Positions 1-55,952 of a DNA stretch of 55,952 bases are shown piece by piece. Below the pieces are notes generated by a model. It was not told the origin of the DNA. It did no database searches and saw only the letters and a program-made list of their open reading frames with translations. Location: positions 1 to 55,952 of the forward strand of contig NZ_CBXV010000009.1 in assembly GCF_000820845.2 (NCBI RefSeq). Direction: 5' to 3'. A program made the translations under genes and the position numbers. This DNA is from Pyrinomonas methylaliphatogenes. GTDB taxonomy: Bacteria; Acidobacteriota; Blastocatellia; Pyrinomonadales; Pyrinomonadaceae. The first letter of the stretch is position 1; every line of letters starts with the position of its first letter.

Positions 1-117
1 GTCTAGGGGCGGTCGCTGGCTTTTGAAGTCAAAAGCGGCTCCCCGCGCGCGTTCAACGCCCATGCCGACAGCCGCCAGCGCCGCCCCGGTCCGCTTCAAC
101 ATCTCGCGCCGCGTCAT
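1..117 (-). CDS. Tat-signal secreted protein, 5' end only (cut by window edge)
   Basis: Only the first 39 codons are inside the window; the gene continues past position 1. The start at 117 is preceded by a GGAAGG ribosome-binding site at good spacing. The N-terminus reads MTRREMLKRTGAALAAVG, which is a twin-arginine export signal: two arginines, a polar turn, then a weakly hydrophobic alanine-rich stretch. The protein is therefore probably folded in the cytoplasm and exported. An in-frame upstream ATG at 129 is less well placed. It follows two GH3 glycosidase genes on the same strand, so it may belong to the same glycan-degradation set (Tat signals are common on secreted hydrolases and oxidoreductases), but nothing of its catalytic domain is visible. 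Confidence 0.6.
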   Translation of the reverse strand, partial: MTRREMLKRTGAALAAVGMGVERARGAAFDFKSQRPPLD

Positions 118-162
118 CCTGCCTTCCATCTTCCGCTCGGGTTACGCCGTCCGCCGCGGCTA

Positions 163-232
163 AACTGAAGTTATGGCCAACACTTCAGCTCGCGAGTGAA
201 CTGAAGTTATGGCTAACACTTCAGCTCGCGAG
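163..232. repeat. Tandem 34-bp repeat with hairpins
   Basis: Two copies of a 34-bp unit (163-196 and 199-232) differ at one base and are separated by 2 bp. Each contains a 7-bp inverted repeat (CTGAAGT / ACTTCAG around a 10-nt loop) followed by the 8-bp palindrome CTCGCGAG. The pair lies directly downstream of the stop codon of the GH3 gene on the minus strand. It could fold in the mRNA 3' end, but there is no T-run, so it is not a classical intrinsic terminator. It resembles a small palindromic intergenic (REP/BIME-like) unit. Confidence 0.75.
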
Positions 233-240
233 CGCGCCGC

Positions 241-2637
241 TCATTTGGCGACGACTTCCAGCACAGCGCGCAAGAGTTTTTCGTCGCTGGAACTCGGCCC
301 GACCATGATATCGAACTTTCCGGGCTCGACCACGCGGCGCATCTCCTCGTCGAGAAAAGAGAGCTTCTCAGGCGTCAGGGTAAATTGCACGGTGCGCGTT
401 TCGCCCGGTTTCAGGTTGATGCGCGCGAAATCCTTGAGCTCTTTGACGGGGCGCGTCACGGAGCTGACCTGATCGCGTATGTAAAGCTGCACGACTTCAT
501 CGCCAGCGCGCGCGCCCGTGTTGGTCACCTCGACCGAGACGGTGACCGGTTCGTCGGGCCTGATCCGATCTTTCGATAGCCGCAGATTGCCGTATTTGAA
601 CGTCGTATAGCTCAAACCGTGACCGAACGGAAAGAGCGGTTCTTTGCTCGTGAAAAGATATCCGCGTTTGGCCGAAGGTTTGTGGTAGTAGTAGACGGGA
701 AGCTGGCCCACCGAACGCGGTATCGTGACGGGCAATCTGCCCGCCGGATTGTAATCGCCGAAGAGCACATCGGCGACCGCCGTGCCCGTCTCTTGACCCA
801 AGTACCAGCCTTCGAAGATCGCAGGGACGTGTTCAGCGATGTAATTGATCGTGAGCGGTCGGCCATTGATCAAAAAGACGATGACGGGTTTGCCCGTTTC
901 GACCACCGCTTTGACCAGATCGTTCTGGCGGCCCACAAGATCGAGGCTATCGCGATCGCCGAGATGATTCTCCGACCAACCTTCGCGCGACGTTTCGACG
1001 TTGTCGCCAACGACGAGGAGGACGACATCGGCTGCTTTAGCGACTTCAACCGCTTCGGCGATCTTGCGCGCGTCTTCTGCCGGATCGCTCAGACGCACAT
1101 CGTCGTTCCACCAGTTCGGCTCGCCGCCTCTTTGCGGCACGCCGGCTGTTATCTTGCAGCCTTCGGCATAGAGCACCTTGATCGAGTCGCCGACCTTCCG
1201 TTTAATGCCGTCGAGGATGCTGATCCTGTAAGCGGGATAGCTGCTGTAACCGCCGAGTTCGACGCGCGCCGCGTTCGGTCCGATGACGGCGAGCGTTTTG
1301 ATCTTGTTGCGGTCGAGCGGGACGAGCCCCCCTTCGTTCTTCAGCAGGATGATGGCTTCGTGCGCAGCGCGCAGGGCCAAGGCCCGATGCTCCGGGCTTT
1401 CGCTGATGCGTTCCGCCTCGTCAGGGTCAACATACGGGTTCTCGAAGAGTCCGAGGCGGAACTTGGCTTCGAGGATGCGTGCGACGGCGCGATCGATGAG
1501 TTCGACCGGGATCGCTCCGCTCTTCACCTGTTGGACCAGCGTGCTGTAAGTTTGAACGAAGGGGAGTTCTATATCTACGCCGGCTGTCAAAGCCTTGCGC
1601 GCCGCTTCCGCCGGATCGGCGGCGACGTGGTGGCGCGTGATGAGTTCGTTGATGCCGAAATAGTCCGAGACGACGAACCCCTTAAACCCCCACTCGCCGC
1701 GCAGGATCTTGCCGAGCAGCCACCGGTTGGCGTGCGATGGGATGCCGTCGATCTCGTTGTACGAAGCCATGACGCTCATCGCCCCGGCCTCAGTGACGGC
1801 TGCTTGAAAAGGATAGAAGAACTGCTCGCGCAGGATGCGCTCAGAGTAATTGGCCGGAGCGATGTTCGTCCCGCCTTCCGGTTGCCCGTGTGCGGCGAAA
1901 TGCTTGAGCGTCGCGATGACGTGTTGGCGATCTATATTCGGCCCTTCGCCCTGAAAACCGCGCACGGCGGCCACGCCCATGCGCGCGACCAAGTATGGAT
2001 CTTCGCTGTAAGTCTCCTCGATCCTCCCCCAGCGCGGTTCGCGCCCCAGATCGAGCACCGGCGTGAGCACTTGATGTATGCCGCGCGAGCGCGCTTCGCG
2101 GGCGGCGACTGTGAAGACTTCGCGTACCAGATCGACATCCCATGTGCTCGCGAGCGCGATCGCTTGCGGGAAACTGGTCGCGTCGGGCACAGCCAGTCCA
2201 TGCAGCGCCTCTTCGTGAAAGATGGCCGGGATGCCCAGCCGGTTATGCTCGATGATGTATCGTTGGAGTTGGTTGGTGAAGACGGCTTGTTCGCGCGGGC
2301 TCTTCCTCTTGGTTGGCCCGCTCTGATTGGGTAGATCCGGCTCCATCCCGATCGGGCCGCTGATCTCCCCGATGCCGTAGCGGAGAAGCTGCTGCAAGCG
2401 CTCGCTCGGAGCGAACTCTCCGCGCGCGTTCATGAAATCTTGTGAACTGGTGGCGACCCAGAGAGATTGCAACTGGGCCACTTTCTCTTCAAGCGTCATG
2501 CGCGATAGCAGATCCTTCACCCTGCGTTCGATGGGAAGTTGCGGATTGCGATAATCCATCTGCTCCTGCGCTTCGATCGCGGGCAGATGAAGGGTCGTGA
2601 TGATCAAACAGAGAAGCATCGCGATTCGTCTTCGCAT
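241..2637 (-). CDS. Secreted GH3 beta-glucosidase/xylosidase-type glycosidase
   Basis: Predicted 798-residue retaining exo-glycosidase of family GH3, removing beta-linked sugars from oligosaccharides outside the cytoplasm. The chosen start (2637) gives a clean signal peptide (MRRRIAMLLCLII...) and has a purine-rich GAGAAAG just upstream; a longer frame adds 37 residues that do not look like a signal. The (alpha/beta)8 N-terminal domain ends near the VVSDY motif, whose Asp at about 325 is the expected nucleophile. The alpha/beta sandwich domain (roughly 420-650, with LLKNEGGLVPL) follows, then a C-terminal fibronectin-III-like domain with VVQLYIRD. Length and domain order are typical of bacterial GH3 enzymes. 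It lies 129 bp downstream of a second GH3 gene on the same strand. Exact substrate (glucan, xylan or mannan fragments) cannot be read from the sequence. Confidence 0.93.
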   Translation of the reverse strand: MRRRIAMLLCLIITTLHLPAIEAQEQMDYRNPQLPIERRVKDLLSRMTLEEKVAQLQSLWVATSSQDFMNARGEFAPSERLQQLLRYGIGEISGPIGMEPDLPNQSGPTKRKSPREQAVFTNQLQRYIIEHNRLGIPAIFHEEALHGLAVPDATSFPQAIALASTWDVDLVREVFTVAAREARSRGIHQVLTPVLDLGREPRWGRIEETYSEDPYLVARMGVAAVRGFQGEGPNIDRQHVIATLKHFAAHGQPEGGTNIAPANYSERILREQFFYPFQAAVTEAGAMSVMASYNEIDGIPSHANRWLLGKILRGEWGFKGFVVSDYFGINELITRHHVAADPAEAARKALTAGVDIELPFVQTYSTLVQQVKSGAIPVELIDRAVARILEAKFRLGLFENPYVDPDEAERISESPEHRALALRAAHEAIILLKNEGGLVPLDRNKIKTLAVIGPNAARVELGGYSSYPAYRISILDGIKRKVGDSIKVLYAEGCKITAGVPQRGGEPNWWNDDVRLSDPAEDARKIAEAVEVAKAADVVLLVVGDNVETSREGWSENHLGDRDSLDLVGRQNDLVKAVVETGKPVIVFLINGRPLTINYIAEHVPAIFEGWYLGQETGTAVADVLFGDYNPAGRLPVTIPRSVGQLPVYYYHKPSAKRGYLFTSKEPLFPFGHGLSYTTFKYGNLRLSKDRIRPDEPVTVSVEVTNTGARAGDEVVQLYIRDQVSSVTRPVKELKDFARINLKPGETRTVQFTLTPEKLSFLDEEMRRVVEPGKFDIMVGPSSSDEKLLRAVLEVVAK

Positions 2638-2766
2638 CTTTCTCGCTCCGGACTCGATTCGTGATTTTGGATGATGATCAACAAGGCCACGCCGCGAGTG
2701 GCTCTCCGACGTGGCCCTTTTCCCTTGAACTACACAAAGCGCGATCATTTGGCGAAACTCGAGCGG

Positions 2767-5160
2767 TCACTCCAGAGTGAATTTGCCGGTCAACCCGCCC
2801 ACCATGACCTCGAAATCGCCCGGTTCGACTACCGGCTTGCCGTCGAGCCCGATGAACGCTAGATCATCGCGCCGTAGCCTGAAGGTGAGCGTTTTGCTCT
2901 GGCCCGGTTCGAGATGGATCTTGGCGAAACGCTTCAGGCGCTTTCCGGGCGGAGTCAAGCTTGCGACGAGATCGCGCACGTAAAGTTGGACCACCTCTTG
3001 ACCGGCGCGCTTGCCTGAATTGGTGACGGTGACGCTCACTTCGAGCTCTTCATCGCCGCGAAGGCGCGCCCGGCTCAGCCGCAGATCGCTATAAGAGAAG
3101 GTCGTGTAGCTCAGCCCGTGACCGAATTCGAACTGCGGTTTGAAGGGCACGTTGCCGAAGCTCGTCGCTTCGGTCTCGAAAGCTTTGCGATCGTAGGTAA
3201 CGAGCGCGTTGGGCGCGCTCGGATAAGTGAAGGGAAGTTTCCCACATGGATTGAAATCGCCGAAGAGCACATCGGCAATCGCTTGCCCGCCTTCGTTGCT
3301 CGGATTATAAGCCATGACGATCGCTTGCATTTTGTCGGCGATGCGACTGATGACGCGCGGGCGACCTTCGACTAGAACGAGCACGATGGGTTTGCCCGTC
3401 GCCGCAAGCGCTTCAGCGAGTCTCAATTGCGGCTCGCCGAGCGTTAGATCGGTGATGTTGCCAGGGGTTTCAGCATACGATCCTTCGCCGAGACAGAGGA
3501 TGACCGCATCGACGTCGCGCGCCGCGCGCGCCGCCGCCGCGATGTCAACCTCGACATCTATGTCGGTCGGCGTCGCGTTCGATGGCCCACCTTGGGCGCG
3601 CACGATCTTCGTGCCGGGAACGTAGACGACGTTCGATCTTCCCACTTTGGCCTCGATCGCTTGGCGGATCGTCAATTTGTCCTTCGGATAGAGCGATTCT
3701 TCTGATCCTTGCCAAACGTAGGTCCATCCGTTGTTGAGCGGGATGAGCGAATCGGCGGTCGGCCCGGTCACTAGCACCTTCGCGCTCTTCGACAGCGGAA
3801 GCAAATCCTTTTCGTTCTTCAGCAACGTGATAGATTCGCGCGCGGCCTGCAGGCTGAGCTGTTGGGCCTCGCGCGATCCGAGCTGATTGCGAAGCGACGG
3901 ATCGGGGAAAGGATTGTCGAACAGTCCGAGATCGAATTTGACGCGCAGGATTCTGCGTACCGCTTCGTCGATGCGCGATTCCGGCACCGCTCCCTCTTGC
4001 ACGAGTTGCAACAGCAGATCGCTGAAGCTGTAATCGCTCGGCACCATGCTCATGTCGATGCCGGCCATCACCGCCATGCGCGTCGCTTCCTTCTCGTTGG
4101 CCGCCACGCGCCATTGCGAGACGAGCTTCTTGATGTCCTCCCAGTCGGAGACGACGAAGCCTTGAAAACCGAGTTCGCCGCGCAGAACCTCGGTCAGCAG
4201 ATGCCGATTGATGTGGCCCGGGATGCCGTTGACCTCGGCGGAATTGATCATCACCGTGTGCGCCCCGGCCTGCACAGCGGCGGCGAAACTCGGGAGGAAG
4301 TATTCGCGCAGGTAATGCTCGGGGATCCACGCTGGCGTGCGGTCGCGCCCGCTGAGCGGGAAGCTGTAACCGACATAATGCTTCATGCAGGCGGCGACGT
4401 GCTGCGGCGACGAGATGTCATCGCCTTCCATCCCGCGAACATAAGCGGCGCCCATGACTTTAGCTAGATACGGATCTTCGCCGAATGTTTCGTAAAAGCG
4501 CGGCCAGAGCGGTTGACGCCCAATGTCGAGCACGGGCGAAAAGCTCCACGGGATGCCGGCGGCGCGCGTTTCGCGGGCGGCGACTGCCGCAAGCCGCCTC
4601 ATCAGCTCGGGATTCCACGTGGCGGCCATGCCGATCTCTTGCGGGAAGAGCGTCGCGCCTTGAACGTAATTTGCCCCGTGAATGGAATCTATGCCATAGA
4701 TGACCGGAATGCCGAGGCGCGTGCGTTTTGTGGCGACCTCTTGAATCTGGCGTATGATCTCGTGCCACTTTTCGATGGGCAACGCTTGGTCGCGCACGTT
4801 GAGGATCGAGCCGACGCCGTATTCTACAATCGCCTTTTCGAGTTTGGCCGGATCGATGCGCAGATCTTGATCCCTGCCCGTCGTCACCATGCCGATCTCG
4901 AGCTGCGTCATCTGCCCGATCTTTTCGCGCAGCGTCATGCGTTTGAGCAGCTCTTCGACGCGCTGCGCGTTATCGCGTTTGGGTTGCGGCGCGCGCGCGA
5001 TCCTTTGGAAGAAAACCTCGCTATCGAGCAGGTCTTCGGCGACCGGGTCGGCGGCTTGTCTCGCTCTAGCCGTCGAGTGGCGCGTGTTAACTGATGGGAA
5101 GAGCGTGGATTGGAGACAGAGCAAGAGGATCAGGGCGAAAGATAGTTTTCGTCTGTTCAT
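2767..5160 (-). CDS. Secreted GH3 beta-glucosidase
   Basis: Second GH3 enzyme, 797 residues. The ATG at 5160 gives a signal peptide (MNRRKLSFALILLLCLQ...); an in-frame TTG six codons upstream is less likely. The sequence has the full GH3 layout: RLGIPVIYGIDSIHG near the substrate pocket, VVSDWED with the nucleophile Asp at about 339, a middle alpha/beta sandwich with SITLLKNEKDLLPL, and a C-terminal FnIII-like domain with EVVQLYVRDLVAS. The SDW form and the GIDSIHG motif are typical of BglX-like beta-glucosidases. It is clearly divergent from its neighbour, so the two are paralogues with probably different linkage preference rather than a recent duplication. It is separated from the upstream mannosidase gene by an intrinsic terminator, so it probably has its own promoter in 5161-5250. 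Confidence 0.93.
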   Translation of the reverse strand: MNRRKLSFALILLLCLQSTLFPSVNTRHSTARARQAADPVAEDLLDSEVFFQRIARAPQPKRDNAQRVEELLKRMTLREKIGQMTQLEIGMVTTGRDQDLRIDPAKLEKAIVEYGVGSILNVRDQALPIEKWHEIIRQIQEVATKRTRLGIPVIYGIDSIHGANYVQGATLFPQEIGMAATWNPELMRRLAAVAARETRAAGIPWSFSPVLDIGRQPLWPRFYETFGEDPYLAKVMGAAYVRGMEGDDISSPQHVAACMKHYVGYSFPLSGRDRTPAWIPEHYLREYFLPSFAAAVQAGAHTVMINSAEVNGIPGHINRHLLTEVLRGELGFQGFVVSDWEDIKKLVSQWRVAANEKEATRMAVMAGIDMSMVPSDYSFSDLLLQLVQEGAVPESRIDEAVRRILRVKFDLGLFDNPFPDPSLRNQLGSREAQQLSLQAARESITLLKNEKDLLPLSKSAKVLVTGPTADSLIPLNNGWTYVWQGSEESLYPKDKLTIRQAIEAKVGRSNVVYVPGTKIVRAQGGPSNATPTDIDVEVDIAAAARAARDVDAVILCLGEGSYAETPGNITDLTLGEPQLRLAEALAATGKPIVLVLVEGRPRVISRIADKMQAIVMAYNPSNEGGQAIADVLFGDFNPCGKLPFTYPSAPNALVTYDRKAFETEATSFGNVPFKPQFEFGHGLSYTTFSYSDLRLSRARLRGDEELEVSVTVTNSGKRAGQEVVQLYVRDLVASLTPPGKRLKRFAKIHLEPGQSKTLTFRLRRDDLAFIGLDGKPVVEPGDFEVMVGGLTGKFTLE

Positions 5161-5249
5161 GATCGAGACAGCGTGCAACGGATTACGATTCGAATTGGAA
5201 GAGCGCCGACAAATTTATTACATCCGGCGCGGGAGTTCAAGACTTTTTT

Positions 5250-5286
5250 CTAGAAACAAACAAAGCCGCGCAACCTCGCGCGGCTT
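5250..5286 (-). terminator. Intrinsic terminator after the beta-mannosidase gene
   Basis: Read on the minus strand, a 9-bp perfect stem AAGCCGCGC / GCGCGGCTT (5263-5271 with 5278-5286, 6-nt loop) is followed by the T-rich tail TTTGTTTGTTT. It lies 24 bp beyond the stop codon of the GH2 gene. The shape and position fit a rho-independent terminator. Confidence 0.8.
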
Positions 5287-5309
5287 CGATCGTTCGAGAG
5301 TACCGCAGC

Positions 5310-7889
5310 TCAGAAGGCCTCGACCAGCGACCGCACTCGAAGCCGATGCCGAACGTCTTCGAGTTGGACCGCCTGCGACGGGCGAAAGATGACTTCGACG
5401 GGCTTGCCCGGAAGCAGATTGAAGTAGTTATCCGAAAACCTGCCTTCGACGCCATCGAGCGAAAGGTAGACGGCGCGCGCCAGTTTATCGGTCGAGAGTT
5501 TTATCTTAAACCCATCGCGCGCCATTTCGGTCTCGACCGTTATGTTCGGTCGGGGCAGCGCGAGCTCTTTCGGCTTGCTGAAGAAGAGTTGGTTCTCCGA
5601 GAGCGCCTTGCCGTTAGCGATGAGCTCGCATTCGACGAAGACGCGCTTGGGATCATGGCCTTGCAGCAAATCGCTCTTGGCGACGGTCAAGTAAACTTTG
5701 CTCGCAAGCGGCGCAATCGTCACGTCTTGGCGCATCTCGCGCAGCGAATTGCCGTCAAAATCGAGCAGTCTGACGAGAAGTTGACCCTGGACGGGCGTCG
5801 TCCGATCCGAGACGATGTAGATGGCGATCTGCCCTTGCTCCTCGTGCGGGCTGACGAGGACCGGCGAGTAGAAGCGTCGCGCGTAGTAGTGAAGCGCCTT
5901 CCAGCGTCCGAAGTAGTCTATGCTGGACCAGGAAGCGACGGGCCAGCAATCATCTATTTGCCAGTAAAGCGAACCCATGTTGCGCGGGCGTATGCGGCGC
6001 AGATGTTCGGCTCCGATCTTGATCCCTTCGGCTTGCAGCACTTGGCTAACGTAGAGGAAGGAGTCGAAATCTTTCGGCGGCGGGTAATCGCGCAGCATGT
6101 ACTCGCGGATCAACTGGTTCCCGCGCGGGTGCTTCTGGTGGGCCATCATGACGGGCGATTCGATGTTGCGATCTTCGGAGAGCGTGTAGGCGCGGACCGT
6201 CTCGATCTGCGGGAAGGATTGAAAGCCGTACTCGCTCATGAAGCGCGGGAACTGTTTTTCGTATTCGGAGAACGGCGCCGCCGCGTGCCACACGGCCCAG
6301 TAGTGGACGTCGCCCATGCGTTGCGAATCGGGATCGTCTTCGAGATTGGAACTCGGCGAGCTGGGCCAGTAGGGACGCGATGGGTCGAGCTTGGCGCAAA
6401 CTTCGGGCAGGATACCGTGAAAGATCTTCAGGTAATCGTCCCAAAGCTTGGCGGGCAACTTCTCTTTCCATCCCCAATGTTGCCACGCCGTTTCGACTTC
6501 GTTGTTGCCGCACCACAGGACGATGCTCGGATGGTTCCTCAGCCTTTTGACTTGATCGATGGCTTCTTGACGCACGTTCTCAAGGAAGGCTTGGTCGCCC
6601 GGATACATGCTGCAGGCGAACATGAAATCCTGCCAGAGCATGATCCCCATCTCGTCACACAGCTCGTAAAAGTCATCGCTCTCATAGATCCCCCCGCCCC
6701 ACACGCGCAGCATGTTCATGTTGGCGTCGCGCACGGACTCGATCAGATGCCGGTAGCGTTCGCGCGTGATGCGCGTCGGGAAGCTATCGGCTGGGATCCA
6801 GTTGCCGCCTCGGGCGAAGATGGGGACGCCGTTGATGACGAACTCAAAACTTTTGCCCCACTGGTCCGGCTTTTGTCTTAGTTCGAGCGTGCGAATTCCC
6901 GTGCGCGTTTGCGCGCGATCGAGGAGGCGATCGCCGGAAAGCAGGCGGACGCGAAACGTGTAGAGGTTTTGCGGCCCCATCCCGTTGGGCCACCACAGGG
7001 CCGGTCTGCTGATCGTAAAATCGAGCTTCGCGAGATTGGACCCGGCGTGAAGCGAGATCTTCTGGCGCGCGGCGATTGCCTTGCTCGTCAAATCGTCGAG
7101 GATGATCGTCGCTTCCATGTCCGTATCGGCGACGATCTCGATCTCCGCCGCCAATCGAGCGAGATCGCGATCGAGCCCTTTCAACGGCAGATAGAGATTG
7201 GCGATGCGCGCGCCATCCCACGCTTCCAAGCGGACGGGACGCCAGATGCCGCTCGTCACAAAGCGCGGGCCCCAATCCCAGCCGTACTGGTACGGTGCCT
7301 TGCGCGTGAAGGGGCTGGTCTTCTCGCCCTGATCGTTGACGGCGGGAAGCTGGTAGTTCATCTTCGCCATGATCGGCAAGACTTCGTTGATGGGCGAGCG
7401 GAAGAGCACGTGCAACGTGTTCGGCCCGGGCTTGAGCGCTCTTTTCACATCGACGCGCCACGTGCGGAACATGTTGTCCGCTTCGAGTATCTTCTCGCCG
7501 TTGAGCGTCACGGTCGCATATGTGTCTAGCCCTTCGAAGACGAGTTCAACGTGCTGACGGGCGAGCGTTTCGGGCGCCACGTCGAAGGTGGTTTGATACT
7601 CCCAATCGGTTTTGCCGATCCACTGAAGCTTGCGTTCGTTGTCGCGGTAGAAAGGATCGTCGATCAGTTTATTGGCGAGCAGATCCGTGTGAACGCAACC
7701 TGGAACGGTCGCCGGATGCCAGACGCCTTTTCCGGCTTCGCGAAACTGCCAGCCGCTGTGGATGGTGAACGTCAATTTCTCGGCGCCCGGCGCAGTCCGG
7801 ACGAAAGCGTAGCAGGCTAGGCTCAAGACGATGGCGAGCGTCGTCACGTTGGGGCGAAGCGGGTTAGTTTTAGCGGGTTTTGAACTCAT
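5310..7889 (-). CDS. GH2 beta-mannosidase
   Basis: An 859-residue family GH2 enzyme that removes beta-mannose from the non-reducing ends of manno-oligosaccharides. The N-terminus has a hydrophobic stretch (about residues 16-34) consistent with an uncleaved or cleaved signal, so it is probably exported. The first domain shows the beta-mannosidase signature TVPGCVHTDLL and DPFYRDNE. The catalytic TIM barrel carries the acid/base Glu in CGNNEVE (about residue 464) and the nucleophile Glu in MSEYGFQS (about 553); MRVWGGGIYE-like sequence (MLRVWGGGIYE) precedes them. This NNE/SEYG pairing separates beta-mannosidases from beta-galactosidases. The gene is divergent from the GH5 gene, sharing a 62-bp intergenic region. 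Together they suggest mannan or glucomannan use. Confidence 0.94.
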   Translation of the reverse strand: MSSKPAKTNPLRPNVTTLAIVLSLACYAFVRTAPGAEKLTFTIHSGWQFREAGKGVWHPATVPGCVHTDLLANKLIDDPFYRDNERKLQWIGKTDWEYQTTFDVAPETLARQHVELVFEGLDTYATVTLNGEKILEADNMFRTWRVDVKRALKPGPNTLHVLFRSPINEVLPIMAKMNYQLPAVNDQGEKTSPFTRKAPYQYGWDWGPRFVTSGIWRPVRLEAWDGARIANLYLPLKGLDRDLARLAAEIEIVADTDMEATIILDDLTSKAIAARQKISLHAGSNLAKLDFTISRPALWWPNGMGPQNLYTFRVRLLSGDRLLDRAQTRTGIRTLELRQKPDQWGKSFEFVINGVPIFARGGNWIPADSFPTRITRERYRHLIESVRDANMNMLRVWGGGIYESDDFYELCDEMGIMLWQDFMFACSMYPGDQAFLENVRQEAIDQVKRLRNHPSIVLWCGNNEVETAWQHWGWKEKLPAKLWDDYLKIFHGILPEVCAKLDPSRPYWPSSPSSNLEDDPDSQRMGDVHYWAVWHAAAPFSEYEKQFPRFMSEYGFQSFPQIETVRAYTLSEDRNIESPVMMAHQKHPRGNQLIREYMLRDYPPPKDFDSFLYVSQVLQAEGIKIGAEHLRRIRPRNMGSLYWQIDDCWPVASWSSIDYFGRWKALHYYARRFYSPVLVSPHEEQGQIAIYIVSDRTTPVQGQLLVRLLDFDGNSLREMRQDVTIAPLASKVYLTVAKSDLLQGHDPKRVFVECELIANGKALSENQLFFSKPKELALPRPNITVETEMARDGFKIKLSTDKLARAVYLSLDGVEGRFSDNYFNLLPGKPVEVIFRPSQAVQLEDVRHRLRVRSLVEAF

Positions 7890-7951
7890 GGTCCTGTTCC
7901 TCGGGCGTTGGGTATTGATTTCGGCTTAGTTTGTTGCTAATAGAAACCAGT

Positions 7952-9118
7952 ATGACGGACAAAAGAGCCTTCCCAACCTGTGCCGCAATAACATTGGCGA
8001 TTTTCGCCTCTCTGTCAACCCTTTTGTTCGGCGCCGAAGCGAACGCGCAAAATGGCGTGAGCGCCGCGCGCTTCGCCCGCCTGCGCCATGGGATCAACTT
8101 GAGCCATTGGTTCGCCCAATCGCTCATCGGCAGCTACAAGCGCGAATATCTCGCTTCGCACACGACCGCCGAGGACATCAAGCTCATCAAGGCGATGGGC
8201 TTCGATCACGTCAGGCTCTCGATCGAACCCGCGCCGCTTTGGAACGAGAGGGAGCCGGAGAGGCTCAATGCCGAATATTTGAGCTATTTGGACGCGGCCG
8301 TGCGGATGATACTCGATCGCGATCTGGACGTCATCTTGGACATCCATCCGGCGGACGAATTCAAGATCAAGCTGCGGACGGACGATCGGCATGTGGCGGC
8401 CTTTGCGAAGTTCTGGGGAGCGTTGGCGCGACATTTTGCGCATACTGATCCGGAGCGCGTCTTCTTCGAAGTGCTCAACGAACCGATGGTCGAAGATGGC
8501 TACCGTTGGATGGGTATTCAGGCGAAGCTCGTCGCCGCCATCCGCGAGAGCGCGCCGCGCCATACGATCATCGTTTGCGGGCATCGCTGGTCCGGTCCGA
8601 ACGAACTGCTCTTCTTGGAGCCGCTGGCGGATAGAAACGTCATCTACAATTTCCACTTCTACGAGCCGATGGTCTTCACTCATCAAGGCGCGACGTGGGC
8701 CGGGCCTAATCTGCCGCTTCTGCGAAACGTGCCGTATCCTTCGACGCCCGAAGCGGTAGCGCCGCTTCTCGCCTCGCTCACGGATGCGGCGGCGCGCGCA
8801 GCGCTGCGCGCTTATGGCGAGGAGCGGTGGAACGCCGCGCGCATCGAAGCGCAGATCGCGAAGATCGCTGACTGGGCCAGAAAGCACGGCGTGCGCGTCA
8901 CGTGCAACGAGTTCGGCGTTTATCGTCGATTTGCGCCGCCGGAGGCGCGCGCCGCCTGGCTGCGCGACGTGCGAATGTCGCTCGAAAAGTACGACATCGG
9001 CTGGACGATGTGGGACTATCAGGGCGGCTTCTCGGTCGTCAATAAAAGCGGCGGGCGCGCCGTGCCCGATGAGTTGACTCTCGCCGCCTTGGGGTTGGCG
9101 GGGGCTGGGGCGCGTTGA
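7952..9118 (+). CDS. Secreted GH5 glycoside hydrolase (cellulase/mannanase family)
   Basis: A 388-residue GH5 enzyme. The ATG at 7952 gives a signal peptide (MTDKRAFPTCAAITLAIFA...) ending in an ANA-Q cleavage site. The mature protein starts with the typical GH5 pattern GINLSHWF. The acid/base Glu is in VLNEPM (about residue 177) and the nucleophile Glu in CNEFGVY (about 320); NFHFYEP and WTMWDYQGGF supply the conserved His/Tyr and Trp. The family splits backbone beta-1,4 bonds in glucan or mannan; the neighbouring mannosidase favours a mannan-type substrate, but this is inference. The stop lies 3 bp from the convergent stop of the histidine kinase, with no terminator visible between them. 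Confidence 0.92.
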   Translation: MTDKRAFPTCAAITLAIFASLSTLLFGAEANAQNGVSAARFARLRHGINLSHWFAQSLIGSYKREYLASHTTAEDIKLIKAMGFDHVRLSIEPAPLWNEREPERLNAEYLSYLDAAVRMILDRDLDVILDIHPADEFKIKLRTDDRHVAAFAKFWGALARHFAHTDPERVFFEVLNEPMVEDGYRWMGIQAKLVAAIRESAPRHTIIVCGHRWSGPNELLFLEPLADRNVIYNFHFYEPMVFTHQGATWAGPNLPLLRNVPYPSTPEAVAPLLASLTDAAARAALRAYGEERWNAARIEAQIAKIADWARKHGVRVTCNEFGVYRRFAPPEARAAWLRDVRMSLEKYDIGWTMWDYQGGFSVVNKSGGRAVPDELTLAALGLAGAGAR

Positions 9119-9121
9119 TCT

Positions 9122-11458
9122 TCACACGCTCGGCGTCCCGGTCCGGCCCGCGAGGCTGGCGACGACGGCGATCAGCTCGGAGGGATCGACCGGCTTCGGG
9201 ATATGGGCTTGGAATCCGGCGAGCAAAGCGCGTTTGCGATCTTCCGAACCGGCGTAAGCGGTCAATGCTGCGGCTGGGATGTTTCCGCCACGTTCGCGTG
9301 GGAGCGCGCGCACCTTGCGTATCAACGCATATCCATCTTCGCGCGGCATGCCGATATCCGAGATGATCACGTCCGGAGTCGCGCTTTCGATCGCCGCCAG
9401 AGCTTCCTGCGCCGAAGAGACGGCGATCACCTCGGCGCCGTGCCGTTCGAGCGCGACGGCGAGCAACTGACGCGCGTCCGCCTCATCTTCGACGACGAGC
9501 ACGCGAAGCCCGTCGAGCGCTGGCGTGACGACCGAAGATGGGCCGCTAGGCGCGTATCTCGTCTCTTTATCGCTCGCCTCGCGGTGCATGATCATGATCG
9601 GCAGTTGGACCGTAAAGGTCGCGCCTTGTCCTTCGCCGGGGCTGTCAACGCGCACCGTCCCGCCGTGCAATTCGACCAAGTGGCGGACGATCGCTAAACC
9701 CAATCCGAGTCCGCCATGCGCTCTCGCCGTCGTCGCATCGGCTTGACGGAAGCGGTCGAAGACGAAAGGCAAAAAATCAGGTTTGATCCCTTGTCCGGTA
9801 TCGCTGACGGCGATTTCGACGTGGGAATCGACGCGTTCGAGGCGAACTTGAATGCTTCCGCCTTTGGGCGTGAATTTGATGGCGTTCGAGAGCAGATTCC
9901 AGAGAACCTGCTGAAGGCGCGCCGGGTCACCTAAAACCGGGCCAGCGAGCGGATCGAGCACCACTTGGAGTCGAAGCGCTTTGGCTTCAGCGGCTGGACG
10001 CACTGAGGCGATCGTCGCTTCGATGACCGAGGCGAGATCGACGGGGCGTGCATCGAGTCGCAGTTTGCCCGTGATGATGCGCGAGATGTCCATCAGATCT
10101 TCGATCAGTTGGGATTGGGCGCGGGCGTTGCGTTCGATCGTTTCGAGCGCTTCCCTCGTCGTCGCCTCATCGAGCGCGCCGGTCAAAAGCATGCGCGACC
10201 AGCCGAGGATGGCGGTCAACGGCGTCCGCAGTTCGTGCGAAAGGGTCGCCAGAAATTCATCTTTCAATCTGTTGGCGGTGCGCAGCTCTTCTTCGATCCG
10301 TTTGATCTCGGTGATATCTTGGCAGATGATGATGGCGGTCGCCGGATGGCCGTGCATGCTGGGCAGTATATCGGCGTAGATCAGGAGCGAGCGTTTGCCA
10401 TATGGCGTGTGCCAATCCATCTGGAATCCTTCCAATCGCTCGCCGCGCGCGACCCGCGCGCCCGGTAGTTCATCTGCGGGGATGCGTTGCCCTCGCGCAT
10501 CGGTGCATGGATATCGAAGGTAGTGCGCGTCGGCGTGACCATCTCTAGAGATATTGTTGCCGCTCATCTCGTCGGCGGCGCGATTGGCGAAGAGGACGCG
10601 CGCCGAATTCGGTTCGACGAGCAGGATGGGGATGGGAGCGAGGTTGAGCAGGTATTCGAGCCATCTGCGCTGATTGGCCAGCGCCTCTTCTACTCTCTTC
10701 CGCTCGGTGATATCGCGGGCGATCTTCGAAATGCCGATGATGCGACCCTTCTCGTCTTTGACCGGCGAGACGGTGAGCGAGACGTTGACGAGCGCGCCGT
10801 CTTTGCGCAAGCGCGCGGTCTCGTAATGCTCTATGTGCTCGCCGCGTTTGATGCGGAGCGTGAACTCCGCCGCCTCGTCTTTCCGATCCAGCGGAAGCAG
10901 TCGCGTGATGTGCTGGCCGACGATCTCGTTCGCCGCATAGCCGTACAGCCTTTCGGCGCTCGAATTCCAACTGACGATCGTCCCATCGAGATCGATGCTG
11001 ATGATCGCATCGTCGGAGCTTTCGATGATCGAGGCTAGCTGAAAGAGCTTCGCTTCCGCGCGTTTGCGCTCGGTTATATCTTGAAAGGCGATGATCGCGC
11101 CGGCGACCCGTCCCTCTTTGACGATCGGGGTTGAGGAACAGAGGACGGGAAATAGGCTGCCATCCTTACGCGCGAAAGCGTCTTCGTGATTATGCAATGT
11201 CTTGCCCGAGCGCATGACTTCGAGGAGCGGGCAATCCTCTTCGGCGATGGGGCTGCCATCAGCGCGTTTGTAGTGTATGAGCTCGTGCGCGCACTTCCCG
11301 ATGAGTTCATCTCTGGACCAGCCGAGCATCCGCTCAGCCGCCGGGTTGATGAAGACGATCTTCCCCGTAGCGTCCGTCGCGTAAAGCCCTTCCGCCGTGT
11401 GGTTGATGATCGCGCTGATGAGATCTAGCTGTTGCAGATTTTCGCAATCGAGATTCAT
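9122..11458 (-). CDS. Multi-PAS hybrid sensor histidine kinase with receiver domain
   Basis: A 778-residue cytoplasmic kinase with no transmembrane segment. Order: three PAS domains (about 10-125, 135-250 and 265-385; each of the first two followed by ...DITERKR), a HisKA domain with the phospho-accepting His in LSHELRTPL (about 407), a HATPase_c domain with NLLSNAIKF, DTGQGI and GGLGLGLAI, and a C-terminal receiver domain whose phosphorylated Asp is in ISDIGMP (about 700) and whose signature Lys is in HIPKPVD. It senses a soluble or redox/light-type signal through PAS and passes phosphate within itself or to a histidine phosphotransferase. It is the last gene of the FHA-kinase operon, 30 bp after the second FHA gene, which hints at cross-talk between two-component and Ser/Thr signalling. 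ATG at 11458 was preferred to an in-frame GTG at 11482. Confidence 0.93.
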   Translation of the reverse strand: MNLDCENLQQLDLISAIINHTAEGLYATDATGKIVFINPAAERMLGWSRDELIGKCAHELIHYKRADGSPIAEEDCPLLEVMRSGKTLHNHEDAFARKDGSLFPVLCSSTPIVKEGRVAGAIIAFQDITERKRAEAKLFQLASIIESSDDAIISIDLDGTIVSWNSSAERLYGYAANEIVGQHITRLLPLDRKDEAAEFTLRIKRGEHIEHYETARLRKDGALVNVSLTVSPVKDEKGRIIGISKIARDITERKRVEEALANQRRWLEYLLNLAPIPILLVEPNSARVLFANRAADEMSGNNISRDGHADAHYLRYPCTDARGQRIPADELPGARVARGERLEGFQMDWHTPYGKRSLLIYADILPSMHGHPATAIIICQDITEIKRIEEELRTANRLKDEFLATLSHELRTPLTAILGWSRMLLTGALDEATTREALETIERNARAQSQLIEDLMDISRIITGKLRLDARPVDLASVIEATIASVRPAAEAKALRLQVVLDPLAGPVLGDPARLQQVLWNLLSNAIKFTPKGGSIQVRLERVDSHVEIAVSDTGQGIKPDFLPFVFDRFRQADATTARAHGGLGLGLAIVRHLVELHGGTVRVDSPGEGQGATFTVQLPIMIMHREASDKETRYAPSGPSSVVTPALDGLRVLVVEDEADARQLLAVALERHGAEVIAVSSAQEALAAIESATPDVIISDIGMPREDGYALIRKVRALPRERGGNIPAAALTAYAGSEDRKRALLAGFQAHIPKPVDPSELIAVVASLAGRTGTPSV

Positions 11459-11488
11459 GATCGACCTGCGCCGATGCGCCACTTGAAT

Positions 11489-12349
11489 TTACGGCTCTTG
11501 GCGGTGAGCCTCGAAGTCTTTCGGTTTGATGATCAAGGTGAAGCTGCAGATCTCGATCTTCTCATCGGGCGATATGGCCGTCGGCTCTTCGCGCGGGATC
11601 TCGCGCCCGTTGACGAGGGTCGGATTACGCCCTTTCGCCGTGAGCCAGAAGCGCCCTTGATCGTCGCGCGACAGGATGGCATGTAAGCGACTCACTTCCG
11701 GATCGCCCGTGATCGGCAGATCGACCGCGATGGAGCGCGATCCGCGTCCGATGCTGATCTCCGCCTTGGTGATCGGGACGATCGCTTGACGTATGCCGTT
11801 TCGCCAGATCTCGATCGAATAGAGCTCGATCGGGCGTGGGCGCACGATGGTGGTCTCGCTCTCTGAGCTGCCGAGGTCGCTCTGAAAGCTTTCAGTCTGT
11901 GCGATTTGTTGACGCGGCAGAACGGTCGTCCTGCCAGCTTCGGTCTCGTCCCAGATCGGTTGCACGCGGAATTCGCCCTTGTTGAGCGTCCCGTCGACGC
12001 GCAGTTCCACGACGAACGAGCGAGTCGCGAGCTGCGTTCGTCCGCTCAATTCCCGTGCGCGTTCGGCTAGGATGTGACGCAAGCCCTGTTCGAGTCCGCG
12101 CCGTTTATCTCCGCGCCACTCCTTGTCGTCTTCGTTGCTCAGATAGACGATGTACTCGCGCGGCAGATAGGTCGGGCCGCCCGGAGGCGTGAACATCTCG
12201 CGCTGCATCACCGCCTCAACTTCGCGCGCGATGCGGATGAGGAACTCTTCCCAAATGCGCTGCGGGCGTTTCCGTTCATCCAACTCCGCCAACGAATCAT
12301 CCAGATCCGCGCCGTCGATCCAACGTCGAATAGATTCGAGCAAGCCCAT
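11489..12349 (-). CDS. FHA-domain protein with DUF3662-like N-terminus (FhaA-type), second copy
   Basis: A 286-residue cytoplasmic protein. The ATG at 12349 is preceded by GGGAGGG at ideal spacing. The N-terminal half (about 1-135, starting LLESIRRWIDGADLDDSL) resembles the DUF3662 domain of mycobacterial FhaA. The C-terminal third (about 185-280) is a forkhead-associated domain: ISIGRGSRS, EVSRLHAIL and NPTLVNGREI hold the Arg, Ser-x-x-His and Asn that bind phosphothreonine. The middle is Thr/Ser-rich (VLPRQQ...SETTIVRP) and contains possible phosphorylation sites; ETTIVRP resembles the pTQ/pT motifs used for FHA docking. It lies 16 bp downstream of the Ser/Thr kinase gene, its likely writer. 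Confidence 0.88.
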   Translation of the reverse strand: MGLLESIRRWIDGADLDDSLAELDERKRPQRIWEEFLIRIAREVEAVMQREMFTPPGGPTYLPREYIVYLSNEDDKEWRGDKRRGLEQGLRHILAERARELSGRTQLATRSFVVELRVDGTLNKGEFRVQPIWDETEAGRTTVLPRQQIAQTESFQSDLGSSESETTIVRPRPIELYSIEIWRNGIRQAIVPITKAEISIGRGSRSIAVDLPITGDPEVSRLHAILSRDDQGRFWLTAKGRNPTLVNGREIPREEPTAISPDEKIEICSFTLIIKPKDFEAHRQEP

Positions 12350-12365
12350 GATTTTCCCTCCCAAC

Positions 12366-13835
12366 TCATTTCGGCTGGAGATAATTGCCGTTGACCCATC
12401 CGCGATCCGCCGATGTCGGGTCCTCTTTCGGGCGACCGTGCTGGAGGATGATCACTTCGACCCAATTGTTCTTCGCATCGAGCACGCGCACGAGCGATCC
12501 GCGTTCGGCAAGTCCGACGCGCGGATAGCTCGCGCCTGGACCAGAACGCAGATTGATGTCGGTCGTCGCGACGAGCTCTTGTCCGATGGACGACCTGCTT
12601 TCGGCTCCGGCGGCGAGGCGCGCTTGCCGCCATTGACTCACGTAGCTGTGCGTCGCGAAGAGCAGAGCGACGAACAAAGCGGAGAAGAGCAAGCTAATGG
12701 TCCAGTTGAGAACGCGCCGCCGAAGATTCCGTCCGATCGGTTGAAGATCTGTCTCATCGACCTGCGCTCCCGCCAGTGCCTGCACCCTTTGTGGGCGCGA
12801 GCTTGTCTGCGCGGCTACGGGGACGACGATGCGCGACGGATGAGCGTATCGTTTGAGCTCCTTTTCTCCTTCATCCAAAGCGGGAGCGGCAATGACCGTC
12901 CGCTCATCGGCAAGCAATCTCGTCGGCGCGTTCTCATCGGCCATTCGAACGGCAGCCTGTAGTTCTTGCCAAAATTCGGTGACCGATTGATAGCGCTCCC
13001 CGGGATCGGTTTGCGTCGCGCGTTCGAGGACGCGCAACACGTCTGCGGCCCACGCTTCATCGGCGATGTTTTCGGGGAGTTTGGTGATCGGGCGGCGCGA
13101 GAATTCGCGCGGGGCGCGGCCTGTTATCAGCATGAAGGTCGTCTTCGCCAGCGAGTAGACATCGGCTGCCGGAGTCAGATGATCGCGGTTCGCGCGCGCG
13201 AGCGCATCGAGAAGCGTCGTCTCGCCGTTCGGATTATGTTCCGGCGCCGCGTAGATCTCCGTTCCGACCTTCGTGATGGCGCCCTCTTGCATCTCTATGA
13301 GCTTGATCTTCGCGACGCCGAAGTCGGCGATCTTCACCGTTCGTCGGTCTTCGGTCAACAGCAGGTTGTGCGGTTTGATGTCGCGATGGATGACGCCGCG
13401 GGAATGCGCGTGGGCTAAGCCGCGGCAGATCTGTTCGAGATAGAAGAGCGCGTCTTCGATCGGGAGCGGGCGCTTGTTGCAAAGCTTGGCGAGATCGCCG
13501 CCGGGCAGATATTCCAAGACGAGATAGTGGAAGAGATGGCCTTCGAGATCGAGCGCCACCCCGTGGCCCAGACGGCTGATGATGTTCGGATGGCGGACGC
13601 GATCGAGCGCTTCCGCTTCGTTTCGGAAATTCTCGATCAGCGTCCGTTCGAGTTCGGGATCGGGCTCGCCTTGCAGATGGGTGTTCAACGCTTTGATGAC
13701 GACCTTGGGCGGAAGATCGCCATTCGTGCGGACCACGCGCGCGACGAAGATCTCGGCATAGCTTCCACGCCCTAAGCATTCTAGGATGTCGAAGCGATCA
13801 TCGAGCCGACAATTTTCCAGCTTCAGTTCGCTCAT
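12366..13835 (-). CDS. Membrane Ser/Thr protein kinase with extracytoplasmic SH3b domain
   Basis: A 489-residue PknB-like kinase. Residues about 10-285 form the kinase domain: Gly-rich loop LGRGSYAEIF, ATP-binding Lys in VVIKALN, catalytic loop HRDIKPHN, and DFGVAK. A linker with TRLLADERTVI follows; its threonines are candidate autophosphorylation/FHA-docking sites. A single transmembrane helix (WTISLLFSALFVALLFA) leads to a C-terminal bacterial SH3 domain (INLRSGPGASYPRVG ... WVNGNYLQ). PknB of actinobacteria carries PASTA repeats outside; here an SH3b domain occupies that place and could sense peptidoglycan. It is 12 bp downstream of the PP2C phosphatase gene, its likely eraser, and upstream of an FHA reader. 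Confidence 0.93.
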   Translation of the reverse strand: MSELKLENCRLDDRFDILECLGRGSYAEIFVARVVRTNGDLPPKVVIKALNTHLQGEPDPELERTLIENFRNEAEALDRVRHPNIISRLGHGVALDLEGHLFHYLVLEYLPGGDLAKLCNKRPLPIEDALFYLEQICRGLAHAHSRGVIHRDIKPHNLLLTEDRRTVKIADFGVAKIKLIEMQEGAITKVGTEIYAAPEHNPNGETTLLDALARANRDHLTPAADVYSLAKTTFMLITGRAPREFSRRPITKLPENIADEAWAADVLRVLERATQTDPGERYQSVTEFWQELQAAVRMADENAPTRLLADERTVIAAPALDEGEKELKRYAHPSRIVVPVAAQTSSRPQRVQALAGAQVDETDLQPIGRNLRRRVLNWTISLLFSALFVALLFATHSYVSQWRQARLAAGAESRSSIGQELVATTDINLRSGPGASYPRVGLAERGSLVRVLDAKNNWVEVIILQHGRPKEDPTSADRGWVNGNYLQPK

Positions 13836-13847
13836 CTTCCCATCCCC

Positions 13848-15272
13848 TCATGGCGAGGCGGTCGGCGCTTCAAAGCGGTCTAACTCGTTCGCTCTCTGTA
13901 GAGCCTGCTCGATGGCGCGCGAAGCTTCTTCGATCGCTTTCGAATCGCGCGAGCGAAGGGCCGCGGCGGCGGTCAATAGACGCGCTTCTATCTCCAGCGA
14001 ATGATCGCGCGCGCCCCTCCTTTCTTCAAGAAGCGCGATCGCGCGGCGGAAAGCCTCCATGGCTTGGGCTTGATCGCCGGAGAGCAGCGCCGCGCGTCCG
14101 AAAAGATAGAGGAACTCAGGATCGTTAGATGCGAGCGGCTGCCCATCGGTCGCTTGGGTCATGCGCGCGAGCGCCGCGCGCGGCGCGCGATCGACTTCGC
14201 GCGTCAGGCGCTCATATTCGACCGCCGCGGCATCCCCGGGCGCTGCATCAGGCGTCGGATTGGCCCACCGATCGTATCTCATTCCGGCATAAAAGGCAGC
14301 GGCGGCCATCGAGCCTAGAACGAGCAACAAGATCATCGAGCGCGCCGCCTTGCTCAATGCGCCGATCCTTTTCCTCTCGATACGAAGTTCGCTCGCCTGA
14401 AGGTTAGCGCGCGCTCCTTCTGTTTCGCCCCGGTCGTCGGCGAGGGGGACGGCGATGGTGCTGATGCGCGGGCGTTGATCGGGTCGCGCAAGCTCTTCTG
14501 TGCGCCCCGGATGATCGATTGTTCGCCCCGGGCGAGCGCGCCTTTCGCCGAAGCGCACGATGACGGCTGTGAGATTATCTTCCGCGCCGCGTTCATAGCA
14601 GAGTCGCTTCAGCTCATCGCAGGTCGTTTGAAGATCGCCAGCGCGCGCGAGCAGTTCGTGAAGTTCGTCGTCCGAAATGTGGCGCGTGATGCCATCCGAG
14701 CAGAGCAGGAAAGTCGTCCCCTCTTCGACTTCGATGGTTTTGGTATCGACTTCGACGAGCGTCTCGGCGCCGAGCGCGCGGTTGATCACGTTACGAGCAG
14801 GATGGGCGGCGGCCTCTTCAGCCGTCATCCGTCCGGCGCGCACTTCGTCTTCGACGATGGTGTGATCTTCGGTCTCGCGCCGAAGCTCACCCTTCGGCGT
14901 GAGGCGGTAGAGGCGTGAATCGCCGACATGCCCGATCGTCGCGCGCTGATCGTCGAGATGAAGGGCGACGATGGTCGTCGCCATCATGTCGATCTTCGAG
15001 TTCTCCGCCGAGAGGCGGTAGATGCGATCGTTCGCGCGCTGGATGGCGATCTCCATCAGATCTTCCGCGTCTTCATCGGGGCGTTTGTCGCGGAAGGCTT
15101 CGACGACCGTTTCGACCGCGATGCGCGAAGCGACTTCGCCCGATTGTGCGCCGCCGACTCCATCGGCGACGGCGAAGATGCGGTGCGCCATGTCGATGAG
15201 GAAGCTATCTTCGTTGACCGGACGCTTTTCGCTCAGGCCGCGATCGGTGATCGCGGCTGCCTCTAGGCGCAT
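13848..15272 (-). CDS. PP2C-type Ser/Thr protein phosphatase (PstP-like) with membrane anchor and TPR-like tail
   Basis: A 474-residue protein. ATG at 15272 has GAGAGG just upstream and is preferred to the ATG at 15290. Residues about 1-245 are a PPM/PP2C phosphatase: NEDSFLID, VADGVGGAQSGE, TTIVALHL, GHVGDSRLYR, LLCSDGIT and AEDNLTAVIV supply the metal-binding aspartates. One transmembrane helix (about 325-345) follows and the remainder is helical with alanine-rich TPR-like pairs, predicted outside the cytoplasm. It removes phosphate from Ser/Thr on the kinase and its substrates. The gene is placed between the RodA/FtsW gene (14 bp gap) and the kinase gene (12 bp), the same functional set as pstP in mycobacteria. 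Confidence 0.92.
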   Translation of the reverse strand: MRLEAAAITDRGLSEKRPVNEDSFLIDMAHRIFAVADGVGGAQSGEVASRIAVETVVEAFRDKRPDEDAEDLMEIAIQRANDRIYRLSAENSKIDMMATTIVALHLDDQRATIGHVGDSRLYRLTPKGELRRETEDHTIVEDEVRAGRMTAEEAAAHPARNVINRALGAETLVEVDTKTIEVEEGTTFLLCSDGITRHISDDELHELLARAGDLQTTCDELKRLCYERGAEDNLTAVIVRFGERRARPGRTIDHPGRTEELARPDQRPRISTIAVPLADDRGETEGARANLQASELRIERKRIGALSKAARSMILLLVLGSMAAAAFYAGMRYDRWANPTPDAAPGDAAAVEYERLTREVDRAPRAALARMTQATDGQPLASNDPEFLYLFGRAALLSGDQAQAMEAFRRAIALLEERRGARDHSLEIEARLLTAAAALRSRDSKAIEEASRAIEQALQRANELDRFEAPTASP

Positions 15273-15286
15273 TGTCGCCTCTCTCT

Positions 15287-16972
15287 TCATTGGACCGCCT
15301 CCAACACGGAAGGCTTTTCGCGCTTGACGAGGCGAGGCAGCGTCGCCGCTTCGCGCGCGTTGCGGTGCGAAAAGGCCATCAACATGCCGAGCATAGCGAA
15401 ACTCGTGATCAAGCTGAAGCCGCCGTGGCTAACGAAAGGCAGCGTGATCCCGGTCATCGGCAGCGCGCGCGTGATCCCGCCGATGTTGACGATCGCTTGC
15501 AGCCCGATGAAGGCGGTCAATCCGGCGGCGCTGAGCTTGGTGAACATGTCGCGCGCTTCAGCCGCCGTCCTGATCCCGGCGCTGACCAACACGAAGAGCA
15601 GGAGCAGGACGATGGCCCCGCCGATCAAGCCCAATTCTTCGCCGATCGCGGCGTAAATGTAGTCCGAATCGGCTACTGGGATCACTTCCGGGAAGCCCAA
15701 ACCGAGGCCGCGTCCCGTCGCGCGCCCCGATGCGATGCCGAATAACGCTTGTGAGGGTTGGAAGGCGAGCCGGTCAAACCAAACGTCAACGTTCACCGCG
15801 CGCCGCATCATCGGACTCTGTGCGGCCAGTTCGCGCATGCGCGGATCTTCCGCGAGCGCCTCTTGATAGTCCCGCTGCCACCAAGGTGTCTCTGGCGATG
15901 GCGGATCGAACCCATCGAGCCACAGATGAAATCGTTGTTTGATGCGATCCGGCAGCACGGCTTGCACCGGCTGGGCCAGCGTTGGAAGTAACGGCACGCT
16001 CTCTTGCACGTCGCGCGGCAGCGCGCCGACGACAAGGATCGCGATCGCCAAGACGACGGAGCCGACCAACGCGAGCGCTTGTGGCCACCGGCGCACGGCG
16101 ATCAGATAGAGCGTCGCGTAGACTCCGCTGAAGACGAGCATCTGCCCGAAATCTTTAAGGGCGAAGAACGGGATGAATGGGATCAGGGCCATCACGATGA
16201 GCGGAATGACATCGCGCGCGCGCGGCAAGCCCCAGTAAGTCTGGGCCAGATTCCGATAGTAGGCTGACAGTATCCCGGCGAAGCCGATGAGGAAGGGGAT
16301 CTTCGCTGGTTCCCACGGCGTCATTTTGCCCAGCGCTTTGCCCGCTTTCGATGTCGCGATGGCGGCGGCGAGCGGGATGAGTGTCAGCAGCACGATCGAG
16401 AAGCTGTTCCGCTGCGCCCACGCGAGAACGCGCTCATCGACGAACAACCGATAGGCGATGGCGAAAGCGAGGAAAGCGAGGAGCGGAACCCAAGTGTAGC
16501 TCGAGGTGAGCACGTCAACTGCCGTGATGTCCGACCGGCGCACCGGGCGCGAGATGATCTGCTCTTCGGTGACGTCGGGCGGAAGGCCGAGCATCATCTT
16601 CTTCTCGGCATCATAGAAGTGAGCGATGTAGCGTTCGCGCATCGTCTGCATCTTCTGCGCCCGCGCTTCCGCTTTGTTATGCGCGCCGTATTCGGGATCG
16701 CTGTAGAGCCTATACTGGACCACCATGCCGATGGCAAACAGAGCGATCGCCGCCGTGTAGAGCGCCCACTGCCCGGCGTAACGCATGGCGCGCGAAAGCC
16801 ACAGGAGCAGGACGCCGAGCGGCACGAAGAGCAGAAGGTCGCGCACGCCGCTCGCCACCGATGGCGCATATCCGCGCAGCAACGCCGCGCGATAGACGGC
16901 GAGGTATCCGAGCGACTCGAGTGCCGCGATCAGCAGGATGATTATCAAGTGTGAAGATGCACGGTTCTTCAT
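15287..16972 (-). CDS. FtsW/RodA family peptidoglycan polymerase (SEDS)
   Basis: A 561-residue integral membrane protein. The ATG at 16972 follows a GAGG ribosome site; the frame is open far upstream but that extension is an arginine-rich shadow of the neighbouring gene. At least ten hydrophobic helices are visible. The C-terminal half has the SEDS features: QPSQALFGIASG, GRGLGLG, EELGLIGG, GLQAIVNIGG and LPFVSHGGFSL. SEDS proteins polymerise lipid II into glycan strands and work with a class B penicillin-binding protein, which is the gene just upstream (62-bp gap). Long hydrophilic loops (about 95-160 and 340-400) make it larger than Escherichia coli RodA. Whether it serves elongation or division cannot be decided here; the operon type favours RodA. 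Confidence 0.93.
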   Translation of the reverse strand: MKNRASSHLIIILLIAALESLGYLAVYRAALLRGYAPSVASGVRDLLLFVPLGVLLLWLSRAMRYAGQWALYTAAIALFAIGMVVQYRLYSDPEYGAHNKAEARAQKMQTMRERYIAHFYDAEKKMMLGLPPDVTEEQIISRPVRRSDITAVDVLTSSYTWVPLLAFLAFAIAYRLFVDERVLAWAQRNSFSIVLLTLIPLAAAIATSKAGKALGKMTPWEPAKIPFLIGFAGILSAYYRNLAQTYWGLPRARDVIPLIVMALIPFIPFFALKDFGQMLVFSGVYATLYLIAVRRWPQALALVGSVVLAIAILVVGALPRDVQESVPLLPTLAQPVQAVLPDRIKQRFHLWLDGFDPPSPETPWWQRDYQEALAEDPRMRELAAQSPMMRRAVNVDVWFDRLAFQPSQALFGIASGRATGRGLGLGFPEVIPVADSDYIYAAIGEELGLIGGAIVLLLLFVLVSAGIRTAAEARDMFTKLSAAGLTAFIGLQAIVNIGGITRALPMTGITLPFVSHGGFSLITSFAMLGMLMAFSHRNAREAATLPRLVKREKPSVLEAVQ

Positions 16973-17034
16973 CTTCGTGATCCTCAGGCTCAAGCATGGC
17001 CCGCGGCGCGCCTCATCCGATCGCTTCGCGCGCT

Positions 17035-18903
17035 TCAGCGCGCAGCGGCCCTCTTGCCGCTTCTCGCCCTTCTGTTCGCGCCGGATTGAGCGTCGCTTTG
17101 CGGCAACGGCCCGAGCAGGCCCAAATCTCGCGCTTTGGCGACGAGCGCGGCGGCCACCGGGGCCGCGGCGCGCGCGCCATAGCCGCCGCCTTCGACGATG
17201 ACAGCCATCGCGATCTGCGGGCGTTCGAGCGGCGCGATGCACAGGAACCAGCTATCGATCCGCTTCTCGGGCGAGATCAGCACCTGTTCGTATTCGCGGA
17301 TGATGCGCCCCGTGCGGTCGCGCTCGTACTTTTTGACGGTCACGGGTTCGCCCGTCTTCGGATCGTAAACCGGAACGTCTTTCTGCGCGGTGCCGGTCTT
17401 GCCACCCGTGGTGATGCCCGCAGCGGTGAGCGCAGCGAAGACACGGCGCGCCGTTCCTTCTGCGCCCATGGTCACGCGCCCCATGATCGCGCGCATCTCG
17501 GCGGCTTGTTGTGGCGCGACGACCTGCGCGAAGGTTTCCGGTGGCCGGTCCAGTTCTATTTTCGGTTTCATCAGCTTGCCTTCCAGATTAGCGATCGCCG
17601 AAGCGGCGAGCGCCATCGCAAAAGGCGTCATCTGCCCGGCGTAGCCTTGGCCGAAGCCGATGAGCGCTAGATCATATGGGCGCATCCGATCGGCAGCGAC
17701 GATGGTCGCTTCGCGCGGCGCTAGCGCGCGCGCGATTGCCGAAGAGCTCGCGTTCCAGATCTCGGGCTGCTTTCGCCCGCGCAACGCATCATCAGGATTG
17801 TCGTAAACGCCTATGCCGAGCGCGCGCGCCGCTTCGCGGATCCTTTGCGGGCCGAGTTTTACGGCTAATTGGGCGAAGTACTGATTGCAAGAGACCTCGT
17901 AAGCGCGGGCTAAATTCAACCGCCCGTGTACCTCGGCGGGGCCGCCGTCATCGTAGATCGGTCGCGCCCCGGGTTGCGCGTAATAGCCGTTGCTGCTACA
18001 GACAAACTCGGCATCTTGCATCCCGGCGCGATATGCCGCGAGCATGATGATCGTTTTGAAGGTCGAGCCGGGGATGTAATAGAAGCTGAGCGCGCGATTG
18101 ACCAGCGGACTATCGCGCTTGTCGGCGTCCAACCTGATCCACGTCGCTTCGTCTTGCGCGTCCTTGACGCTATATGAAGGGTTGCTGTACATGGCGAGCA
18201 CTTCGCCGGTTTGCGGATTGAGGATGACGACCGCGCCGTGGCGCCCGCGCAGTTGCTCGACAACCGCTTTTTGCAGTTCGCGGTCGATAGTCAAACGAAC
18301 GTCGAGCGTCGCCGGTTGGCGCAGGTTGCGCTCGAGCGCCACATCTATCGCTTCCGGAAGCGCTCCGCTTTCGACGCCGAAGAGCGCTCGTTCCAATCCG
18401 GGATCGCCTCGGTCGGTGCCGAGCAGGTGGACCGTCGCTTGGTCCAGCGGATACTCGCGCACGATCTGGCCGCGTTCGTCGCGCCGGTAAAGCGCCAGCG
18501 CGCGTTCGAGCTGTCCCGTGCGATCCAAGATCCATCCGCGCAGGGTCGATTCAGCCAGTCGCCTGTTGCGCAGGTCTTTGTAACTGAGCGCTTGAAACTT
18601 TTCGTCTTTCTCCGCAGCGTAAAGGGCCCAGTAGATGTGGAAACCGAAAACGGTTAACATCAGCGATACGAAAGCCAGCCGAAAGGCATAGACGCTGCGA
18701 TTAGTCGCCGTCGCGCTCAAACGCTTGCGAACTTCATCGGGCAGATCTTCGGGAGCGATGGCGGTGAGCGGATCGCGCGTTCGCTTCGTGCGCCGTGCGA
18801 GCGCCAACAAAAGAAGTAACGCCACGAACGCCAAACCGCCAGCGTAGATCAGGCTCAAAATGGCCGGCCATCTTTCCGGTATGAACAGAAGGAGCGGATT
18901 CAT
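17035..18903 (-). CDS. Class B penicillin-binding protein (PbpA-like transpeptidase)
   Basis: A 622-residue peptidoglycan transpeptidase. Two hydrophobic segments occur near the N-terminus (about 5-38 and 70-95). The pedestal region follows (TLRGWILDRTGQLERAL), then the transpeptidase domain with the active-site Ser in GSTFK (about residue 280), the SxN motif as SCNQY and the KTG motif in TGGKTGTAQ (about 503). It cross-links strands made by the SEDS polymerase encoded next to it. The start is uncertain: ATG 18903 has GAGG directly against it, and an in-frame GTG at 18942 is possible. Mycobacterial PbpA, in an equivalent operon, is a substrate of PknB, which suggests control by the kinase encoded downstream. 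Confidence 0.93.
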   Translation of the reverse strand: MNPLLLFIPERWPAILSLIYAGGLAFVALLLLLALARRTKRTRDPLTAIAPEDLPDEVRKRLSATATNRSVYAFRLAFVSLMLTVFGFHIYWALYAAEKDEKFQALSYKDLRNRRLAESTLRGWILDRTGQLERALALYRRDERGQIVREYPLDQATVHLLGTDRGDPGLERALFGVESGALPEAIDVALERNLRQPATLDVRLTIDRELQKAVVEQLRGRHGAVVILNPQTGEVLAMYSNPSYSVKDAQDEATWIRLDADKRDSPLVNRALSFYYIPGSTFKTIIMLAAYRAGMQDAEFVCSSNGYYAQPGARPIYDDGGPAEVHGRLNLARAYEVSCNQYFAQLAVKLGPQRIREAARALGIGVYDNPDDALRGRKQPEIWNASSSAIARALAPREATIVAADRMRPYDLALIGFGQGYAGQMTPFAMALAASAIANLEGKLMKPKIELDRPPETFAQVVAPQQAAEMRAIMGRVTMGAEGTARRVFAALTAAGITTGGKTGTAQKDVPVYDPKTGEPVTVKKYERDRTGRIIREYEQVLISPEKRIDSWFLCIAPLERPQIAMAVIVEGGGYGARAAAPVAAALVAKARDLGLLGPLPQSDAQSGANRRARSGKRAAAR

Positions 18904-18954
18904 CCTCGATGAAAAACGTCGGAAGCGGTCGGCAGCTGCCACCGAACGCTGGTT

Positions 18955-19791
18955 TCAGCGGTCCTCTTCGGACGATGCTGCGTCCGCTCGATGAGCGAGG
19001 CGTCGGAAGCGAACCTCGACCTCGCCGAAATTGATCACGTCGCCTTCTCGAAAGGCGCGCGCCTCACCATAAGCAATACGTCGCCCGTTGATGTAAGTTC
19101 CGTTGGTCGAGCCGGCATCGGAGAGAAGCAGGCTGCCTTCGCGCGTCATCGCCATCGTGGCGTGGATTTTGGAGACGCTCGGATGGCGCAAACATAGATC
19201 GTTGTCGGCGGCGCGCCCGATGTCGATGCGCTGGCCGCCGGGAACCATGCGCAGCGATGTTTGCTGTTGCCCTTCGGGTGAGCGTATCTCGACCACCAGC
19301 ACGATCTCCTCTGTCGATTCGGCTGGAGTTTCGACTCCTCCTTCGCGGAGGCGGCGCGCCTCTTCTTCGAACTCGCCGAAGGAAGGATCAACCGTGATGC
19401 CGGTCGTAAAGATGTCGGCGACGACTTCGACGCGCACCGGGGCGAAGGTGCGCAACCGCTGGTCGTTGATGTGATCGATGGCGGCGGTCAGGATCTCCTT
19501 CTTCAACTCTTCGATGAGGTCATCGGGGGCGCTCGAATGCATGCCCCACTCGATCTTGAGCTTCATGACGTGCGGAGCAAGCCGCCCACGATGCGCATCT
19601 TCGACCGCGCGTTCATCGATCAAGCGGCGCATGCGCTCGATCAGACGCGAAGTCGTCAATGCAGTTGACGTGTTAGGTTCGAGGCCGAGGCGACGATCTA
19701 AGGCTGCACCTAAACTTTCGAGCGCGCGATGGAGCAGACGTTCCACCAGCGTTTCATCGCGTCTTGCCTCTTTTCTCTCGTTTTCGTCCAT
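18955..19791 (-). CDS. FHA-domain protein with DUF3662-like N-terminus (FhaA-type), first copy
   Basis: A 278-residue cytoplasmic protein at the head of the cell-wall operon. The ATG at 19791 has GAGGAG at good spacing. The N-terminal half (about 15-130, LVERLLHRALESLGAALDRR) matches the DUF3662 type. The C-terminal FHA domain (about 185-270) has IDIGRAADND, PSVSKIHATM and STNGTYINGRRI, carrying the Arg, Ser/His and Asn needed to bind phosphothreonine. In mycobacteria FhaA binds PknB and the lipid-II flippase MviN; a similar scaffold role is likely here. The same operon carries a second protein of the same architecture downstream of the kinase, so the two readers may recognise different phosphorylated partners. 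Confidence 0.9.
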   Translation of the reverse strand: MDENERKEARRDETLVERLLHRALESLGAALDRRLGLEPNTSTALTTSRLIERMRRLIDERAVEDAHRGRLAPHVMKLKIEWGMHSSAPDDLIEELKKEILTAAIDHINDQRLRTFAPVRVEVVADIFTTGITVDPSFGEFEEEARRLREGGVETPAESTEEIVLVVEIRSPEGQQQTSLRMVPGGQRIDIGRAADNDLCLRHPSVSKIHATMAMTREGSLLLSDAGSTNGTYINGRRIAYGEARAFREGDVINFGEVEVRFRRLAHRADAASSEEDR

Positions 19792-19828
19792 TTGAACTCC
19801 TCGGAAAAGGGAGCGCCCATTTTGCGCT

Positions 19829-19929
19829 CGGGAAGATGCAGCTATTCTAGCCGAACCGCGCGAGGCCCCTTGCCTGCACGCGCGCTCTACCAACGGGAAG
19901 ATGCAGCTATTCTAGCCGAAGCGCGCGAG
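19829..19929. repeat. Pair of 36-bp direct repeats, 65-bp period, covering a gene's stop codon
   Basis: Copies at 19829-19864 and 19894-19929 match at 35 of 36 bases and are separated by 29 bp of unrelated sequence. The right copy encodes the last seven residues (ALRLE and stop region) of the RNA methyltransferase on the minus strand; the left copy repeats that gene end in the intergenic region. Extending either way gives no further match, so this is a spaced duplication rather than a simple tandem one. Confidence 0.85.
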
Positions 19930-20770
19930 ACGAAGGAAGCTCGCTCCCGAAGCCGCGTTGGCGTACCGCCTCATAGAGCACGATGCCGGCGGCCACGGCG
20001 ACGTTCAAGCTTTCGACTGGCGGGCGCATAGGGATGCGAACCCGCTCATCCGTCGCTCGCCGCTCGTCCGCGCTCAAGCCTTCAGCTTCGGCTCCGAGCA
20101 AGATGGCGCATGGCGCGCGCCAATCGAACTCTGTGTGCGAAACTTCTGCGCGCGGATCCAGAGCGACGGTGCGAATGGCGTGAGTTCGACACCAGGCGAG
20201 CGCCTCATCCAAGCGCGCGCCGGTCCAGATGGGCAAGCGCAAGCTCGATCCCATCGCGCCGCGTAAAGCTTTGGGCGAGAGAAGATCGGTCGTCCCTTGC
20301 GTAGCGATAAGGCCGATGGCCCCCGCCGCTTCGCTTGTGCGCGCGATCGCGCCCGCGTTCAATGGATTATTGAGTCGATGCAAGATGACGATGAGCGGCA
20401 CGTCAGAACGAGCCTCGTTACGCGCTGCGAGGCATCTTTCGAACTCGTGGCGATCTGTCTGGGGACGTCGAGCGAGCAGGATAATGCCTTGCGGCGTTGC
20501 GGTATCGGCGACTGAGGCGAAGATATCATCACGCACGATCCGCATCTGTGTCGCTTTCGCGCGCAGTTTCGCGATGAGTTTAGCTATCTTCTCATCGGCA
20601 AGCGTCGATTCTGCAACCAGCAATTCTTCGATCTTCGTTTCGGAGCGCAACGCCTCTTCGCAAAGGCGAGCGCCTTCGATGAAGATTAGATCGGGCTCTC
20701 TCCCATCGCGCACGGCGCGCGCCAGTTTCAGCATCTCGTTGTTCCGGCTCGTGATGACCCTAAAGTGCAT
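19907..20770 (-). CDS. SpoU/TrmH-family RNA 2'-O-ribose methyltransferase
   Basis: A 287-residue SPOUT methyltransferase. The N-terminal part (MHFRVITSRNNEMLK...FIEGARLCEEAL) is the substrate-binding domain found in RlmB/TsnR-like enzymes. The C-terminal knot domain shows all three motifs: HRLNNPLNAGAIARTSEAAGA (motif 1), ILLGAEAEGLS (motif 2) and IPMRPPVESLNVAVAAGIVLYE (motif 3), which form the AdoMet site. It methylates a ribose 2'-OH in rRNA or tRNA; the exact base cannot be told. ATG 20770 is favoured over an in-frame GTG at 20827 because the family normally starts here. The last codons lie inside one copy of a 36-bp direct repeat. Confidence 0.9.
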   Translation of the reverse strand: MHFRVITSRNNEMLKLARAVRDGREPDLIFIEGARLCEEALRSETKIEELLVAESTLADEKIAKLIAKLRAKATQMRIVRDDIFASVADTATPQGIILLARRPQTDRHEFERCLAARNEARSDVPLIVILHRLNNPLNAGAIARTSEAAGAIGLIATQGTTDLLSPKALRGAMGSSLRLPIWTGARLDEALAWCRTHAIRTVALDPRAEVSHTEFDWRAPCAILLGAEAEGLSADERRATDERVRIPMRPPVESLNVAVAAGIVLYEAVRQRGFGSELPSSRALRLE

Positions 20771-20959
20771 GATCCGAAGTTTAATCGCACGCTCGAACGA
20801 AAGCCAATCGGCAAAACCTGTTGCCACATGATTTCGTATAAACTAAAACCGCTCATTCGGATGGCTATTTCAAGATGGCGCGTCAAAGGAACGTGTGAGC
20901 GTGCGGCGCTCATCTAATTATGCTCGTTCTTCAAAATTCGAACTGGAATTGGAGGATAG

Positions 20960-22642
20960 ATGCGTAAGAAGCTCGTTCTAAGTTTGGCTCTCGTCCTGAC
21001 TCTCGTAAGCGCGCAATCGCTCGCCCTTACGCAGCGGAGGGCGACGAGAAAGGCGGTCGCGGCGACCAGCGCGCCCGCTCTCGCCGCGGAGGCGTTGCGC
21101 GCCGCAGAACAGATCACCGCCGCGCAACTGCGCGATTATCTGACCTTCATCGCTTCGGACGAGATGGAAGGGCGCGACACTCCATCGCGCGGGCTCGATA
21201 CGACGGCGAAATTCTTGGCCCTGCAACTTGCGCGCGCCGGAGCGAAACCGGCTGGCGACGACGGCACATACTTTCAGCGCATCAAGTTGCGGCGCGTGAA
21301 GGTTGATCCGGAGAAGACGCGCGTCGAACTTGACGGACAACGGTTCAATTACGGCGATGACTTCTTGGCCGGTAACGTTTCGGGGACGACCAGCGGCAAT
21401 CTGGTTTACGTCGGGCACGGTTGGGTCTTTCCGGCGAAGAATATCAATCCATACGCGGGCATAGACGTGCGCGACCGCATCATGGTCGTTGCGAGCGGCC
21501 TTCCTCGCGGCGTCACGTTCAACGACTTGCTCAGCGGCAAGCAGGGGCAGGATTGGGAAAGTCCCGATAGTTATGGAAAGAAGAACGGCGCGCGCGGCAT
21601 AGTCTTCATCCCAAGCTTTCAAGAGCTGGCGACGTGGAATCGGCGACGGCAAAGCGCCATCGAACGCGGCATCACCTACGTCGAGCGGTTCCAAACTGGA
21701 AACCCTGATCAGCTTCCATCGATCACCGCTTCATTCTCGCTCCTGAACGCGCTGTTTCGCGGCGAGAAGGTGAGCGCCTCCGACCTGTTCGCGCGCCTGG
21801 CCGCTGGCGAAGATGGCGAGCCTTTCGCTCTTTCGCCCGACAAGACGTTGACGATGAGCGTCGATGTCGCTTCCGAGACAGTTTACACGCAGAACGTCGT
21901 CGCCACAGTCGAAGGGAGCGATCCCGTCTTGAAGAACGAGTATGTCGCATTGGGCGCGCACTACGATCACGTCGGCATCGGGCTGCCTGACAAGAACGGC
22001 GATCGCATCTACAACGGCGCCGACGATGACGGCTCCGGCACGACCGCGCTGCTCGCCATCGCCGAAGCTTTCGCGCGCAGCAACCCGCGCCCCAAACGTT
22101 CGATCCTCTTCGTCTGGCACGCGGGCGAAGAGAAGGGCCTTTGGGGATCGCGTTATTTTACGCAGTTTCCGACCGTGCCGCTCGATCGGATCATCGCGCA
22201 GCTTAACATCGACATGATCGGAAGGAGTAAGCGCGATGGGGACGCGAAACCGGAGAACCGCGACCTTTCCGGGCCGAACGAAATTTACGTCATCGGATCG
22301 CGCATGATGAGCACAGAGTTGGGAGAGTTGAGCGAGCGCGTGAACAAGTCCTATCTTAATCTCGCGTTCAACTACAAGTACGACGATCCCAAAGATCCGA
22401 ATCGGTTCTTCTTCCGCAGCGACCATTACAACTACGCGCAGAAGGGCATCCCGATCATCTTCTACTTCGACGGCGTGCACGAGGATTATCATCGTCCGTC
22501 GGACTCTCCCGACAAGATCGACTACCAAAAGATGGAGCGCGTCGCGCGCACCATCTTCATGACGGCATGGGAGTTGGCGAATTTGCCGCAGCGTCCGCGC
22601 GTGGATAGGGAGCTGCCAGCAGAATTGCGCGGCGCAAGATAG
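20960..22642 (+). CDS. Secreted M28-family metallopeptidase with PA domain
   Basis: A 560-residue exported zinc peptidase, well started: GGAGG 7 bp before the ATG and a signal peptide (MRKKLVLSLALVLTLVSAQSLA). A protease-associated (PA) insert lies at about 130-290. The di-zinc catalytic domain contains GAHYDHVG (first His/Asp), GADDDGSGT (bridging Asp), HAGEEKGLWGS (catalytic and metal Glu), NIDMIGR (Asp) and EDYHRPSD (last His). The family comprises aminopeptidases and glutamate carboxypeptidase-like enzymes; the substrate here is unknown. The gene stands alone on the plus strand between two minus-strand groups and ends at a strong terminator. TATAAA near 20839 could be part of a promoter but no matching -35 is evident. 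Confidence 0.93.
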   Translation: MRKKLVLSLALVLTLVSAQSLALTQRRATRKAVAATSAPALAAEALRAAEQITAAQLRDYLTFIASDEMEGRDTPSRGLDTTAKFLALQLARAGAKPAGDDGTYFQRIKLRRVKVDPEKTRVELDGQRFNYGDDFLAGNVSGTTSGNLVYVGHGWVFPAKNINPYAGIDVRDRIMVVASGLPRGVTFNDLLSGKQGQDWESPDSYGKKNGARGIVFIPSFQELATWNRRRQSAIERGITYVERFQTGNPDQLPSITASFSLLNALFRGEKVSASDLFARLAAGEDGEPFALSPDKTLTMSVDVASETVYTQNVVATVEGSDPVLKNEYVALGAHYDHVGIGLPDKNGDRIYNGADDDGSGTTALLAIAEAFARSNPRPKRSILFVWHAGEEKGLWGSRYFTQFPTVPLDRIIAQLNIDMIGRSKRDGDAKPENRDLSGPNEIYVIGSRMMSTELGELSERVNKSYLNLAFNYKYDDPKDPNRFFFRSDHYNYAQKGIPIIFYFDGVHEDYHRPSDSPDKIDYQKMERVARTIFMTAWELANLPQRPRVDRELPAELRGAR

Positions 22643-22667
22643 AGAACGCGCTGCGAGCCGAACAGAT

Positions 22668-22700
22668 GGGGCGAGCGATTGCGATCGCTCGCTCCTGTTT
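22668..22700 (+). terminator. Strong hairpin terminator after the M28 peptidase gene
   Basis: A 12-bp stem (22668-22679 with 22684-22695, one G-T pair, loop TGCG) is followed by TGTTTGT, 26 bp after the stop codon. This fits an intrinsic terminator for the plus-strand peptidase gene; the T-tail is weak but the stem is very stable. Confidence 0.75.
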
Positions 22701-22730
22701 GTAAGAAGCTTTAACGTGCGGCGATAGCCC

Positions 22731-22829
22731 CGAGGGCGCAACAAGCGCAATTGGCGGTTTAGTGTGGCGCATTCATTGCGCAAAATGCGCGCGAGGGCGC
22801 GACACGCGCCACTAGCGGTTTAGTGTGGC
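22731..22829. repeat. Pair of 38-bp direct repeats, 61-bp period
   Basis: Copies at 22731-22768 and 22792-22829 match at 33 of 38 bases (both end CGGTTTAGTGTGGC) with 23 bp between. They fill the convergent intergenic space between the M28 peptidase and thrB. A shorter echo (GTCGTTTAG) lies at the thrB stop codon, near 22874. Confidence 0.75.
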
Positions 22830-22878
22830 TCCGCCAGCCCTCTGTTCCGCGCTTTCGCGCGACTCCCTCAAATGTCGT

Positions 22879-23871
22879 TTAGCAGCCCGTTCGGATCTCG
22901 AGTCCTCGTTCGTCAACTTCGAGGAAGCGCACGGTCGTCTTCGTGCCATGCCGGTGGAAAGGTTGCGCGATCAGCTCCGCGATGCGTCGATCGTGATGGC
23001 GGGCGAGCGCTACGACGCTCGGTCCAGCGCCGCTCAACGCCACGCCGAGTAATCCTTCGACGCGCTGTATGGCTAAAGCTTCGGCGAGACCCGGGACAAG
23101 GTCTTGGCGATAGGGTTGGTGCAGACGGTCGCGCATCGCTTCCCAGAGGAGATCGTAATCGCCGTTCTCGATCGCCGCATGGAAGAGGGCGATGCGCTGC
23201 ATGTTGAAAACGGCATCGGCGCGCTGGACCAGTTCGGGCAGCGCCGCGCGCGCCTGCGCCGTCTCCAGTTGAACGTGCGGCGTGACGACGATGATCTTCA
23301 AATCCTTCGGCCACGGTCGGCGGACGGCCAGGACGCTGCCGTCAGGGTTGATGGCATGAACCACCCAGCCGCCGAGGAGCGCTGCCGCTACGTTGTCGGC
23401 GTGGCCTTCGAGCTGCGTCGCGTAGCGCAGCATGGTCTCGACGGAGAGGGGACGGCCTGACAGTTCGTTGGCCAGCGCGACGCCAGCGAGGATAGCCGCG
23501 CCGCTGCTCCCGAGGCCGCTGGCGAGCGGTATCTCGCTTCGGACGGCGAGTCGCACGGGCGGGAGTCTCAGCCCTTCGCGCTCGGTGACGAACCTCATCG
23601 CGCGGTAGAGCAAGTTCTTCTCAGCGCAGAGCGACGCCCCTTCGCCGCTCGTTCGAATGGCGACGGGCGTTCCATCAGGTCTGATGCTGGCACGGGCGCG
23701 CAGGTAAAGCTTCAAGGCGAGGCCGCAGCAATCGAAGCCCGCTCCGAGGTTCGATGTCGAGGCCGGTACGCGCACTTCGACTGTGGAAAGGGTCTTGATC
23801 GTTCGCGCCTCATCTTCGAATGTCGTTCTGGCTCCGATGCGCTTATCGTCGATGGCAATATCCGCTTCCAC
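22879..23871 (-). CDS. thrB: Homoserine kinase
   Basis: A 330-residue GHMP kinase that phosphorylates homoserine with ATP to O-phosphohomoserine, the substrate of threonine synthase. Visible motifs: VRVPASTSNLGAGFDCCGLAL near the start, the ATP-binding PLASGLGSSGAAI loop (about 130-145), and the C-terminal VALSGAGPSVVAL. About 35 extra N-terminal residues precede the first conserved strand; the true start may be internal, but no better ribosome site was seen. It is the last gene of the minus-strand cluster aspartokinase - thrC - proC - thrB. Confidence 0.93.
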   Translation of the reverse strand: MEADIAIDDKRIGARTTFEDEARTIKTLSTVEVRVPASTSNLGAGFDCCGLALKLYLRARASIRPDGTPVAIRTSGEGASLCAEKNLLYRAMRFVTEREGLRLPPVRLAVRSEIPLASGLGSSGAAILAGVALANELSGRPLSVETMLRYATQLEGHADNVAAALLGGWVVHAINPDGSVLAVRRPWPKDLKIIVVTPHVQLETAQARAALPELVQRADAVFNMQRIALFHAAIENGDYDLLWEAMRDRLHQPYRQDLVPGLAEALAIQRVEGLLGVALSGAGPSVVALARHHDRRIAELIAQPFHRHGTKTTVRFLEVDERGLEIRTGC

Positions 23872-23900
23872 TGTTAATTTTCACGCTCCGTAGGATGCTT

Positions 23901-24839
23901 TTATGAATTGTGCTCTTCGCTCTTGGGCGAGTTTTTTTCCGCGCGTCCGAGCGCGACGGCGCGCTGATAGGCGGCCCAGACCGCTTTTGAGAGCACAGTT
24001 CGCAAGCTCCCTTTTTCCATCTGGTAGATGGCTTCGGCGGAAGTGCCGCCCGGCGAGGTCACCATGTTGCGCAACTCCGCCGGATGCTTGTGCGATTCTT
24101 GCGCGAAGAGGACGCTGCCGAGCATGGTTTGCAGGACCAACTCTTGCGCCATGCGGCGCGAAAAGCCCAGATGCACGCCCGCATCGATCAGCGCTTCCAT
24201 GACGAGAAAGATGTAGGTCGGCCCAGTCGCGCTCAACGCCGTCGCCATATCGATCATCCGCTCTTCTTCGACGTACATCTCTTTGCCGAGCGCGCCGAGC
24301 AACGCGCGCACCTGATCGCGCTGCGCGTCGGTGACCTGCGGCGTTGCGGTCCAGACGGTCATCCCTTGGCCGATCTGCGCTGGCGTGTTCGGCATCGTCC
24401 GCACGACCGCCGGATGGAGCAGTTCGCGCGCAATCGTCTCCATCCGCGCTCCGGCGATGATCGAAAGCACGAGTTGCTCTTCTTGCAAGCGCCCGCGCAG
24501 CTCTTCGAAGATCAGATTGAGTCGTTGCGGTTTGACGGCGAGCACGACGATCGAGCTGAAGCGCCCTTGATCCGTGGAGCGCCCGAACGAGACCGCATCG
24601 CGGTTGCTTTCGACCACTCGAATGGCGTACTTCGCCGCAAGCTCGTCGCGCCGCGCTTGGCGCGGATGGCTGCCGATGATCTGGTCCGGCGTGACGAGCC
24701 GCCGCCGCAACAGGCCGGCGATGATCGCTTCGGCCATGACGCCGCAGCCGATGAAAGATAGGCGCGCGTTGCGAAGCGGATTGTCGCTTCGCTCAAGCTC
24801 GCTCGCAGTCTCTAGTTCAAAACCCGAAGTGATGCTCAT
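23901..24839 (-). CDS. proC: Pyrroline-5-carboxylate reductase
   Basis: A 312-residue NAD(P)H-dependent reductase that makes proline from pyrroline-5-carboxylate. The Rossmann fold starts at SFIGCGVMAEAIIAGLL. VVLAVKPQ, RTMPNTPAQIGQGMT and ALSATGPTYIF are family signatures, and the C-terminal dimer motif VTSPGGTSAEAIYQME is complete. Some 25 residues lie ahead of the Rossmann strand, so the true start may be downstream. It lies 7 bp after thrC and 29 bp before thrB, so proline synthesis is co-transcribed with threonine synthesis. A proC gene inside a thr operon is an unusual neighbour. Confidence 0.93.
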   Translation of the reverse strand: MSITSGFELETASELERSDNPLRNARLSFIGCGVMAEAIIAGLLRRRLVTPDQIIGSHPRQARRDELAAKYAIRVVESNRDAVSFGRSTDQGRFSSIVVLAVKPQRLNLIFEELRGRLQEEQLVLSIIAGARMETIARELLHPAVVRTMPNTPAQIGQGMTVWTATPQVTDAQRDQVRALLGALGKEMYVEEERMIDMATALSATGPTYIFLVMEALIDAGVHLGFSRRMAQELVLQTMLGSVLFAQESHKHPAELRNMVTSPGGTSAEAIYQMEKGSLRTVLSKAVWAAYQRAVALGRAEKNSPKSEEHNS

Positions 24840-24846
24840 GGTCGTC

Positions 24847-26190
24847 TCAATTCGTCTGATGATCTAAGCGCGCAAGGATCTCCGCCTTGTTTGCCGGAAC
24901 TGGGATCGGAAGATTGCGATGCGCGCCTTCAAGCTCTTTATCGCCGGGCGCGCGCAGCGTCCCGCGATGATAATTGATAGCATAGTCGGAATCTTTCAGG
25001 AAGTGGCCGGTCAAAACGGCGATCACAGAGCTTGCGCGCGCGATGAAGCCCGTTTCGACTAGGCGCTTGATGCCGGCGACGGCGGCAGCCGAAGCCGGTT
25101 CGCATCCGATGCCATCGCGCCCGATGATCGCTTTCGCTTCTGCGATCTCGCGTTCGCTGACGGAGATGACTTGCCCGCCCGTCCGCCGAACGACCTCGAG
25201 CGCTTTCTTCCAGGAGACCGGTGCGCCGATTTTGATCGCCGTCGCTAGCGTCTGCGGCGCGGCGATTGGGACGAGTTCAACGCGCTCATCCGTCTGACTT
25301 CGGGCGAAAAGGCGCGCAAACGGGGCAGCGCCTTCCGCCTGCACGACGCTGATGCGCGGCACGCGCGCGATGAGCCCAAGGGCGAGCAACTCGAAGAAGC
25401 CTTTGCCGAGCGCCGAACTGTTCCCTAAGTTCCCTCCGGGAAGGACTACGTGATCCGGCACTTGCCAGTCCAACTGCTCGAGCAGTTCGATGGCGACCGT
25501 CTTCTGCCCTTCGAGGCGGAAAGGATTGATGGAGTTGACGACATAGACGGTCTCTTCAGCGGCCAGTTCTTGAATCAGACGCATGCAGTCGTCGAAATTG
25601 CCTTCCACTTCGAAGACGAGCGCGCCGTAATCAAGCGTCTGGGCCAGCTTGGCGAGGCTGATCTGCCCGCGGGGAACGAGGATCGCGCAACCGAGGCCCG
25701 CTCGCGCGGCGTAGGCCGCCAAACTCGCCGCCGTGTTGCCCGTGCTCGCGCAGATCGCCGTGCGCGCTCCGAGCCTGACCGCTTGCGTGATGGCGACGGT
25801 CATCCCCGTATCTTTGAACGATCCGGTCGGATTGCAACCTTGATGTTTGAGCTCGAGCCGTTCGAGACCGCAGAAGCGCGCCGCGCGCGGCGCGTCATAG
25901 AGCGGCGTGTTGCCTTCGGTCAAAGTGATGATTGGGGCGTCTTCATCGAACGGCAGAAGTTCACGAAAGCGCCAGACGCCGCTGCGATCGCGTGGCGCGT
26001 TCGACGCGCGGCGCGCGCGCCACATCTCTTTCAGCTCCTGCGCAGCGTGGTTTACGCGCTTGACGATCTCCAATAAGCCGCCGCAGTGCGGGCAAACCAG
26101 CAACTTATCGCGCAGACCGTAAAGGCGTGCGCAATCCGGCTCGATGCACCTCTGCGCGGCTTGAATTGTCTCTGCGTCGCTTATCTCCAT
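24847..26190 (-). CDS. thrC: Threonine synthase
   Basis: A 447-residue PLP enzyme converting O-phosphohomoserine to threonine. An N-terminal zinc-ribbon-like segment (CIEPDC ... CPHCGG, residues about 16-40) is typical of the archaeal/plant-like class of threonine synthases. The PLP Lys lies in NPTGSFKDTG (about 125); ASTGNTAASLAAYAARAG and LPGGNLGNSSALGKGF bind phosphate and PLP. Its product line fits the flanking aspartokinase and homoserine kinase genes. Between it and aspartokinase lie 184 bp containing long direct repeats, so the two genes might not share one transcript. Confidence 0.94.
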   Translation of the reverse strand: MEISDAETIQAAQRCIEPDCARLYGLRDKLLVCPHCGGLLEIVKRVNHAAQELKEMWRARRASNAPRDRSGVWRFRELLPFDEDAPIITLTEGNTPLYDAPRAARFCGLERLELKHQGCNPTGSFKDTGMTVAITQAVRLGARTAICASTGNTAASLAAYAARAGLGCAILVPRGQISLAKLAQTLDYGALVFEVEGNFDDCMRLIQELAAEETVYVVNSINPFRLEGQKTVAIELLEQLDWQVPDHVVLPGGNLGNSSALGKGFFELLALGLIARVPRISVVQAEGAAPFARLFARSQTDERVELVPIAAPQTLATAIKIGAPVSWKKALEVVRRTGGQVISVSEREIAEAKAIIGRDGIGCEPASAAAVAGIKRLVETGFIARASSVIAVLTGHFLKDSDYAINYHRGTLRAPGDKELEGAHRNLPIPVPANKAEILARLDHQTN

Positions 26191-26303
26191 TCGATCGAAG
26201 AGTTCTCGCTTTTGAATGCTCCAGTTTGCGATCTATCGCTCGCGCTTCGGCGATCTAGCTGGCGAGAGGCGAGCCTCATTGCGCGATCGCGCTTGGGAGC
26301 GGA

Positions 26304-26401
26304 ATCGCGCATGCCAGCATCACGCCCTTTCGATTCGAAGTTAATGGGCTTCACCATCGCGCATGATGAATACATCACGCCCTTTCAGCTTGAAGCTCAT
26401 G
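26304..26401. repeat. Pair of imperfect direct repeats of about 45 bp at the aspartokinase stop codon
   Basis: Copies at 26304-26346 and 26356-26401 share ATCGCGCATG, then after a 3-bp length difference CATCACGCCCTTTC and a similar tail. The right copy contains the stop codon and last codons of aspartokinase (minus strand); the left copy repeats that gene end in the intergenic region. Spacer only 9 bp, so this pair has different dimensions from most others in the window. Confidence 0.65.
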
Positions 26402-27835
26402 CGTTTCGCTTCGCGGCGCAGACGCGCTCTCTAGACCGAACTCCTTGTGGATCGTCGCCACGGCCTTCTTCATCGCGCTCGCTTCGACGACGAACGAGAT
26501 GTTGTATTCGGAAGAGCCTTGCGCGATGGCGATGATGTTGATCCCTTCGCGTCCGAGCGCGCTGAAGATGCGTCCCGCGATTCCCAACGTGCCGCGCATC
26601 CCTTCGCCGACGGCGGCGACGATGGCGACCTCGTGATCGACCGTGATGTGTTCGACCTGGTGATGTTGTATGTCGGGCGCGAAAGCGCGCCGCAGCGCTT
26701 CAAGCGTCTTGCCGGCCTCTTTGGAGGGGACGACGAAGCAGATGTCGTTTTGCGAAGAGGCTTGCGAGATCAGCAGGACGTTGGCCCGCGCGCTGGCCGT
26801 CGCCGCGAAAGTCTTAGCGACCGCTTCCGGCGCGCCGACGATGCCGCGTCCGCCGACGGTGATCAAGCTGACGTCGCCGATCGCCGTGATCGCCTTCACG
26901 CCGTTGCGCGCGCGATGTCCGGCAGACGTGATCTTCGTGCCACGACGGTCCGGCGCGAAACTGTTGCGTATCCAGACGGGGATGCCAGCTTCGGTGATCG
27001 GGCGCAGCGTCTTCGGGTGAAGGACTTTGGCGCCGAAGTAAGCTAGCTCCGCGGCTTCGGCATAAGAGATCTCATCGAGCGTGCGCGCTTCGGGCACAAG
27101 GCGCGGATCAGCCGTCATCACCCCGTCAACATCGGTCCAGATGATGATCTCGGCGGCGTCGAGCGCCGCGCCGAGAATCGTCGCCGAATAGTCCGATCCG
27201 CCGCGCCCCAAAGTTGTCAACACGCCCGTTGCCGTCGCGCCGATGAATCCTGTGACGACCGGCGTCGTACCGTCATCGAGCAGAGCGAAAAGCCTTCGGC
27301 GCGAAGCTTCGCGCGTCTCCTCCATCAATGGCTCGGCCTGCTCATATTGATCGTCCGTGATGATCAATTCCGTCGCATCGACCGCCTGCGCCTTTAGGCC
27401 CAATCGGCGCAACGTCGCGGCCATCAAGCGGGCCGACAGAAGTTCGCCCGTGCTGGAGATGGCTGCCAGCGTGCGCGGCGTCAACTCGCGCAAAAGCGCC
27501 GTCCCGCGACAGAGGTTCATGGCGTGAGCGCAAATCCGCTCGATCTCCGCGCCCGTTGCGCTGCGCTCTGCCGGATCCGCGACCAGTGCCTGAAGCGCCG
27601 TCTCGTGTTGTGTGCGAAGGGAGGCGATCATCTCGCAAGCCATCGCCTCTTCCCCTGAAGCGGCCCTCTGCGCCGCTTCGATCAACCGATTGGTCACGCC
27701 GCCCATGGCCGAGACGACGGCGACGACTGGGGAGCTTTGCGCGGCGCGGGCGATGATCTCCGCCGAGCGCTCGATACACTGCGCATCGCCGACGGATGTG
27801 CCGCCGAACTTCATGACGCGAACGTTTCGTTTCAT
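26375..27835 (-). CDS. lysC: Aspartokinase
   Basis: A 486-residue monofunctional aspartate kinase, first step of the aspartate-derived amino acids. The chosen ATG (27835) starts MKRNVRVMKFGGTSVG, the ATP-binding motif. FGRGGSD-type sequence (TLGRGGSDYSAT) and WTDVDGVMTADPR bind aspartate and nucleotide. Two C-terminal ACT domains (about 330-470; ITVGGRGIVG, VAAVGEGMRGTLGIAGRIF) indicate feedback control by threonine and/or lysine. Unlike enterobacterial ThrA there is no homoserine dehydrogenase domain, and no separate gene for that enzyme is in the window. It is first in the thr cluster, with a clear promoter and a leader of about 195 nt. Confidence 0.94.
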   Translation of the reverse strand: MKRNVRVMKFGGTSVGDAQCIERSAEIIARAAQSSPVVAVVSAMGGVTNRLIEAAQRAASGEEAMACEMIASLRTQHETALQALVADPAERSATGAEIERICAHAMNLCRGTALLRELTPRTLAAISSTGELLSARLMAATLRRLGLKAQAVDATELIITDDQYEQAEPLMEETREASRRRLFALLDDGTTPVVTGFIGATATGVLTTLGRGGSDYSATILGAALDAAEIIIWTDVDGVMTADPRLVPEARTLDEISYAEAAELAYFGAKVLHPKTLRPITEAGIPVWIRNSFAPDRRGTKITSAGHRARNGVKAITAIGDVSLITVGGRGIVGAPEAVAKTFAATASARANVLLISQASSQNDICFVVPSKEAGKTLEALRRAFAPDIQHHQVEHITVDHEVAIVAAVGEGMRGTLGIAGRIFSALGREGINIIAIAQGSSEYNISFVVEASAMKKAVATIHKEFGLESASAPRSETHELQAERA

Positions 27836-28036
27836 GGTCCAACAGTTAAGCTGAAGATGAAAATGGAATGTGTCGGTGGATGGTCTTCTCGTCGCGGCGC
27901 GAAGCGCTTTGAAGAGCCGCTTTTTTGCTGACCTGGTCTTTTCGACGGCTGTAGCGCGGGATCGATCGTCAAGGAGATCCGGAAAAATCGGTACTGCATC
28001 ATTGGAATCTCTCGCTACGAACAGAGGAAGAAAGGC
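27836..28036 (-). other. Long leader of the aspartokinase transcript
   Basis: About 195 nt separate the predicted transcription start from the aspartokinase ATG. The leader has a GCGGC / GCCGC hairpin with an inner AAGCGCTT palindrome at 27899-27925. On the plus strand that hairpin is followed by TTTTTT and would look like a terminator; on the transcribed minus strand the A-run precedes it. No known lysine or threonine riboswitch pattern and no run of Thr/Lys codons in a leader peptide was recognised. Confidence 0.35.
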
Positions 28037-28067
28037 GTTATATCGCATAGGATGGCGTTTGTGTCAA
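28037..28067 (-). promoter_or_regulatory. Sigma70-type promoter for the aspartokinase gene
   Basis: On the minus strand TTGACA (28062-28067) is followed after 17 bp by GATATA or after 19 bp by TATAAC (28037-28044). The -35 hexamer is a perfect consensus. It points toward the aspartokinase gene. Confidence 0.6.
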
Positions 28068-28150
28068 GGATCAATACGGAGAGCGAAACTGCTGTGAGGA
28101 GCGGCGCTAATGAGTTGATAAACTCCAGTTATCGTGGCGGGCAGGTTGGT

Positions 28151-28382
28151 CTTCCGAACGACTCATACCACGTCACCTCATCGTTCGCGGGCGGCGCGCT
28201 TCAGTAAAGAGCACGTTCCCGATCACTCGCCTACGACACGAACGAGGGCTCATTATCACCAGCGATCTTTCGCGCGCCGTACTGGCCCACCGCTTCCTAC
28301 GACACGAACGAGGGCTCATTATGACGGCGTGCTTTTCAAGACCGCTTCCGATACCGCATCACCTCATCGCTCGGGGGCGGCG
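28151..28382. repeat. Nested direct repeats: inner 30-bp pair with 36-bp spacer, outer gene-end pair
   Basis: Inner pair: 28230-28259 and 28296-28325 match at 29 of 30 bases (27 consecutive), separated by exactly 36 bp of unrelated DNA. Outer pair: 28151-28196 and 28345-28382 share CTTCCGA, TCACCTCATCG and GGGCGGCG; the right member covers the stop codon of the GT-C gene (minus strand). The arrangement is therefore A-B-spacer-B-A in direct orientation. This 220-bp stretch holds no credible gene. The inner pair has the dimensions of one CRISPR repeat-spacer-repeat unit, though its sequence is unrelated to the array repeat. Confidence 0.8.
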
Positions 28383-30113
28383 GTAGATAGTGAACTCCTC
28401 GAATCTCGCCACCGGTTCCAGATTGCGGACCACGTAATCCTCGATCTTAGCGGCGCGCATTTCGTCGATCTGTAGTTGCGCGCAGACGACCTCGATGTCG
28501 CCTCGCTCGATAGCTTCGATGATCATCTCTTCGCCGTGTAGTCCGAAGGCTGTCACTAAGGGATAGTCATATGGCGTCAAATTCCGAAGTCCGGTCGTGA
28601 GATAGAAGAAGCCGGCATGCGGCGTCAGAAGGAGAAGACGTTCACCCGTGCCCAACCGGCGTAGGAAGGCCGTCTCCCATTGGAGATGCGCTTGCAATGC
28701 CGGTTCGATCAGCGGACCGCGGAAATGAGGCAGTTGAGAGAGCACGCGATAGCCTTTGACGAGCTGGAAGAGCGGCAGCGCGATGGCGAGCGAGAGAGAC
28801 GCCGCCACAGCGGAGGCGATGAGGTTATCGAATTTGTGTCGCCACGCGCTTCGCGGTCCGGTCCAACCTTCCCAAGCCCACACTGCTCCGACGAGCAGGG
28901 CCGGAACCGCGTTGAGCATGTGTCGATAGTCGGCTCGCGGATAGAGGCCAGCGAGGGCTGCCGCCATGAAGCAACCGAAAACCACCCAGTAGCGTCGGTC
29001 CGATCTTCGCCATCCGAGAGGCCAGATCGGAACGATCAGAAGTGGGAGCAGGAAGGATGAAAGTTGAACGGCGCGGAAGATCATCTCCAATGCTAAACGC
29101 GGCGACTGAAAAGACGGGCCGGGTGGGCGCGGCGATCGAACAGCGCCGATGGCTTGAAGCAGTTCGGAAGCGTATGGGACGCCGGTTCGCAGATAGGTGG
29201 TCTTGTTGATGAATCCGTACTCTAGGAACTTCGACCAGCCGCCCGAAAGAAGGGTTGGCACAAGAGCGAGAGCAGTGGTTAGCGCGAGAAGGATGAGAGA
29301 TAGACCGAAGGCGCGGAGAAATGTCGGGCGGCTAATATCTCGCCGCGCGGATCGGCAGTCTAGGGCGCGGGAGCGACCTGCTCGTATATGCGCGCCGTCT
29401 TCGCGCTCTATACTCAGCGCTGTGGGATTGCCGCTTGGGCGAACATCAGCGATCAAAAAGCAGCCGAGAGCGAGGCTGGTCCAGGCGGCAGCGAAACCGT
29501 AGACGCCGATATTCTGCTTCGTCACGAAACAGAGCCCCGACCAGATACCGATTAGCGCCGCGACCTTATAGAATCGGCCTGGCTTTTCGGGGATCGGATA
29601 GGCCTCTACGGTCGTGGCGAAAGTGGCCATCAGGAATGCGTTAGCCAGCGTCTGGTAGGGCGTAACTGCGGAAGGCGGAGCGAGCAGGAGATTTAGCCCG
29701 ATGAACGAGAGCCGAGCGCGCCTTCTCGCCTTCAAATATCGAAGGATGCGCAATCCGAAGAGGAGCGAGAGGGTGTAGGAGATGGCCACGACGAGTTTGA
29801 CGGCCACCACTTCCACGCCAATTACACGGATGAAAGGCAAGGTTGCGTAGACCGCTAGCGGCCCGGCGCCGTAGAAGATGTCGCGATAGAGGACCTCTCC
29901 GCGCGCTACGCGGCTTGCCACCTGAAGGAACCATGCTTCATCGCCGCGATTGATCCCGGCGGCGATCGTGAAGTAGAAGCTGAGCGACAGGATCGCTCCA
30001 GCCTTAAGGAGGCGTTTCGAACCGATTTCAGGTGTCTCGCCGCGCGACATACTTGAAGTTGAAGGGCGCTTCGATTCGCTTCTGCTCTTCAACTTTAGTG
30101 ACAAGCTCGCCAT
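28359..30113 (-). CDS. Integral-membrane GT-C glycosyltransferase (PMT/ArnT-like)
   Basis: A 584-residue multi-spanning membrane protein with about ten hydrophobic helices. The first extracytoplasmic loop has the acidic motif GINRGDEAWFLQVASRVARGEVLYRDIFYG, typical of lipid-phosphate-sugar-dependent GT-C enzymes, where Asp-Glu is catalytic. It would move a sugar from a polyprenyl-phosphate donor to a lipid, glycan or protein outside the membrane. A hydrophilic insertion rich in Arg (about 230-260) is unusual. The gene is 52 bp downstream of the methyltransferase gene, at the end of the minus-strand glycan cluster. The start is not certain; no strong ribosome site precedes ATG 30113. Exact donor and acceptor are unknown. 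Confidence 0.75.
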   Translation of the reverse strand: MASLSLKLKSRSESKRPSTSSMSRGETPEIGSKRLLKAGAILSLSFYFTIAAGINRGDEAWFLQVASRVARGEVLYRDIFYGAGPLAVYATLPFIRVIGVEVVAVKLVVAISYTLSLLFGLRILRYLKARRRARLSFIGLNLLLAPPSAVTPYQTLANAFLMATFATTVEAYPIPEKPGRFYKVAALIGIWSGLCFVTKQNIGVYGFAAAWTSLALGCFLIADVRPSGNPTALSIEREDGAHIRAGRSRALDCRSARRDISRPTFLRAFGLSLILLALTTALALVPTLLSGGWSKFLEYGFINKTTYLRTGVPYASELLQAIGAVRSPRPPGPSFQSPRLALEMIFRAVQLSSFLLPLLIVPIWPLGWRRSDRRYWVVFGCFMAAALAGLYPRADYRHMLNAVPALLVGAVWAWEGWTGPRSAWRHKFDNLIASAVAASLSLAIALPLFQLVKGYRVLSQLPHFRGPLIEPALQAHLQWETAFLRRLGTGERLLLLTPHAGFFYLTTGLRNLTPYDYPLVTAFGLHGEEMIIEAIERGDIEVVCAQLQIDEMRAAKIEDYVVRNLEPVARFEEFTIYRRPRAMR

Positions 30114-30165
30114 GACACCGCTTTGCTTTAGGTTACAGAGCGACGAAAGGCCGCTGGGGATTGCG

Positions 30166-30921
30166 TCAGGCTAAATCGCCGCGGAAGATCTGAAATGGGA
30201 GTAGTCCTCGCCAGAGCGAAACCCTCTCCAGTCTGGTTTCGAGCTTTGCCCCACATGATCGGTTAGCGAGAAAAGGCGGAAGGAAACCGTAACGGGAGAT
30301 CGCCGTCAGTTTCAATCTCGCCTTGCGCATCGCCGAAGAGATCACTTCCGCTCTCATCTTCAACAGCCCTTTCTCCGCTTGCCAAGACATCCCCGGCGTG
30401 ATGAGGATTTGCAGATAGTAGAGCGGATTGTATGGATTAGGTTCGATGAATATTACGCGCCCGCCGGGGCGGAGGAGCTTCGCCATCTCCATAAACGCTC
30501 GTTCGAGATCGGCCAAGTGGTGAAGGACAAAGAACCCGACGAGCGCGTCGTAGCGGCCATATAGCTCTTTCGGGCAGCGATGGATATCGCCACAGTGTAC
30601 TGTGATCTGGTAGCGCCCGCCGTCATAATGGCGCAAGCGTTCGATGAGGAATGGCGAAAGCTCCAACCCTTCTACGCGAAATCCGCGTTCGGCAAGCAGG
30701 AAAGCGTGGCGGCCCATGCCGCACCCCACATCGAGGATGAGCTCTCCTGGCCGCAGATCGCCGAAAGAGATCGCGGCTTCGATCTGCCGTTGGAGATGGC
30801 GGCTCGGCCCGGGCCGCATCGTGCGTTTTATTCGTCGCCCAAAGTAGTCTCTTTGATATTGATTATGTCGTTCGATGTGCTCATCTCTTTCGACATCCGA
30901 AGCGGCTGTCCTGTCAATCAT
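30166..30921 (-). CDS. SAM-dependent class I methyltransferase
   Basis: A 251-residue soluble methyltransferase. The ATG at 30921 has GGAGGT 6 bp upstream and overlaps the stop codon of the preceding GT2 gene (ATGA), so the two are translationally coupled. ILDVGCGMGRHAFLLAERG is the AdoMet-binding motif I; GLELS, CGDIHRCP, YDALVGFFVLHHLADLE and LLRPGGRVIFIEPNP follow in normal order. The C-terminal part (about 170-250) is less typical and hydrophobic. In this context the substrate is likely a sugar or lipid-linked glycan intermediate, but that is inferred only from the neighbours. Confidence 0.88.
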   Translation of the reverse strand: MIDRTAASDVERDEHIERHNQYQRDYFGRRIKRTMRPGPSRHLQRQIEAAISFGDLRPGELILDVGCGMGRHAFLLAERGFRVEGLELSPFLIERLRHYDGGRYQITVHCGDIHRCPKELYGRYDALVGFFVLHHLADLERAFMEMAKLLRPGGRVIFIEPNPYNPLYYLQILITPGMSWQAEKGLLKMRAEVISSAMRKARLKLTAISRYGFLPPFLANRSCGAKLETRLERVSLWRGLLPFQIFRGDLA

Positions 30922-31769
30922 CGAAGACCTCCAGCGATGGCTCCAGGATCTGCAGGCGGAGCGTTCGATGGCGCTTTCTCTCGCCTGATGAGGCGCGCTT
31001 CTCGTAACCACTCGTCAGTCTCCGGTGTGCGGCGAAAGCGCTCCGCGTCTCTCTTGAGTTGCCAGGCCAGAGCGAGAGCCCGAATCGCCAGTTGTTTGCG
31101 CGCGCCGAAAGTGTAAGCTGAAGCGCCTACTTCGCGCGGTCGGCGGATGATGGGGATCGAGCGGGAAGAGAAGCCGAGGCAACCGATCAGGGTTGGCAAG
31201 TGGATGGTGGGCGTGTCCAAATCGAGGATCGCTGCGACCACTTCGCGGCGCATGATAAGGAAACTGCCTGCATCGGGAGGGGTGCCGCAGAGAAGGCTTA
31301 GAAGCGACTTGAAGATCTTCGATGTGGCCAATCTGCTCAGCGATTCGTAGCGCCCTCGCCGTCCGGCGAAGACCACTGAGACACGTTCTCTCTCCAATGC
31401 CTCCAATAAACGCGGAATCGCTTCTGGCGGATCTTGCAGATCGGCATCCATCACGACGATATAACGCCCGCGCGCCGCATGAAGCCCGATCCAAATAGCG
31501 CGACCCTGTCCGACGTTCCGCGATAATTCGATCGCTGTGATCCGCTGGTCCATCTCCGCTAGCGATTGCAGGATCTCTTTCGATCCCTCTGGACAGGCGT
31601 CATCGACGAAGATGATCTCCCAAGTTCGACCGATCCCATTCAGCACTCCGTGCAGATGCTCATACAGCGAGAGGAGCGTCGATGCGTTGCGAAAGACCGG
31701 GATCACGACGCTCAGATCTCGCGCCGCCGCATCGTTCTTATCGATGAGGAGTTCACGCTCGTTGATCAT
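30918..31769 (-). CDS. GT2-family glycosyltransferase (dolichyl-phosphate-mannose-synthase-like)
   Basis: A 283-residue cytoplasmic glycosyltransferase of the GT-A fold. SVVIPVFRNASTLLSLYEHL, IIFVDDACPEGS, NVGQGRAIWIGLHAARG and VVMDADLQDPPE (the metal-binding DxD-type motif) are the classical DPM1/GtrB-like pattern. Such enzymes charge polyprenyl phosphate with a sugar, which a GT-C enzyme such as the one encoded two genes downstream can then use. No C-terminal transmembrane helices are present, unlike GtrB. It overlaps the end of the epimerase gene by 17 bp and the methyltransferase start by 4 bp, so the three genes form one tight operon. Confidence 0.9.
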   Translation of the reverse strand: MINERELLIDKNDAAARDLSVVIPVFRNASTLLSLYEHLHGVLNGIGRTWEIIFVDDACPEGSKEILQSLAEMDQRITAIELSRNVGQGRAIWIGLHAARGRYIVVMDADLQDPPEAIPRLLEALERERVSVVFAGRRGRYESLSRLATSKIFKSLLSLLCGTPPDAGSFLIMRREVVAAILDLDTPTIHLPTLIGCLGFSSRSIPIIRRPREVGASAYTFGARKQLAIRALALAWQLKRDAERFRRTPETDEWLREARLIRREKAPSNAPPADPGAIAGGLR

Positions 31770-32715
31770 CGACGATACGCTCAGCTTGCATCCAGCGCCA
31801 AGTGAGTTTCAGACCTGAGGACAGGTCGTGGAACGGTTCCCATCCCAAAAGGCGCCGAGCTTTTTCGATGTCGGCAACCCAACATGAGGTGTCGGGCGGA
31901 TTGGGCGGGCGCGCTCCGATCTGCAAGCGAAGCGCGCGCCCCGTCACCTGTTCGACGAGCGCGGCGACCTCTTCATTGGTCCACTGCGTTCCCGTGCCTA
32001 AATTGAAAGCCTCCCCTGATTGGACCTGCAACTCCGCCGCGCGCAAACTCGCTTCCACGACATCTTCGACGAAGATGAAATCATGTCTGTAGCTAGGCGC
32101 GGTCAGGCGAACTTCTTCGCCGGTCATGGCCGCGCGGAGCAACGTCGGAATGAAGCGATTTGGGTTTTCGAACGGCCCGTAAACCGAAAAAGGGCGCAAG
32201 ATGACGACCGGTATGCCGTGCCGGCGCGCGTAGAATTCAGCGAGCATGCTGGCGGTCGCCTTCGCCATCCCGCGATCCGTCACTGGCGATAGGTGGTCCA
32301 CCTCTTTAATCGGGCGATCGTAGCGGCCGTATTCCAATGAACTTCCGAAATGGATGAAGCGTTGGGCGCCGATTTCCATCGCGGCTTCGAGGAGGTGGGC
32401 TGTGGCTAGAATCCCAACTTGCAGCGATTCCAATCGCTCCGCCGCGGTGCGTGGATGGCCGCTTGGCATTGCGAGGTGAAAGATGATGGTTGGCCGAATC
32501 GTGCGAACCATTCGCCGCAAGCCTTCGCCGTCTAACAGATCGACCTTATGCACGGTCACTCGATCGCGCACATCCGAAAGGCGCCAAAGGTCGGTTTGTG
32601 GGCGGACTATAAGGTGCAATCGTGCGCCGGAAAGCGCAAGTCTGCGCACGATGTTGGCCCCGATGAAACCGGCACCGCCGGTGATCAAGGTCGAAACCTC
32701 AGCCCAGTTGATCAT
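31753..32715 (-). CDS. NAD-dependent sugar epimerase/dehydratase (extended SDR)
   Basis: A 320-residue enzyme acting on nucleotide sugars. The Rossmann fold opens with LITGGAGFIGANIVRRL. VDLLDGEGLRRMV, IIFHLAMPSGHP and FGSSLEYGRYDRPI match the extended SDR family; RPFSVYGPFENPNRFIPTLL and YRHDFIFVEDVVEA are the typical substrate-domain segments. The usual catalytic Tyr-xxx-Lys is not in its normal form: the Tyr-like position reads GMAKATASMLAEF, so the reaction may be altered. It is likely to supply an activated sugar to the glycosyltransferases encoded downstream. Confidence 0.88.
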   Translation of the reverse strand: MINWAEVSTLITGGAGFIGANIVRRLALSGARLHLIVRPQTDLWRLSDVRDRVTVHKVDLLDGEGLRRMVRTIRPTIIFHLAMPSGHPRTAAERLESLQVGILATAHLLEAAMEIGAQRFIHFGSSLEYGRYDRPIKEVDHLSPVTDRGMAKATASMLAEFYARRHGIPVVILRPFSVYGPFENPNRFIPTLLRAAMTGEEVRLTAPSYRHDFIFVEDVVEASLRAAELQVQSGEAFNLGTGTQWTNEEVAALVEQVTGRALRLQIGARPPNPPDTSCWVADIEKARRLLGWEPFHDLSSGLKLTWRWMQAERIVDDQRA

Positions 32716-32776
32716 CCGTCAACCTCGATCCGAAAATCCATCCGCAACGTTGCTCACGCCCATCATATGGCTTAAC

Positions 32777-32872
32777 CGGTTTGCTCCTCGTCGTCTCCCA
32801 GTCGCGCTCTCTTCCCGACGAAAGAATTTCGGGTTTTCGACTCGGTTTGCTCCTCGTAATCTCGCCCCCGCG
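32777..32872. repeat. Pair of 30-bp direct repeats with 36-bp spacer
   Basis: Copies at 32777-32806 and 32843-32872 match at 24 of 30 bases, with 15 identical at the left (CGGTTTGCTCCTCGT), and are separated by exactly 36 bp of unrelated sequence. They lie in the 173-bp gap between the HpcH-type gene's stop and the epimerase gene's start. No promoter was confidently identified in this gap. Confidence 0.7.
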
Positions 32873-32888
32873 TCATCAGCAACCCTGT

Positions 32889-33743
32889 TTACTGGCTTGC
32901 CGCTTGAACGGCATCGGTTCGATTCATCTCGCATCGCGCGCGAAAATATCCGTCAGCCGTAGCGATCGCTTCCAGCAATCTTCGATGCTCAACTTCGAGT
33001 TCTGCGGTCGATCGCGCGAAGGCCTCTCGCATCGCTCGCCGTATGCGCGCTATTGCATATCGGAGATCGAGATTAAACGTATCGCGATGAAAAGAACGGC
33101 GCAAGAACGTAAAATCGCAGCGTAACCGCGCCATCTCCGCCATCAGCAACCGACATGGGATGGGAAAACCGCGATCGGGCAGAGTCAGTCCAGCGAATCC
33201 GAAAGGGACCTCAAATGCGGCCCGCAACCTCTCTACCGTCCCATCGGCGATGGCCTGGAAAGGATTAGCTGTTTTACGTTCGATGGCTAGGTCGTGCAGC
33301 CCGACGTACACGCGACTGATCGGAAGACGCGCCAGCTCTCCGCTTCGCTCAACCGCAGCTTCTGTTTCGATCAAGATCCCGAGATCGCACCGTCCGTTGA
33401 CCCAGGCCAGGACCGTTTCGACCTCGTTGGCTGATCTGACCATCGGGAGCAGCAGTTCATCGGCCCCGTTGTCGATCGCCGCTTCGATCTCCGCTTGCGT
33501 CGTCGGTCCGAAGGCATTGAGTCGGCAGAGCACGCGCGCTCGCGTCGCCGCGCGCACGCGCGCTAGATCCTCAACCGTGTCGTGATTGATCTGAGTGTCA
33601 AATCCAACTTGTCTCTCGGCTTTTCCGATACTCTCCCAATCAACCACGACGCCGCCGACGCCGCTTTGGGTCGCGGTCTGGATCAAGCGCGGATCGGTCG
33701 AAAATAGAAATAGAGCGAAGCTCTCAGAGTCCCGACAGAACAT
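32889..33743 (-). CDS. HpcH/HpaI-type aldolase / citrate-lyase-beta-like protein
   Basis: A 284-residue TIM-barrel protein of the HpcH/HpaI aldolase superfamily. VGGVVVDWESIGKAERQVGFDTQIN corresponds to the first strand; VLCRLNAFG, ADELLLPMVRSANEVETVLAWV and LGILIETEAAVERSGEL hold the substrate-binding Arg and metal-binding Glu; VYVGLHDLAI replaces the usual GxxDL. These enzymes cleave or form C-C bonds with pyruvate or acyl-CoA partners. Here the gene opens a glycan-biosynthesis cluster, so it may build an unusual sugar-acid or acyl substituent rather than act in catabolism; this is inference from position. Confidence 0.85.
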   Translation of the reverse strand: MFCRDSESFALFLFSTDPRLIQTATQSGVGGVVVDWESIGKAERQVGFDTQINHDTVEDLARVRAATRARVLCRLNAFGPTTQAEIEAAIDNGADELLLPMVRSANEVETVLAWVNGRCDLGILIETEAAVERSGELARLPISRVYVGLHDLAIERKTANPFQAIADGTVERLRAAFEVPFGFAGLTLPDRGFPIPCRLLMAEMARLRCDFTFLRRSFHRDTFNLDLRYAIARIRRAMREAFARSTAELEVEHRRLLEAIATADGYFRARCEMNRTDAVQAASQ

Positions 33744-34373
33744 GATTTAACTCGTGGTGGCGAGGAAAGGAGGTATGATTTCCGGTTTGAAAAAGAATAG
33801 ACCATCACCTTCTATCTTGCCAACCTCTCCGAAGATTGCGGCCTCGCGGGATAGAGGGAGCAGGCTCGCTAGCCCCGAAAAAAACTCTACCGGGCCGGCG
33901 GGTTTTGTGCTATGCTAACTCAGCCGCAAACGGAGATGATTGGACGCGATTCTGGGATCGGTCCACCTTATCAGCCGTTGGCGCATTCATCGCGCAGGAT
34001 AAGCGCTTGGTCGTATCCTCAGTTCGCCTTGTCATCTCGGTTTGACGACGAGCTTCGCGGGGAAAGGTCCGGCGCTGGATCAGAGCTTCACCGAACGGTC
34101 GTCGGATCATCGAAGCAGAACTCGTCCCGCCGTGTAAAGCGATTGTAGGTCAGGCGCTTTCAGCGGGATAACTTCCGTGCTGGTCCTAAGTTAAGACAGC
34201 CTCACGGCTCTTTGCAGGCTGAATTGGGGGGATTTGAGGTGAGGTTACTGGAAGGTTCACGAGTTTAGATCTAGCTGGTCCAAGCCGGAGACTCATAGAT
34301 CTGCTATTTTGCGCGATCGGGCGCAGTCGTAGCAGATGATTTGAGTCTTCATCGCCTTACATTTGCGGCGCGC
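33744..34373. other. Long non-coding gap before the CRISPR-Cas locus
   Basis: No credible gene is visible on either strand. A possible extended -10 element (TGTGCTATGCT, about 33906-33916) points to the right but has no clear -35. GGCGCATTCAT followed by a CGC-rich stretch near 33981 echoes sequence in the spacer of the repeat pair at 22769, suggesting shared debris. The gap separates the glycan cluster (minus strand) from the cas genes (plus strand) and probably contains both upstream regions. Confidence 0.5.
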
Positions 34374-34471
34374 GGCTCTTGCTCAGATCATGAGAGGCGA
34401 TGAGCAGCGTAGACGTGGACTCGGTGGATCCGGAAGAGATGGGCTTTGCTCAGATCATGAGAGGCGATGAG
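34374..34471. repeat. Pair of about 30-bp direct repeats with 37-bp spacer
   Basis: Copies at 34374-34404 and 34442-34471 share 26 consecutive bases (TTGCTCAGATCATGAGAGGC and the next six) plus GGCT at the left with one extra base. About 37 bp of unrelated DNA lies between. It sits upstream of the first cas6 gene. Confidence 0.8.
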
Positions 34472-34502
34472 AGCGTCTATGATGCGGTCCAAAGTGTGGA
34501 AT

Positions 34503-34608
34503 TCGCCTTGCTGAAGAGAGATGATCAAGGGGCGAAGGCTAGCATGTGACCACGAATTCGAGTCGTTCTCGCTCGCCTTGCGGAGGAGAGTCGATCAAGG
34601 GAGGAAGG
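34503..34608. repeat. Pair of 36-bp imperfect repeats duplicating the cas6 leader
   Basis: Copies at 34503-34538 and 34573-34608 match at about 30 of 36 bases (TCGCCTTGC..., GATCAAGGG...) with 34 bp between. The right copy contains the ribosome-binding region of the first cas6 gene; the left copy is followed by its own ATG (34543) that runs straight into TGA. The translation-initiation region of cas6 has therefore been duplicated. Confidence 0.65.
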
Positions 34609-34617
34609 GGCCTAGCG

Positions 34618-35379
34618 ATGCGGATCAAGGTAGATCTGATCCCGGTAGACAAAGAGCTATTCCTTCCCTGGTCCTACGCTGATTGGTTGCGAGGGCTGCT
34701 CTATCACGCTCTGAGATTGGGAATCCCCCAGGTTGCGCAGTTCGTGCATGACGTCGGTTTTTCTGCCGAGAACAAGAAGTACAAGCTGATCACCTTCTCG
34801 CTGCTTCAGCCGACAGCGTATGAGCCATCGCGCGATGGATTGCGCATCAAGGGGGCTTTGAGTTGGAGCGTTTCTTCGCCCGTGAGCAAACTGATCGAAG
34901 CCGTTGCGCTCGGCCTGCTAGTGGGGCCGGACGTCAGATTGGGCCAGAACCCTCTTCGCGTCGAGAACGTTTGCGTCGTGCCCGAACCGGCGTTTGGCGA
35001 ACGCATGATCTTTACGACGCTCTCTCCAATTTGCGCTTCGACTGGCGAGCGTGACGAAGCGGGCAGATTCGGTAAGAGGTTCCTTTCGCCTGAAGAGCCC
35101 GATTTCGGAAGAGTGCTCAACGAAAACTTGCGGCGGAAATTCGCCTCACTTCATGGCACATCCAGCGCGGGCGAGGTGAAATTCTCTTTGCTCGACGAGC
35201 CGAGGTCGAAGTTGCTTTCAGTCAACGGCACACAGGTGCGTGGCTGGTTGATGCGTTTCATCGCCGAAGGGCCTCAGGATCTATTACGCATCGGCTACGA
35301 AGCTGGCTTTGGCGAACGTAATGCACAAGGCTTCGGGATGGTAGGTGTGTTAGAGCGTGCGACGATTTGGAGAGAGTGA
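34618..35379 (+). CDS. cas6: CRISPR pre-crRNA endoribonuclease Cas6 (first copy)
   Basis: A 253-residue RAMP-fold ribonuclease that cuts pre-crRNA within the repeat. The ATG at 34618 follows GGGAGGAAGGGG. It has the family pattern: beta-strand MRIKVDLIPV, LPWSYADWLRGLLYHAL, then QFVHDVGFS...KLITFSLLQP, a conserved TLSPICAST, and the C-terminal glycine-rich loop GFGERNAQGFGMV. Codon use is like the host genes and like the second cas6 at 45884, but the two proteins are clearly divergent. A third, broken cas6 lies directly downstream. The presence of two intact Cas6 proteins flanking the III-B operon suggests that the III-B genes entered an older cas locus. Confidence 0.9.
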   Translation: MRIKVDLIPVDKELFLPWSYADWLRGLLYHALRLGIPQVAQFVHDVGFSAENKKYKLITFSLLQPTAYEPSRDGLRIKGALSWSVSSPVSKLIEAVALGLLVGPDVRLGQNPLRVENVCVVPEPAFGERMIFTTLSPICASTGERDEAGRFGKRFLSPEEPDFGRVLNENLRRKFASLHGTSSAGEVKFSLLDEPRSKLLSVNGTQVRGWLMRFIAEGPQDLLRIGYEAGFGERNAQGFGMVGVLERATIWRE

Positions 35380-35400
35380 TTCGATTGCGCGAGGATAGCG

Positions 35401-35578
35401 ATGCGGTTGAGAATGCTCTTCGAAGTCGATCGAGAGAGTCTGAAGCTCGCGGCACTTCCTCGACCGTCTGAAAAACTCTCGGCGCTTCGAGGCCGATCGA
35501 GAGAGGCTGAAGTGGGACTACCGCTCAGCGTTGACGGCGAAGATTTACGAGATTCTGGCCGCATCGGACTATCCCTGA
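35401..35578 (+). pseudogene. Broken cas6 5' end with a 67-bp repeat-spacer insertion
   Basis: The start reads MRLRMLFEVDRESLK; about 70 bp later, in another frame, comes LKWDYRSALTAKIYEILAAS. Compared with the cas6 at 45884 (MRLKLLLET...LPWDYRTDLTKAIYAILEAA), these are the two halves of one Cas6 N-terminus. Between them a 31-bp repeat (35415-35445 and 35482-35512, 27 of 31 identical) flanks 36 bp of unrelated DNA. Removing one 67-bp unit (35446-35512) rejoins the halves in frame. A stop follows at 35576 and no further cas6 sequence was recognised, so the gene is also truncated. Confidence 0.75.
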
Positions 35579-36103
35579 GGCGCTCCTGCGCATCGAGCGT
35601 AGTGGGCGCATTTAGTGCTCCGTGGATGCGGGTAAAACGCTGCTTTAGATCTACGCCATGAATACGTATTTGTGCGGAGGAGGATATGCCCTAGGAACAA
35701 GTTCGCCGTGGTTGAGTTCATGGCCCGTCAACCGGCCGAGTACGCGGGACTTACGGTCAGTAGCAGTGATCAGCAGGCAGAGATCCGGCACTTCTAAGGA
35801 AGCCTTGAGTGCTAGTGGGATAGTCCTGGCGGGTCTCGGGCCAGTTGGTGAATAGATCGGAGGATAAACTGGGAGCATCGGTGGTGTCATCCGTCTCGAA
35901 ATGACGAATTGCTGTTTTGGCTGGGGACGAGGAACTTCCCTGAGCTCCTAGAGCGGCTGGCCCTGCGGGAGCTGGGGCGGGACTCTGGAGCCTGATAAGT
36001 TCCACGTCCTGACCAGACGGCTGGGGAAGTCAAGTCATCGAAGACGGCCTGCCCCTGTTGGCTCTCTGCATCTTGGCCGAAATCATTTCTATCTGAGAGG
36101 GCT
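35579..36103 (+). other. Decayed coding debris upstream of the III-B operon
   Basis: No intact gene. Short stretches read like protein ends in mixed frames: 35852-35995 (ends NDELLFWLGTRNFPELLERL... and a stop) and about 36029-36100 (VIEDGLPLLALCILAEIIS and a stop). They have no convincing starts and I do not recognise their families. The composition shifts here from host-like to that of the cmr genes, so this is probably the left junction of the transferred III-B module. Confidence 0.4.
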
Positions 36104-36346
36104 ATGATGACCTTCAAGAATCTCGTTGAAGCATTCAAAAACGATTTTGGCGAGCAGCTCTGCCTGAAGGACTACCTCTTGGCCGATACGCGCATTCCCT
36201 GGGTATCCCTCTACGACCACTTGGCGCTGACGGATGGGTTGGCTCTTTTGCCGAGGGGTTCCTCCGGCACGGGAGGACGGTGGTGGATGTGTGCAGGGTG
36301 GCATGTTCAGGAGGTTATACATGCAAGAAATGGTGTTGAACCTTGA
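36104..36346 (+). pseudogene. Truncated gene start resembling a Cas10/Csx11-type HD region
   Basis: An open frame of 80 codons with a ribosome site (GAGAGG) before ATGATG. Residues about 1-50 look like real protein; IPWVSLYDHLALTDGLAL resembles the HD-domain segment (SLYDH...T) found near the start of large type III proteins (Cas10/Csx11) and Cas3-like proteins. After about residue 52 the sequence becomes Gly/Trp-rich and matches nothing plausible, and the frame runs into the cmr1 start. It is most simply the remaining 5' end of a deleted type III gene. The family link is tentative. Confidence 0.4.
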
Positions 36347-37550
36347 GACTGTGACCCCTCTATTTCTGGGCGGTGCCGATCCCCGTGGTATGCCGGAACT
36401 GCGGGCCGCTTCCGTCCGGGGCGCCCTGCGTTTCTGGCTCCGGGCCCTCTTGGGCGGCGTGATCGGGGATGGGAGCCTCGATGCCCTGCGCGAAGCAGAA
36501 TCTGCCGTCTTTGGAAGCACCGACAGCGCCTCCCCGGTGGTGGTGCAGGTTCACCACCATTATGCGCTTAGAACCGTGCCGTTCTCGCAATTGGCCGAAT
36601 GGGACAACCAAACGCGCAATTATGGCAAACCAGGTATTGCTTACTTGTTCTTTGCGGCAAGAGGGACTCGTACCGAACCCGAGCGATATGCGATTCAGGC
36701 GGGGACGTCTTTTGAACTTAAACTCCTGTTAAGGCCGGGGGCAAAGACTGATCATGCTTTTGAGAAAGCCTATGCGGCTCTATGGCTGTTGACACATCTG
36801 GGCGGCATCGGAGCTCGATCTCGGAGGGGTGCTGGAGGTCTCCAAGTGACAAAGATTATCGAGGCTACTAACTCGCTCTCTGGATTTCCTCCTCTGGAAG
36901 TGCAATCTGACACGCCTAAGGGACTTCAAAAAGAGTTGCAACAGGGCCTGAAACAGTTAAGGGAAATCCTAATGAGGATAACGGGGACGAGCGCAAACAT
37001 TACCCCACCATCTGCTTTTGATGTGCTCCACCCAGGTGCGTGCAAGATATGGGTGGTGGAAAAGGCCTTTGGATCTTGGAAAGATACGCTGGATTCGATT
37101 GGGCAACAGATGCAACGATTTCGCAATCGGCATCCACCGGATTACCAAAATGTAAAGAATGCTGTTCAAGGAAAACCTTTAATCCAACCAGTTCAACGGG
37201 CGGCATTCGGACTCCCGATCGTGTTCTTCTTCCGGTCCCTTTACAACCAATACCAGCAGCAAGGAATGAATGAACAACGAGCTCGTGCGGCAGCCACCGG
37301 GATTTTAGAAGCACGCGAGCATGATCGTCGAGCTTCGCCTCTTTTTATCCGGGTAACTCGTTTGATGAATGGTAAATATGCTTTAGTGCTAACCCTTTTC
37401 GAAGCAAAACTGTTGGAAGATGGGGAGAGACTAAAGTTGAAACGGCAAGGCCCTGAAGCTTTTGTGGATGCTCCCGATCTCTCCCTAATCAATGCCTTCA
37501 TCCAGGATATCCAGAATATTGCTCCTTGCTTGGAGGTCAAACTATGTTAA
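36321..37550 (+). CDS. cmr1: Type III-B Cmr1 (RAMP, Cas7-like)
   Basis: A 409-residue subunit of the Cmr effector complex, at the end of the crRNA-bound backbone near the target's 5' side. AGGAGG lies 6 bp before ATG 36321. The first strand and loop read LNLETVTPLFLGGADPRG, followed by LRAASVRGALRFWLRALLGG, the Cmr1 signature that places Arg in the RNA groove; GGIGARSRRGAGGLQV is the Gly-rich loop, and AAFGLPIVF is in the second RAMP domain. Codon use (CTG, CAG, CGG, GGG) differs from the genes to the left. The stop codon overlaps the start of cmr2. Confidence 0.93.
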   Translation: MQEMVLNLETVTPLFLGGADPRGMPELRAASVRGALRFWLRALLGGVIGDGSLDALREAESAVFGSTDSASPVVVQVHHHYALRTVPFSQLAEWDNQTRNYGKPGIAYLFFAARGTRTEPERYAIQAGTSFELKLLLRPGAKTDHAFEKAYAALWLLTHLGGIGARSRRGAGGLQVTKIIEATNSLSGFPPLEVQSDTPKGLQKELQQGLKQLREILMRITGTSANITPPSAFDVLHPGACKIWVVEKAFGSWKDTLDSIGQQMQRFRNRHPPDYQNVKNAVQGKPLIQPVQRAAFGLPIVFFFRSLYNQYQQQGMNEQRARAAATGILEAREHDRRASPLFIRVTRLMNGKYALVLTLFEAKLLEDGERLKLKRQGPEAFVDAPDLSLINAFIQDIQNIAPCLEVKLC

Positions 37551-40444
37551 CCCGCTGGACCCTCAAAATCATTGCCTTTCTCCACGACCCGCCGGGGAAG
37601 GCTCTGGTCTTACGGTCGGCACCCCACACGCCCCACGATAAGCTGGCGGAGGAGCTACAATGTATCGCTTTGGGACACCCTGCGACAGAAGATGAAAAAA
37701 GAGAGCGAGCGACTGAAAAAAAGCGAGCGACGAAAGCCGACCACATTGCTTCGGCGGCGGACCGGGTGAACTTTCCTGGAGGGACTACTGCATACTGGGA
37801 TCAGGGGGATCAGGTCGGGCCCAAACTGACCCATCCTCTTGCGGCAGAGGCGCAGTCTCAGCCCGTGCGCTTACCCTCTCGCAACCTTCAGAACCTGGAC
37901 AATGAGGTACAGACAGCCGCCGGTCAGCACATCCTCCAGCCCTGGGTCCAGCAACTAACCACGCAAGGTGATAAGGATAAGTACCTCTACTTCCGCATCT
38001 GGCGGCTTTTGTATGAGGAGCTTGCCCGGCGAACGAGCCTTAAAAGCTGGGTACGCCTTCTTCCGGCCGATACCCGCCAGCCCGATCATCCGTTAGAACA
38101 GCATCTCTCGATTTCGGCGGCGATTGCAGACGCCCTGCCGAATCCGGCGTTCCTGGTTTTCTCCATCGGCCCGGTTCAGGAGTTCATTGCGGCGGCCCGG
38201 CGCACTCAGGACCTCTGGATGGGGAGCTGGATTTTGTCCTACCTCTCCTGGAAGGCCATGGAAAGCCTGGCCAACGAATTCGGACCGGATGTAATCGTCT
38301 TCCCTTCGCTTCGAGGACAGCCCCTGTGCGATCGTTGGCTGCATAAAGACTATGGGCTGCCCTGTCAGCCCATGCCGGAAGACCTCAGCCGTCCCACCTT
38401 CCCGAATCGTTTCCTGGCTCTCCTGCCCGCCAGTGAAGCAGAAAGTTGGGCCCGAAAGGCTGAACGGGCCGTCCGGAGCGAATGGGAACGCCTGGTGCAA
38501 AAAGTCTACGACGCGCTCAAAAAGTCCAGCATTCTTCCGGCTGACCAGGAGACTGACCGGCTATGGCAGAGCCAGATCGAGAGCCTCTTGGAAGTGTACT
38601 GGGTAGTCTTCTCCTGGCCGGGGGCTAACCAGTCTGATAGCCTACGACAGGCTGACGAAGGAAAGGCGATTTATGAAAAGCTTTGCGCGCCTCCGCAGGA
38701 TTGGGAATTCCAGCGGATCTACGAGACGGTGAAACAGAGCGGTCAATATGACCCCAACTGGGGCACCGTGTATAGCCTTTTTTACGACCTGGCCGACCGA
38801 GCCTTCAACGCCCGAAAAAACCTGCGGAATTTCGGGCAGGCAGAGGAAACGGGTGACAAGTGCACCCAGTGCGGTCAACGGGCCGCTTTGCACTCCAGTA
38901 ACCTGGATAGTCGTGACTTCTGGGCACGAGTAGCCGAAAATCTGCGGAATCAGAATCGCTATGAGATAAAGCCTCACGGCAAAGAGCGACTCTGTGCCGT
39001 CTGCACGGTCAAACGCTTCATTCAGCGAGAGGTGCTGGAGCAGGAGTTCGGACTTCGAGGCGGCTTCCCCTCGATTAGCGAAATCGCCGCCGTTTCTTTT
39101 AAAAAGCGGGTGCTCGATGCTTTGAAAGAAGGGAAGCTGGAGGTTCGTCAAGCTCTGAAGCGTTTCCTCGACATCGCCCATCCTCGCCTGAAGACCGTAG
39201 CCCGGGGAGCTGTACCGTATCTGGAAAAGCTAATACCAAGTCCGGCTACCGGGGAAAAAGAACTGGCAGAAAAACTACCGGAAAAGGAACTAGCAGAAAA
39301 ACTACTGGAAATAGATGGGGAATGGCTCCATCTTGAATCTTGGACCCGGGAGCACCTCGAAGAGATCTGGCCGGGGGTTCGTGAGGACGACATTAGAGAG
39401 GCTCGTGAAGCCCTTCGCAACCTTTATCAGGTGGTGGATGCCAGGCCGTCCAAGTATTATGCCGTTTTGTACATGGACGGCGACCACATGGGGCGCTGGC
39501 TCAGCGGCACCCATGAAGGATTGGCCACGTTCGGCGATACCTGGCATCCGTCGGTTCGTAATCAGCTTGCAAACGCGCCGAACTGGCAAGGTCTCGCAGC
39601 GAGCAAGCGTGTGATTACGCCCGCTGTGCATGCTTCTATCTCGCAGGCGCTGGGGCGCTTCGCCCTCCAGCTTGTGCCCCATATCGTAGAAGAACGCCAT
39701 CCGGGCCGCCTCATCTACGCCGGCGGGGACGACGTGCTGGCCCTGGTACCGCTGGAAGAGGCGCTGGCTGTAGCCCGGGAACTGCGGGCCGCCTTCAGCG
39801 GGCATATCCGTTTTGAGAATGGTGATCTTCAGGTGTGCCTGGGGAACCCCGTCACTGGTTATGTAGAGTGGGGAGATGATGTCTTTCTCACCATGGGACC
39901 GGAGGCGACAGCGTCCATCGGGCTGGTCTTTGCCCATCATCTCCAGCCGTTGGACATGGTGTTGCAGGCTGTGCGCCGTGCCGAGCATACCGCTAAGCAC
40001 CGATACGGCCGCAACGCCCTGGCCGTGGAAGTCCTCAAGCGCTCCGGCGAGACCATAACGGTGGGCACGAAATGGAGCTATGACGGCACGTCAGACGTTG
40101 TGGTGCTTCTGATAGATGTGACAGAGCGCCTACAGAAAGACAAAATCAGCGGTAAGTGGGCCTATACGGTCCATGCGGAGGTAGCAGCGTTGGAGGAGCT
40201 CCCTGCCCAAGCCCAGCGCGCCGAGCTCAAACGCCTGCTCAAGCGACAGGCAGGCCAGAAACTCTCACGGGAGGAGAAAGAGGCTCAGGCAGAAGATCTC
40301 TCGAAGAAGCTCGTAGATTGGGCCCAGGCGATGGGAAAGCCTCGGCCTGATCCATGCGAACCCGAAAGGTCTCTTGTAGGTTTCAGCGAAATGAGCCGCT
40401 GGCTTCTGGCATGTAGCTTCATTGCCCGGGGAGGAGAAGTATGA
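37544..40444 (+). CDS. cmr2: Type III-B Cas10/Cmr2, large subunit with cyclase motif
   Basis: A 966-residue signature protein of III-B systems. The N-terminus has an HD-like site (FLHDPPGKAL, residues 12-21). A zinc-binding region is formed by CTQCG and CAVC (about 440-485). The palm domain has YMDGDHMGRWL and an intact GGDD (residues 727-730), the active site that makes cyclic oligoadenylate from ATP once target RNA is bound. An in-frame micro-repeat (KELAEKL twice, about 571-589) sits in a linker. ATG 37544 lies inside the cmr1 end, and the stop overlaps cmr3 (ATGA). With the CARF-HEPN gene downstream, a working second-messenger pathway is likely. Confidence 0.95.
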   Translation: MLTRWTLKIIAFLHDPPGKALVLRSAPHTPHDKLAEELQCIALGHPATEDEKRERATEKKRATKADHIASAADRVNFPGGTTAYWDQGDQVGPKLTHPLAAEAQSQPVRLPSRNLQNLDNEVQTAAGQHILQPWVQQLTTQGDKDKYLYFRIWRLLYEELARRTSLKSWVRLLPADTRQPDHPLEQHLSISAAIADALPNPAFLVFSIGPVQEFIAAARRTQDLWMGSWILSYLSWKAMESLANEFGPDVIVFPSLRGQPLCDRWLHKDYGLPCQPMPEDLSRPTFPNRFLALLPASEAESWARKAERAVRSEWERLVQKVYDALKKSSILPADQETDRLWQSQIESLLEVYWVVFSWPGANQSDSLRQADEGKAIYEKLCAPPQDWEFQRIYETVKQSGQYDPNWGTVYSLFYDLADRAFNARKNLRNFGQAEETGDKCTQCGQRAALHSSNLDSRDFWARVAENLRNQNRYEIKPHGKERLCAVCTVKRFIQREVLEQEFGLRGGFPSISEIAAVSFKKRVLDALKEGKLEVRQALKRFLDIAHPRLKTVARGAVPYLEKLIPSPATGEKELAEKLPEKELAEKLLEIDGEWLHLESWTREHLEEIWPGVREDDIREAREALRNLYQVVDARPSKYYAVLYMDGDHMGRWLSGTHEGLATFGDTWHPSVRNQLANAPNWQGLAASKRVITPAVHASISQALGRFALQLVPHIVEERHPGRLIYAGGDDVLALVPLEEALAVARELRAAFSGHIRFENGDLQVCLGNPVTGYVEWGDDVFLTMGPEATASIGLVFAHHLQPLDMVLQAVRRAEHTAKHRYGRNALAVEVLKRSGETITVGTKWSYDGTSDVVVLLIDVTERLQKDKISGKWAYTVHAEVAALEELPAQAQRAELKRLLKRQAGQKLSREEKEAQAEDLSKKLVDWAQAMGKPRPDPCEPERSLVGFSEMSRWLLACSFIARGGEV

Positions 40445-41577
40445 GCTTCGCTTTGGTCATACAGCCCCATGATGTCCTTCTTTTCCGGGATGGGAAGCCC
40501 TTCTCGGCGGGCACGGATATACGAGCCCGGAGCCTCTTCCCTCCGACGCCCTTCACGATCCAGGGGGCCATCCGGGCTCGGGTGCTCTTTTCCAGCGGCG
40601 TCAGCCCGGCAGACTATGCCCAAGGGACGATCCCAGCGGCCCAGCAACTGCATAACCTGATCGGCACTCCTCAGGGAGGCTACGGGCAACTTCGCTTGCG
40701 AGGACTTTTCCTGGCACGGCGGAAAAACGACCAGTGGGTGCGCTACTTTCCGGTACCGGCAGATGTGAAGCGCCTAAAGGGTTCCTACATACTTCTCAAA
40801 CCCTTGCAACAGCCTCAACACTCGTTCTGGCAGTCGAATCTCCCTGATAACCTGTTCACGCCGTGGCTTCGCACGACCGAGCATATAGAAGACGCACAGG
40901 GTTGGATCAGCGAGGAAGATCTGCGCCGTTACCTTGCGGGAAATGCTCCTCAGGAGGTGTTAGAAGAATCCTGCTTCGTCGAGCGGGAGCATCGGTTCGG
41001 GATCGCGCTGGAGCGAGCGCAACGCACGGTGCGGGAATCGTTCTTGTATCTGGCCGAATTCCTCCGACTCAAAGAAGGGGTGGCCTTCTGGGTAGAGGTA
41101 GAGGGCATTTCCCCGAGCCACCTGGGAGGGGACACGGGCTTCCTCCAGCTGGGCGGAGAGGCCCGTGCGGCCTATTACACGATACAACCTTCGGCAGTGA
41201 GCTCGCTCCCGAGTCCACCAAACCCCTTGCCGGAACGCTTCAAGGTGGTGCTCTTGACCCCTGCGTGGTTTTCCGATGGTTGGCAGCCGCAGGGCGGAAA
41301 CTGGGGACAGTTCTTTAACGGCTCCGTGCGGCTGGTTTCGGCCATCATCCCCCGCTACCAGCCGATCGGCGGAGCGTATGTGGACGACCAACGGCGGAAA
41401 GGGGCTTTCCAAAAGCCCATGCGCCGGTTTGTGCCCGCCGGAAGCGTGTATTTCTTTGAGCACGACGGCACGGCTTCCTGGGCTGGGCAGCCCTTCACAG
41501 AAACCCCTTCCGGGGAGGGGGACTACGGCCAGATCGGCTTTGGTACCTGTGTTATCGGCGAGTGGAACTATGCATAA
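40441..41577 (+). CDS. cmr3: Type III-B Cmr3 (Cas5-like RAMP)
   Basis: A 378-residue subunit that binds the 5' tag of the crRNA beside Cmr2. Typical opening: IQPHDVLLFRDGKPFSAG, then SLFPPTPFTIQGAIRARVL. EHRFGIALERAQRTV is a conserved Cmr3 segment, and GGSV-like loops (GAYVDDQRRKGAFQKPMRRFVPAGSVYFFE) complete the fold. Starts on an ATGA overlap with cmr2 and has GGAGGAG just upstream, so the two are translated together. Confidence 0.93.
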   Translation: MSFALVIQPHDVLLFRDGKPFSAGTDIRARSLFPPTPFTIQGAIRARVLFSSGVSPADYAQGTIPAAQQLHNLIGTPQGGYGQLRLRGLFLARRKNDQWVRYFPVPADVKRLKGSYILLKPLQQPQHSFWQSNLPDNLFTPWLRTTEHIEDAQGWISEEDLRRYLAGNAPQEVLEESCFVEREHRFGIALERAQRTVRESFLYLAEFLRLKEGVAFWVEVEGISPSHLGGDTGFLQLGGEARAAYYTIQPSAVSSLPSPPNPLPERFKVVLLTPAWFSDGWQPQGGNWGQFFNGSVRLVSAIIPRYQPIGGAYVDDQRRKGAFQKPMRRFVPAGSVYFFEHDGTASWAGQPFTETPSGEGDYGQIGFGTCVIGEWNYA

Positions 41578-41588
41578 AGGAGGTTGCT

Positions 41589-42590
41589 ATGTTTGACTGC
41601 GCAGGGATGCTTTTCCTGTATACCGAAACCCTGCTCCACGCAGGGAGCGGCACGAGCCTGGGTGTCGTGGACCTGCCCATCCAGCGAGAGCGCACCACGG
41701 GCTATCCCATGATCCAGGCTTCCGGGCTCAAAGGCTGCCTGCGGGATGTCATGATCCAGGCTTCCGGGCTCAAAGGCTGCCTGCGGGATGTGGCGGATAG
41801 TAACTGTCAGAAGGTGGAGATCGTTTTCGGCCCCGACACGCAGCGCGCATCCGATCACGCCGGGGCCCTTTCGGTGGGTGACGCCCGCATCCTGCTCTTT
41901 CCGGTGCGATCGCTAATGGGTGTCTTTGCCTGGGTCACGAGCCAGAACGTCCTGGCCCGCTTCAAGCGGGAGGCTATGATGGCAGGACTCTCAGTGGACT
42001 GGGATCCGCCTGGCCCGCCCAACGATAGCACAGCTTTGATTCAGGGCAACTTGCTGGTAGCGAATGGAAAGATCGTGCTGGAGGAGTTTGCCTTTACGGC
42101 GCAAACGGATAGTAGGGTGGAGGACATCGCAAAATGGCTCAAGGAAAACGCATTGCCCAGCGATAGCGAATACGCCTACTGGCGAGACACGCTGGAAAAA
42201 CGGCTCGTCATCCTGCCCGACAATGACTTTCAGTACTTCGTTCAGTTCTCTACGGAGGTCATCGCCCGGGTGCGGATTGACGACACCAAAAAGACCGTGG
42301 AGCGAGGCGGTCTTTGGACCGAGGAACATCTGCCCTCCGAAACGCTCCTGTATGCCACACTCTTTGCGAGCAAGCCTCGAGTGAAAGACGAGGAGTTGCC
42401 CGACGATTGGAAACAGGCAAATGACCGAGCTGGGAAGATTCTGGAATTCGTAAAGCAAGCTGTAGATGGCAAGCGCCTTCAGTTGGGCGGCGATGCCACC
42501 GTCGGGCGAGGCATCGTAAAAGTGCGCTTCGTAGAAGGACAAGCCCGAGCTCAGACAGCCAGTGCGGCTCAAAGGGGAGGTCAGCCATGA
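41589..42590 (+). CDS. cmr4: Type III-B Cmr4 (Cas7-like target-RNA slicer), with internal 14-residue duplication
   Basis: A 333-residue backbone subunit that cuts target RNA at 6-nt steps. AAAGGAGGT precedes ATG 41589. LHAGSGTSLGVVDLPIQRE holds the expected catalytic Asp (D28). Immediately after, the conserved RAMP helix MIQASGLKGCLRDV (41-54) is repeated perfectly at 55-68, from a 42-bp tandem duplication (41709-41750 and 41751-41792, one base different). The rest of the protein is normal and ends with LGGDATVGRGIVKV. The duplication is in frame, so the protein may work, but an additional helix at the RNA-binding core is odd. The stop overlaps cmr5. Confidence 0.93.
   Translation: MFDCAGMLFLYTETLLHAGSGTSLGVVDLPIQRERTTGYPMIQASGLKGCLRDVMIQASGLKGCLRDVADSNCQKVEIVFGPDTQRASDHAGALSVGDARILLFPVRSLMGVFAWVTSQNVLARFKREAMMAGLSVDWDPPGPPNDSTALIQGNLLVANGKIVLEEFAFTAQTDSRVEDIAKWLKENALPSDSEYAYWRDTLEKRLVILPDNDFQYFVQFSTEVIARVRIDDTKKTVERGGLWTEEHLPSETLLYATLFASKPRVKDEELPDDWKQANDRAGKILEFVKQAVDGKRLQLGGDATVGRGIVKVRFVEGQARAQTASAAQRGGQP
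41709..41792 (+). repeat. 42-bp tandem duplication within cmr4
   Basis: Two adjacent 42-bp units differ only at the last base (C or G). They encode the same 14 residues. The near-perfect identity means the duplication is recent or under gene conversion, or could be an assembly error. Confidence 0.95.
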
Positions 42591-43021
42591 GCGCGAAGTC
42601 CCTGCAAAAAACCCTGGAACAGGAGCGAGCCCAGCGGGCGTGGGTTTGTGTTCAGGAGGTCACGAACCAACCCCAGGACTTCAAGAAAAAATACGGCTCC
42701 CTGGCTCGCAAAGTCCCGATGCTGGTCCTCACGAACGGCCTGGGGCAGACGTTGGCGTTCCTCTTGTCCAAAGCGAAACGACATGAGCCAGAGAACAAAC
42801 GCAGTGTGGAGGCAAAAGCCCACGACCTTCTTTTTACCCACCTCTCGAACTGGGTTCTTGAGCAGGTAGCGCCCGGTACAGGCACCGGCAATCAGGACCT
42901 GCTTCAGTGGGTGCTTGCGAACGACAGCGTCGCCTACCGGCGGGCAACGAAGGAGGCATTGGCCTTTCTGAATTGGCTCAAACGCTTCGCCGAAGCTGAA
43001 CTGCCAACGGAGGAGGAGTAA
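42587..43021 (+). CDS. cmr5: Type III-B Cmr5 small subunit
   Basis: A 144-residue helical protein, the usual size for Cmr5, which lines the target-strand channel of the complex. KTLEQERAQRAWVCVQEV at the start and KVPMLVLTNGLGQTLAFLLSKA are characteristic (family: ...RA..A...V, then KLP..I..nGL...laFl). The start overlaps the cmr4 stop (ATGA) and the stop is 1 bp from cmr6. Confidence 0.93.
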   Translation: MSAKSLQKTLEQERAQRAWVCVQEVTNQPQDFKKKYGSLARKVPMLVLTNGLGQTLAFLLSKAKRHEPENKRSVEAKAHDLLFTHLSNWVLEQVAPGTGTGNQDLLQWVLANDSVAYRRATKEALAFLNWLKRFAEAELPTEEE

Positions 43022-43022
43022 C

Positions 43023-43859
43023 ATGCCAGGACCTCGTCATCCTCGCAGGGAACCACGAAGCCCAGAACACCCGGGTTCGTCTGAGAAGATGGCCCGGCAT
43101 TTTCCCCTACCGCTGGAGGAAGTGGCACATCAGGCCGTCGGCCTTCAAACCTGCCTCAATCCGGGTTTGTGGCTGGATCATTTCACCGAATGGGAGGAAC
43201 GACGTGGAGAGCTCAAGCGCGCAGAAGCCTCGGACAAGCGCCAGCGGATTCCCAGGTCTTTCAATTTTCCAGAGCTTTGTCAGTTGCTTTCAGCTTATAG
43301 AAACCGGTGGGACCGCATGCTAGACGCCTTGAGGACGCAGAACTACATCGTGCAAAAGTTCACCCTCCGTGCCGCCAGCCGCGTCATCGTGGGCCTGGGA
43401 GCTGAAAGCGTCTTAGAGACCAGCATTCGCCTGCACCGGATCTACGGCTTCCCCATCATTCCGGGCAGCGCGCTCAAGGGCGTGACCAAAGAGGGCAAAA
43501 ACGAAAGCGATCCCGTTTTTGTTGACATCTTTGGCAAGAGTCCTCCCGAGTCTCAAGCCGGCAAAGTCATCTTCTTTGACGCCATTCCGGCCAATCCGGC
43601 GAATCTGACCCTGGAGCTCGACGTGATGAACCCGCACTATGCTCCCTACTACCAAGGTGTAGCACCGCCAGCAGACTACCACAACCCTGTGCCTGTCTTT
43701 TTCCTTACCATTGGCCCGGGGAGCGAGTTTCTCTTTGCGGTGGCTTCGCGGGAGAAGCACCTGGCGGAAAGGGCCCGCGAGTGGCTTATAGAGGCCCTGA
43801 CGGAGATAGGCATCGGAGCAAAAACTGTGGCCGGTTATGGCCTGTGGGAGAGGTGGTGA
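43023..43859 (+). CDS. cmr6: Type III-B Cmr6 (RAMP, Cas7-like)
   Basis: A 278-residue backbone subunit at the crRNA 3' side. NLCLKF-like opening is replaced by a basic, Pro-rich N-terminus of about 28 residues. The core shows ASRVIVGLGAESVLETSIRLHRIYGFPIIPGSALKGVTKE, with the RAMP loop PGSALKG. GKVIFFDAIPA, LDVMNPHYAPYY and IGIGAKTVAGYGLWE (Gly-rich loop) are also typical. GGAGGAGG precedes the ATG and overlaps the cmr5 end. Confidence 0.93.
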   Translation: MPGPRHPRREPRSPEHPGSSEKMARHFPLPLEEVAHQAVGLQTCLNPGLWLDHFTEWEERRGELKRAEASDKRQRIPRSFNFPELCQLLSAYRNRWDRMLDALRTQNYIVQKFTLRAASRVIVGLGAESVLETSIRLHRIYGFPIIPGSALKGVTKEGKNESDPVFVDIFGKSPPESQAGKVIFFDAIPANPANLTLELDVMNPHYAPYYQGVAPPADYHNPVPVFFLTIGPGSEFLFAVASREKHLAERAREWLIEALTEIGIGAKTVAGYGLWERW

Positions 43860-44169
43860 CCAGACGCAGGAGGCCCTTGAGACCCACGAGCCGGATGTCC
43901 AGGAGCCGAAACCGGCCGCGCCTGAACCACTCGATGAGGCATCGCCCGGCACGCCTCGGATCCCGGCGCAGGTTGTCGACAATTCTCGAAAACCCATCCG
44001 GGTCAGGCTACTCGTCAAGGGTTATGAAGGAGACATTTTGGAATGCGGCGGCGTGGCGAACCCGGAGGCCTTTCCCGTTGGATCATACATATGGGTCCAG
44101 GCATCGGAGTTCGATAAGAAAACTCGGCGCATCAAGACAGTTCGCGTAGTTGGGATGTGGGAGCCATGA
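43837..44169 (+). CDS. Small unknown protein between cmr6 and the CARF-HEPN gene
   Basis: A 110-residue frame that overlaps the cmr6 end by 23 bp and whose TGA overlaps the ATG of the next gene. Residues 1-50 are Pro/Glu-rich and probably disordered. Residues about 51-110 (PIRVRLLVKGYEGDILECGG ... YIWVQASEFDKKTRRIKTV) look like a small all-beta, OB-like domain ending in VVGMWEP. I do not recognise the family. Tight coupling on both sides suggests a role with the III-B complex or the ribonuclease, such as a regulator or adaptor. The start could be elsewhere because the ATG lacks a clear ribosome site. Confidence 0.6.
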   Translation: MACGRGGDQTQEALETHEPDVQEPKPAAPEPLDEASPGTPRIPAQVVDNSRKPIRVRLLVKGYEGDILECGGVANPEAFPVGSYIWVQASEFDKKTRRIKTVRVVGMWEP

Positions 44170-45683
44170 AAGCCTTGACGTTTCTTGGAGCAAGCCCTTA
44201 CAAGACCGTCACCTACGTGTGGCGAGACGAGCAGGGAGAGCACGCGGTCCAGACCCATCTCTTTCCCGAGGCAATTGCTCACATCTTCAAGCCCGAAAAG
44301 CTCCTAGTCTTCCTGACAGAGACGGCCCAGCGTTACCAACCGCCTTGCTCCCAACAATCTCACCTAGACACGCTTCGAGATCGCCTGCACGGCCTGGGCA
44401 TTCCGATCGAATCCATTGACATTCCAGAAGGCCGTTCTCCGCAAGAATTGTGGGATATCTTCGATCGAGTGGTTTCCTCGGTCTCGCAAAGCGATACTGT
44501 CCTCCTGGACGTCACCCATGCCTTCCGGTCTATCCTGATGGTCGTACTCGCCGTAGCCGCTTACCTGCGGCGTGCCAAAAACGTGACCATCGAACGCATC
44601 GTCTACGGCGCCTTCGAAGCCCGAGAGCCTTTCCGCACGCCACCCCAGCCTGAAGATCGCGCGCCCGTCTTCGACCTCACGCCGCTCCTCGAACTTCTGG
44701 ACTGGATCGGCGGAGCCGAAGCCTTGCTCAAGCGCGGGGATGCCGGGCTCATTGCCGAAAAGATGGTCGCCGCCCACCAGACCCTGCGGCGCACCGGCAC
44801 GGGCACGCCGGAAAAACTCAAAACCCTGGGGCAGAAACTCCGCACGTTCTCCCAAGCCCTGCATCTGAGCCACCCCCGGGATGTTCTGCGCGTGGCCCAT
44901 GAACTCTTGCCGCTTCTGGAAGGAACTCGGGGCGAGTTCGAACAGTGGGCTAAGCCCTTTGCCCTCTTGGTGGATCAGGTTCGGCGTGAGCTCGAACCCC
45001 TCGCCTTTGCCGAACCCGACACCCTCAGCCAGGAAAACTTGGAGAGACAGCTCCGACTGGTGGAGTACTACTTGGCGAAAGGGCTCATCGTGCAGGCCGT
45101 CACCCTGGCCCGGGAGTGGGTGGTCTCGTATGTGCTCCTTTGCCGGGGGAGTGGCGATTGGCTACGGCGAAGCGACCGGAAAGAAGCCGAAGATGCGCTC
45201 GGTGCCGCCGCTGCCCGCTTACAAGGAGGAACCGCCGAGCCGCCCCCGGAATGGTTCGACCAGCTCCCCACCGGTCTGTCAGATCTCTGGAACAAGCTGG
45301 GACAGTTGCGCAACGACCTCGCCCACTGCGGCATGAGTACTGATGCCCGGAGTGCTGATGCCATCGAGAAGGATGCACGAGCAATCCCGGTAAGGCTCCG
45401 CGCACTTCTCGCATCGGCGCCCGACAGCGTACTCTACGGCGCCCGCGTGATCGTGGATTTGAGTAACTTCTACGAGGGCACGGCGCGGCTGGAAGACCTT
45501 CCGCAGTACCTGGACCGCGCCTGGGAACTTGCCGGCGAGGGGAACGAAGTGGTCCTAACGGGGCAGGCCCCGATCTGGCTGTATCTGGCCGTCGCCCACG
45601 CCCTCCACGGCAAGGCTCGGCGACTGTGGTACCAATCGCCCGCAACGGGCGAAGTGCTAGTCTTTGACCACTCGGCGAGGTAA
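44166..45683 (+). CDS. CARF-HEPN CRISPR ribonuclease (TM1812/Csx1-Csx2 type) with a C-terminal Csx3-like domain
   Basis: A 505-residue protein. N-terminal CARF domain: MKALTFLGASPYKTVTYVW and DVTHAFRS (residues 115-122), the TM1812-type DxTHxFRS motif that binds cyclic oligoadenylate. HEPN ribonuclease: RNDLAH (R382-H387) fits the R-x4-6-H active site. The last 85 residues (421-505) are extra for this family. They resemble Csx3/Crn3 ring nucleases: a strand, LPQYLDRAWEL, VVLTGQAPIWLYLAVAHALHG, then YQSPATGEVLVFDHS. The GxxPIWL-AH-xx-H pattern and a terminal His match Csx3, as I recall its sequence; the Csx3 Asp-x-Arg pair is not kept. The start overlaps the upstream TGA. Likely activated by the Cas10 encoded in the same operon. 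Confidence 0.85.
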   Translation: MKALTFLGASPYKTVTYVWRDEQGEHAVQTHLFPEAIAHIFKPEKLLVFLTETAQRYQPPCSQQSHLDTLRDRLHGLGIPIESIDIPEGRSPQELWDIFDRVVSSVSQSDTVLLDVTHAFRSILMVVLAVAAYLRRAKNVTIERIVYGAFEAREPFRTPPQPEDRAPVFDLTPLLELLDWIGGAEALLKRGDAGLIAEKMVAAHQTLRRTGTGTPEKLKTLGQKLRTFSQALHLSHPRDVLRVAHELLPLLEGTRGEFEQWAKPFALLVDQVRRELEPLAFAEPDTLSQENLERQLRLVEYYLAKGLIVQAVTLAREWVVSYVLLCRGSGDWLRRSDRKEAEDALGAAAARLQGGTAEPPPEWFDQLPTGLSDLWNKLGQLRNDLAHCGMSTDARSADAIEKDARAIPVRLRALLASAPDSVLYGARVIVDLSNFYEGTARLEDLPQYLDRAWELAGEGNEVVLTGQAPIWLYLAVAHALHGKARRLWYQSPATGEVLVFDHSAR

Positions 45684-45883
45684 GTGGCTTGAAGCTCAGA
45701 GGACTGGATGCCGCTGAAGTACGGTCGTTGCTGGAAGGCCAAAGGGAGGCCGTCCCGGCTAACCGTCAAGAAAACGAGCCTGATGGTGCCGCTCACCTCG
45801 AGCGGTCTCTGGCTCTTCGGAAAACGGAACCCCAGGGTATGAAGAAGTCTAACCCCAATTAACGTGCTTTAAGGGGAGCAAAG
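45684..45883. other. Junction gap between the III-B and I-B operons
   Basis: Two hundred bases with no gene. The first part keeps the composition of the cmr genes, and AAGGGGAGC near 45876 is the ribosome site of the following cas6. No terminator with a T-run or consensus promoter was found; a weak CGCTCACCTCGAGCG inverted repeat lies near 45791-45805. It probably marks the right edge of the transferred III-B module. Confidence 0.4.
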
Positions 45884-46618
45884 ATGCGGCTGAAATTATT
45901 ACTGGAAACTCGCGAGCCGATCACCCTGCCATGGGATTATCGTACCGACCTGACGAAGGCAATATACGCGATCCTAGAAGCGGCAGACCCCGATTACAGC
46001 CGTTGGCTCCATGAGCACGGTTTCCGCTGGCAGAATCGGATTTATCGCCTCTTCGTCTATTCGGATCTGATGCTCACTCACTGGAATTGTTCGCCTCAGG
46101 GGCTAACCGATGTTCGCTGGATGGCGTGGCAGATCAGCAGCCCTGATCCGCGATTTGTGAAAGCATTCCAGGCGGGCCTGGAACGTAAGGGAGGGCAGCT
46201 CGAGCTTTTCGATACGCTCGTAGAGGTCCTCGACATCGTGCGTGTAGAGGTGCCCGAACCCGGAAGCGGTCTGGTCTTCCGTACAATCTCACCAATCGCT
46301 GTCTCCATAGGCGATCCTAATCGCTCGCGGCATCCGATTTACCTTCGCCCCGACGAGCCCCGGTTCGTCGAGGCTCTCGAACGCAATCTCATCACGAAGT
46401 GGCAGGCTTTCCAACAGCGAGAATGGGACGGCGGAGAGTTCGGTCTCCGCGTCTGGAACCCAAAGCAAAAGCTCGTTCGCGTGTTCGATACGGATGTGCG
46501 CGCTTGGCACCTGTATCTTCAGATGTGGGGCGATGAACAGCTCATCCGCTTCGCTTATACGGCAGGGCTGGGAATTAAAAACAGCCAGGGATTCGGCATG
46601 ATCGAACCAGGAGGGTAA
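45884..46618 (+). CDS. cas6: CRISPR pre-crRNA endoribonuclease Cas6 (second copy, head of I-B operon)
   Basis: A 244-residue RAMP-fold ribonuclease. It starts MRLKLLLETREPITLPWDYRTDL and has RWLHEHGFRWQNRIYRLFVYSDL, FRTISPIAVS and the C-terminal loop AGLGIKNSQGFGMIEPGG, all standard for Cas6. AAGGGGAGC precedes the ATG. It is 3 bp upstream of cas8b and therefore the dedicated crRNA-processing enzyme of the I-B set; it may also serve the III-B complex, which lacks its own processing enzyme. It is closer to the broken cas6 at 35401 than to the first cas6 at 34618, judging from the WDYR..LT..IY.IL segment. Confidence 0.93.
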   Translation: MRLKLLLETREPITLPWDYRTDLTKAIYAILEAADPDYSRWLHEHGFRWQNRIYRLFVYSDLMLTHWNCSPQGLTDVRWMAWQISSPDPRFVKAFQAGLERKGGQLELFDTLVEVLDIVRVEVPEPGSGLVFRTISPIAVSIGDPNRSRHPIYLRPDEPRFVEALERNLITKWQAFQQREWDGGEFGLRVWNPKQKLVRVFDTDVRAWHLYLQMWGDEQLIRFAYTAGLGIKNSQGFGMIEPGG

Positions 46619-46621
46619 GCT

Positions 46622-48604
46622 ATGATCGCGACGCTCGTTCAAGTCGCTAAAGAGTTGGCCCGCTATGAAGGCGGAAAGCGCGGCTGGACTCCGGAACAGG
46701 TTGTCCTTCATCGTTTGTGCGAAAGCGCCATCAAGGATAAAAGCGCCATCAAGGGCAAAGAAGCTCCCAAGGTGAAAGTGGCGGCGATTGATTTGGCGAC
46801 TGGGGTCGTCCGCCTGGAAGATTACAAGGACGAAGAAAGGTATAAGTATCTCCATGCCTTATCAACCGGCAATACGGCTATTGGACCTTCGTGGTTATTG
46901 GATTTCCGAAAGACAAAAGGGGGAAACCCTAAGAAGACCCGCGAGGAAATCATCAGGACCGGACTTAGGAAGATCCGTGAGGCGCTGACGAGTTTCCAAG
47001 AATCGGGAAATCTTTCTCCTGATGATTGGGAGAAGAAGCTCGATGAAGCGACGCAAAATGAATCACTCATTTTGGCGGTGGCCGTGCAAAGTGGAAAGAT
47101 GCCGGGCGAGCGCGAAGAATTTCGCAATGGGTTCATTCGCAAAAAAATCTTAGGCGAACGGCGTGCGAAGAAGGGCGCGAGCCGTTGCGCTGTCTGCGGC
47201 AGTGAGGGCCAGGTCAGCTCGGCTATTCCTTTTCGGTTCTTCACCGTCGAAAAACTCGGCTTCAGCCCGATGGGGCGCGAAGTGGACCTTTGGAAATATG
47301 CTCCCGTTTGCGAAGAATGTGCAAAGTGGCTCTATGTCGCCGAGAGCTATTTTGAGGAGAACTTGAGCACGAAAGTCGCCGGCAAAAACACCTACCTCCT
47401 GCCCGATTTGGAACCGGGCGCGTCGGAAGTGGAAGGCTCGTTCGTGCGTTTCCTCTGGGAGTGGCGCGAGAGCACGAAGGGCAAAGCTGTTCCCGAAGAT
47501 CACTTCCCCATCGCCGAGAAACCCAAGAAAGCAAGGTCGAAAAGGGCGGGCGATGTTGAGGTTGACTCTCTGCCGAATCTCTTTGAAGGACTCGTGGAAG
47601 AGATTGACGAAAGATTCAAAGATAAGCCTCCGTTCCGCTCGGCATCTCTGGTCTTTTATCAGCCTGGCCAGAAGTTCATATTCCTCTATACGATCTCAGA
47701 CATCCTGCCCATCAACCTGCGCAGAACGAAAGAGCGGCTTCGGGCGCTGCGCGAGATGTTGCGAAACGAGGTTCTCGGCGTAGAAGGAAGTTCCCTTGCG
47801 CAGTGGCTGAAGGCTGACTTTGAATTCGTTGGGCGAGCGTGGAAGTGGCCGCGCAGAGGTCGAGACGAAACGCAAGGCGCTCTCAAGTTCAGTCCGATGC
47901 ATCTTGTGGAAGCGATCCTGACGGATCGGCCTCTGCCCGAGTGCGAATTCTGGCAGGACGCCGACGGCCTCTTGCGCGCCACCTACCAGGAGACCATCAG
48001 CAGTAAAGATCAAAAACGCACCGTGCAGATGGCCCTCGCTGAGCGTGCGAGATACATCTGGACAATCTGGGCGCTCATTTATTGCTCTGAATTACTCGAA
48101 GGAGGCACGAATGGGACAATGCAACCGACACCAACCGGTCAGGGCGTGAATGAACAGTTCTGGGAAGACTTCTTTCGACCGAGGCTGTTTCTGGATTCGC
48201 CCGCAAAACGAGCGGCGTTTTTGGTGGGAGTCCTTTTCGGTCGCGTTGAAGGAAAGCAACGAAGCGAGCGGCAGAGTAAAGCCGGCGAGATGCCCATCAT
48301 CAGCCGCCTGCGAGGACTAACCGTTTCGCGGGGAGAGATCATGGCGAAGATCTTTCCCGAGCTGATGCTCAAGCTTCGCCAGTTGGACGCCAACACCCAG
48401 GCGATTCAAGTGATTCAACAGGCGGCGGCTGATTTCGCTTCGCAAAGCGGCGAGCTCTCGGACGAAGAAGCGCGGTTTTGCTTCTGTCTGGGCTGGGCGC
48501 TCTCGTGGACGACGGTGGATGCCGTCGGTAAGACGCTCGGAGCGCCGGCAGGCGAAGAGGCCGAGGAAGCTTCTCCCGAAGAGGAAATAGAAGGTGAATC
48601 TTAA
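46622..48604 (+). CDS. cas8b: Type I-B Cas8b/Csh1 (TM1802 family), Cascade large subunit
   Basis: A 660-residue large subunit that recognises the PAM and starts R-loop formation. GGAGGG precedes the ATG. It has the family zinc-binding pairs CAVCGS (about 189) and CEECAK (about 230), followed by the long helical C-terminal half (FWEDFFRPRLFLDSPAKRAAFLVGVLFGRVE). Near the N-terminus a micro-duplication encodes SAIKDK SAIKGK (46727-46760). The tail (from about 640) is acidic and disordered (EEASPEEEIEGES). Place in the operon between cas6 and cas7 is normal for I-B. Confidence 0.9.
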   Translation: MIATLVQVAKELARYEGGKRGWTPEQVVLHRLCESAIKDKSAIKGKEAPKVKVAAIDLATGVVRLEDYKDEERYKYLHALSTGNTAIGPSWLLDFRKTKGGNPKKTREEIIRTGLRKIREALTSFQESGNLSPDDWEKKLDEATQNESLILAVAVQSGKMPGEREEFRNGFIRKKILGERRAKKGASRCAVCGSEGQVSSAIPFRFFTVEKLGFSPMGREVDLWKYAPVCEECAKWLYVAESYFEENLSTKVAGKNTYLLPDLEPGASEVEGSFVRFLWEWRESTKGKAVPEDHFPIAEKPKKARSKRAGDVEVDSLPNLFEGLVEEIDERFKDKPPFRSASLVFYQPGQKFIFLYTISDILPINLRRTKERLRALREMLRNEVLGVEGSSLAQWLKADFEFVGRAWKWPRRGRDETQGALKFSPMHLVEAILTDRPLPECEFWQDADGLLRATYQETISSKDQKRTVQMALAERARYIWTIWALIYCSELLEGGTNGTMQPTPTGQGVNEQFWEDFFRPRLFLDSPAKRAAFLVGVLFGRVEGKQRSERQSKAGEMPIISRLRGLTVSRGEIMAKIFPELMLKLRQLDANTQAIQVIQQAAADFASQSGELSDEEARFCFCLGWALSWTTVDAVGKTLGAPAGEEAEEASPEEEIEGES

Positions 48605-48620
48605 ACTCAAGGAGGTGCGC

Positions 48621-49640
48621 ATGGAAAAAACCTATCCCTATCGGTCTGAGATCCTTTTTCTCTACGACGTGTTTCGCTGCAATCCGAACGGCGATCCGTT
48701 CGAAAACCGCCCAAGACAGGACCCCGAAACGGGTCGTATTGATGTCACCGATGTGCGCCTCAAACGAACGATTCGAGATTACATCCTTCGCTACAAGCAC
48801 CGCGATCCGAACGATGGCCTAGAAATCTTCGTTCGCGTCGCCGACGAGAAGGCCTTGACTGCGGAGCGACGCTACGAAGAGATTTTCGGAAGCTTGCCGA
48901 AAGCTGGCGAAGTGGAAAGGGTTAAAGAGCAGCTCATAAAAACGTGCGTGGATGTTCGCCTGTTCGGCGCGCTCGTGCCCATTACGGAAAAGAGAGCCGC
49001 GAAGGGCAAGAAGGGGAAGGCCGAAACACCGGCTAAAGGCGACGAGGGAGGCGAAAGCGGCGGGGTGCAACTGACGGGCGCCGTGCAGTTTAATCCCGGA
49101 CAAAGCCTGCATGCTGCCGAGATCTTGGAAATCGCCGGCACCGGTGGGTTCGCTTCCAAAGAGACCGCTCGACAAAAGACCTTCCGCCGCGAATTCATCG
49201 TCCCCTACGCGCTCATCGGCTTTTACGGCGTGATCAACGAGAACCTGGCAAAGGAGACGGGCCTTACCGAAGAAGATGTAGCTCTGCTGATGGAAGCGAT
49301 GTGGCGTGGGACGCTATCGCTCCATTCTCGCTCGAAGGCTTTCCACCATCCGCGCCTTCTCCTGCGCTTTGACTTCACGAATGAAGTCCAGTGCGGTTAC
49401 TTCCTCGATCGCATTGAGCTGGAGCGCAATTTGGGCGACGAGCGCCGTATCCGCTCGCCGAAAGACTACATGGTGAAGATAGACGGCGTGCTCGAAACAG
49501 TTCAACGGCGTGCTGGGAATCTGGCCCGAATCGAATGCTGGATTGATTCGGGGCTGAGGCTATCGCCGGAAGAGTTGAGCGAGAAGCTTGCGGAGCTTCT
49601 TGCTGATAAGCGAGACGCATTGACTTTCCAGGCAGCGTGA
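48621..49640 (+). CDS. cas7: Type I-B Cas7 (Csh2), Cascade backbone, with low-complexity insertion
   Basis: A 339-residue crRNA-binding backbone protein. AAGGAGGT precedes ATG 48621. The opening SEILFLYDVFRCNPNGDPFENRPR and TDVRLKRTIRDYI is the Csh2 signature; DVRLFGALVP and LTGAVQFNPGQSLH follow. Between these, residues about 123-149 form a Lys/Gly/Glu-rich stretch (EKRAAKGKKGKAETPAKG and nine more) that is not part of the usual fold. The end has FHHPRLLLRFDFTNE and a normal C-terminus. Several copies of the protein coat the crRNA. Confidence 0.94.
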   Translation: MEKTYPYRSEILFLYDVFRCNPNGDPFENRPRQDPETGRIDVTDVRLKRTIRDYILRYKHRDPNDGLEIFVRVADEKALTAERRYEEIFGSLPKAGEVERVKEQLIKTCVDVRLFGALVPITEKRAAKGKKGKAETPAKGDEGGESGGVQLTGAVQFNPGQSLHAAEILEIAGTGGFASKETARQKTFRREFIVPYALIGFYGVINENLAKETGLTEEDVALLMEAMWRGTLSLHSRSKAFHHPRLLLRFDFTNEVQCGYFLDRIELERNLGDERRIRSPKDYMVKIDGVLETVQRRAGNLARIECWIDSGLRLSPEELSEKLAELLADKRDALTFQAA

Positions 49641-49656
49641 GCGCGAAGGAGGCGCT

Positions 49657-50421
49657 ATGGGTAAAGTGCCGATCTGTCTTTTCACGATACGGGGCCAGTT
49701 CGCTCACTGGCGTAAGTGGTTCACGACGACTTCGGCGTTAACCTACAGCTTCCCTCCACGCACGGCGGTCATCGGGATGGTCGGCGCTATTCTTGGCGTG
49801 CCGCGAGAGAAAGTAGCCGAAGTTTTCAAGGCGAGCGACACCCGCACCGCCGTTTGTCCGTTGCGACCGATCGTGAAGGATCGTCTTGCTGAAAAGTGGC
49901 GCCAGACTCCTCCGCGCCTCGTTAAAGGGAGGTTCGATCCGGCCAAGATGGACGAATCCTTCCAGGAGAATCTAGAGGTCGTCCGCCGCCCGTGCTACAG
50001 GATCGTGTTCTGGCATCGGAATGAGGCATTGATGGAGAATCTCAAAGGGCGTCTTCAGCAGAAACGATGGGTTTATCCGCCCTGCTTGGGGATCATGGGT
50101 TTTCTGGCCGATGTCGAATGGGAAGACGAAGATGTCGCCGAAGAGATTGAGGTAGATAAAGCCGATATTCTTTCGGTTCTTCCACTTGACGAAGCAATGG
50201 CGAAAGCGATTGATCTTTCCGAATCTGAAGTGCTCTTGCGCGAAGAGCGCGTTCCGAATGAAGTCTTTTCGGATCGAACCTTTCGCCATCTCTATCTGGC
50301 CTATGTATCGCGCGAGGCGAAACCGCTGAAGGTGCGGACGAATGAGCAGGATAAACTGAAGGCTTTTCGCCTCCGCCGGCTTTGCCAGCAGATAGTATGC
50401 TTCGAACTATGCGCGAACTGA
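49657..50421 (+). CDS. cas5: Type I-B Cas5
   Basis: A 254-residue Cascade subunit that holds the crRNA 5' handle. AAGGAGGCG precedes ATG 49657. FTIRGQFAHWRKWFTTTSALTYSFPPRTAVIGMVGAILG is a textbook Cas5 N-terminal RAMP segment. The rest includes KGRLQQKRWVYPPCLGIMGFLADVEWE. The end overlaps the start region of cas3, so the two are probably translationally coupled. Confidence 0.94.
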   Translation: MGKVPICLFTIRGQFAHWRKWFTTTSALTYSFPPRTAVIGMVGAILGVPREKVAEVFKASDTRTAVCPLRPIVKDRLAEKWRQTPPRLVKGRFDPAKMDESFQENLEVVRRPCYRIVFWHRNEALMENLKGRLQQKRWVYPPCLGIMGFLADVEWEDEDVAEEIEVDKADILSVLPLDEAMAKAIDLSESEVLLREERVPNEVFSDRTFRHLYLAYVSREAKPLKVRTNEQDKLKAFRLRRLCQQIVCFELCAN

Positions 50422-52931
50422 AGTCACACCCAGACATCCTGTTGGTAGATCATTTGCAGGATGTGGCCCAAAGGGCCTCTAAACTCATTATTGAGTTGAG
50501 ACCGTACCTGCAACTTTGTATTCGACCTGAGGACATTGCCCGAGCGGCTTTCATCGCCGGATGCACGCACGATTTCGGAAAGGCGAAGCGCCAATTCCAG
50601 GATTACATCCATGGCGGCAAAGGCAAGGATAAAGATCACGCGGCGATCTCCTCGGTCTTCACCTTCATCGTCGCCTCGCAGGTTTTCGGCCAAAAGCCGC
50701 GGCCGACGCGGCTGCTCCCCTTCGCCTGCGCCTACGCCGTCAACCGCCACCACGGGCTGCTCTGTAACCTCGAAGAGGCTTTTGAAGAAGCGAGCATCGA
50801 GCATCAGATCAAAGTCGCTCGGGGCAACATAGACGAGCGCATCTGGGATTTCGTGATGCGATGCGAGCCGCTCGACCTGACTCTACGCTTTGCGGATTAC
50901 CGCAAGCAGTTCGAGGGAATAACGGCCCAACAGATCACCGAATGCTTTCAAAAATTCGGCCAACTGCTCAGACAGAAAGCCGACGAAGCGAATCCTTCCG
51001 AGAGTTGGCTCGTCGACCTTTATTTCGCCCTCCTGCTCGTCGTCTCGACCCTGACCGAAGCCGATGTCGCCTGCGTCATCCAAGCGCCAGAACCAAAACA
51101 GGCCGTGTCGCTTGATCCCGAACGGATTTGTCAGTACGCGTCCGAACAGCCGCAGGCCAGCATATCATTTCAGGAACTTCGCAAGCGCGCCTGGGAAGAG
51201 ATTCAAAGGGCCGTTAAGGAACCAGACACGTCGGCCTTCAGATTGACTCTGCCGACGGGACTTGGCAAGACCCTGATGGGCCTTTACTTCTCCGCCGCCG
51301 TGCAACGCAAGCACGAGGATGTGCAAAGATCGCAGCCCGTCATTTACGCGCTGCCCTATCTTTCCATCATCGAGCAGGCGACGGATGTTGCGCGTCGAGT
51401 TTTCCCAAGAGACGAAACCGGCGTTTCCGTGATCCAGCATCACGGCCTGAGCTTTCCCGAAAGCAAAAGTGATGAAGAAGCGAACTTCGAGAAGGCGCGA
51501 TTCGCCTTGGAAGATTGGGATGCGGATCTTGTCGTTACGACCTTTGATCAGCTCTTCTATTCTTTCCTCGCGAACGATCGCGGCTTTATCCGGCGATTCT
51601 TCCGCTTGCCTGGAGCGGTGCTCCTGCTCGATGAAGTGCAGACGATCCCCGCACGACTCATTCCAGCGGTCGATACTCTTCTTCAAAGAATGCGTGAAAA
51701 GCTCGGCGTCGAAATTGTATATATGACCGCAACCCATCCGCCCTTTCTTAAAGCCGCCAAAAGCCTCGTGCAAAACGCTGAAAGCTACTTCCAACAGCTT
51801 GAACGGACACGGCTGCGACTTCAGTTGGAGCCGATTAAGTTCAGCGACTATGCTTCCCAGCTTGGTGATTGGCTTCGCGAGAGGAAAGGAAAGAAGTTGT
51901 TGATCGTCGCTAACACGATACGCAGCGCGCGGGATCTCTTCGTTCATCTCGCGAAACTCAAAGAAGATGAGGCTGAGTTTCAAAACCTAAAGCTATTCCA
52001 TTTATCAGGAAGCGTTGTGCCTATCGAGCGACTACGCCGAATCAAAGAGATCCGCAAGCTGATCCGAAGCGAGCCGGAAGCGTGGATTGGCGTCGTATCT
52101 ACGCAATGCGTGGAAGCTGGCGTCGATTTGGACATGGACGAAGCGGTTCGAGACTTCGCACCGTGGGACTCGTTGTTGCAGATTTGCGGGCGCGCTAATC
52201 GCTTTGGCAAGCGACAGTGCGCCGATGTGTGGGTGTATAGGTGGATAGATGATGCGGACGAGAATCAGAGGGAATTCCACAGCTACATTTACGATTCGAT
52301 CTTCACCGACGCCGCTTTGAAGGTGCTGAAGAATCGTGCCGAAGTTACAGAGGGAGAGTACTTGACGGTGCAGCAGGAATATGTGCGTGAACTTGAAGAA
52401 CGGTTGTCACCTGAAGCCTCGAAGGAGATTCTTCGCGCGGCGCTCGCTTGGAGGTTCGATGATTTGGATTTCAAGAAGCTCTTCCGCGGACAAGAAGAGG
52501 CTTGGAAGGTACCGTTGTTCTGCGTAGCAGACCAGACCGCCGATTACCTCAAGAATGTGGCGAGTGAACTCTGGTCGAGCAAGAATTTGGATGCAGCTCT
52601 AGATTTGCTCGACAGGCTTTGCGCTTCGGAAAAGCTTTTTGGTCCTTTGGAGGGCTTCTTGCAAGTCAAATCAGAAAGCGTTTGCCAGCAGCTTAAAAGC
52701 CTCGAAAATCTCCCCGCGCGTCGCAAGAGGTTCGCATTTATAAAATTGCTTCAACCGATGCTCCAAGCTTATACGATCTCGGTGCCGGTCAGACAGCTCG
52801 AAGACCTCTCATACGGTCGAATTACAGAGTGGTTCTTGTATTTGTCGCAGTCTGGTTATAGAAAGCTCAACGCGATCTGCGACATAAATAGTGATGACGA
52901 GGACCAAAGGGTTTCGGATCAGATCGTTTGA
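50397..52931 (+). CDS. cas3: Type I-B Cas3 helicase-nuclease
   Basis: An 844-residue protein that degrades target DNA recruited by Cascade. HD nuclease domain: H19 (LLVDH), HD at 58-59 (THDFGK), H81 and HH at 118-119. Helicase domain: Walker A LPTGLGKT (about 285), DEVQ (about 415) in place of DEAH, TATHPP motif III, and STQCVEAGVDLD with QICGRANRFG as motifs V-VI. All active-site groups are present, so the enzyme looks functional. The start is not certain; ATG 50397 and ATG 50409 are both inside the cas5 end. Confidence 0.94.
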   Translation: MLRTMRELKSHPDILLVDHLQDVAQRASKLIIELRPYLQLCIRPEDIARAAFIAGCTHDFGKAKRQFQDYIHGGKGKDKDHAAISSVFTFIVASQVFGQKPRPTRLLPFACAYAVNRHHGLLCNLEEAFEEASIEHQIKVARGNIDERIWDFVMRCEPLDLTLRFADYRKQFEGITAQQITECFQKFGQLLRQKADEANPSESWLVDLYFALLLVVSTLTEADVACVIQAPEPKQAVSLDPERICQYASEQPQASISFQELRKRAWEEIQRAVKEPDTSAFRLTLPTGLGKTLMGLYFSAAVQRKHEDVQRSQPVIYALPYLSIIEQATDVARRVFPRDETGVSVIQHHGLSFPESKSDEEANFEKARFALEDWDADLVVTTFDQLFYSFLANDRGFIRRFFRLPGAVLLLDEVQTIPARLIPAVDTLLQRMREKLGVEIVYMTATHPPFLKAAKSLVQNAESYFQQLERTRLRLQLEPIKFSDYASQLGDWLRERKGKKLLIVANTIRSARDLFVHLAKLKEDEAEFQNLKLFHLSGSVVPIERLRRIKEIRKLIRSEPEAWIGVVSTQCVEAGVDLDMDEAVRDFAPWDSLLQICGRANRFGKRQCADVWVYRWIDDADENQREFHSYIYDSIFTDAALKVLKNRAEVTEGEYLTVQQEYVRELEERLSPEASKEILRAALAWRFDDLDFKKLFRGQEEAWKVPLFCVADQTADYLKNVASELWSSKNLDAALDLLDRLCASEKLFGPLEGFLQVKSESVCQQLKSLENLPARRKRFAFIKLLQPMLQAYTISVPVRQLEDLSYGRITEWFLYLSQSGYRKLNAICDINSDDEDQRVSDQIV

Positions 52932-52956
52932 CTAGATCCTGTGAGGTATATCGCCC

Positions 52957-53472
52957 ATGACCGATGAAGAGTTCGCTGAGTTGAAGACGAATGGAATCAA
53001 AGTCAACTATTATCTCGTCTGTCAGCGAAAGCTTTGGCTCTATAGCCGCGATCTTCGCATGGAGCGGACGAATGAGCGCGTCGCGCTGGGAAGACTGCTT
53101 CACGAAAGATCGTATCGCGAGCAACCGCGCCATGAAATGCTCATCGATAACTTGATCAAGATAGATCTGCTGGGAAGTCAAGGCAAAGTGCTCGAAGTTA
53201 AATACTCGCGCCGCATGAAAGAAGCGGCGCAGATGCAGATCCTATACTATCTCTACTACCTAAAACGGCTCGGCGTCACGGGCCTCACAGGCGAATTGCG
53301 CTTCCCGCGGGAGAGGCGGCGCGAAAACGTCGAATTGACGGAAGAGGCTGAGAAACGGATCGAACACACTTTGCGCGAGATCCGTCGAGTGGAGAATCTT
53401 GCTGCACCGCCTCAGGTGGACTTCATGCCAATTTGCCGCTCTTGCTCCTATTGCGAGCTGTGTTGGGGATAG
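52957..53472 (+). CDS. cas4: Cas4 adaptation exonuclease with iron-sulphur cluster
   Basis: A 171-residue RecB-type nuclease that trims prespacers and helps choose the PAM. The first cluster cysteine is in LVCQRKLW (C22); three or four more close the protein (CRSCSYCELC, residues 160-169). The nuclease core has D70, then VLEVKYS (E80, K82) and QILYYLYYL. Length is right for I-B Cas4. The stop codon lies in the left member of a repeat pair, and 181 bp separate it from cas1. Confidence 0.93.
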   Translation: MTDEEFAELKTNGIKVNYYLVCQRKLWLYSRDLRMERTNERVALGRLLHERSYREQPRHEMLIDNLIKIDLLGSQGKVLEVKYSRRMKEAAQMQILYYLYYLKRLGVTGLTGELRFPRERRRENVELTEEAEKRIEHTLREIRRVENLAAPPQVDFMPICRSCSYCELCWG

Positions 53473-53562
53473 GGTTGAAAAGAAGCTTCGACTGGACCAC
53501 ACTTGCTCTCGTTGCATGAGCTCGCGCGGCTCGCATAGGATTGAAAAAACTCCGATTGGGCC
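53469..53562. repeat. Pair of about 30-bp repeats with 36-bp spacer at the cas4 stop codon
   Basis: Members at 53469-53498 and 53535-53562 match at 23 of 28 aligned bases with a 2-bp gap (ATAGG.TTGAAAA ... CGA.TGG.CC). The spacer is 36 bp. The left member contains the cas4 stop. The remaining bases to cas1 hold only the cas1 ribosome site (GAAGGAG). Confidence 0.55.
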
Positions 53563-53653
53563 GATGATGAACGCACAATGGCGAAGCGTTTAGGAAACAA
53601 GCGGCAGGCCTTGCCGTTATAGATTGCAGCGACTTTCGCTGAAGGAGAACCCG

Positions 53654-54985
53654 ATGCCTCGGACCTACTATATCTTCACGAGCGGACGTTTGCGCCGCAA
53701 AGGGAATACGCTCTACCTCGAGCGTCGGCCCGGAAGCGAGCCCGTCGAGGCGTCTGCAAAAGCGACAGATGAAGGTCCTTTGCCCCCGAAACGCTCCGAT
53801 GATGAGCGCGCCGATCATCAATCGCCAGCGGAGAACGAAGCCGTGGCTGACGGCTTAGCGACAGAGACTGGCCCGGAGATGGATCTTGTAAACGAAGATC
53901 TGCCAAACAGCGGTTCGGAGTGTGTGGATAAAGGTTCGGCAACCGATACGTTGAGCGCAAAAGGCGGGATAGAAGCTGCTACTGGCGATGATGTCGATGG
54001 TGGACAGGTTGGCGAACACCCTTCTGCGCGCACATCAGCGGCGCAAGAGAGCGAGCCCCGACTCAGTCTAAAAGGGCAGTCGCAAGCGATTCCGATCGAG
54101 GACATTGCCGATCTTTTCCTTTTCGGCGAGCTCGATCTTAATACGAAGCTGCTCAATTTCCTCGCGCAAAAGGGCATACCCTTTCACGTGTTCAATTACT
54201 ACGGCTTCTACAGCGGTTCCTATTACCCACGAGAGACTAACGTTTCAGGTTATCTGCTCGTTCGACAAGTTGAGCACTACATCGATGCGACCAAACGCCT
54301 CATAATCGCGCGCGAGATCGTGCGCGGGGCCTATCACAACCTTCATCGCAATCTGCTCTACTACCGCAATCGCGGGCGGGCGATCCAGGATTCGATCGAG
54401 ATGATGGAACAAGAGTCAGAGAAGATCGAAACGGCATCCTCAATTGCGGCGCTCATGGGTGTAGAGGGACGCATAAGAGAAATCTACTACGGCGCTTTCA
54501 CTGAAATCTTAAGGCTCGAGGAGCCGTTCAAGCGAGTCAAACGGCCACCTGATAACATGATCAACGCGTTGATCAGCTTCTCCAATTCGCTCCTCTATGC
54601 GGCGGCGCTTTCGCAAATCTATCGAACGCCGCTCAATCCCACAATCAGCTTCCTGCACGAGCCGGGCGCGCGTAGGTTCTCATTGGCGCTCGATATCGCC
54701 GAGATCTTCAAACCGATCATCGTCGATAAGATGATCTTTAAGCTCCTCAACCGATCGATGGTGACGGAAGATGATTTGATGGAGGAAGTTGCCTTTGCCT
54801 ATTTGAAAGAGAAAGGGCGTAAGGTGGTTGTCCGCGAATTCGAAGAGCGCTTGCAAACGACGGTTCGACATCGAAGGATGAAACGAAACGTCTCTTATCG
54901 TGGTTTTATTAGACTCGAATGCTATAAGCTGGTGCGGCATCTGCTCGGAATCGAACCCTACCAGGCGCTGCGCGCATGGTGGTAA
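53654..54985 (+). CDS. cas1: Cas1 integrase with a ~115-residue acidic insertion
   Basis: A 443-residue spacer integrase; GAAGGAG lies 8 bp before ATG 53654. It opens like any I-B Cas1 (TYYIFTSGRLRRKGNTLYLE) and resumes with AIPIEDIADLFLFGELDLNTKLLNFLAQKG. Between these, residues about 25-142 (nt 53726-54080) are Ser/Ala/Glu/Asp-rich, without hydrophobic clusters, and look disordered. Without them the length is about 328, normal for the family. Catalytic residues are intact: E271 (GVEG), H335 (FLHEPG) and E350 (DIAEIFKP). The insertion lies in the N-terminal beta-domain that forms the dimer and contacts DNA; the frame is open throughout, so it appears to be translated. Confidence 0.95.
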   Translation: MPRTYYIFTSGRLRRKGNTLYLERRPGSEPVEASAKATDEGPLPPKRSDDERADHQSPAENEAVADGLATETGPEMDLVNEDLPNSGSECVDKGSATDTLSAKGGIEAATGDDVDGGQVGEHPSARTSAAQESEPRLSLKGQSQAIPIEDIADLFLFGELDLNTKLLNFLAQKGIPFHVFNYYGFYSGSYYPRETNVSGYLLVRQVEHYIDATKRLIIAREIVRGAYHNLHRNLLYYRNRGRAIQDSIEMMEQESEKIETASSIAALMGVEGRIREIYYGAFTEILRLEEPFKRVKRPPDNMINALISFSNSLLYAAALSQIYRTPLNPTISFLHEPGARRFSLALDIAEIFKPIIVDKMIFKLLNRSMVTEDDLMEEVAFAYLKEKGRKVVVREFEERLQTTVRHRRMKRNVSYRGFIRLECYKLVRHLLGIEPYQALRAWW

Positions 54986-55116
54986 AACTACGAGCGGAAG
55001 ATGTAATGAGCGCGAATCCCTTCGGGAGCGGACGTTGTACATGCACTCTTCAAAGATCGGATGAGTTGCGCGGTAGGTGTGGGGATTGCATGTTAGGTTG
55101 TATGCTTGCTCTTCAT

Positions 55117-55148
55117 AGGAATTGGCCCGAGACACCGGGCCATTTCCT
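55117..55148 (+). terminator. Strong hairpin between cas1 and cas2
   Basis: A 13-position stem (55117-55129 with 55136-55148; 12 pairs and one T-T mismatch, loop AGACAC). No T-run follows, so it may be an attenuator, an RNA-processing site or a factor-dependent terminator rather than a classical one. Confidence 0.5.
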
Positions 55149-55156
55149 CCACCGGT

Positions 55157-55268
55157 TGTACACGTTCTCTTAAGGATCCAACGAGAGATTCATCTAGCGA
55201 TGCGTGTGGCTTTGTGGCGAATATCAGCGCTGTACACGTTCTCTTAAGGACCTAGCGAGAGATTCATC
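55157..55268. repeat. Pair of 38-bp direct repeats with 36-bp spacer upstream of cas2
   Basis: Copies at 55157-55194 and 55231-55268 match at 35 of 38 bases (both start TGTACACGTTCTCTTAAGGA and end GAGAGATTCATC). The spacer is exactly 36 bp. The right copy ends 9 bp before the cas2 ATG, so this is a duplicated cas2 leader. Confidence 0.85.
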
Positions 55269-55277
55269 GAGAGCGTT

Positions 55278-55541
55278 ATGTATATCGTAGTTGTCTACGA
55301 CGTCGAGCAGGGACGTGTCAATAGGGTGTGCCAACTGCTGCGGCGGTATTTGCATTGGGTGCAGAATTCCGCGTTCGAAGGGGAACTGAGTGAGGCGCAA
55401 TTGGAAAGGCTCAAAAGCGAGCTGAGTGAGATCATCGATCGAGAGAAAGATTCAGCCTATTTCTACGTACTCGAAGATGTCCGATGGCTGAGGAAAGAGG
55501 TTTTGGGGAGAAACAGAGGATCGATAGATAATCTGCTTTAA
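55278..55541 (+). CDS. cas2: Cas2
   Basis: An 87-residue ferredoxin-fold protein that bridges two Cas1 dimers during spacer integration. MYIVVVYDVEQGRVNRVCQLLRRYLHWVQNSAFEGEL is the standard start, with Asp8 conserved. Length is typical. Ends 227 bp before the first recognisable CRISPR repeat. Confidence 0.95.
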   Translation: MYIVVVYDVEQGRVNRVCQLLRRYLHWVQNSAFEGELSEAQLERLKSELSEIIDREKDSAYFYVLEDVRWLRKEVLGRNRGSIDNLL

Positions 55542-55768
55542 CTGAGCAAGGATCTCTGTCTTAGGAAAGAGGATCGGACTTCAGCTCCATCGATCTGGCG
55601 AAGTCCAAAAGGGGCTCAGTCCTTGGAAGGGTAATCATGCCGTTCTATCAAACCTGCTTGGCAAAATATAATTCATTTAGTATTGCATGATGTGACGCCA
55701 GTAAGTGTGTTTCTCATTATGAGCCGCTAGAAGCTAGTTCATATTAAAACTAGACCGTTAGACAACAA
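55542..55768. other. Trailer-side flank of the CRISPR array
   Basis: Noncoding and locally A+T-rich toward the array (about 55680-55770). Because the array reads on the minus strand, this is its downstream (trailer) side, not its leader. No terminator with a clear stem was identified. Confidence 0.5.
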
Positions 55769-55952
55769 TATCCTCATCCACACTGGTCCGATTAAAACAA
55801 GAGGACTGGACGCGAATGCACCTTCCTCACGAAGGTTTCAATCCCACACTGGTCCGATTAAAACAATGAGGCCATCATTTTGGGTCTTCCCGTCTCCTAC
55901 GTTTCAATCCCACACTGGTCCGATTAAAACCCGACTGACTGGTCCAGAAAAT
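55769..55952 (-). CRISPR. CRISPR array, trailer end (continues past the window)
   Basis: Three repeats of 30 bp: 55769-55798 (degenerate), 55835-55864 and 55901-55930 (identical). Spacers: 55799-55834 and 55865-55900, both 36 bp, and a partial one from 55931. On the minus strand the repeat ends ATTGAAAC, the usual 8-nt crRNA 5' handle, so transcription runs right to left and the leader is outside the window. The left-most repeat matches only over 55778-55798; its loss is at the 3' end in transcript sense, as expected for the last, oldest repeat. The Cas6 proteins encoded here are the likely processors for both I-B and III-B complexes. Confidence 0.97.

Follow-up and report, generated by a model that had tools for sequence, protein, structure and literature searches.

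Because type III CRISPR effectors also harm the cell that makes them, it matters how the cyclic tetra-adenylate (cA4) alarm is ended. The window, which is the whole stretch of DNA analysed here (55952 nt; contig 9, positions 1-55952, of a 3.79-Mb genome), raises this question with a twist: the Csx3-like tail of one predicted CARF-HEPN ribonuclease lacks the Asp and Arg that Csx3 needs, yet it is strongly conserved and also occurs as a separate gene beside many sensors of cyclic oligoadenylate (cOA). At stake is whether the Csx3 mechanism extends beyond the example studied best, or whether the tail is a cA4 sponge.

The gene occupies 44166..45683 on the forward strand and, as an earlier note on this DNA had it, encodes 505 aa from the ATG at 44166, which overlaps the end of a preceding small ORF by 4 nt. 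Upstream on the same strand lie the ORFs of a type III-B effector, cmr1-cmr6 (36234..43859); Cmr3, Cmr4 and Cmr6 are identified by NCBIfam models, the others are presumably Cmr1, Cmr2 and Cmr5, to judge from gene order and sequence, and related loci show the same cmr gene order. The Cmr2 translation keeps both the HD pair (FLHDPPGKA) and the GGDD palm motif, and therefore cOA synthesis is expected. Downstream, again on the forward strand, are the type I genes cas6, cas8-like, cas7, cas5, cas3, cas4 and cas1 (45884..54985), where Cas1 (Cas1b) is assigned by TIGR03641 and the other names are putative, from sequence and gene order. They are followed by the start of a CRISPR array (55835..55930, forward strand) with a 30-nt repeat at a spacing of 66, of which two copies are identical and a third, at 55769, is degenerate. 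Elsewhere in the same genome, contig 5 carries a second type III locus, in which a 122-aa ring-nuclease-type gene (PF08960, 95.1 bits; PADLOC Csx16, 102.8 bits) comes directly after a CARF7-RelE gene; the PF09652 (Csx16) profile has no match in this genome, a negative that carries no weight because the control genomes have none either. The order on contig 5, a CARF effector and then a ring-nuclease-type gene, is also that of the stand-alone Csx3-like pairs described below.

The protein divides into three parts. The CARF sensor domain (44166..44699, forward strand; about residues 1-178) is delimited by sequence models, structural matches and conservation; it scores 105.4 bits against TIGR02221 cas_TM1812 (cut-off 76.25; two stretches, the best at residues 75-198) and 29.7 bits against the DxTHG model (cut-off 21), and CARF-domain structures match the full-protein predicted model (mean pLDDT 86.4) over residues 1-174. 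Its motif reads D115-V-T117-H118-A, with A in place of the G of DxTHG, and D115, T117, H118 and R121 are identical in all 15 aligned fusions among the matches listed. A helical linker and the HEPN ribonuclease domain follow (44700..45407, forward strand; about residues 179-414), with the R-x4-6-H motif present as R382-N-D-L-A-H387, whose R382 and H387 are likewise identical in 15 of 15 aligned fusions among the matches listed. The Csx3-like tail (45444..45680, forward strand; residues 427-505) is placed by sequence match, predicted fold and conservation. The best structural match of the full-protein model is Marinitoga Csx1-Crn2 (Z 22.2, 426 residues, rmsd 5.2), which bears out the analogy to that protein drawn in the earlier note, and the closest tailless protein is Sulfolobus islandicus Csx1 (Z 19.3). 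The Synechocystis plasmid pSYSA encodes a tailless homologue with 33% identity over residues 1-417, which from its plasmid, size and neighbour is most likely SyCsx1 (slr7061); excerpts of PMC9676260 describe SyCsx1 as a cA4-activated ssRNA nuclease. Profile matches and predicted fold agree with the proposed three-part reading (CARF, HEPN with R382/H387, Csx3-like tail), and the description of the product as a predicted CARF-HEPN ribonuclease of the TM1812/Csx1 type with a C-terminal Csx3-like domain, by sequence and modelled fold, holds.

The resemblance of the tail to Csx3 exceeds chance. In particular, residues 460-503 score 25.4 bits against the Pfam Csx3 model PF09620 (gathering cut-off 21), a model that is over its cut-off in 0 of 14 control genomes; against TIGR02579, the NCBI Crn3/Csx3 equivalog, the scores of 21.9 bits (whole protein) and 25.4 bits (tail alone) lie far below the cut-off of 55.4. 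The best PDB match is AF_1864 (AfCsx3), both for the tail alone (E 0.018) and for the tail profile (E 0.0023). The tail fold, predicted with 69 sequences (12 fused and 57 of the 75 listed stand-alone), has a mean pLDDT of 90.4, and among 1000 re-aligned chains the AfCsx3 entries take ranks 1-5 (Z 8.0-8.6, rmsd 2.4-2.5, 75-76 residues), led by 6yud_F, AfCsx3 with cA4 (Z 8.6, rmsd 2.5 over 75 residues), and followed by Cat1 at Z 6.3; Foldseek concurs (6yud, E 8.7e-4). For some models a Z of 7-8 can come from a common arrangement alone, and therefore the sequence and the fold of the tail are to be weighed together. The structure prediction that the earlier note had proposed as a check accordingly returned a Csx3-like fold with AfCsx3 first, and not an unrelated one.

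The tail is a fused module. A standard TM1812 part, the alternative that the earlier note had named, is ruled out by tailless relatives, with open frames of 398-426 aa in G041, G042, G046 and G058, and by plasmid matches, none of which runs past query residue 423 among the 20 listed.

The fusion also occurs elsewhere. With the full protein alone as query, no relatives were found in the genome-contig collection; an alignment of tails did find some, and its best 80 of 121 relatives were used, so that the counts given here are lower bounds. There are at least 16 distinct fused proteins (one partial) and one remnant: the window protein, G047, G055, G051/L090, G039 (partial), L030-L032, L033 and L035, L034, and L036-L040. 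Two of these (L033 and L035) come from one Acidobacteria MAG, and G051, whose class is that of the window, shares an identical 528-aa frame with L090, titled Blastocatellia bacterium. Among the matches listed, the record titles of fusions name Chloroflexota, Clostridia, Rhodothermus, Acidobacteria, Blastocatellia, Acetomicrobium, Bipolaricaulota and Caldatribacterium. Within the phylum, the tail profile at E 0.001 matched 12 of 396 sampled genomes: six carry full or partial fusions (the genome of the window included), another three have stand-alone genes, and the last three match weakly, through other small or canonical Csx3-like proteins. A tree of 79 tail rows has a branch (SH-aLRT 69) that sets the 15 fused rows apart from the rest, and the window's own group of 11 has SH-aLRT 97; this agrees with a single origin of the fusion but supports it weakly, the tree being made by a quick method from few columns of the tails only.

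The active site can be read from the motifs of the tail, which lie where the earlier note had placed them: G466-Q-A-P-I-W-L472, A477-H478-A-L-H481, Y489-Q-S-P-A493 and the terminal D501-H502-S503. In the profile alignment, H478, H481 and H502 align with AfCsx3 H57, H60 and H80, Q490 stands at the position of D69 and A493 at that of R71, and S491 is an insertion. According to excerpts of PMC7371418, Csx3 is a dimer that stacks, and the AfCsx3 active site is shared between the 'D69 face' and the 'H60 face' of stacked dimers; H60A and D69A are inactive, R71A and H80A are highly reduced, and H57 is absolutely conserved. The three histidines are present in 69 of 69 aligned sequences (12 fused and 57 of the 75 listed stand-alone) and, by a pattern check, in 78 of 78 stand-alone sequences among the matches listed; both figures are partly built in because the patterns used to scan the collection contained parts of the histidine motifs (AHALHG and GE..FDH, of which a locus needed only one). 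The stand-alone members L022-L024, which were found by profile and not by motif, keep all three.

The other side of the site is different. The YDPR-x-G loop of Csx3, which holds the catalytic Asp69 and Arg71, is replaced in the subfamily by Y-x-SP-x-TG-[E/D]. Among the matches listed, the 69 aligned sequences have invariant S491 and P492, Asp at position 490 in only 6 and Arg at 493 in none; an acidic residue (Glu or Asp) occupies position 496 in 66 of 69 and a basic one (Arg or Lys) position 486 in 61 of 69, and position 467, equivalent to AfCsx3 R46, is mostly Gln or Ala. As far as aligned residues can tell, one face is kept and the other is remade throughout the sampled set. The earlier note was right that the Asp and Arg of Y-D-P-R are changed (YQSPA); the change is, however, not peculiar to the window protein. 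All 12 fusions and all 57 stand-alone members in the alignment have this loop, which is therefore, by its sequence, the mark of a subfamily rather than of a broken enzyme. Decay of the domain is rejected as the leading explanation: stand-alone genes have this loop too, and no other part of the protein is so well conserved. Among the matches listed, the mean pairwise identity of 15 fusions is 72% in the tail (84% over residues 456-502), and 55%, 46% and 44% in the CARF, linker and HEPN parts, respectively; in 103 of the 105 pairs the tails resemble each other more closely than the CARF-HEPN parts do. Further, Arg at 490 is found in 40 of 57 aligned stand-alone sequences and in 0 of 15 fusions (among the matches listed), which suggests that the fused domain may be tuned differently from the stand-alone one.

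The stand-alone genes indicate what the domain acts on. Among the matches listed, 73 such genes lie on genome contigs, of which 66 have an upstream ORF of at least 100 aa ending within 400 nt of the gene (the other 7 were dropped). Clustering of these 66 neighbours yielded 20 CARF-TM proteins; 13 that are mostly CARF-PDDEXK, presumably of the Can2 type, and include at least two nucleotidyltransferases; 5 Csx1 (CARF2-HEPN), 5 of SAVED-TM type and 5 small membrane proteins; a cluster of 2 that contains a CARF3 protein; 2 CARF9-HEPN; and 14 singletons, most of them unrelated. Clusters were named from one to three members each, scanned singly, and the small-membrane one had no match at all. PADLOC, run over all 66, returned 25 'CARF, 2 TMs' and 17 CARF4-PDDEXK, its CARF models overlapping. 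Roughly two thirds of the listed upstream neighbours (about 44 of 66) look like cOA sensors, and about a third are not recognisable sensors. The varied partners share a ligand and not a toxic domain, and therefore the ligand is the most likely target of the Csx3-like domain.

A second setting is that of viral contigs. Five IMG/VR contigs, classed as viral, carry a stand-alone copy (L110-L114). PHROGs models identify phage-type genes on four of the five: L110 and L113 each have a terminase, L111 has a RecE-like exonuclease, and L114 has virion and RNA polymerase proteins; on L112, where one large protein was scanned, the matches are to families of unknown function only. L111 also carries the type IV CRISPR genes Cas8/Csf1, Cas11, Cas7/Csf2 and Cas5/Csf3 and may therefore be another kind of mobile element. 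Ten neighbouring proteins were scanned in the DNA beside the five copies, and no CARF-type gene was seen. The five viral rows are scattered in the tail tree (4 changes for 5 rows, with 43 of 500 shuffles as low), most of whose forks are unresolved. Searching viral structure models brought up no match with an E of 0.001 or below, and tblastn of one stand-alone sequence against phage and plasmid records found nothing; the viral copies therefore rest on the five IMG/VR contigs. Such a gene would benefit a mobile element chiefly by weakening a signal.

Starting from the observed domains, predicted fold, residue conservation, operon setting and homologues, the gene product is read here as an ancillary effector of the type III-B system that carries its own off-switch and whose Csx3-like tail would remove cA4 (probability about 0.6). 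Cmr2/Cas10 would make cA4 on target recognition, and binding of cA4 to the CARF dimer would turn on the HEPN RNase; the Csx3-like domain, which the fusion sets at a 1:1 ratio of sensor to remover, would bind free cA4 and remove it. Removal would most likely be metal-dependent cleavage by H478, H481 and H502 of one dimer face, the cA4 being cut while held by another dimer, with R486 and E496 as candidate stand-ins for the lost D69 and R71. By analogy, the simplest reading would be a self-limiting effector of the Csx1-Crn2 kind. Removal of cA4 by the tail is supported because the fold is that of AfCsx3, the histidine triad is kept, the tail is the best conserved part and most of the listed stand-alone neighbours look like cOA sensors, with the viral copies, MpCsx1-Crn2 and the probable SyCsx1 homologue as further support; the cutting chemistry is in doubt because the tail lacks the two residues that are needed on the cA4 face of AfCsx3. 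The Crn3 equivalog score below cut-off, the existence of Csx15 proteins that bind cA4 without cutting it, the partly built-in histidine counts and the third of neighbours that are not recognisable sensors also count against the off-switch.

The main rival, distinctly less probable, is that the tail binds cA4 between stacked dimers without cutting it, as a sponge that lowers free cA4 or as a module that links effector dimers into filaments. The loss of the D69 equivalent in nearly all, and of the R71 equivalent in all, of the 69 aligned members among the matches listed fits such binding. Csx15, which stacks head to tail, offers a precedent in that some members cut cA4 and others sponge it non-enzymatically (excerpts of PMC13148439), and AfCsx3 H60A turns milky with cA4, which its authors consider consistent with extended fibres (PMC7371418). 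Against it, the histidines that bind metal and catalyse in AfCsx3 are invariant although the D69 position varies, and a sponge would need them less; cleavage of cA4 by the tail is likelier than sponging. Much more doubtful is a half-site arrangement, in which the histidine/metal face of the tail would cut cA4 presented by a CARF dimer, its own or a neighbour's, so that the CARF-held ligand replaces the lost D69 face and the activator is cut on the sensor. The equivalents of D69, R71 and R46, which form one face in AfCsx3, are indeed lost or variable while those of H57, H60 and H80 are kept, the AfCsx3 site is itself shared between two faces (excerpts of PMC7371418), and stand-alone genes often adjoin CARF genes; however, viral copies with no CARF gene seen nearby, and partners with the other sensor type (SAVED-TM), fit an enzyme for free ligand better. 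Least probable of all is a role in oligomerisation or stability alone, without any ligand; the lost D69, R71 and R46 and the stacking Csx3 dimer (PMC7371418) could speak for it, but it hardly explains the invariant histidine triad, the varied cOA-sensor neighbours and the copies on viral contigs.

More broadly, and tentatively, at somewhat under even odds, the tail may belong to a separate Csx3-like family, 80 residues long and found across many phyla and on phage-type contigs, in which the histidine/metal face is conserved and the D69/R71 face is remade as Y-x-S-P-x-T-G-[D/E] with a basic strand. Its members would then act either as ring nucleases whose active site has been rebuilt or as cA4 sponges, and those on mobile elements would be anti-CRISPR candidates. 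A separate Csx3-AAA protein supplying the missing face was also considered and has no support: no other Csx3 over the PF09620 cut-off was found in the genome of the window, only G039 among the tail-matching genomes of the 396 sampled also has a Csx3-AAA-like protein, and the Csx3-AAA proteins examined show no uniform loss of one face. A weak PF09620 match (13.5 bits) was seen at G000:C8 (L134).

Among known systems, the CARF-HEPN-Csx3 architecture, which the earlier note had held to be unfamiliar, is already catalogued and not new. PADLOC-DB has a dedicated model, PDLC01844 (CARF2--CARF_HEPN_CSX3), which matches residues 1-504 over its positions 1-464 of 464 (730.9 bits), with the same domain order over the full length and no essential difference, and which also matches the fusions of Acetomicrobium hydrogeniformans (L034, 804.3 bits) and G047 (L004, 440.6 bits). 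We take this catalogue model to stem from the 2020 CARF classification of Makarova et al. PADLOC-DB also holds CARF_HEPN fusion models with CSX16 and CSX20; among the matches listed from the open-licence literature, no experiments on a CARF-HEPN-Csx3 fusion were found.

Marinitoga Csx1-Crn2 (8y7g and 8y6z; Z 22.2 and 21.8) is likewise a CARF-HEPN RNase with a C-terminal domain that turns cA4 off; excerpts of PMC7293037 describe MpCsx1-Crn2 as having two cA4 sites and as joining a cA4-activated RNase and a cA4 ring nuclease in one chain. In contrast to the fusion studied here, its C-terminal domain is Crn2 (DUF1874), for which the window protein has no Pfam match. The Crn4 fusions to Csm6-2 and TIR-SAVED also place a ring nuclease at the C-terminus of a cOA effector, but with another ring nuclease family and other effectors (excerpts of PMC12830947). 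Csx3-AAA (Csx3') of cyanobacteria and others, a type also found in L116, L119 and L137-L139, shares with the window protein a Csx3 domain fused to another domain; there Csx3 is N-terminal and its partner is of kinase/transferase or AAA type (PMC7371418 and PMC12409355, in excerpt). Finally, AfCsx3 (AF_1864; 6yud, 3wzi, 6vjg) shares with the tail its fold, the G45/P48/I49/W50 segment and H57, H60 and H80, whereas D69, R71 and R46 are not kept in the tail, whose loop is one residue longer and which ends 3 residues after the last histidine where the AfCsx3 chain continues; moreover, Csx3 is a separate gene in A. fulgidus and fused in the window protein. Overall, this kind of fusion is known and the gene is a further member of it; the remaining interest lies in the remade face and in the copies on mobile elements.

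Upstream of the CARF-HEPN-Csx3-like fusion gene, the window's cmr6 is split by a frame change, which is either natural or a sequencing error. Positions 43023-44169 of the window match the Cmr6 proteins of relatives that also carry the fusion (L032, L036 and L030) in two frames, first that of the window's annotated cmr6 open reading frame and then that of its small one at 43837-44169; the extension of Cmr6 is also absent from L033, a relative's locus in an Acidobacteria MAG. Further, cmr4 contains a perfect 42 nt tandem repeat (41708-41791), either natural or an assembly artefact, that doubles a 14-residue segment found singly in three related Cmr4 proteins.

A remnant of the fusion gene adjoins cas3 in G051, a genome of the same class (contig 4, locus L015, 1388-1636). 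Its first CARF residues directly precede the last 32 residues of the tail, the latter in a different frame, and the remnant has Asp at position 490, the tail residue that aligns to the catalytic D69 of AfCsx3. The window's own genome has a second type III locus on contig 5 (L133, 3497-8675), whose Cas10 is nearest to III-A models and where a CARF7-RelE gene is directly followed by a Crn2/Csx16-like gene.

Csx3-like domains also occur outside the fusion. For example, in the type III-B locus L058, a stand-alone copy is closely followed by a gene (8762-9610) whose 283-aa product combines a class III cyclase domain (Guanylate_cyc, 27.1 bits; cut-off 21.9) with a Csx3-like domain at its C-terminus; this Csx3-like part lacks the A-H-x-x-H histidines. 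Five contigs from a viral collection (L110-L114), four of which have phage-type genes, carry stand-alone Csx3-like genes, making these candidate anti-CRISPR genes. On one of these contigs, the mobile L111, the stretch 826-4100, a short way before the Csx3-like gene, has type IV CRISPR genes (Cas8/Csf1, 142.5 bits; Cas11, 130.5; Cas7/Csf2, 271.2; Cas5/Csf3, 187.5) and a PAPS-reductase/DndC-like gene.

Small proteins of about 105 aa in L013 (1336-1653) and L025 (1321-1632) show the Csx3-like pattern G-x-MAVWAY...H, and neither reaches the Pfam Csx3 cut-off. Two cyanobacterial plasmids have a small stand-alone Csx3 upstream of a Csx3-AAA gene (L138, 1405-2712; L139, 1013-2298); in L138, most canonical residues are absent from the Csx3-AAA protein, while the small Csx3 retains the full canonical set.
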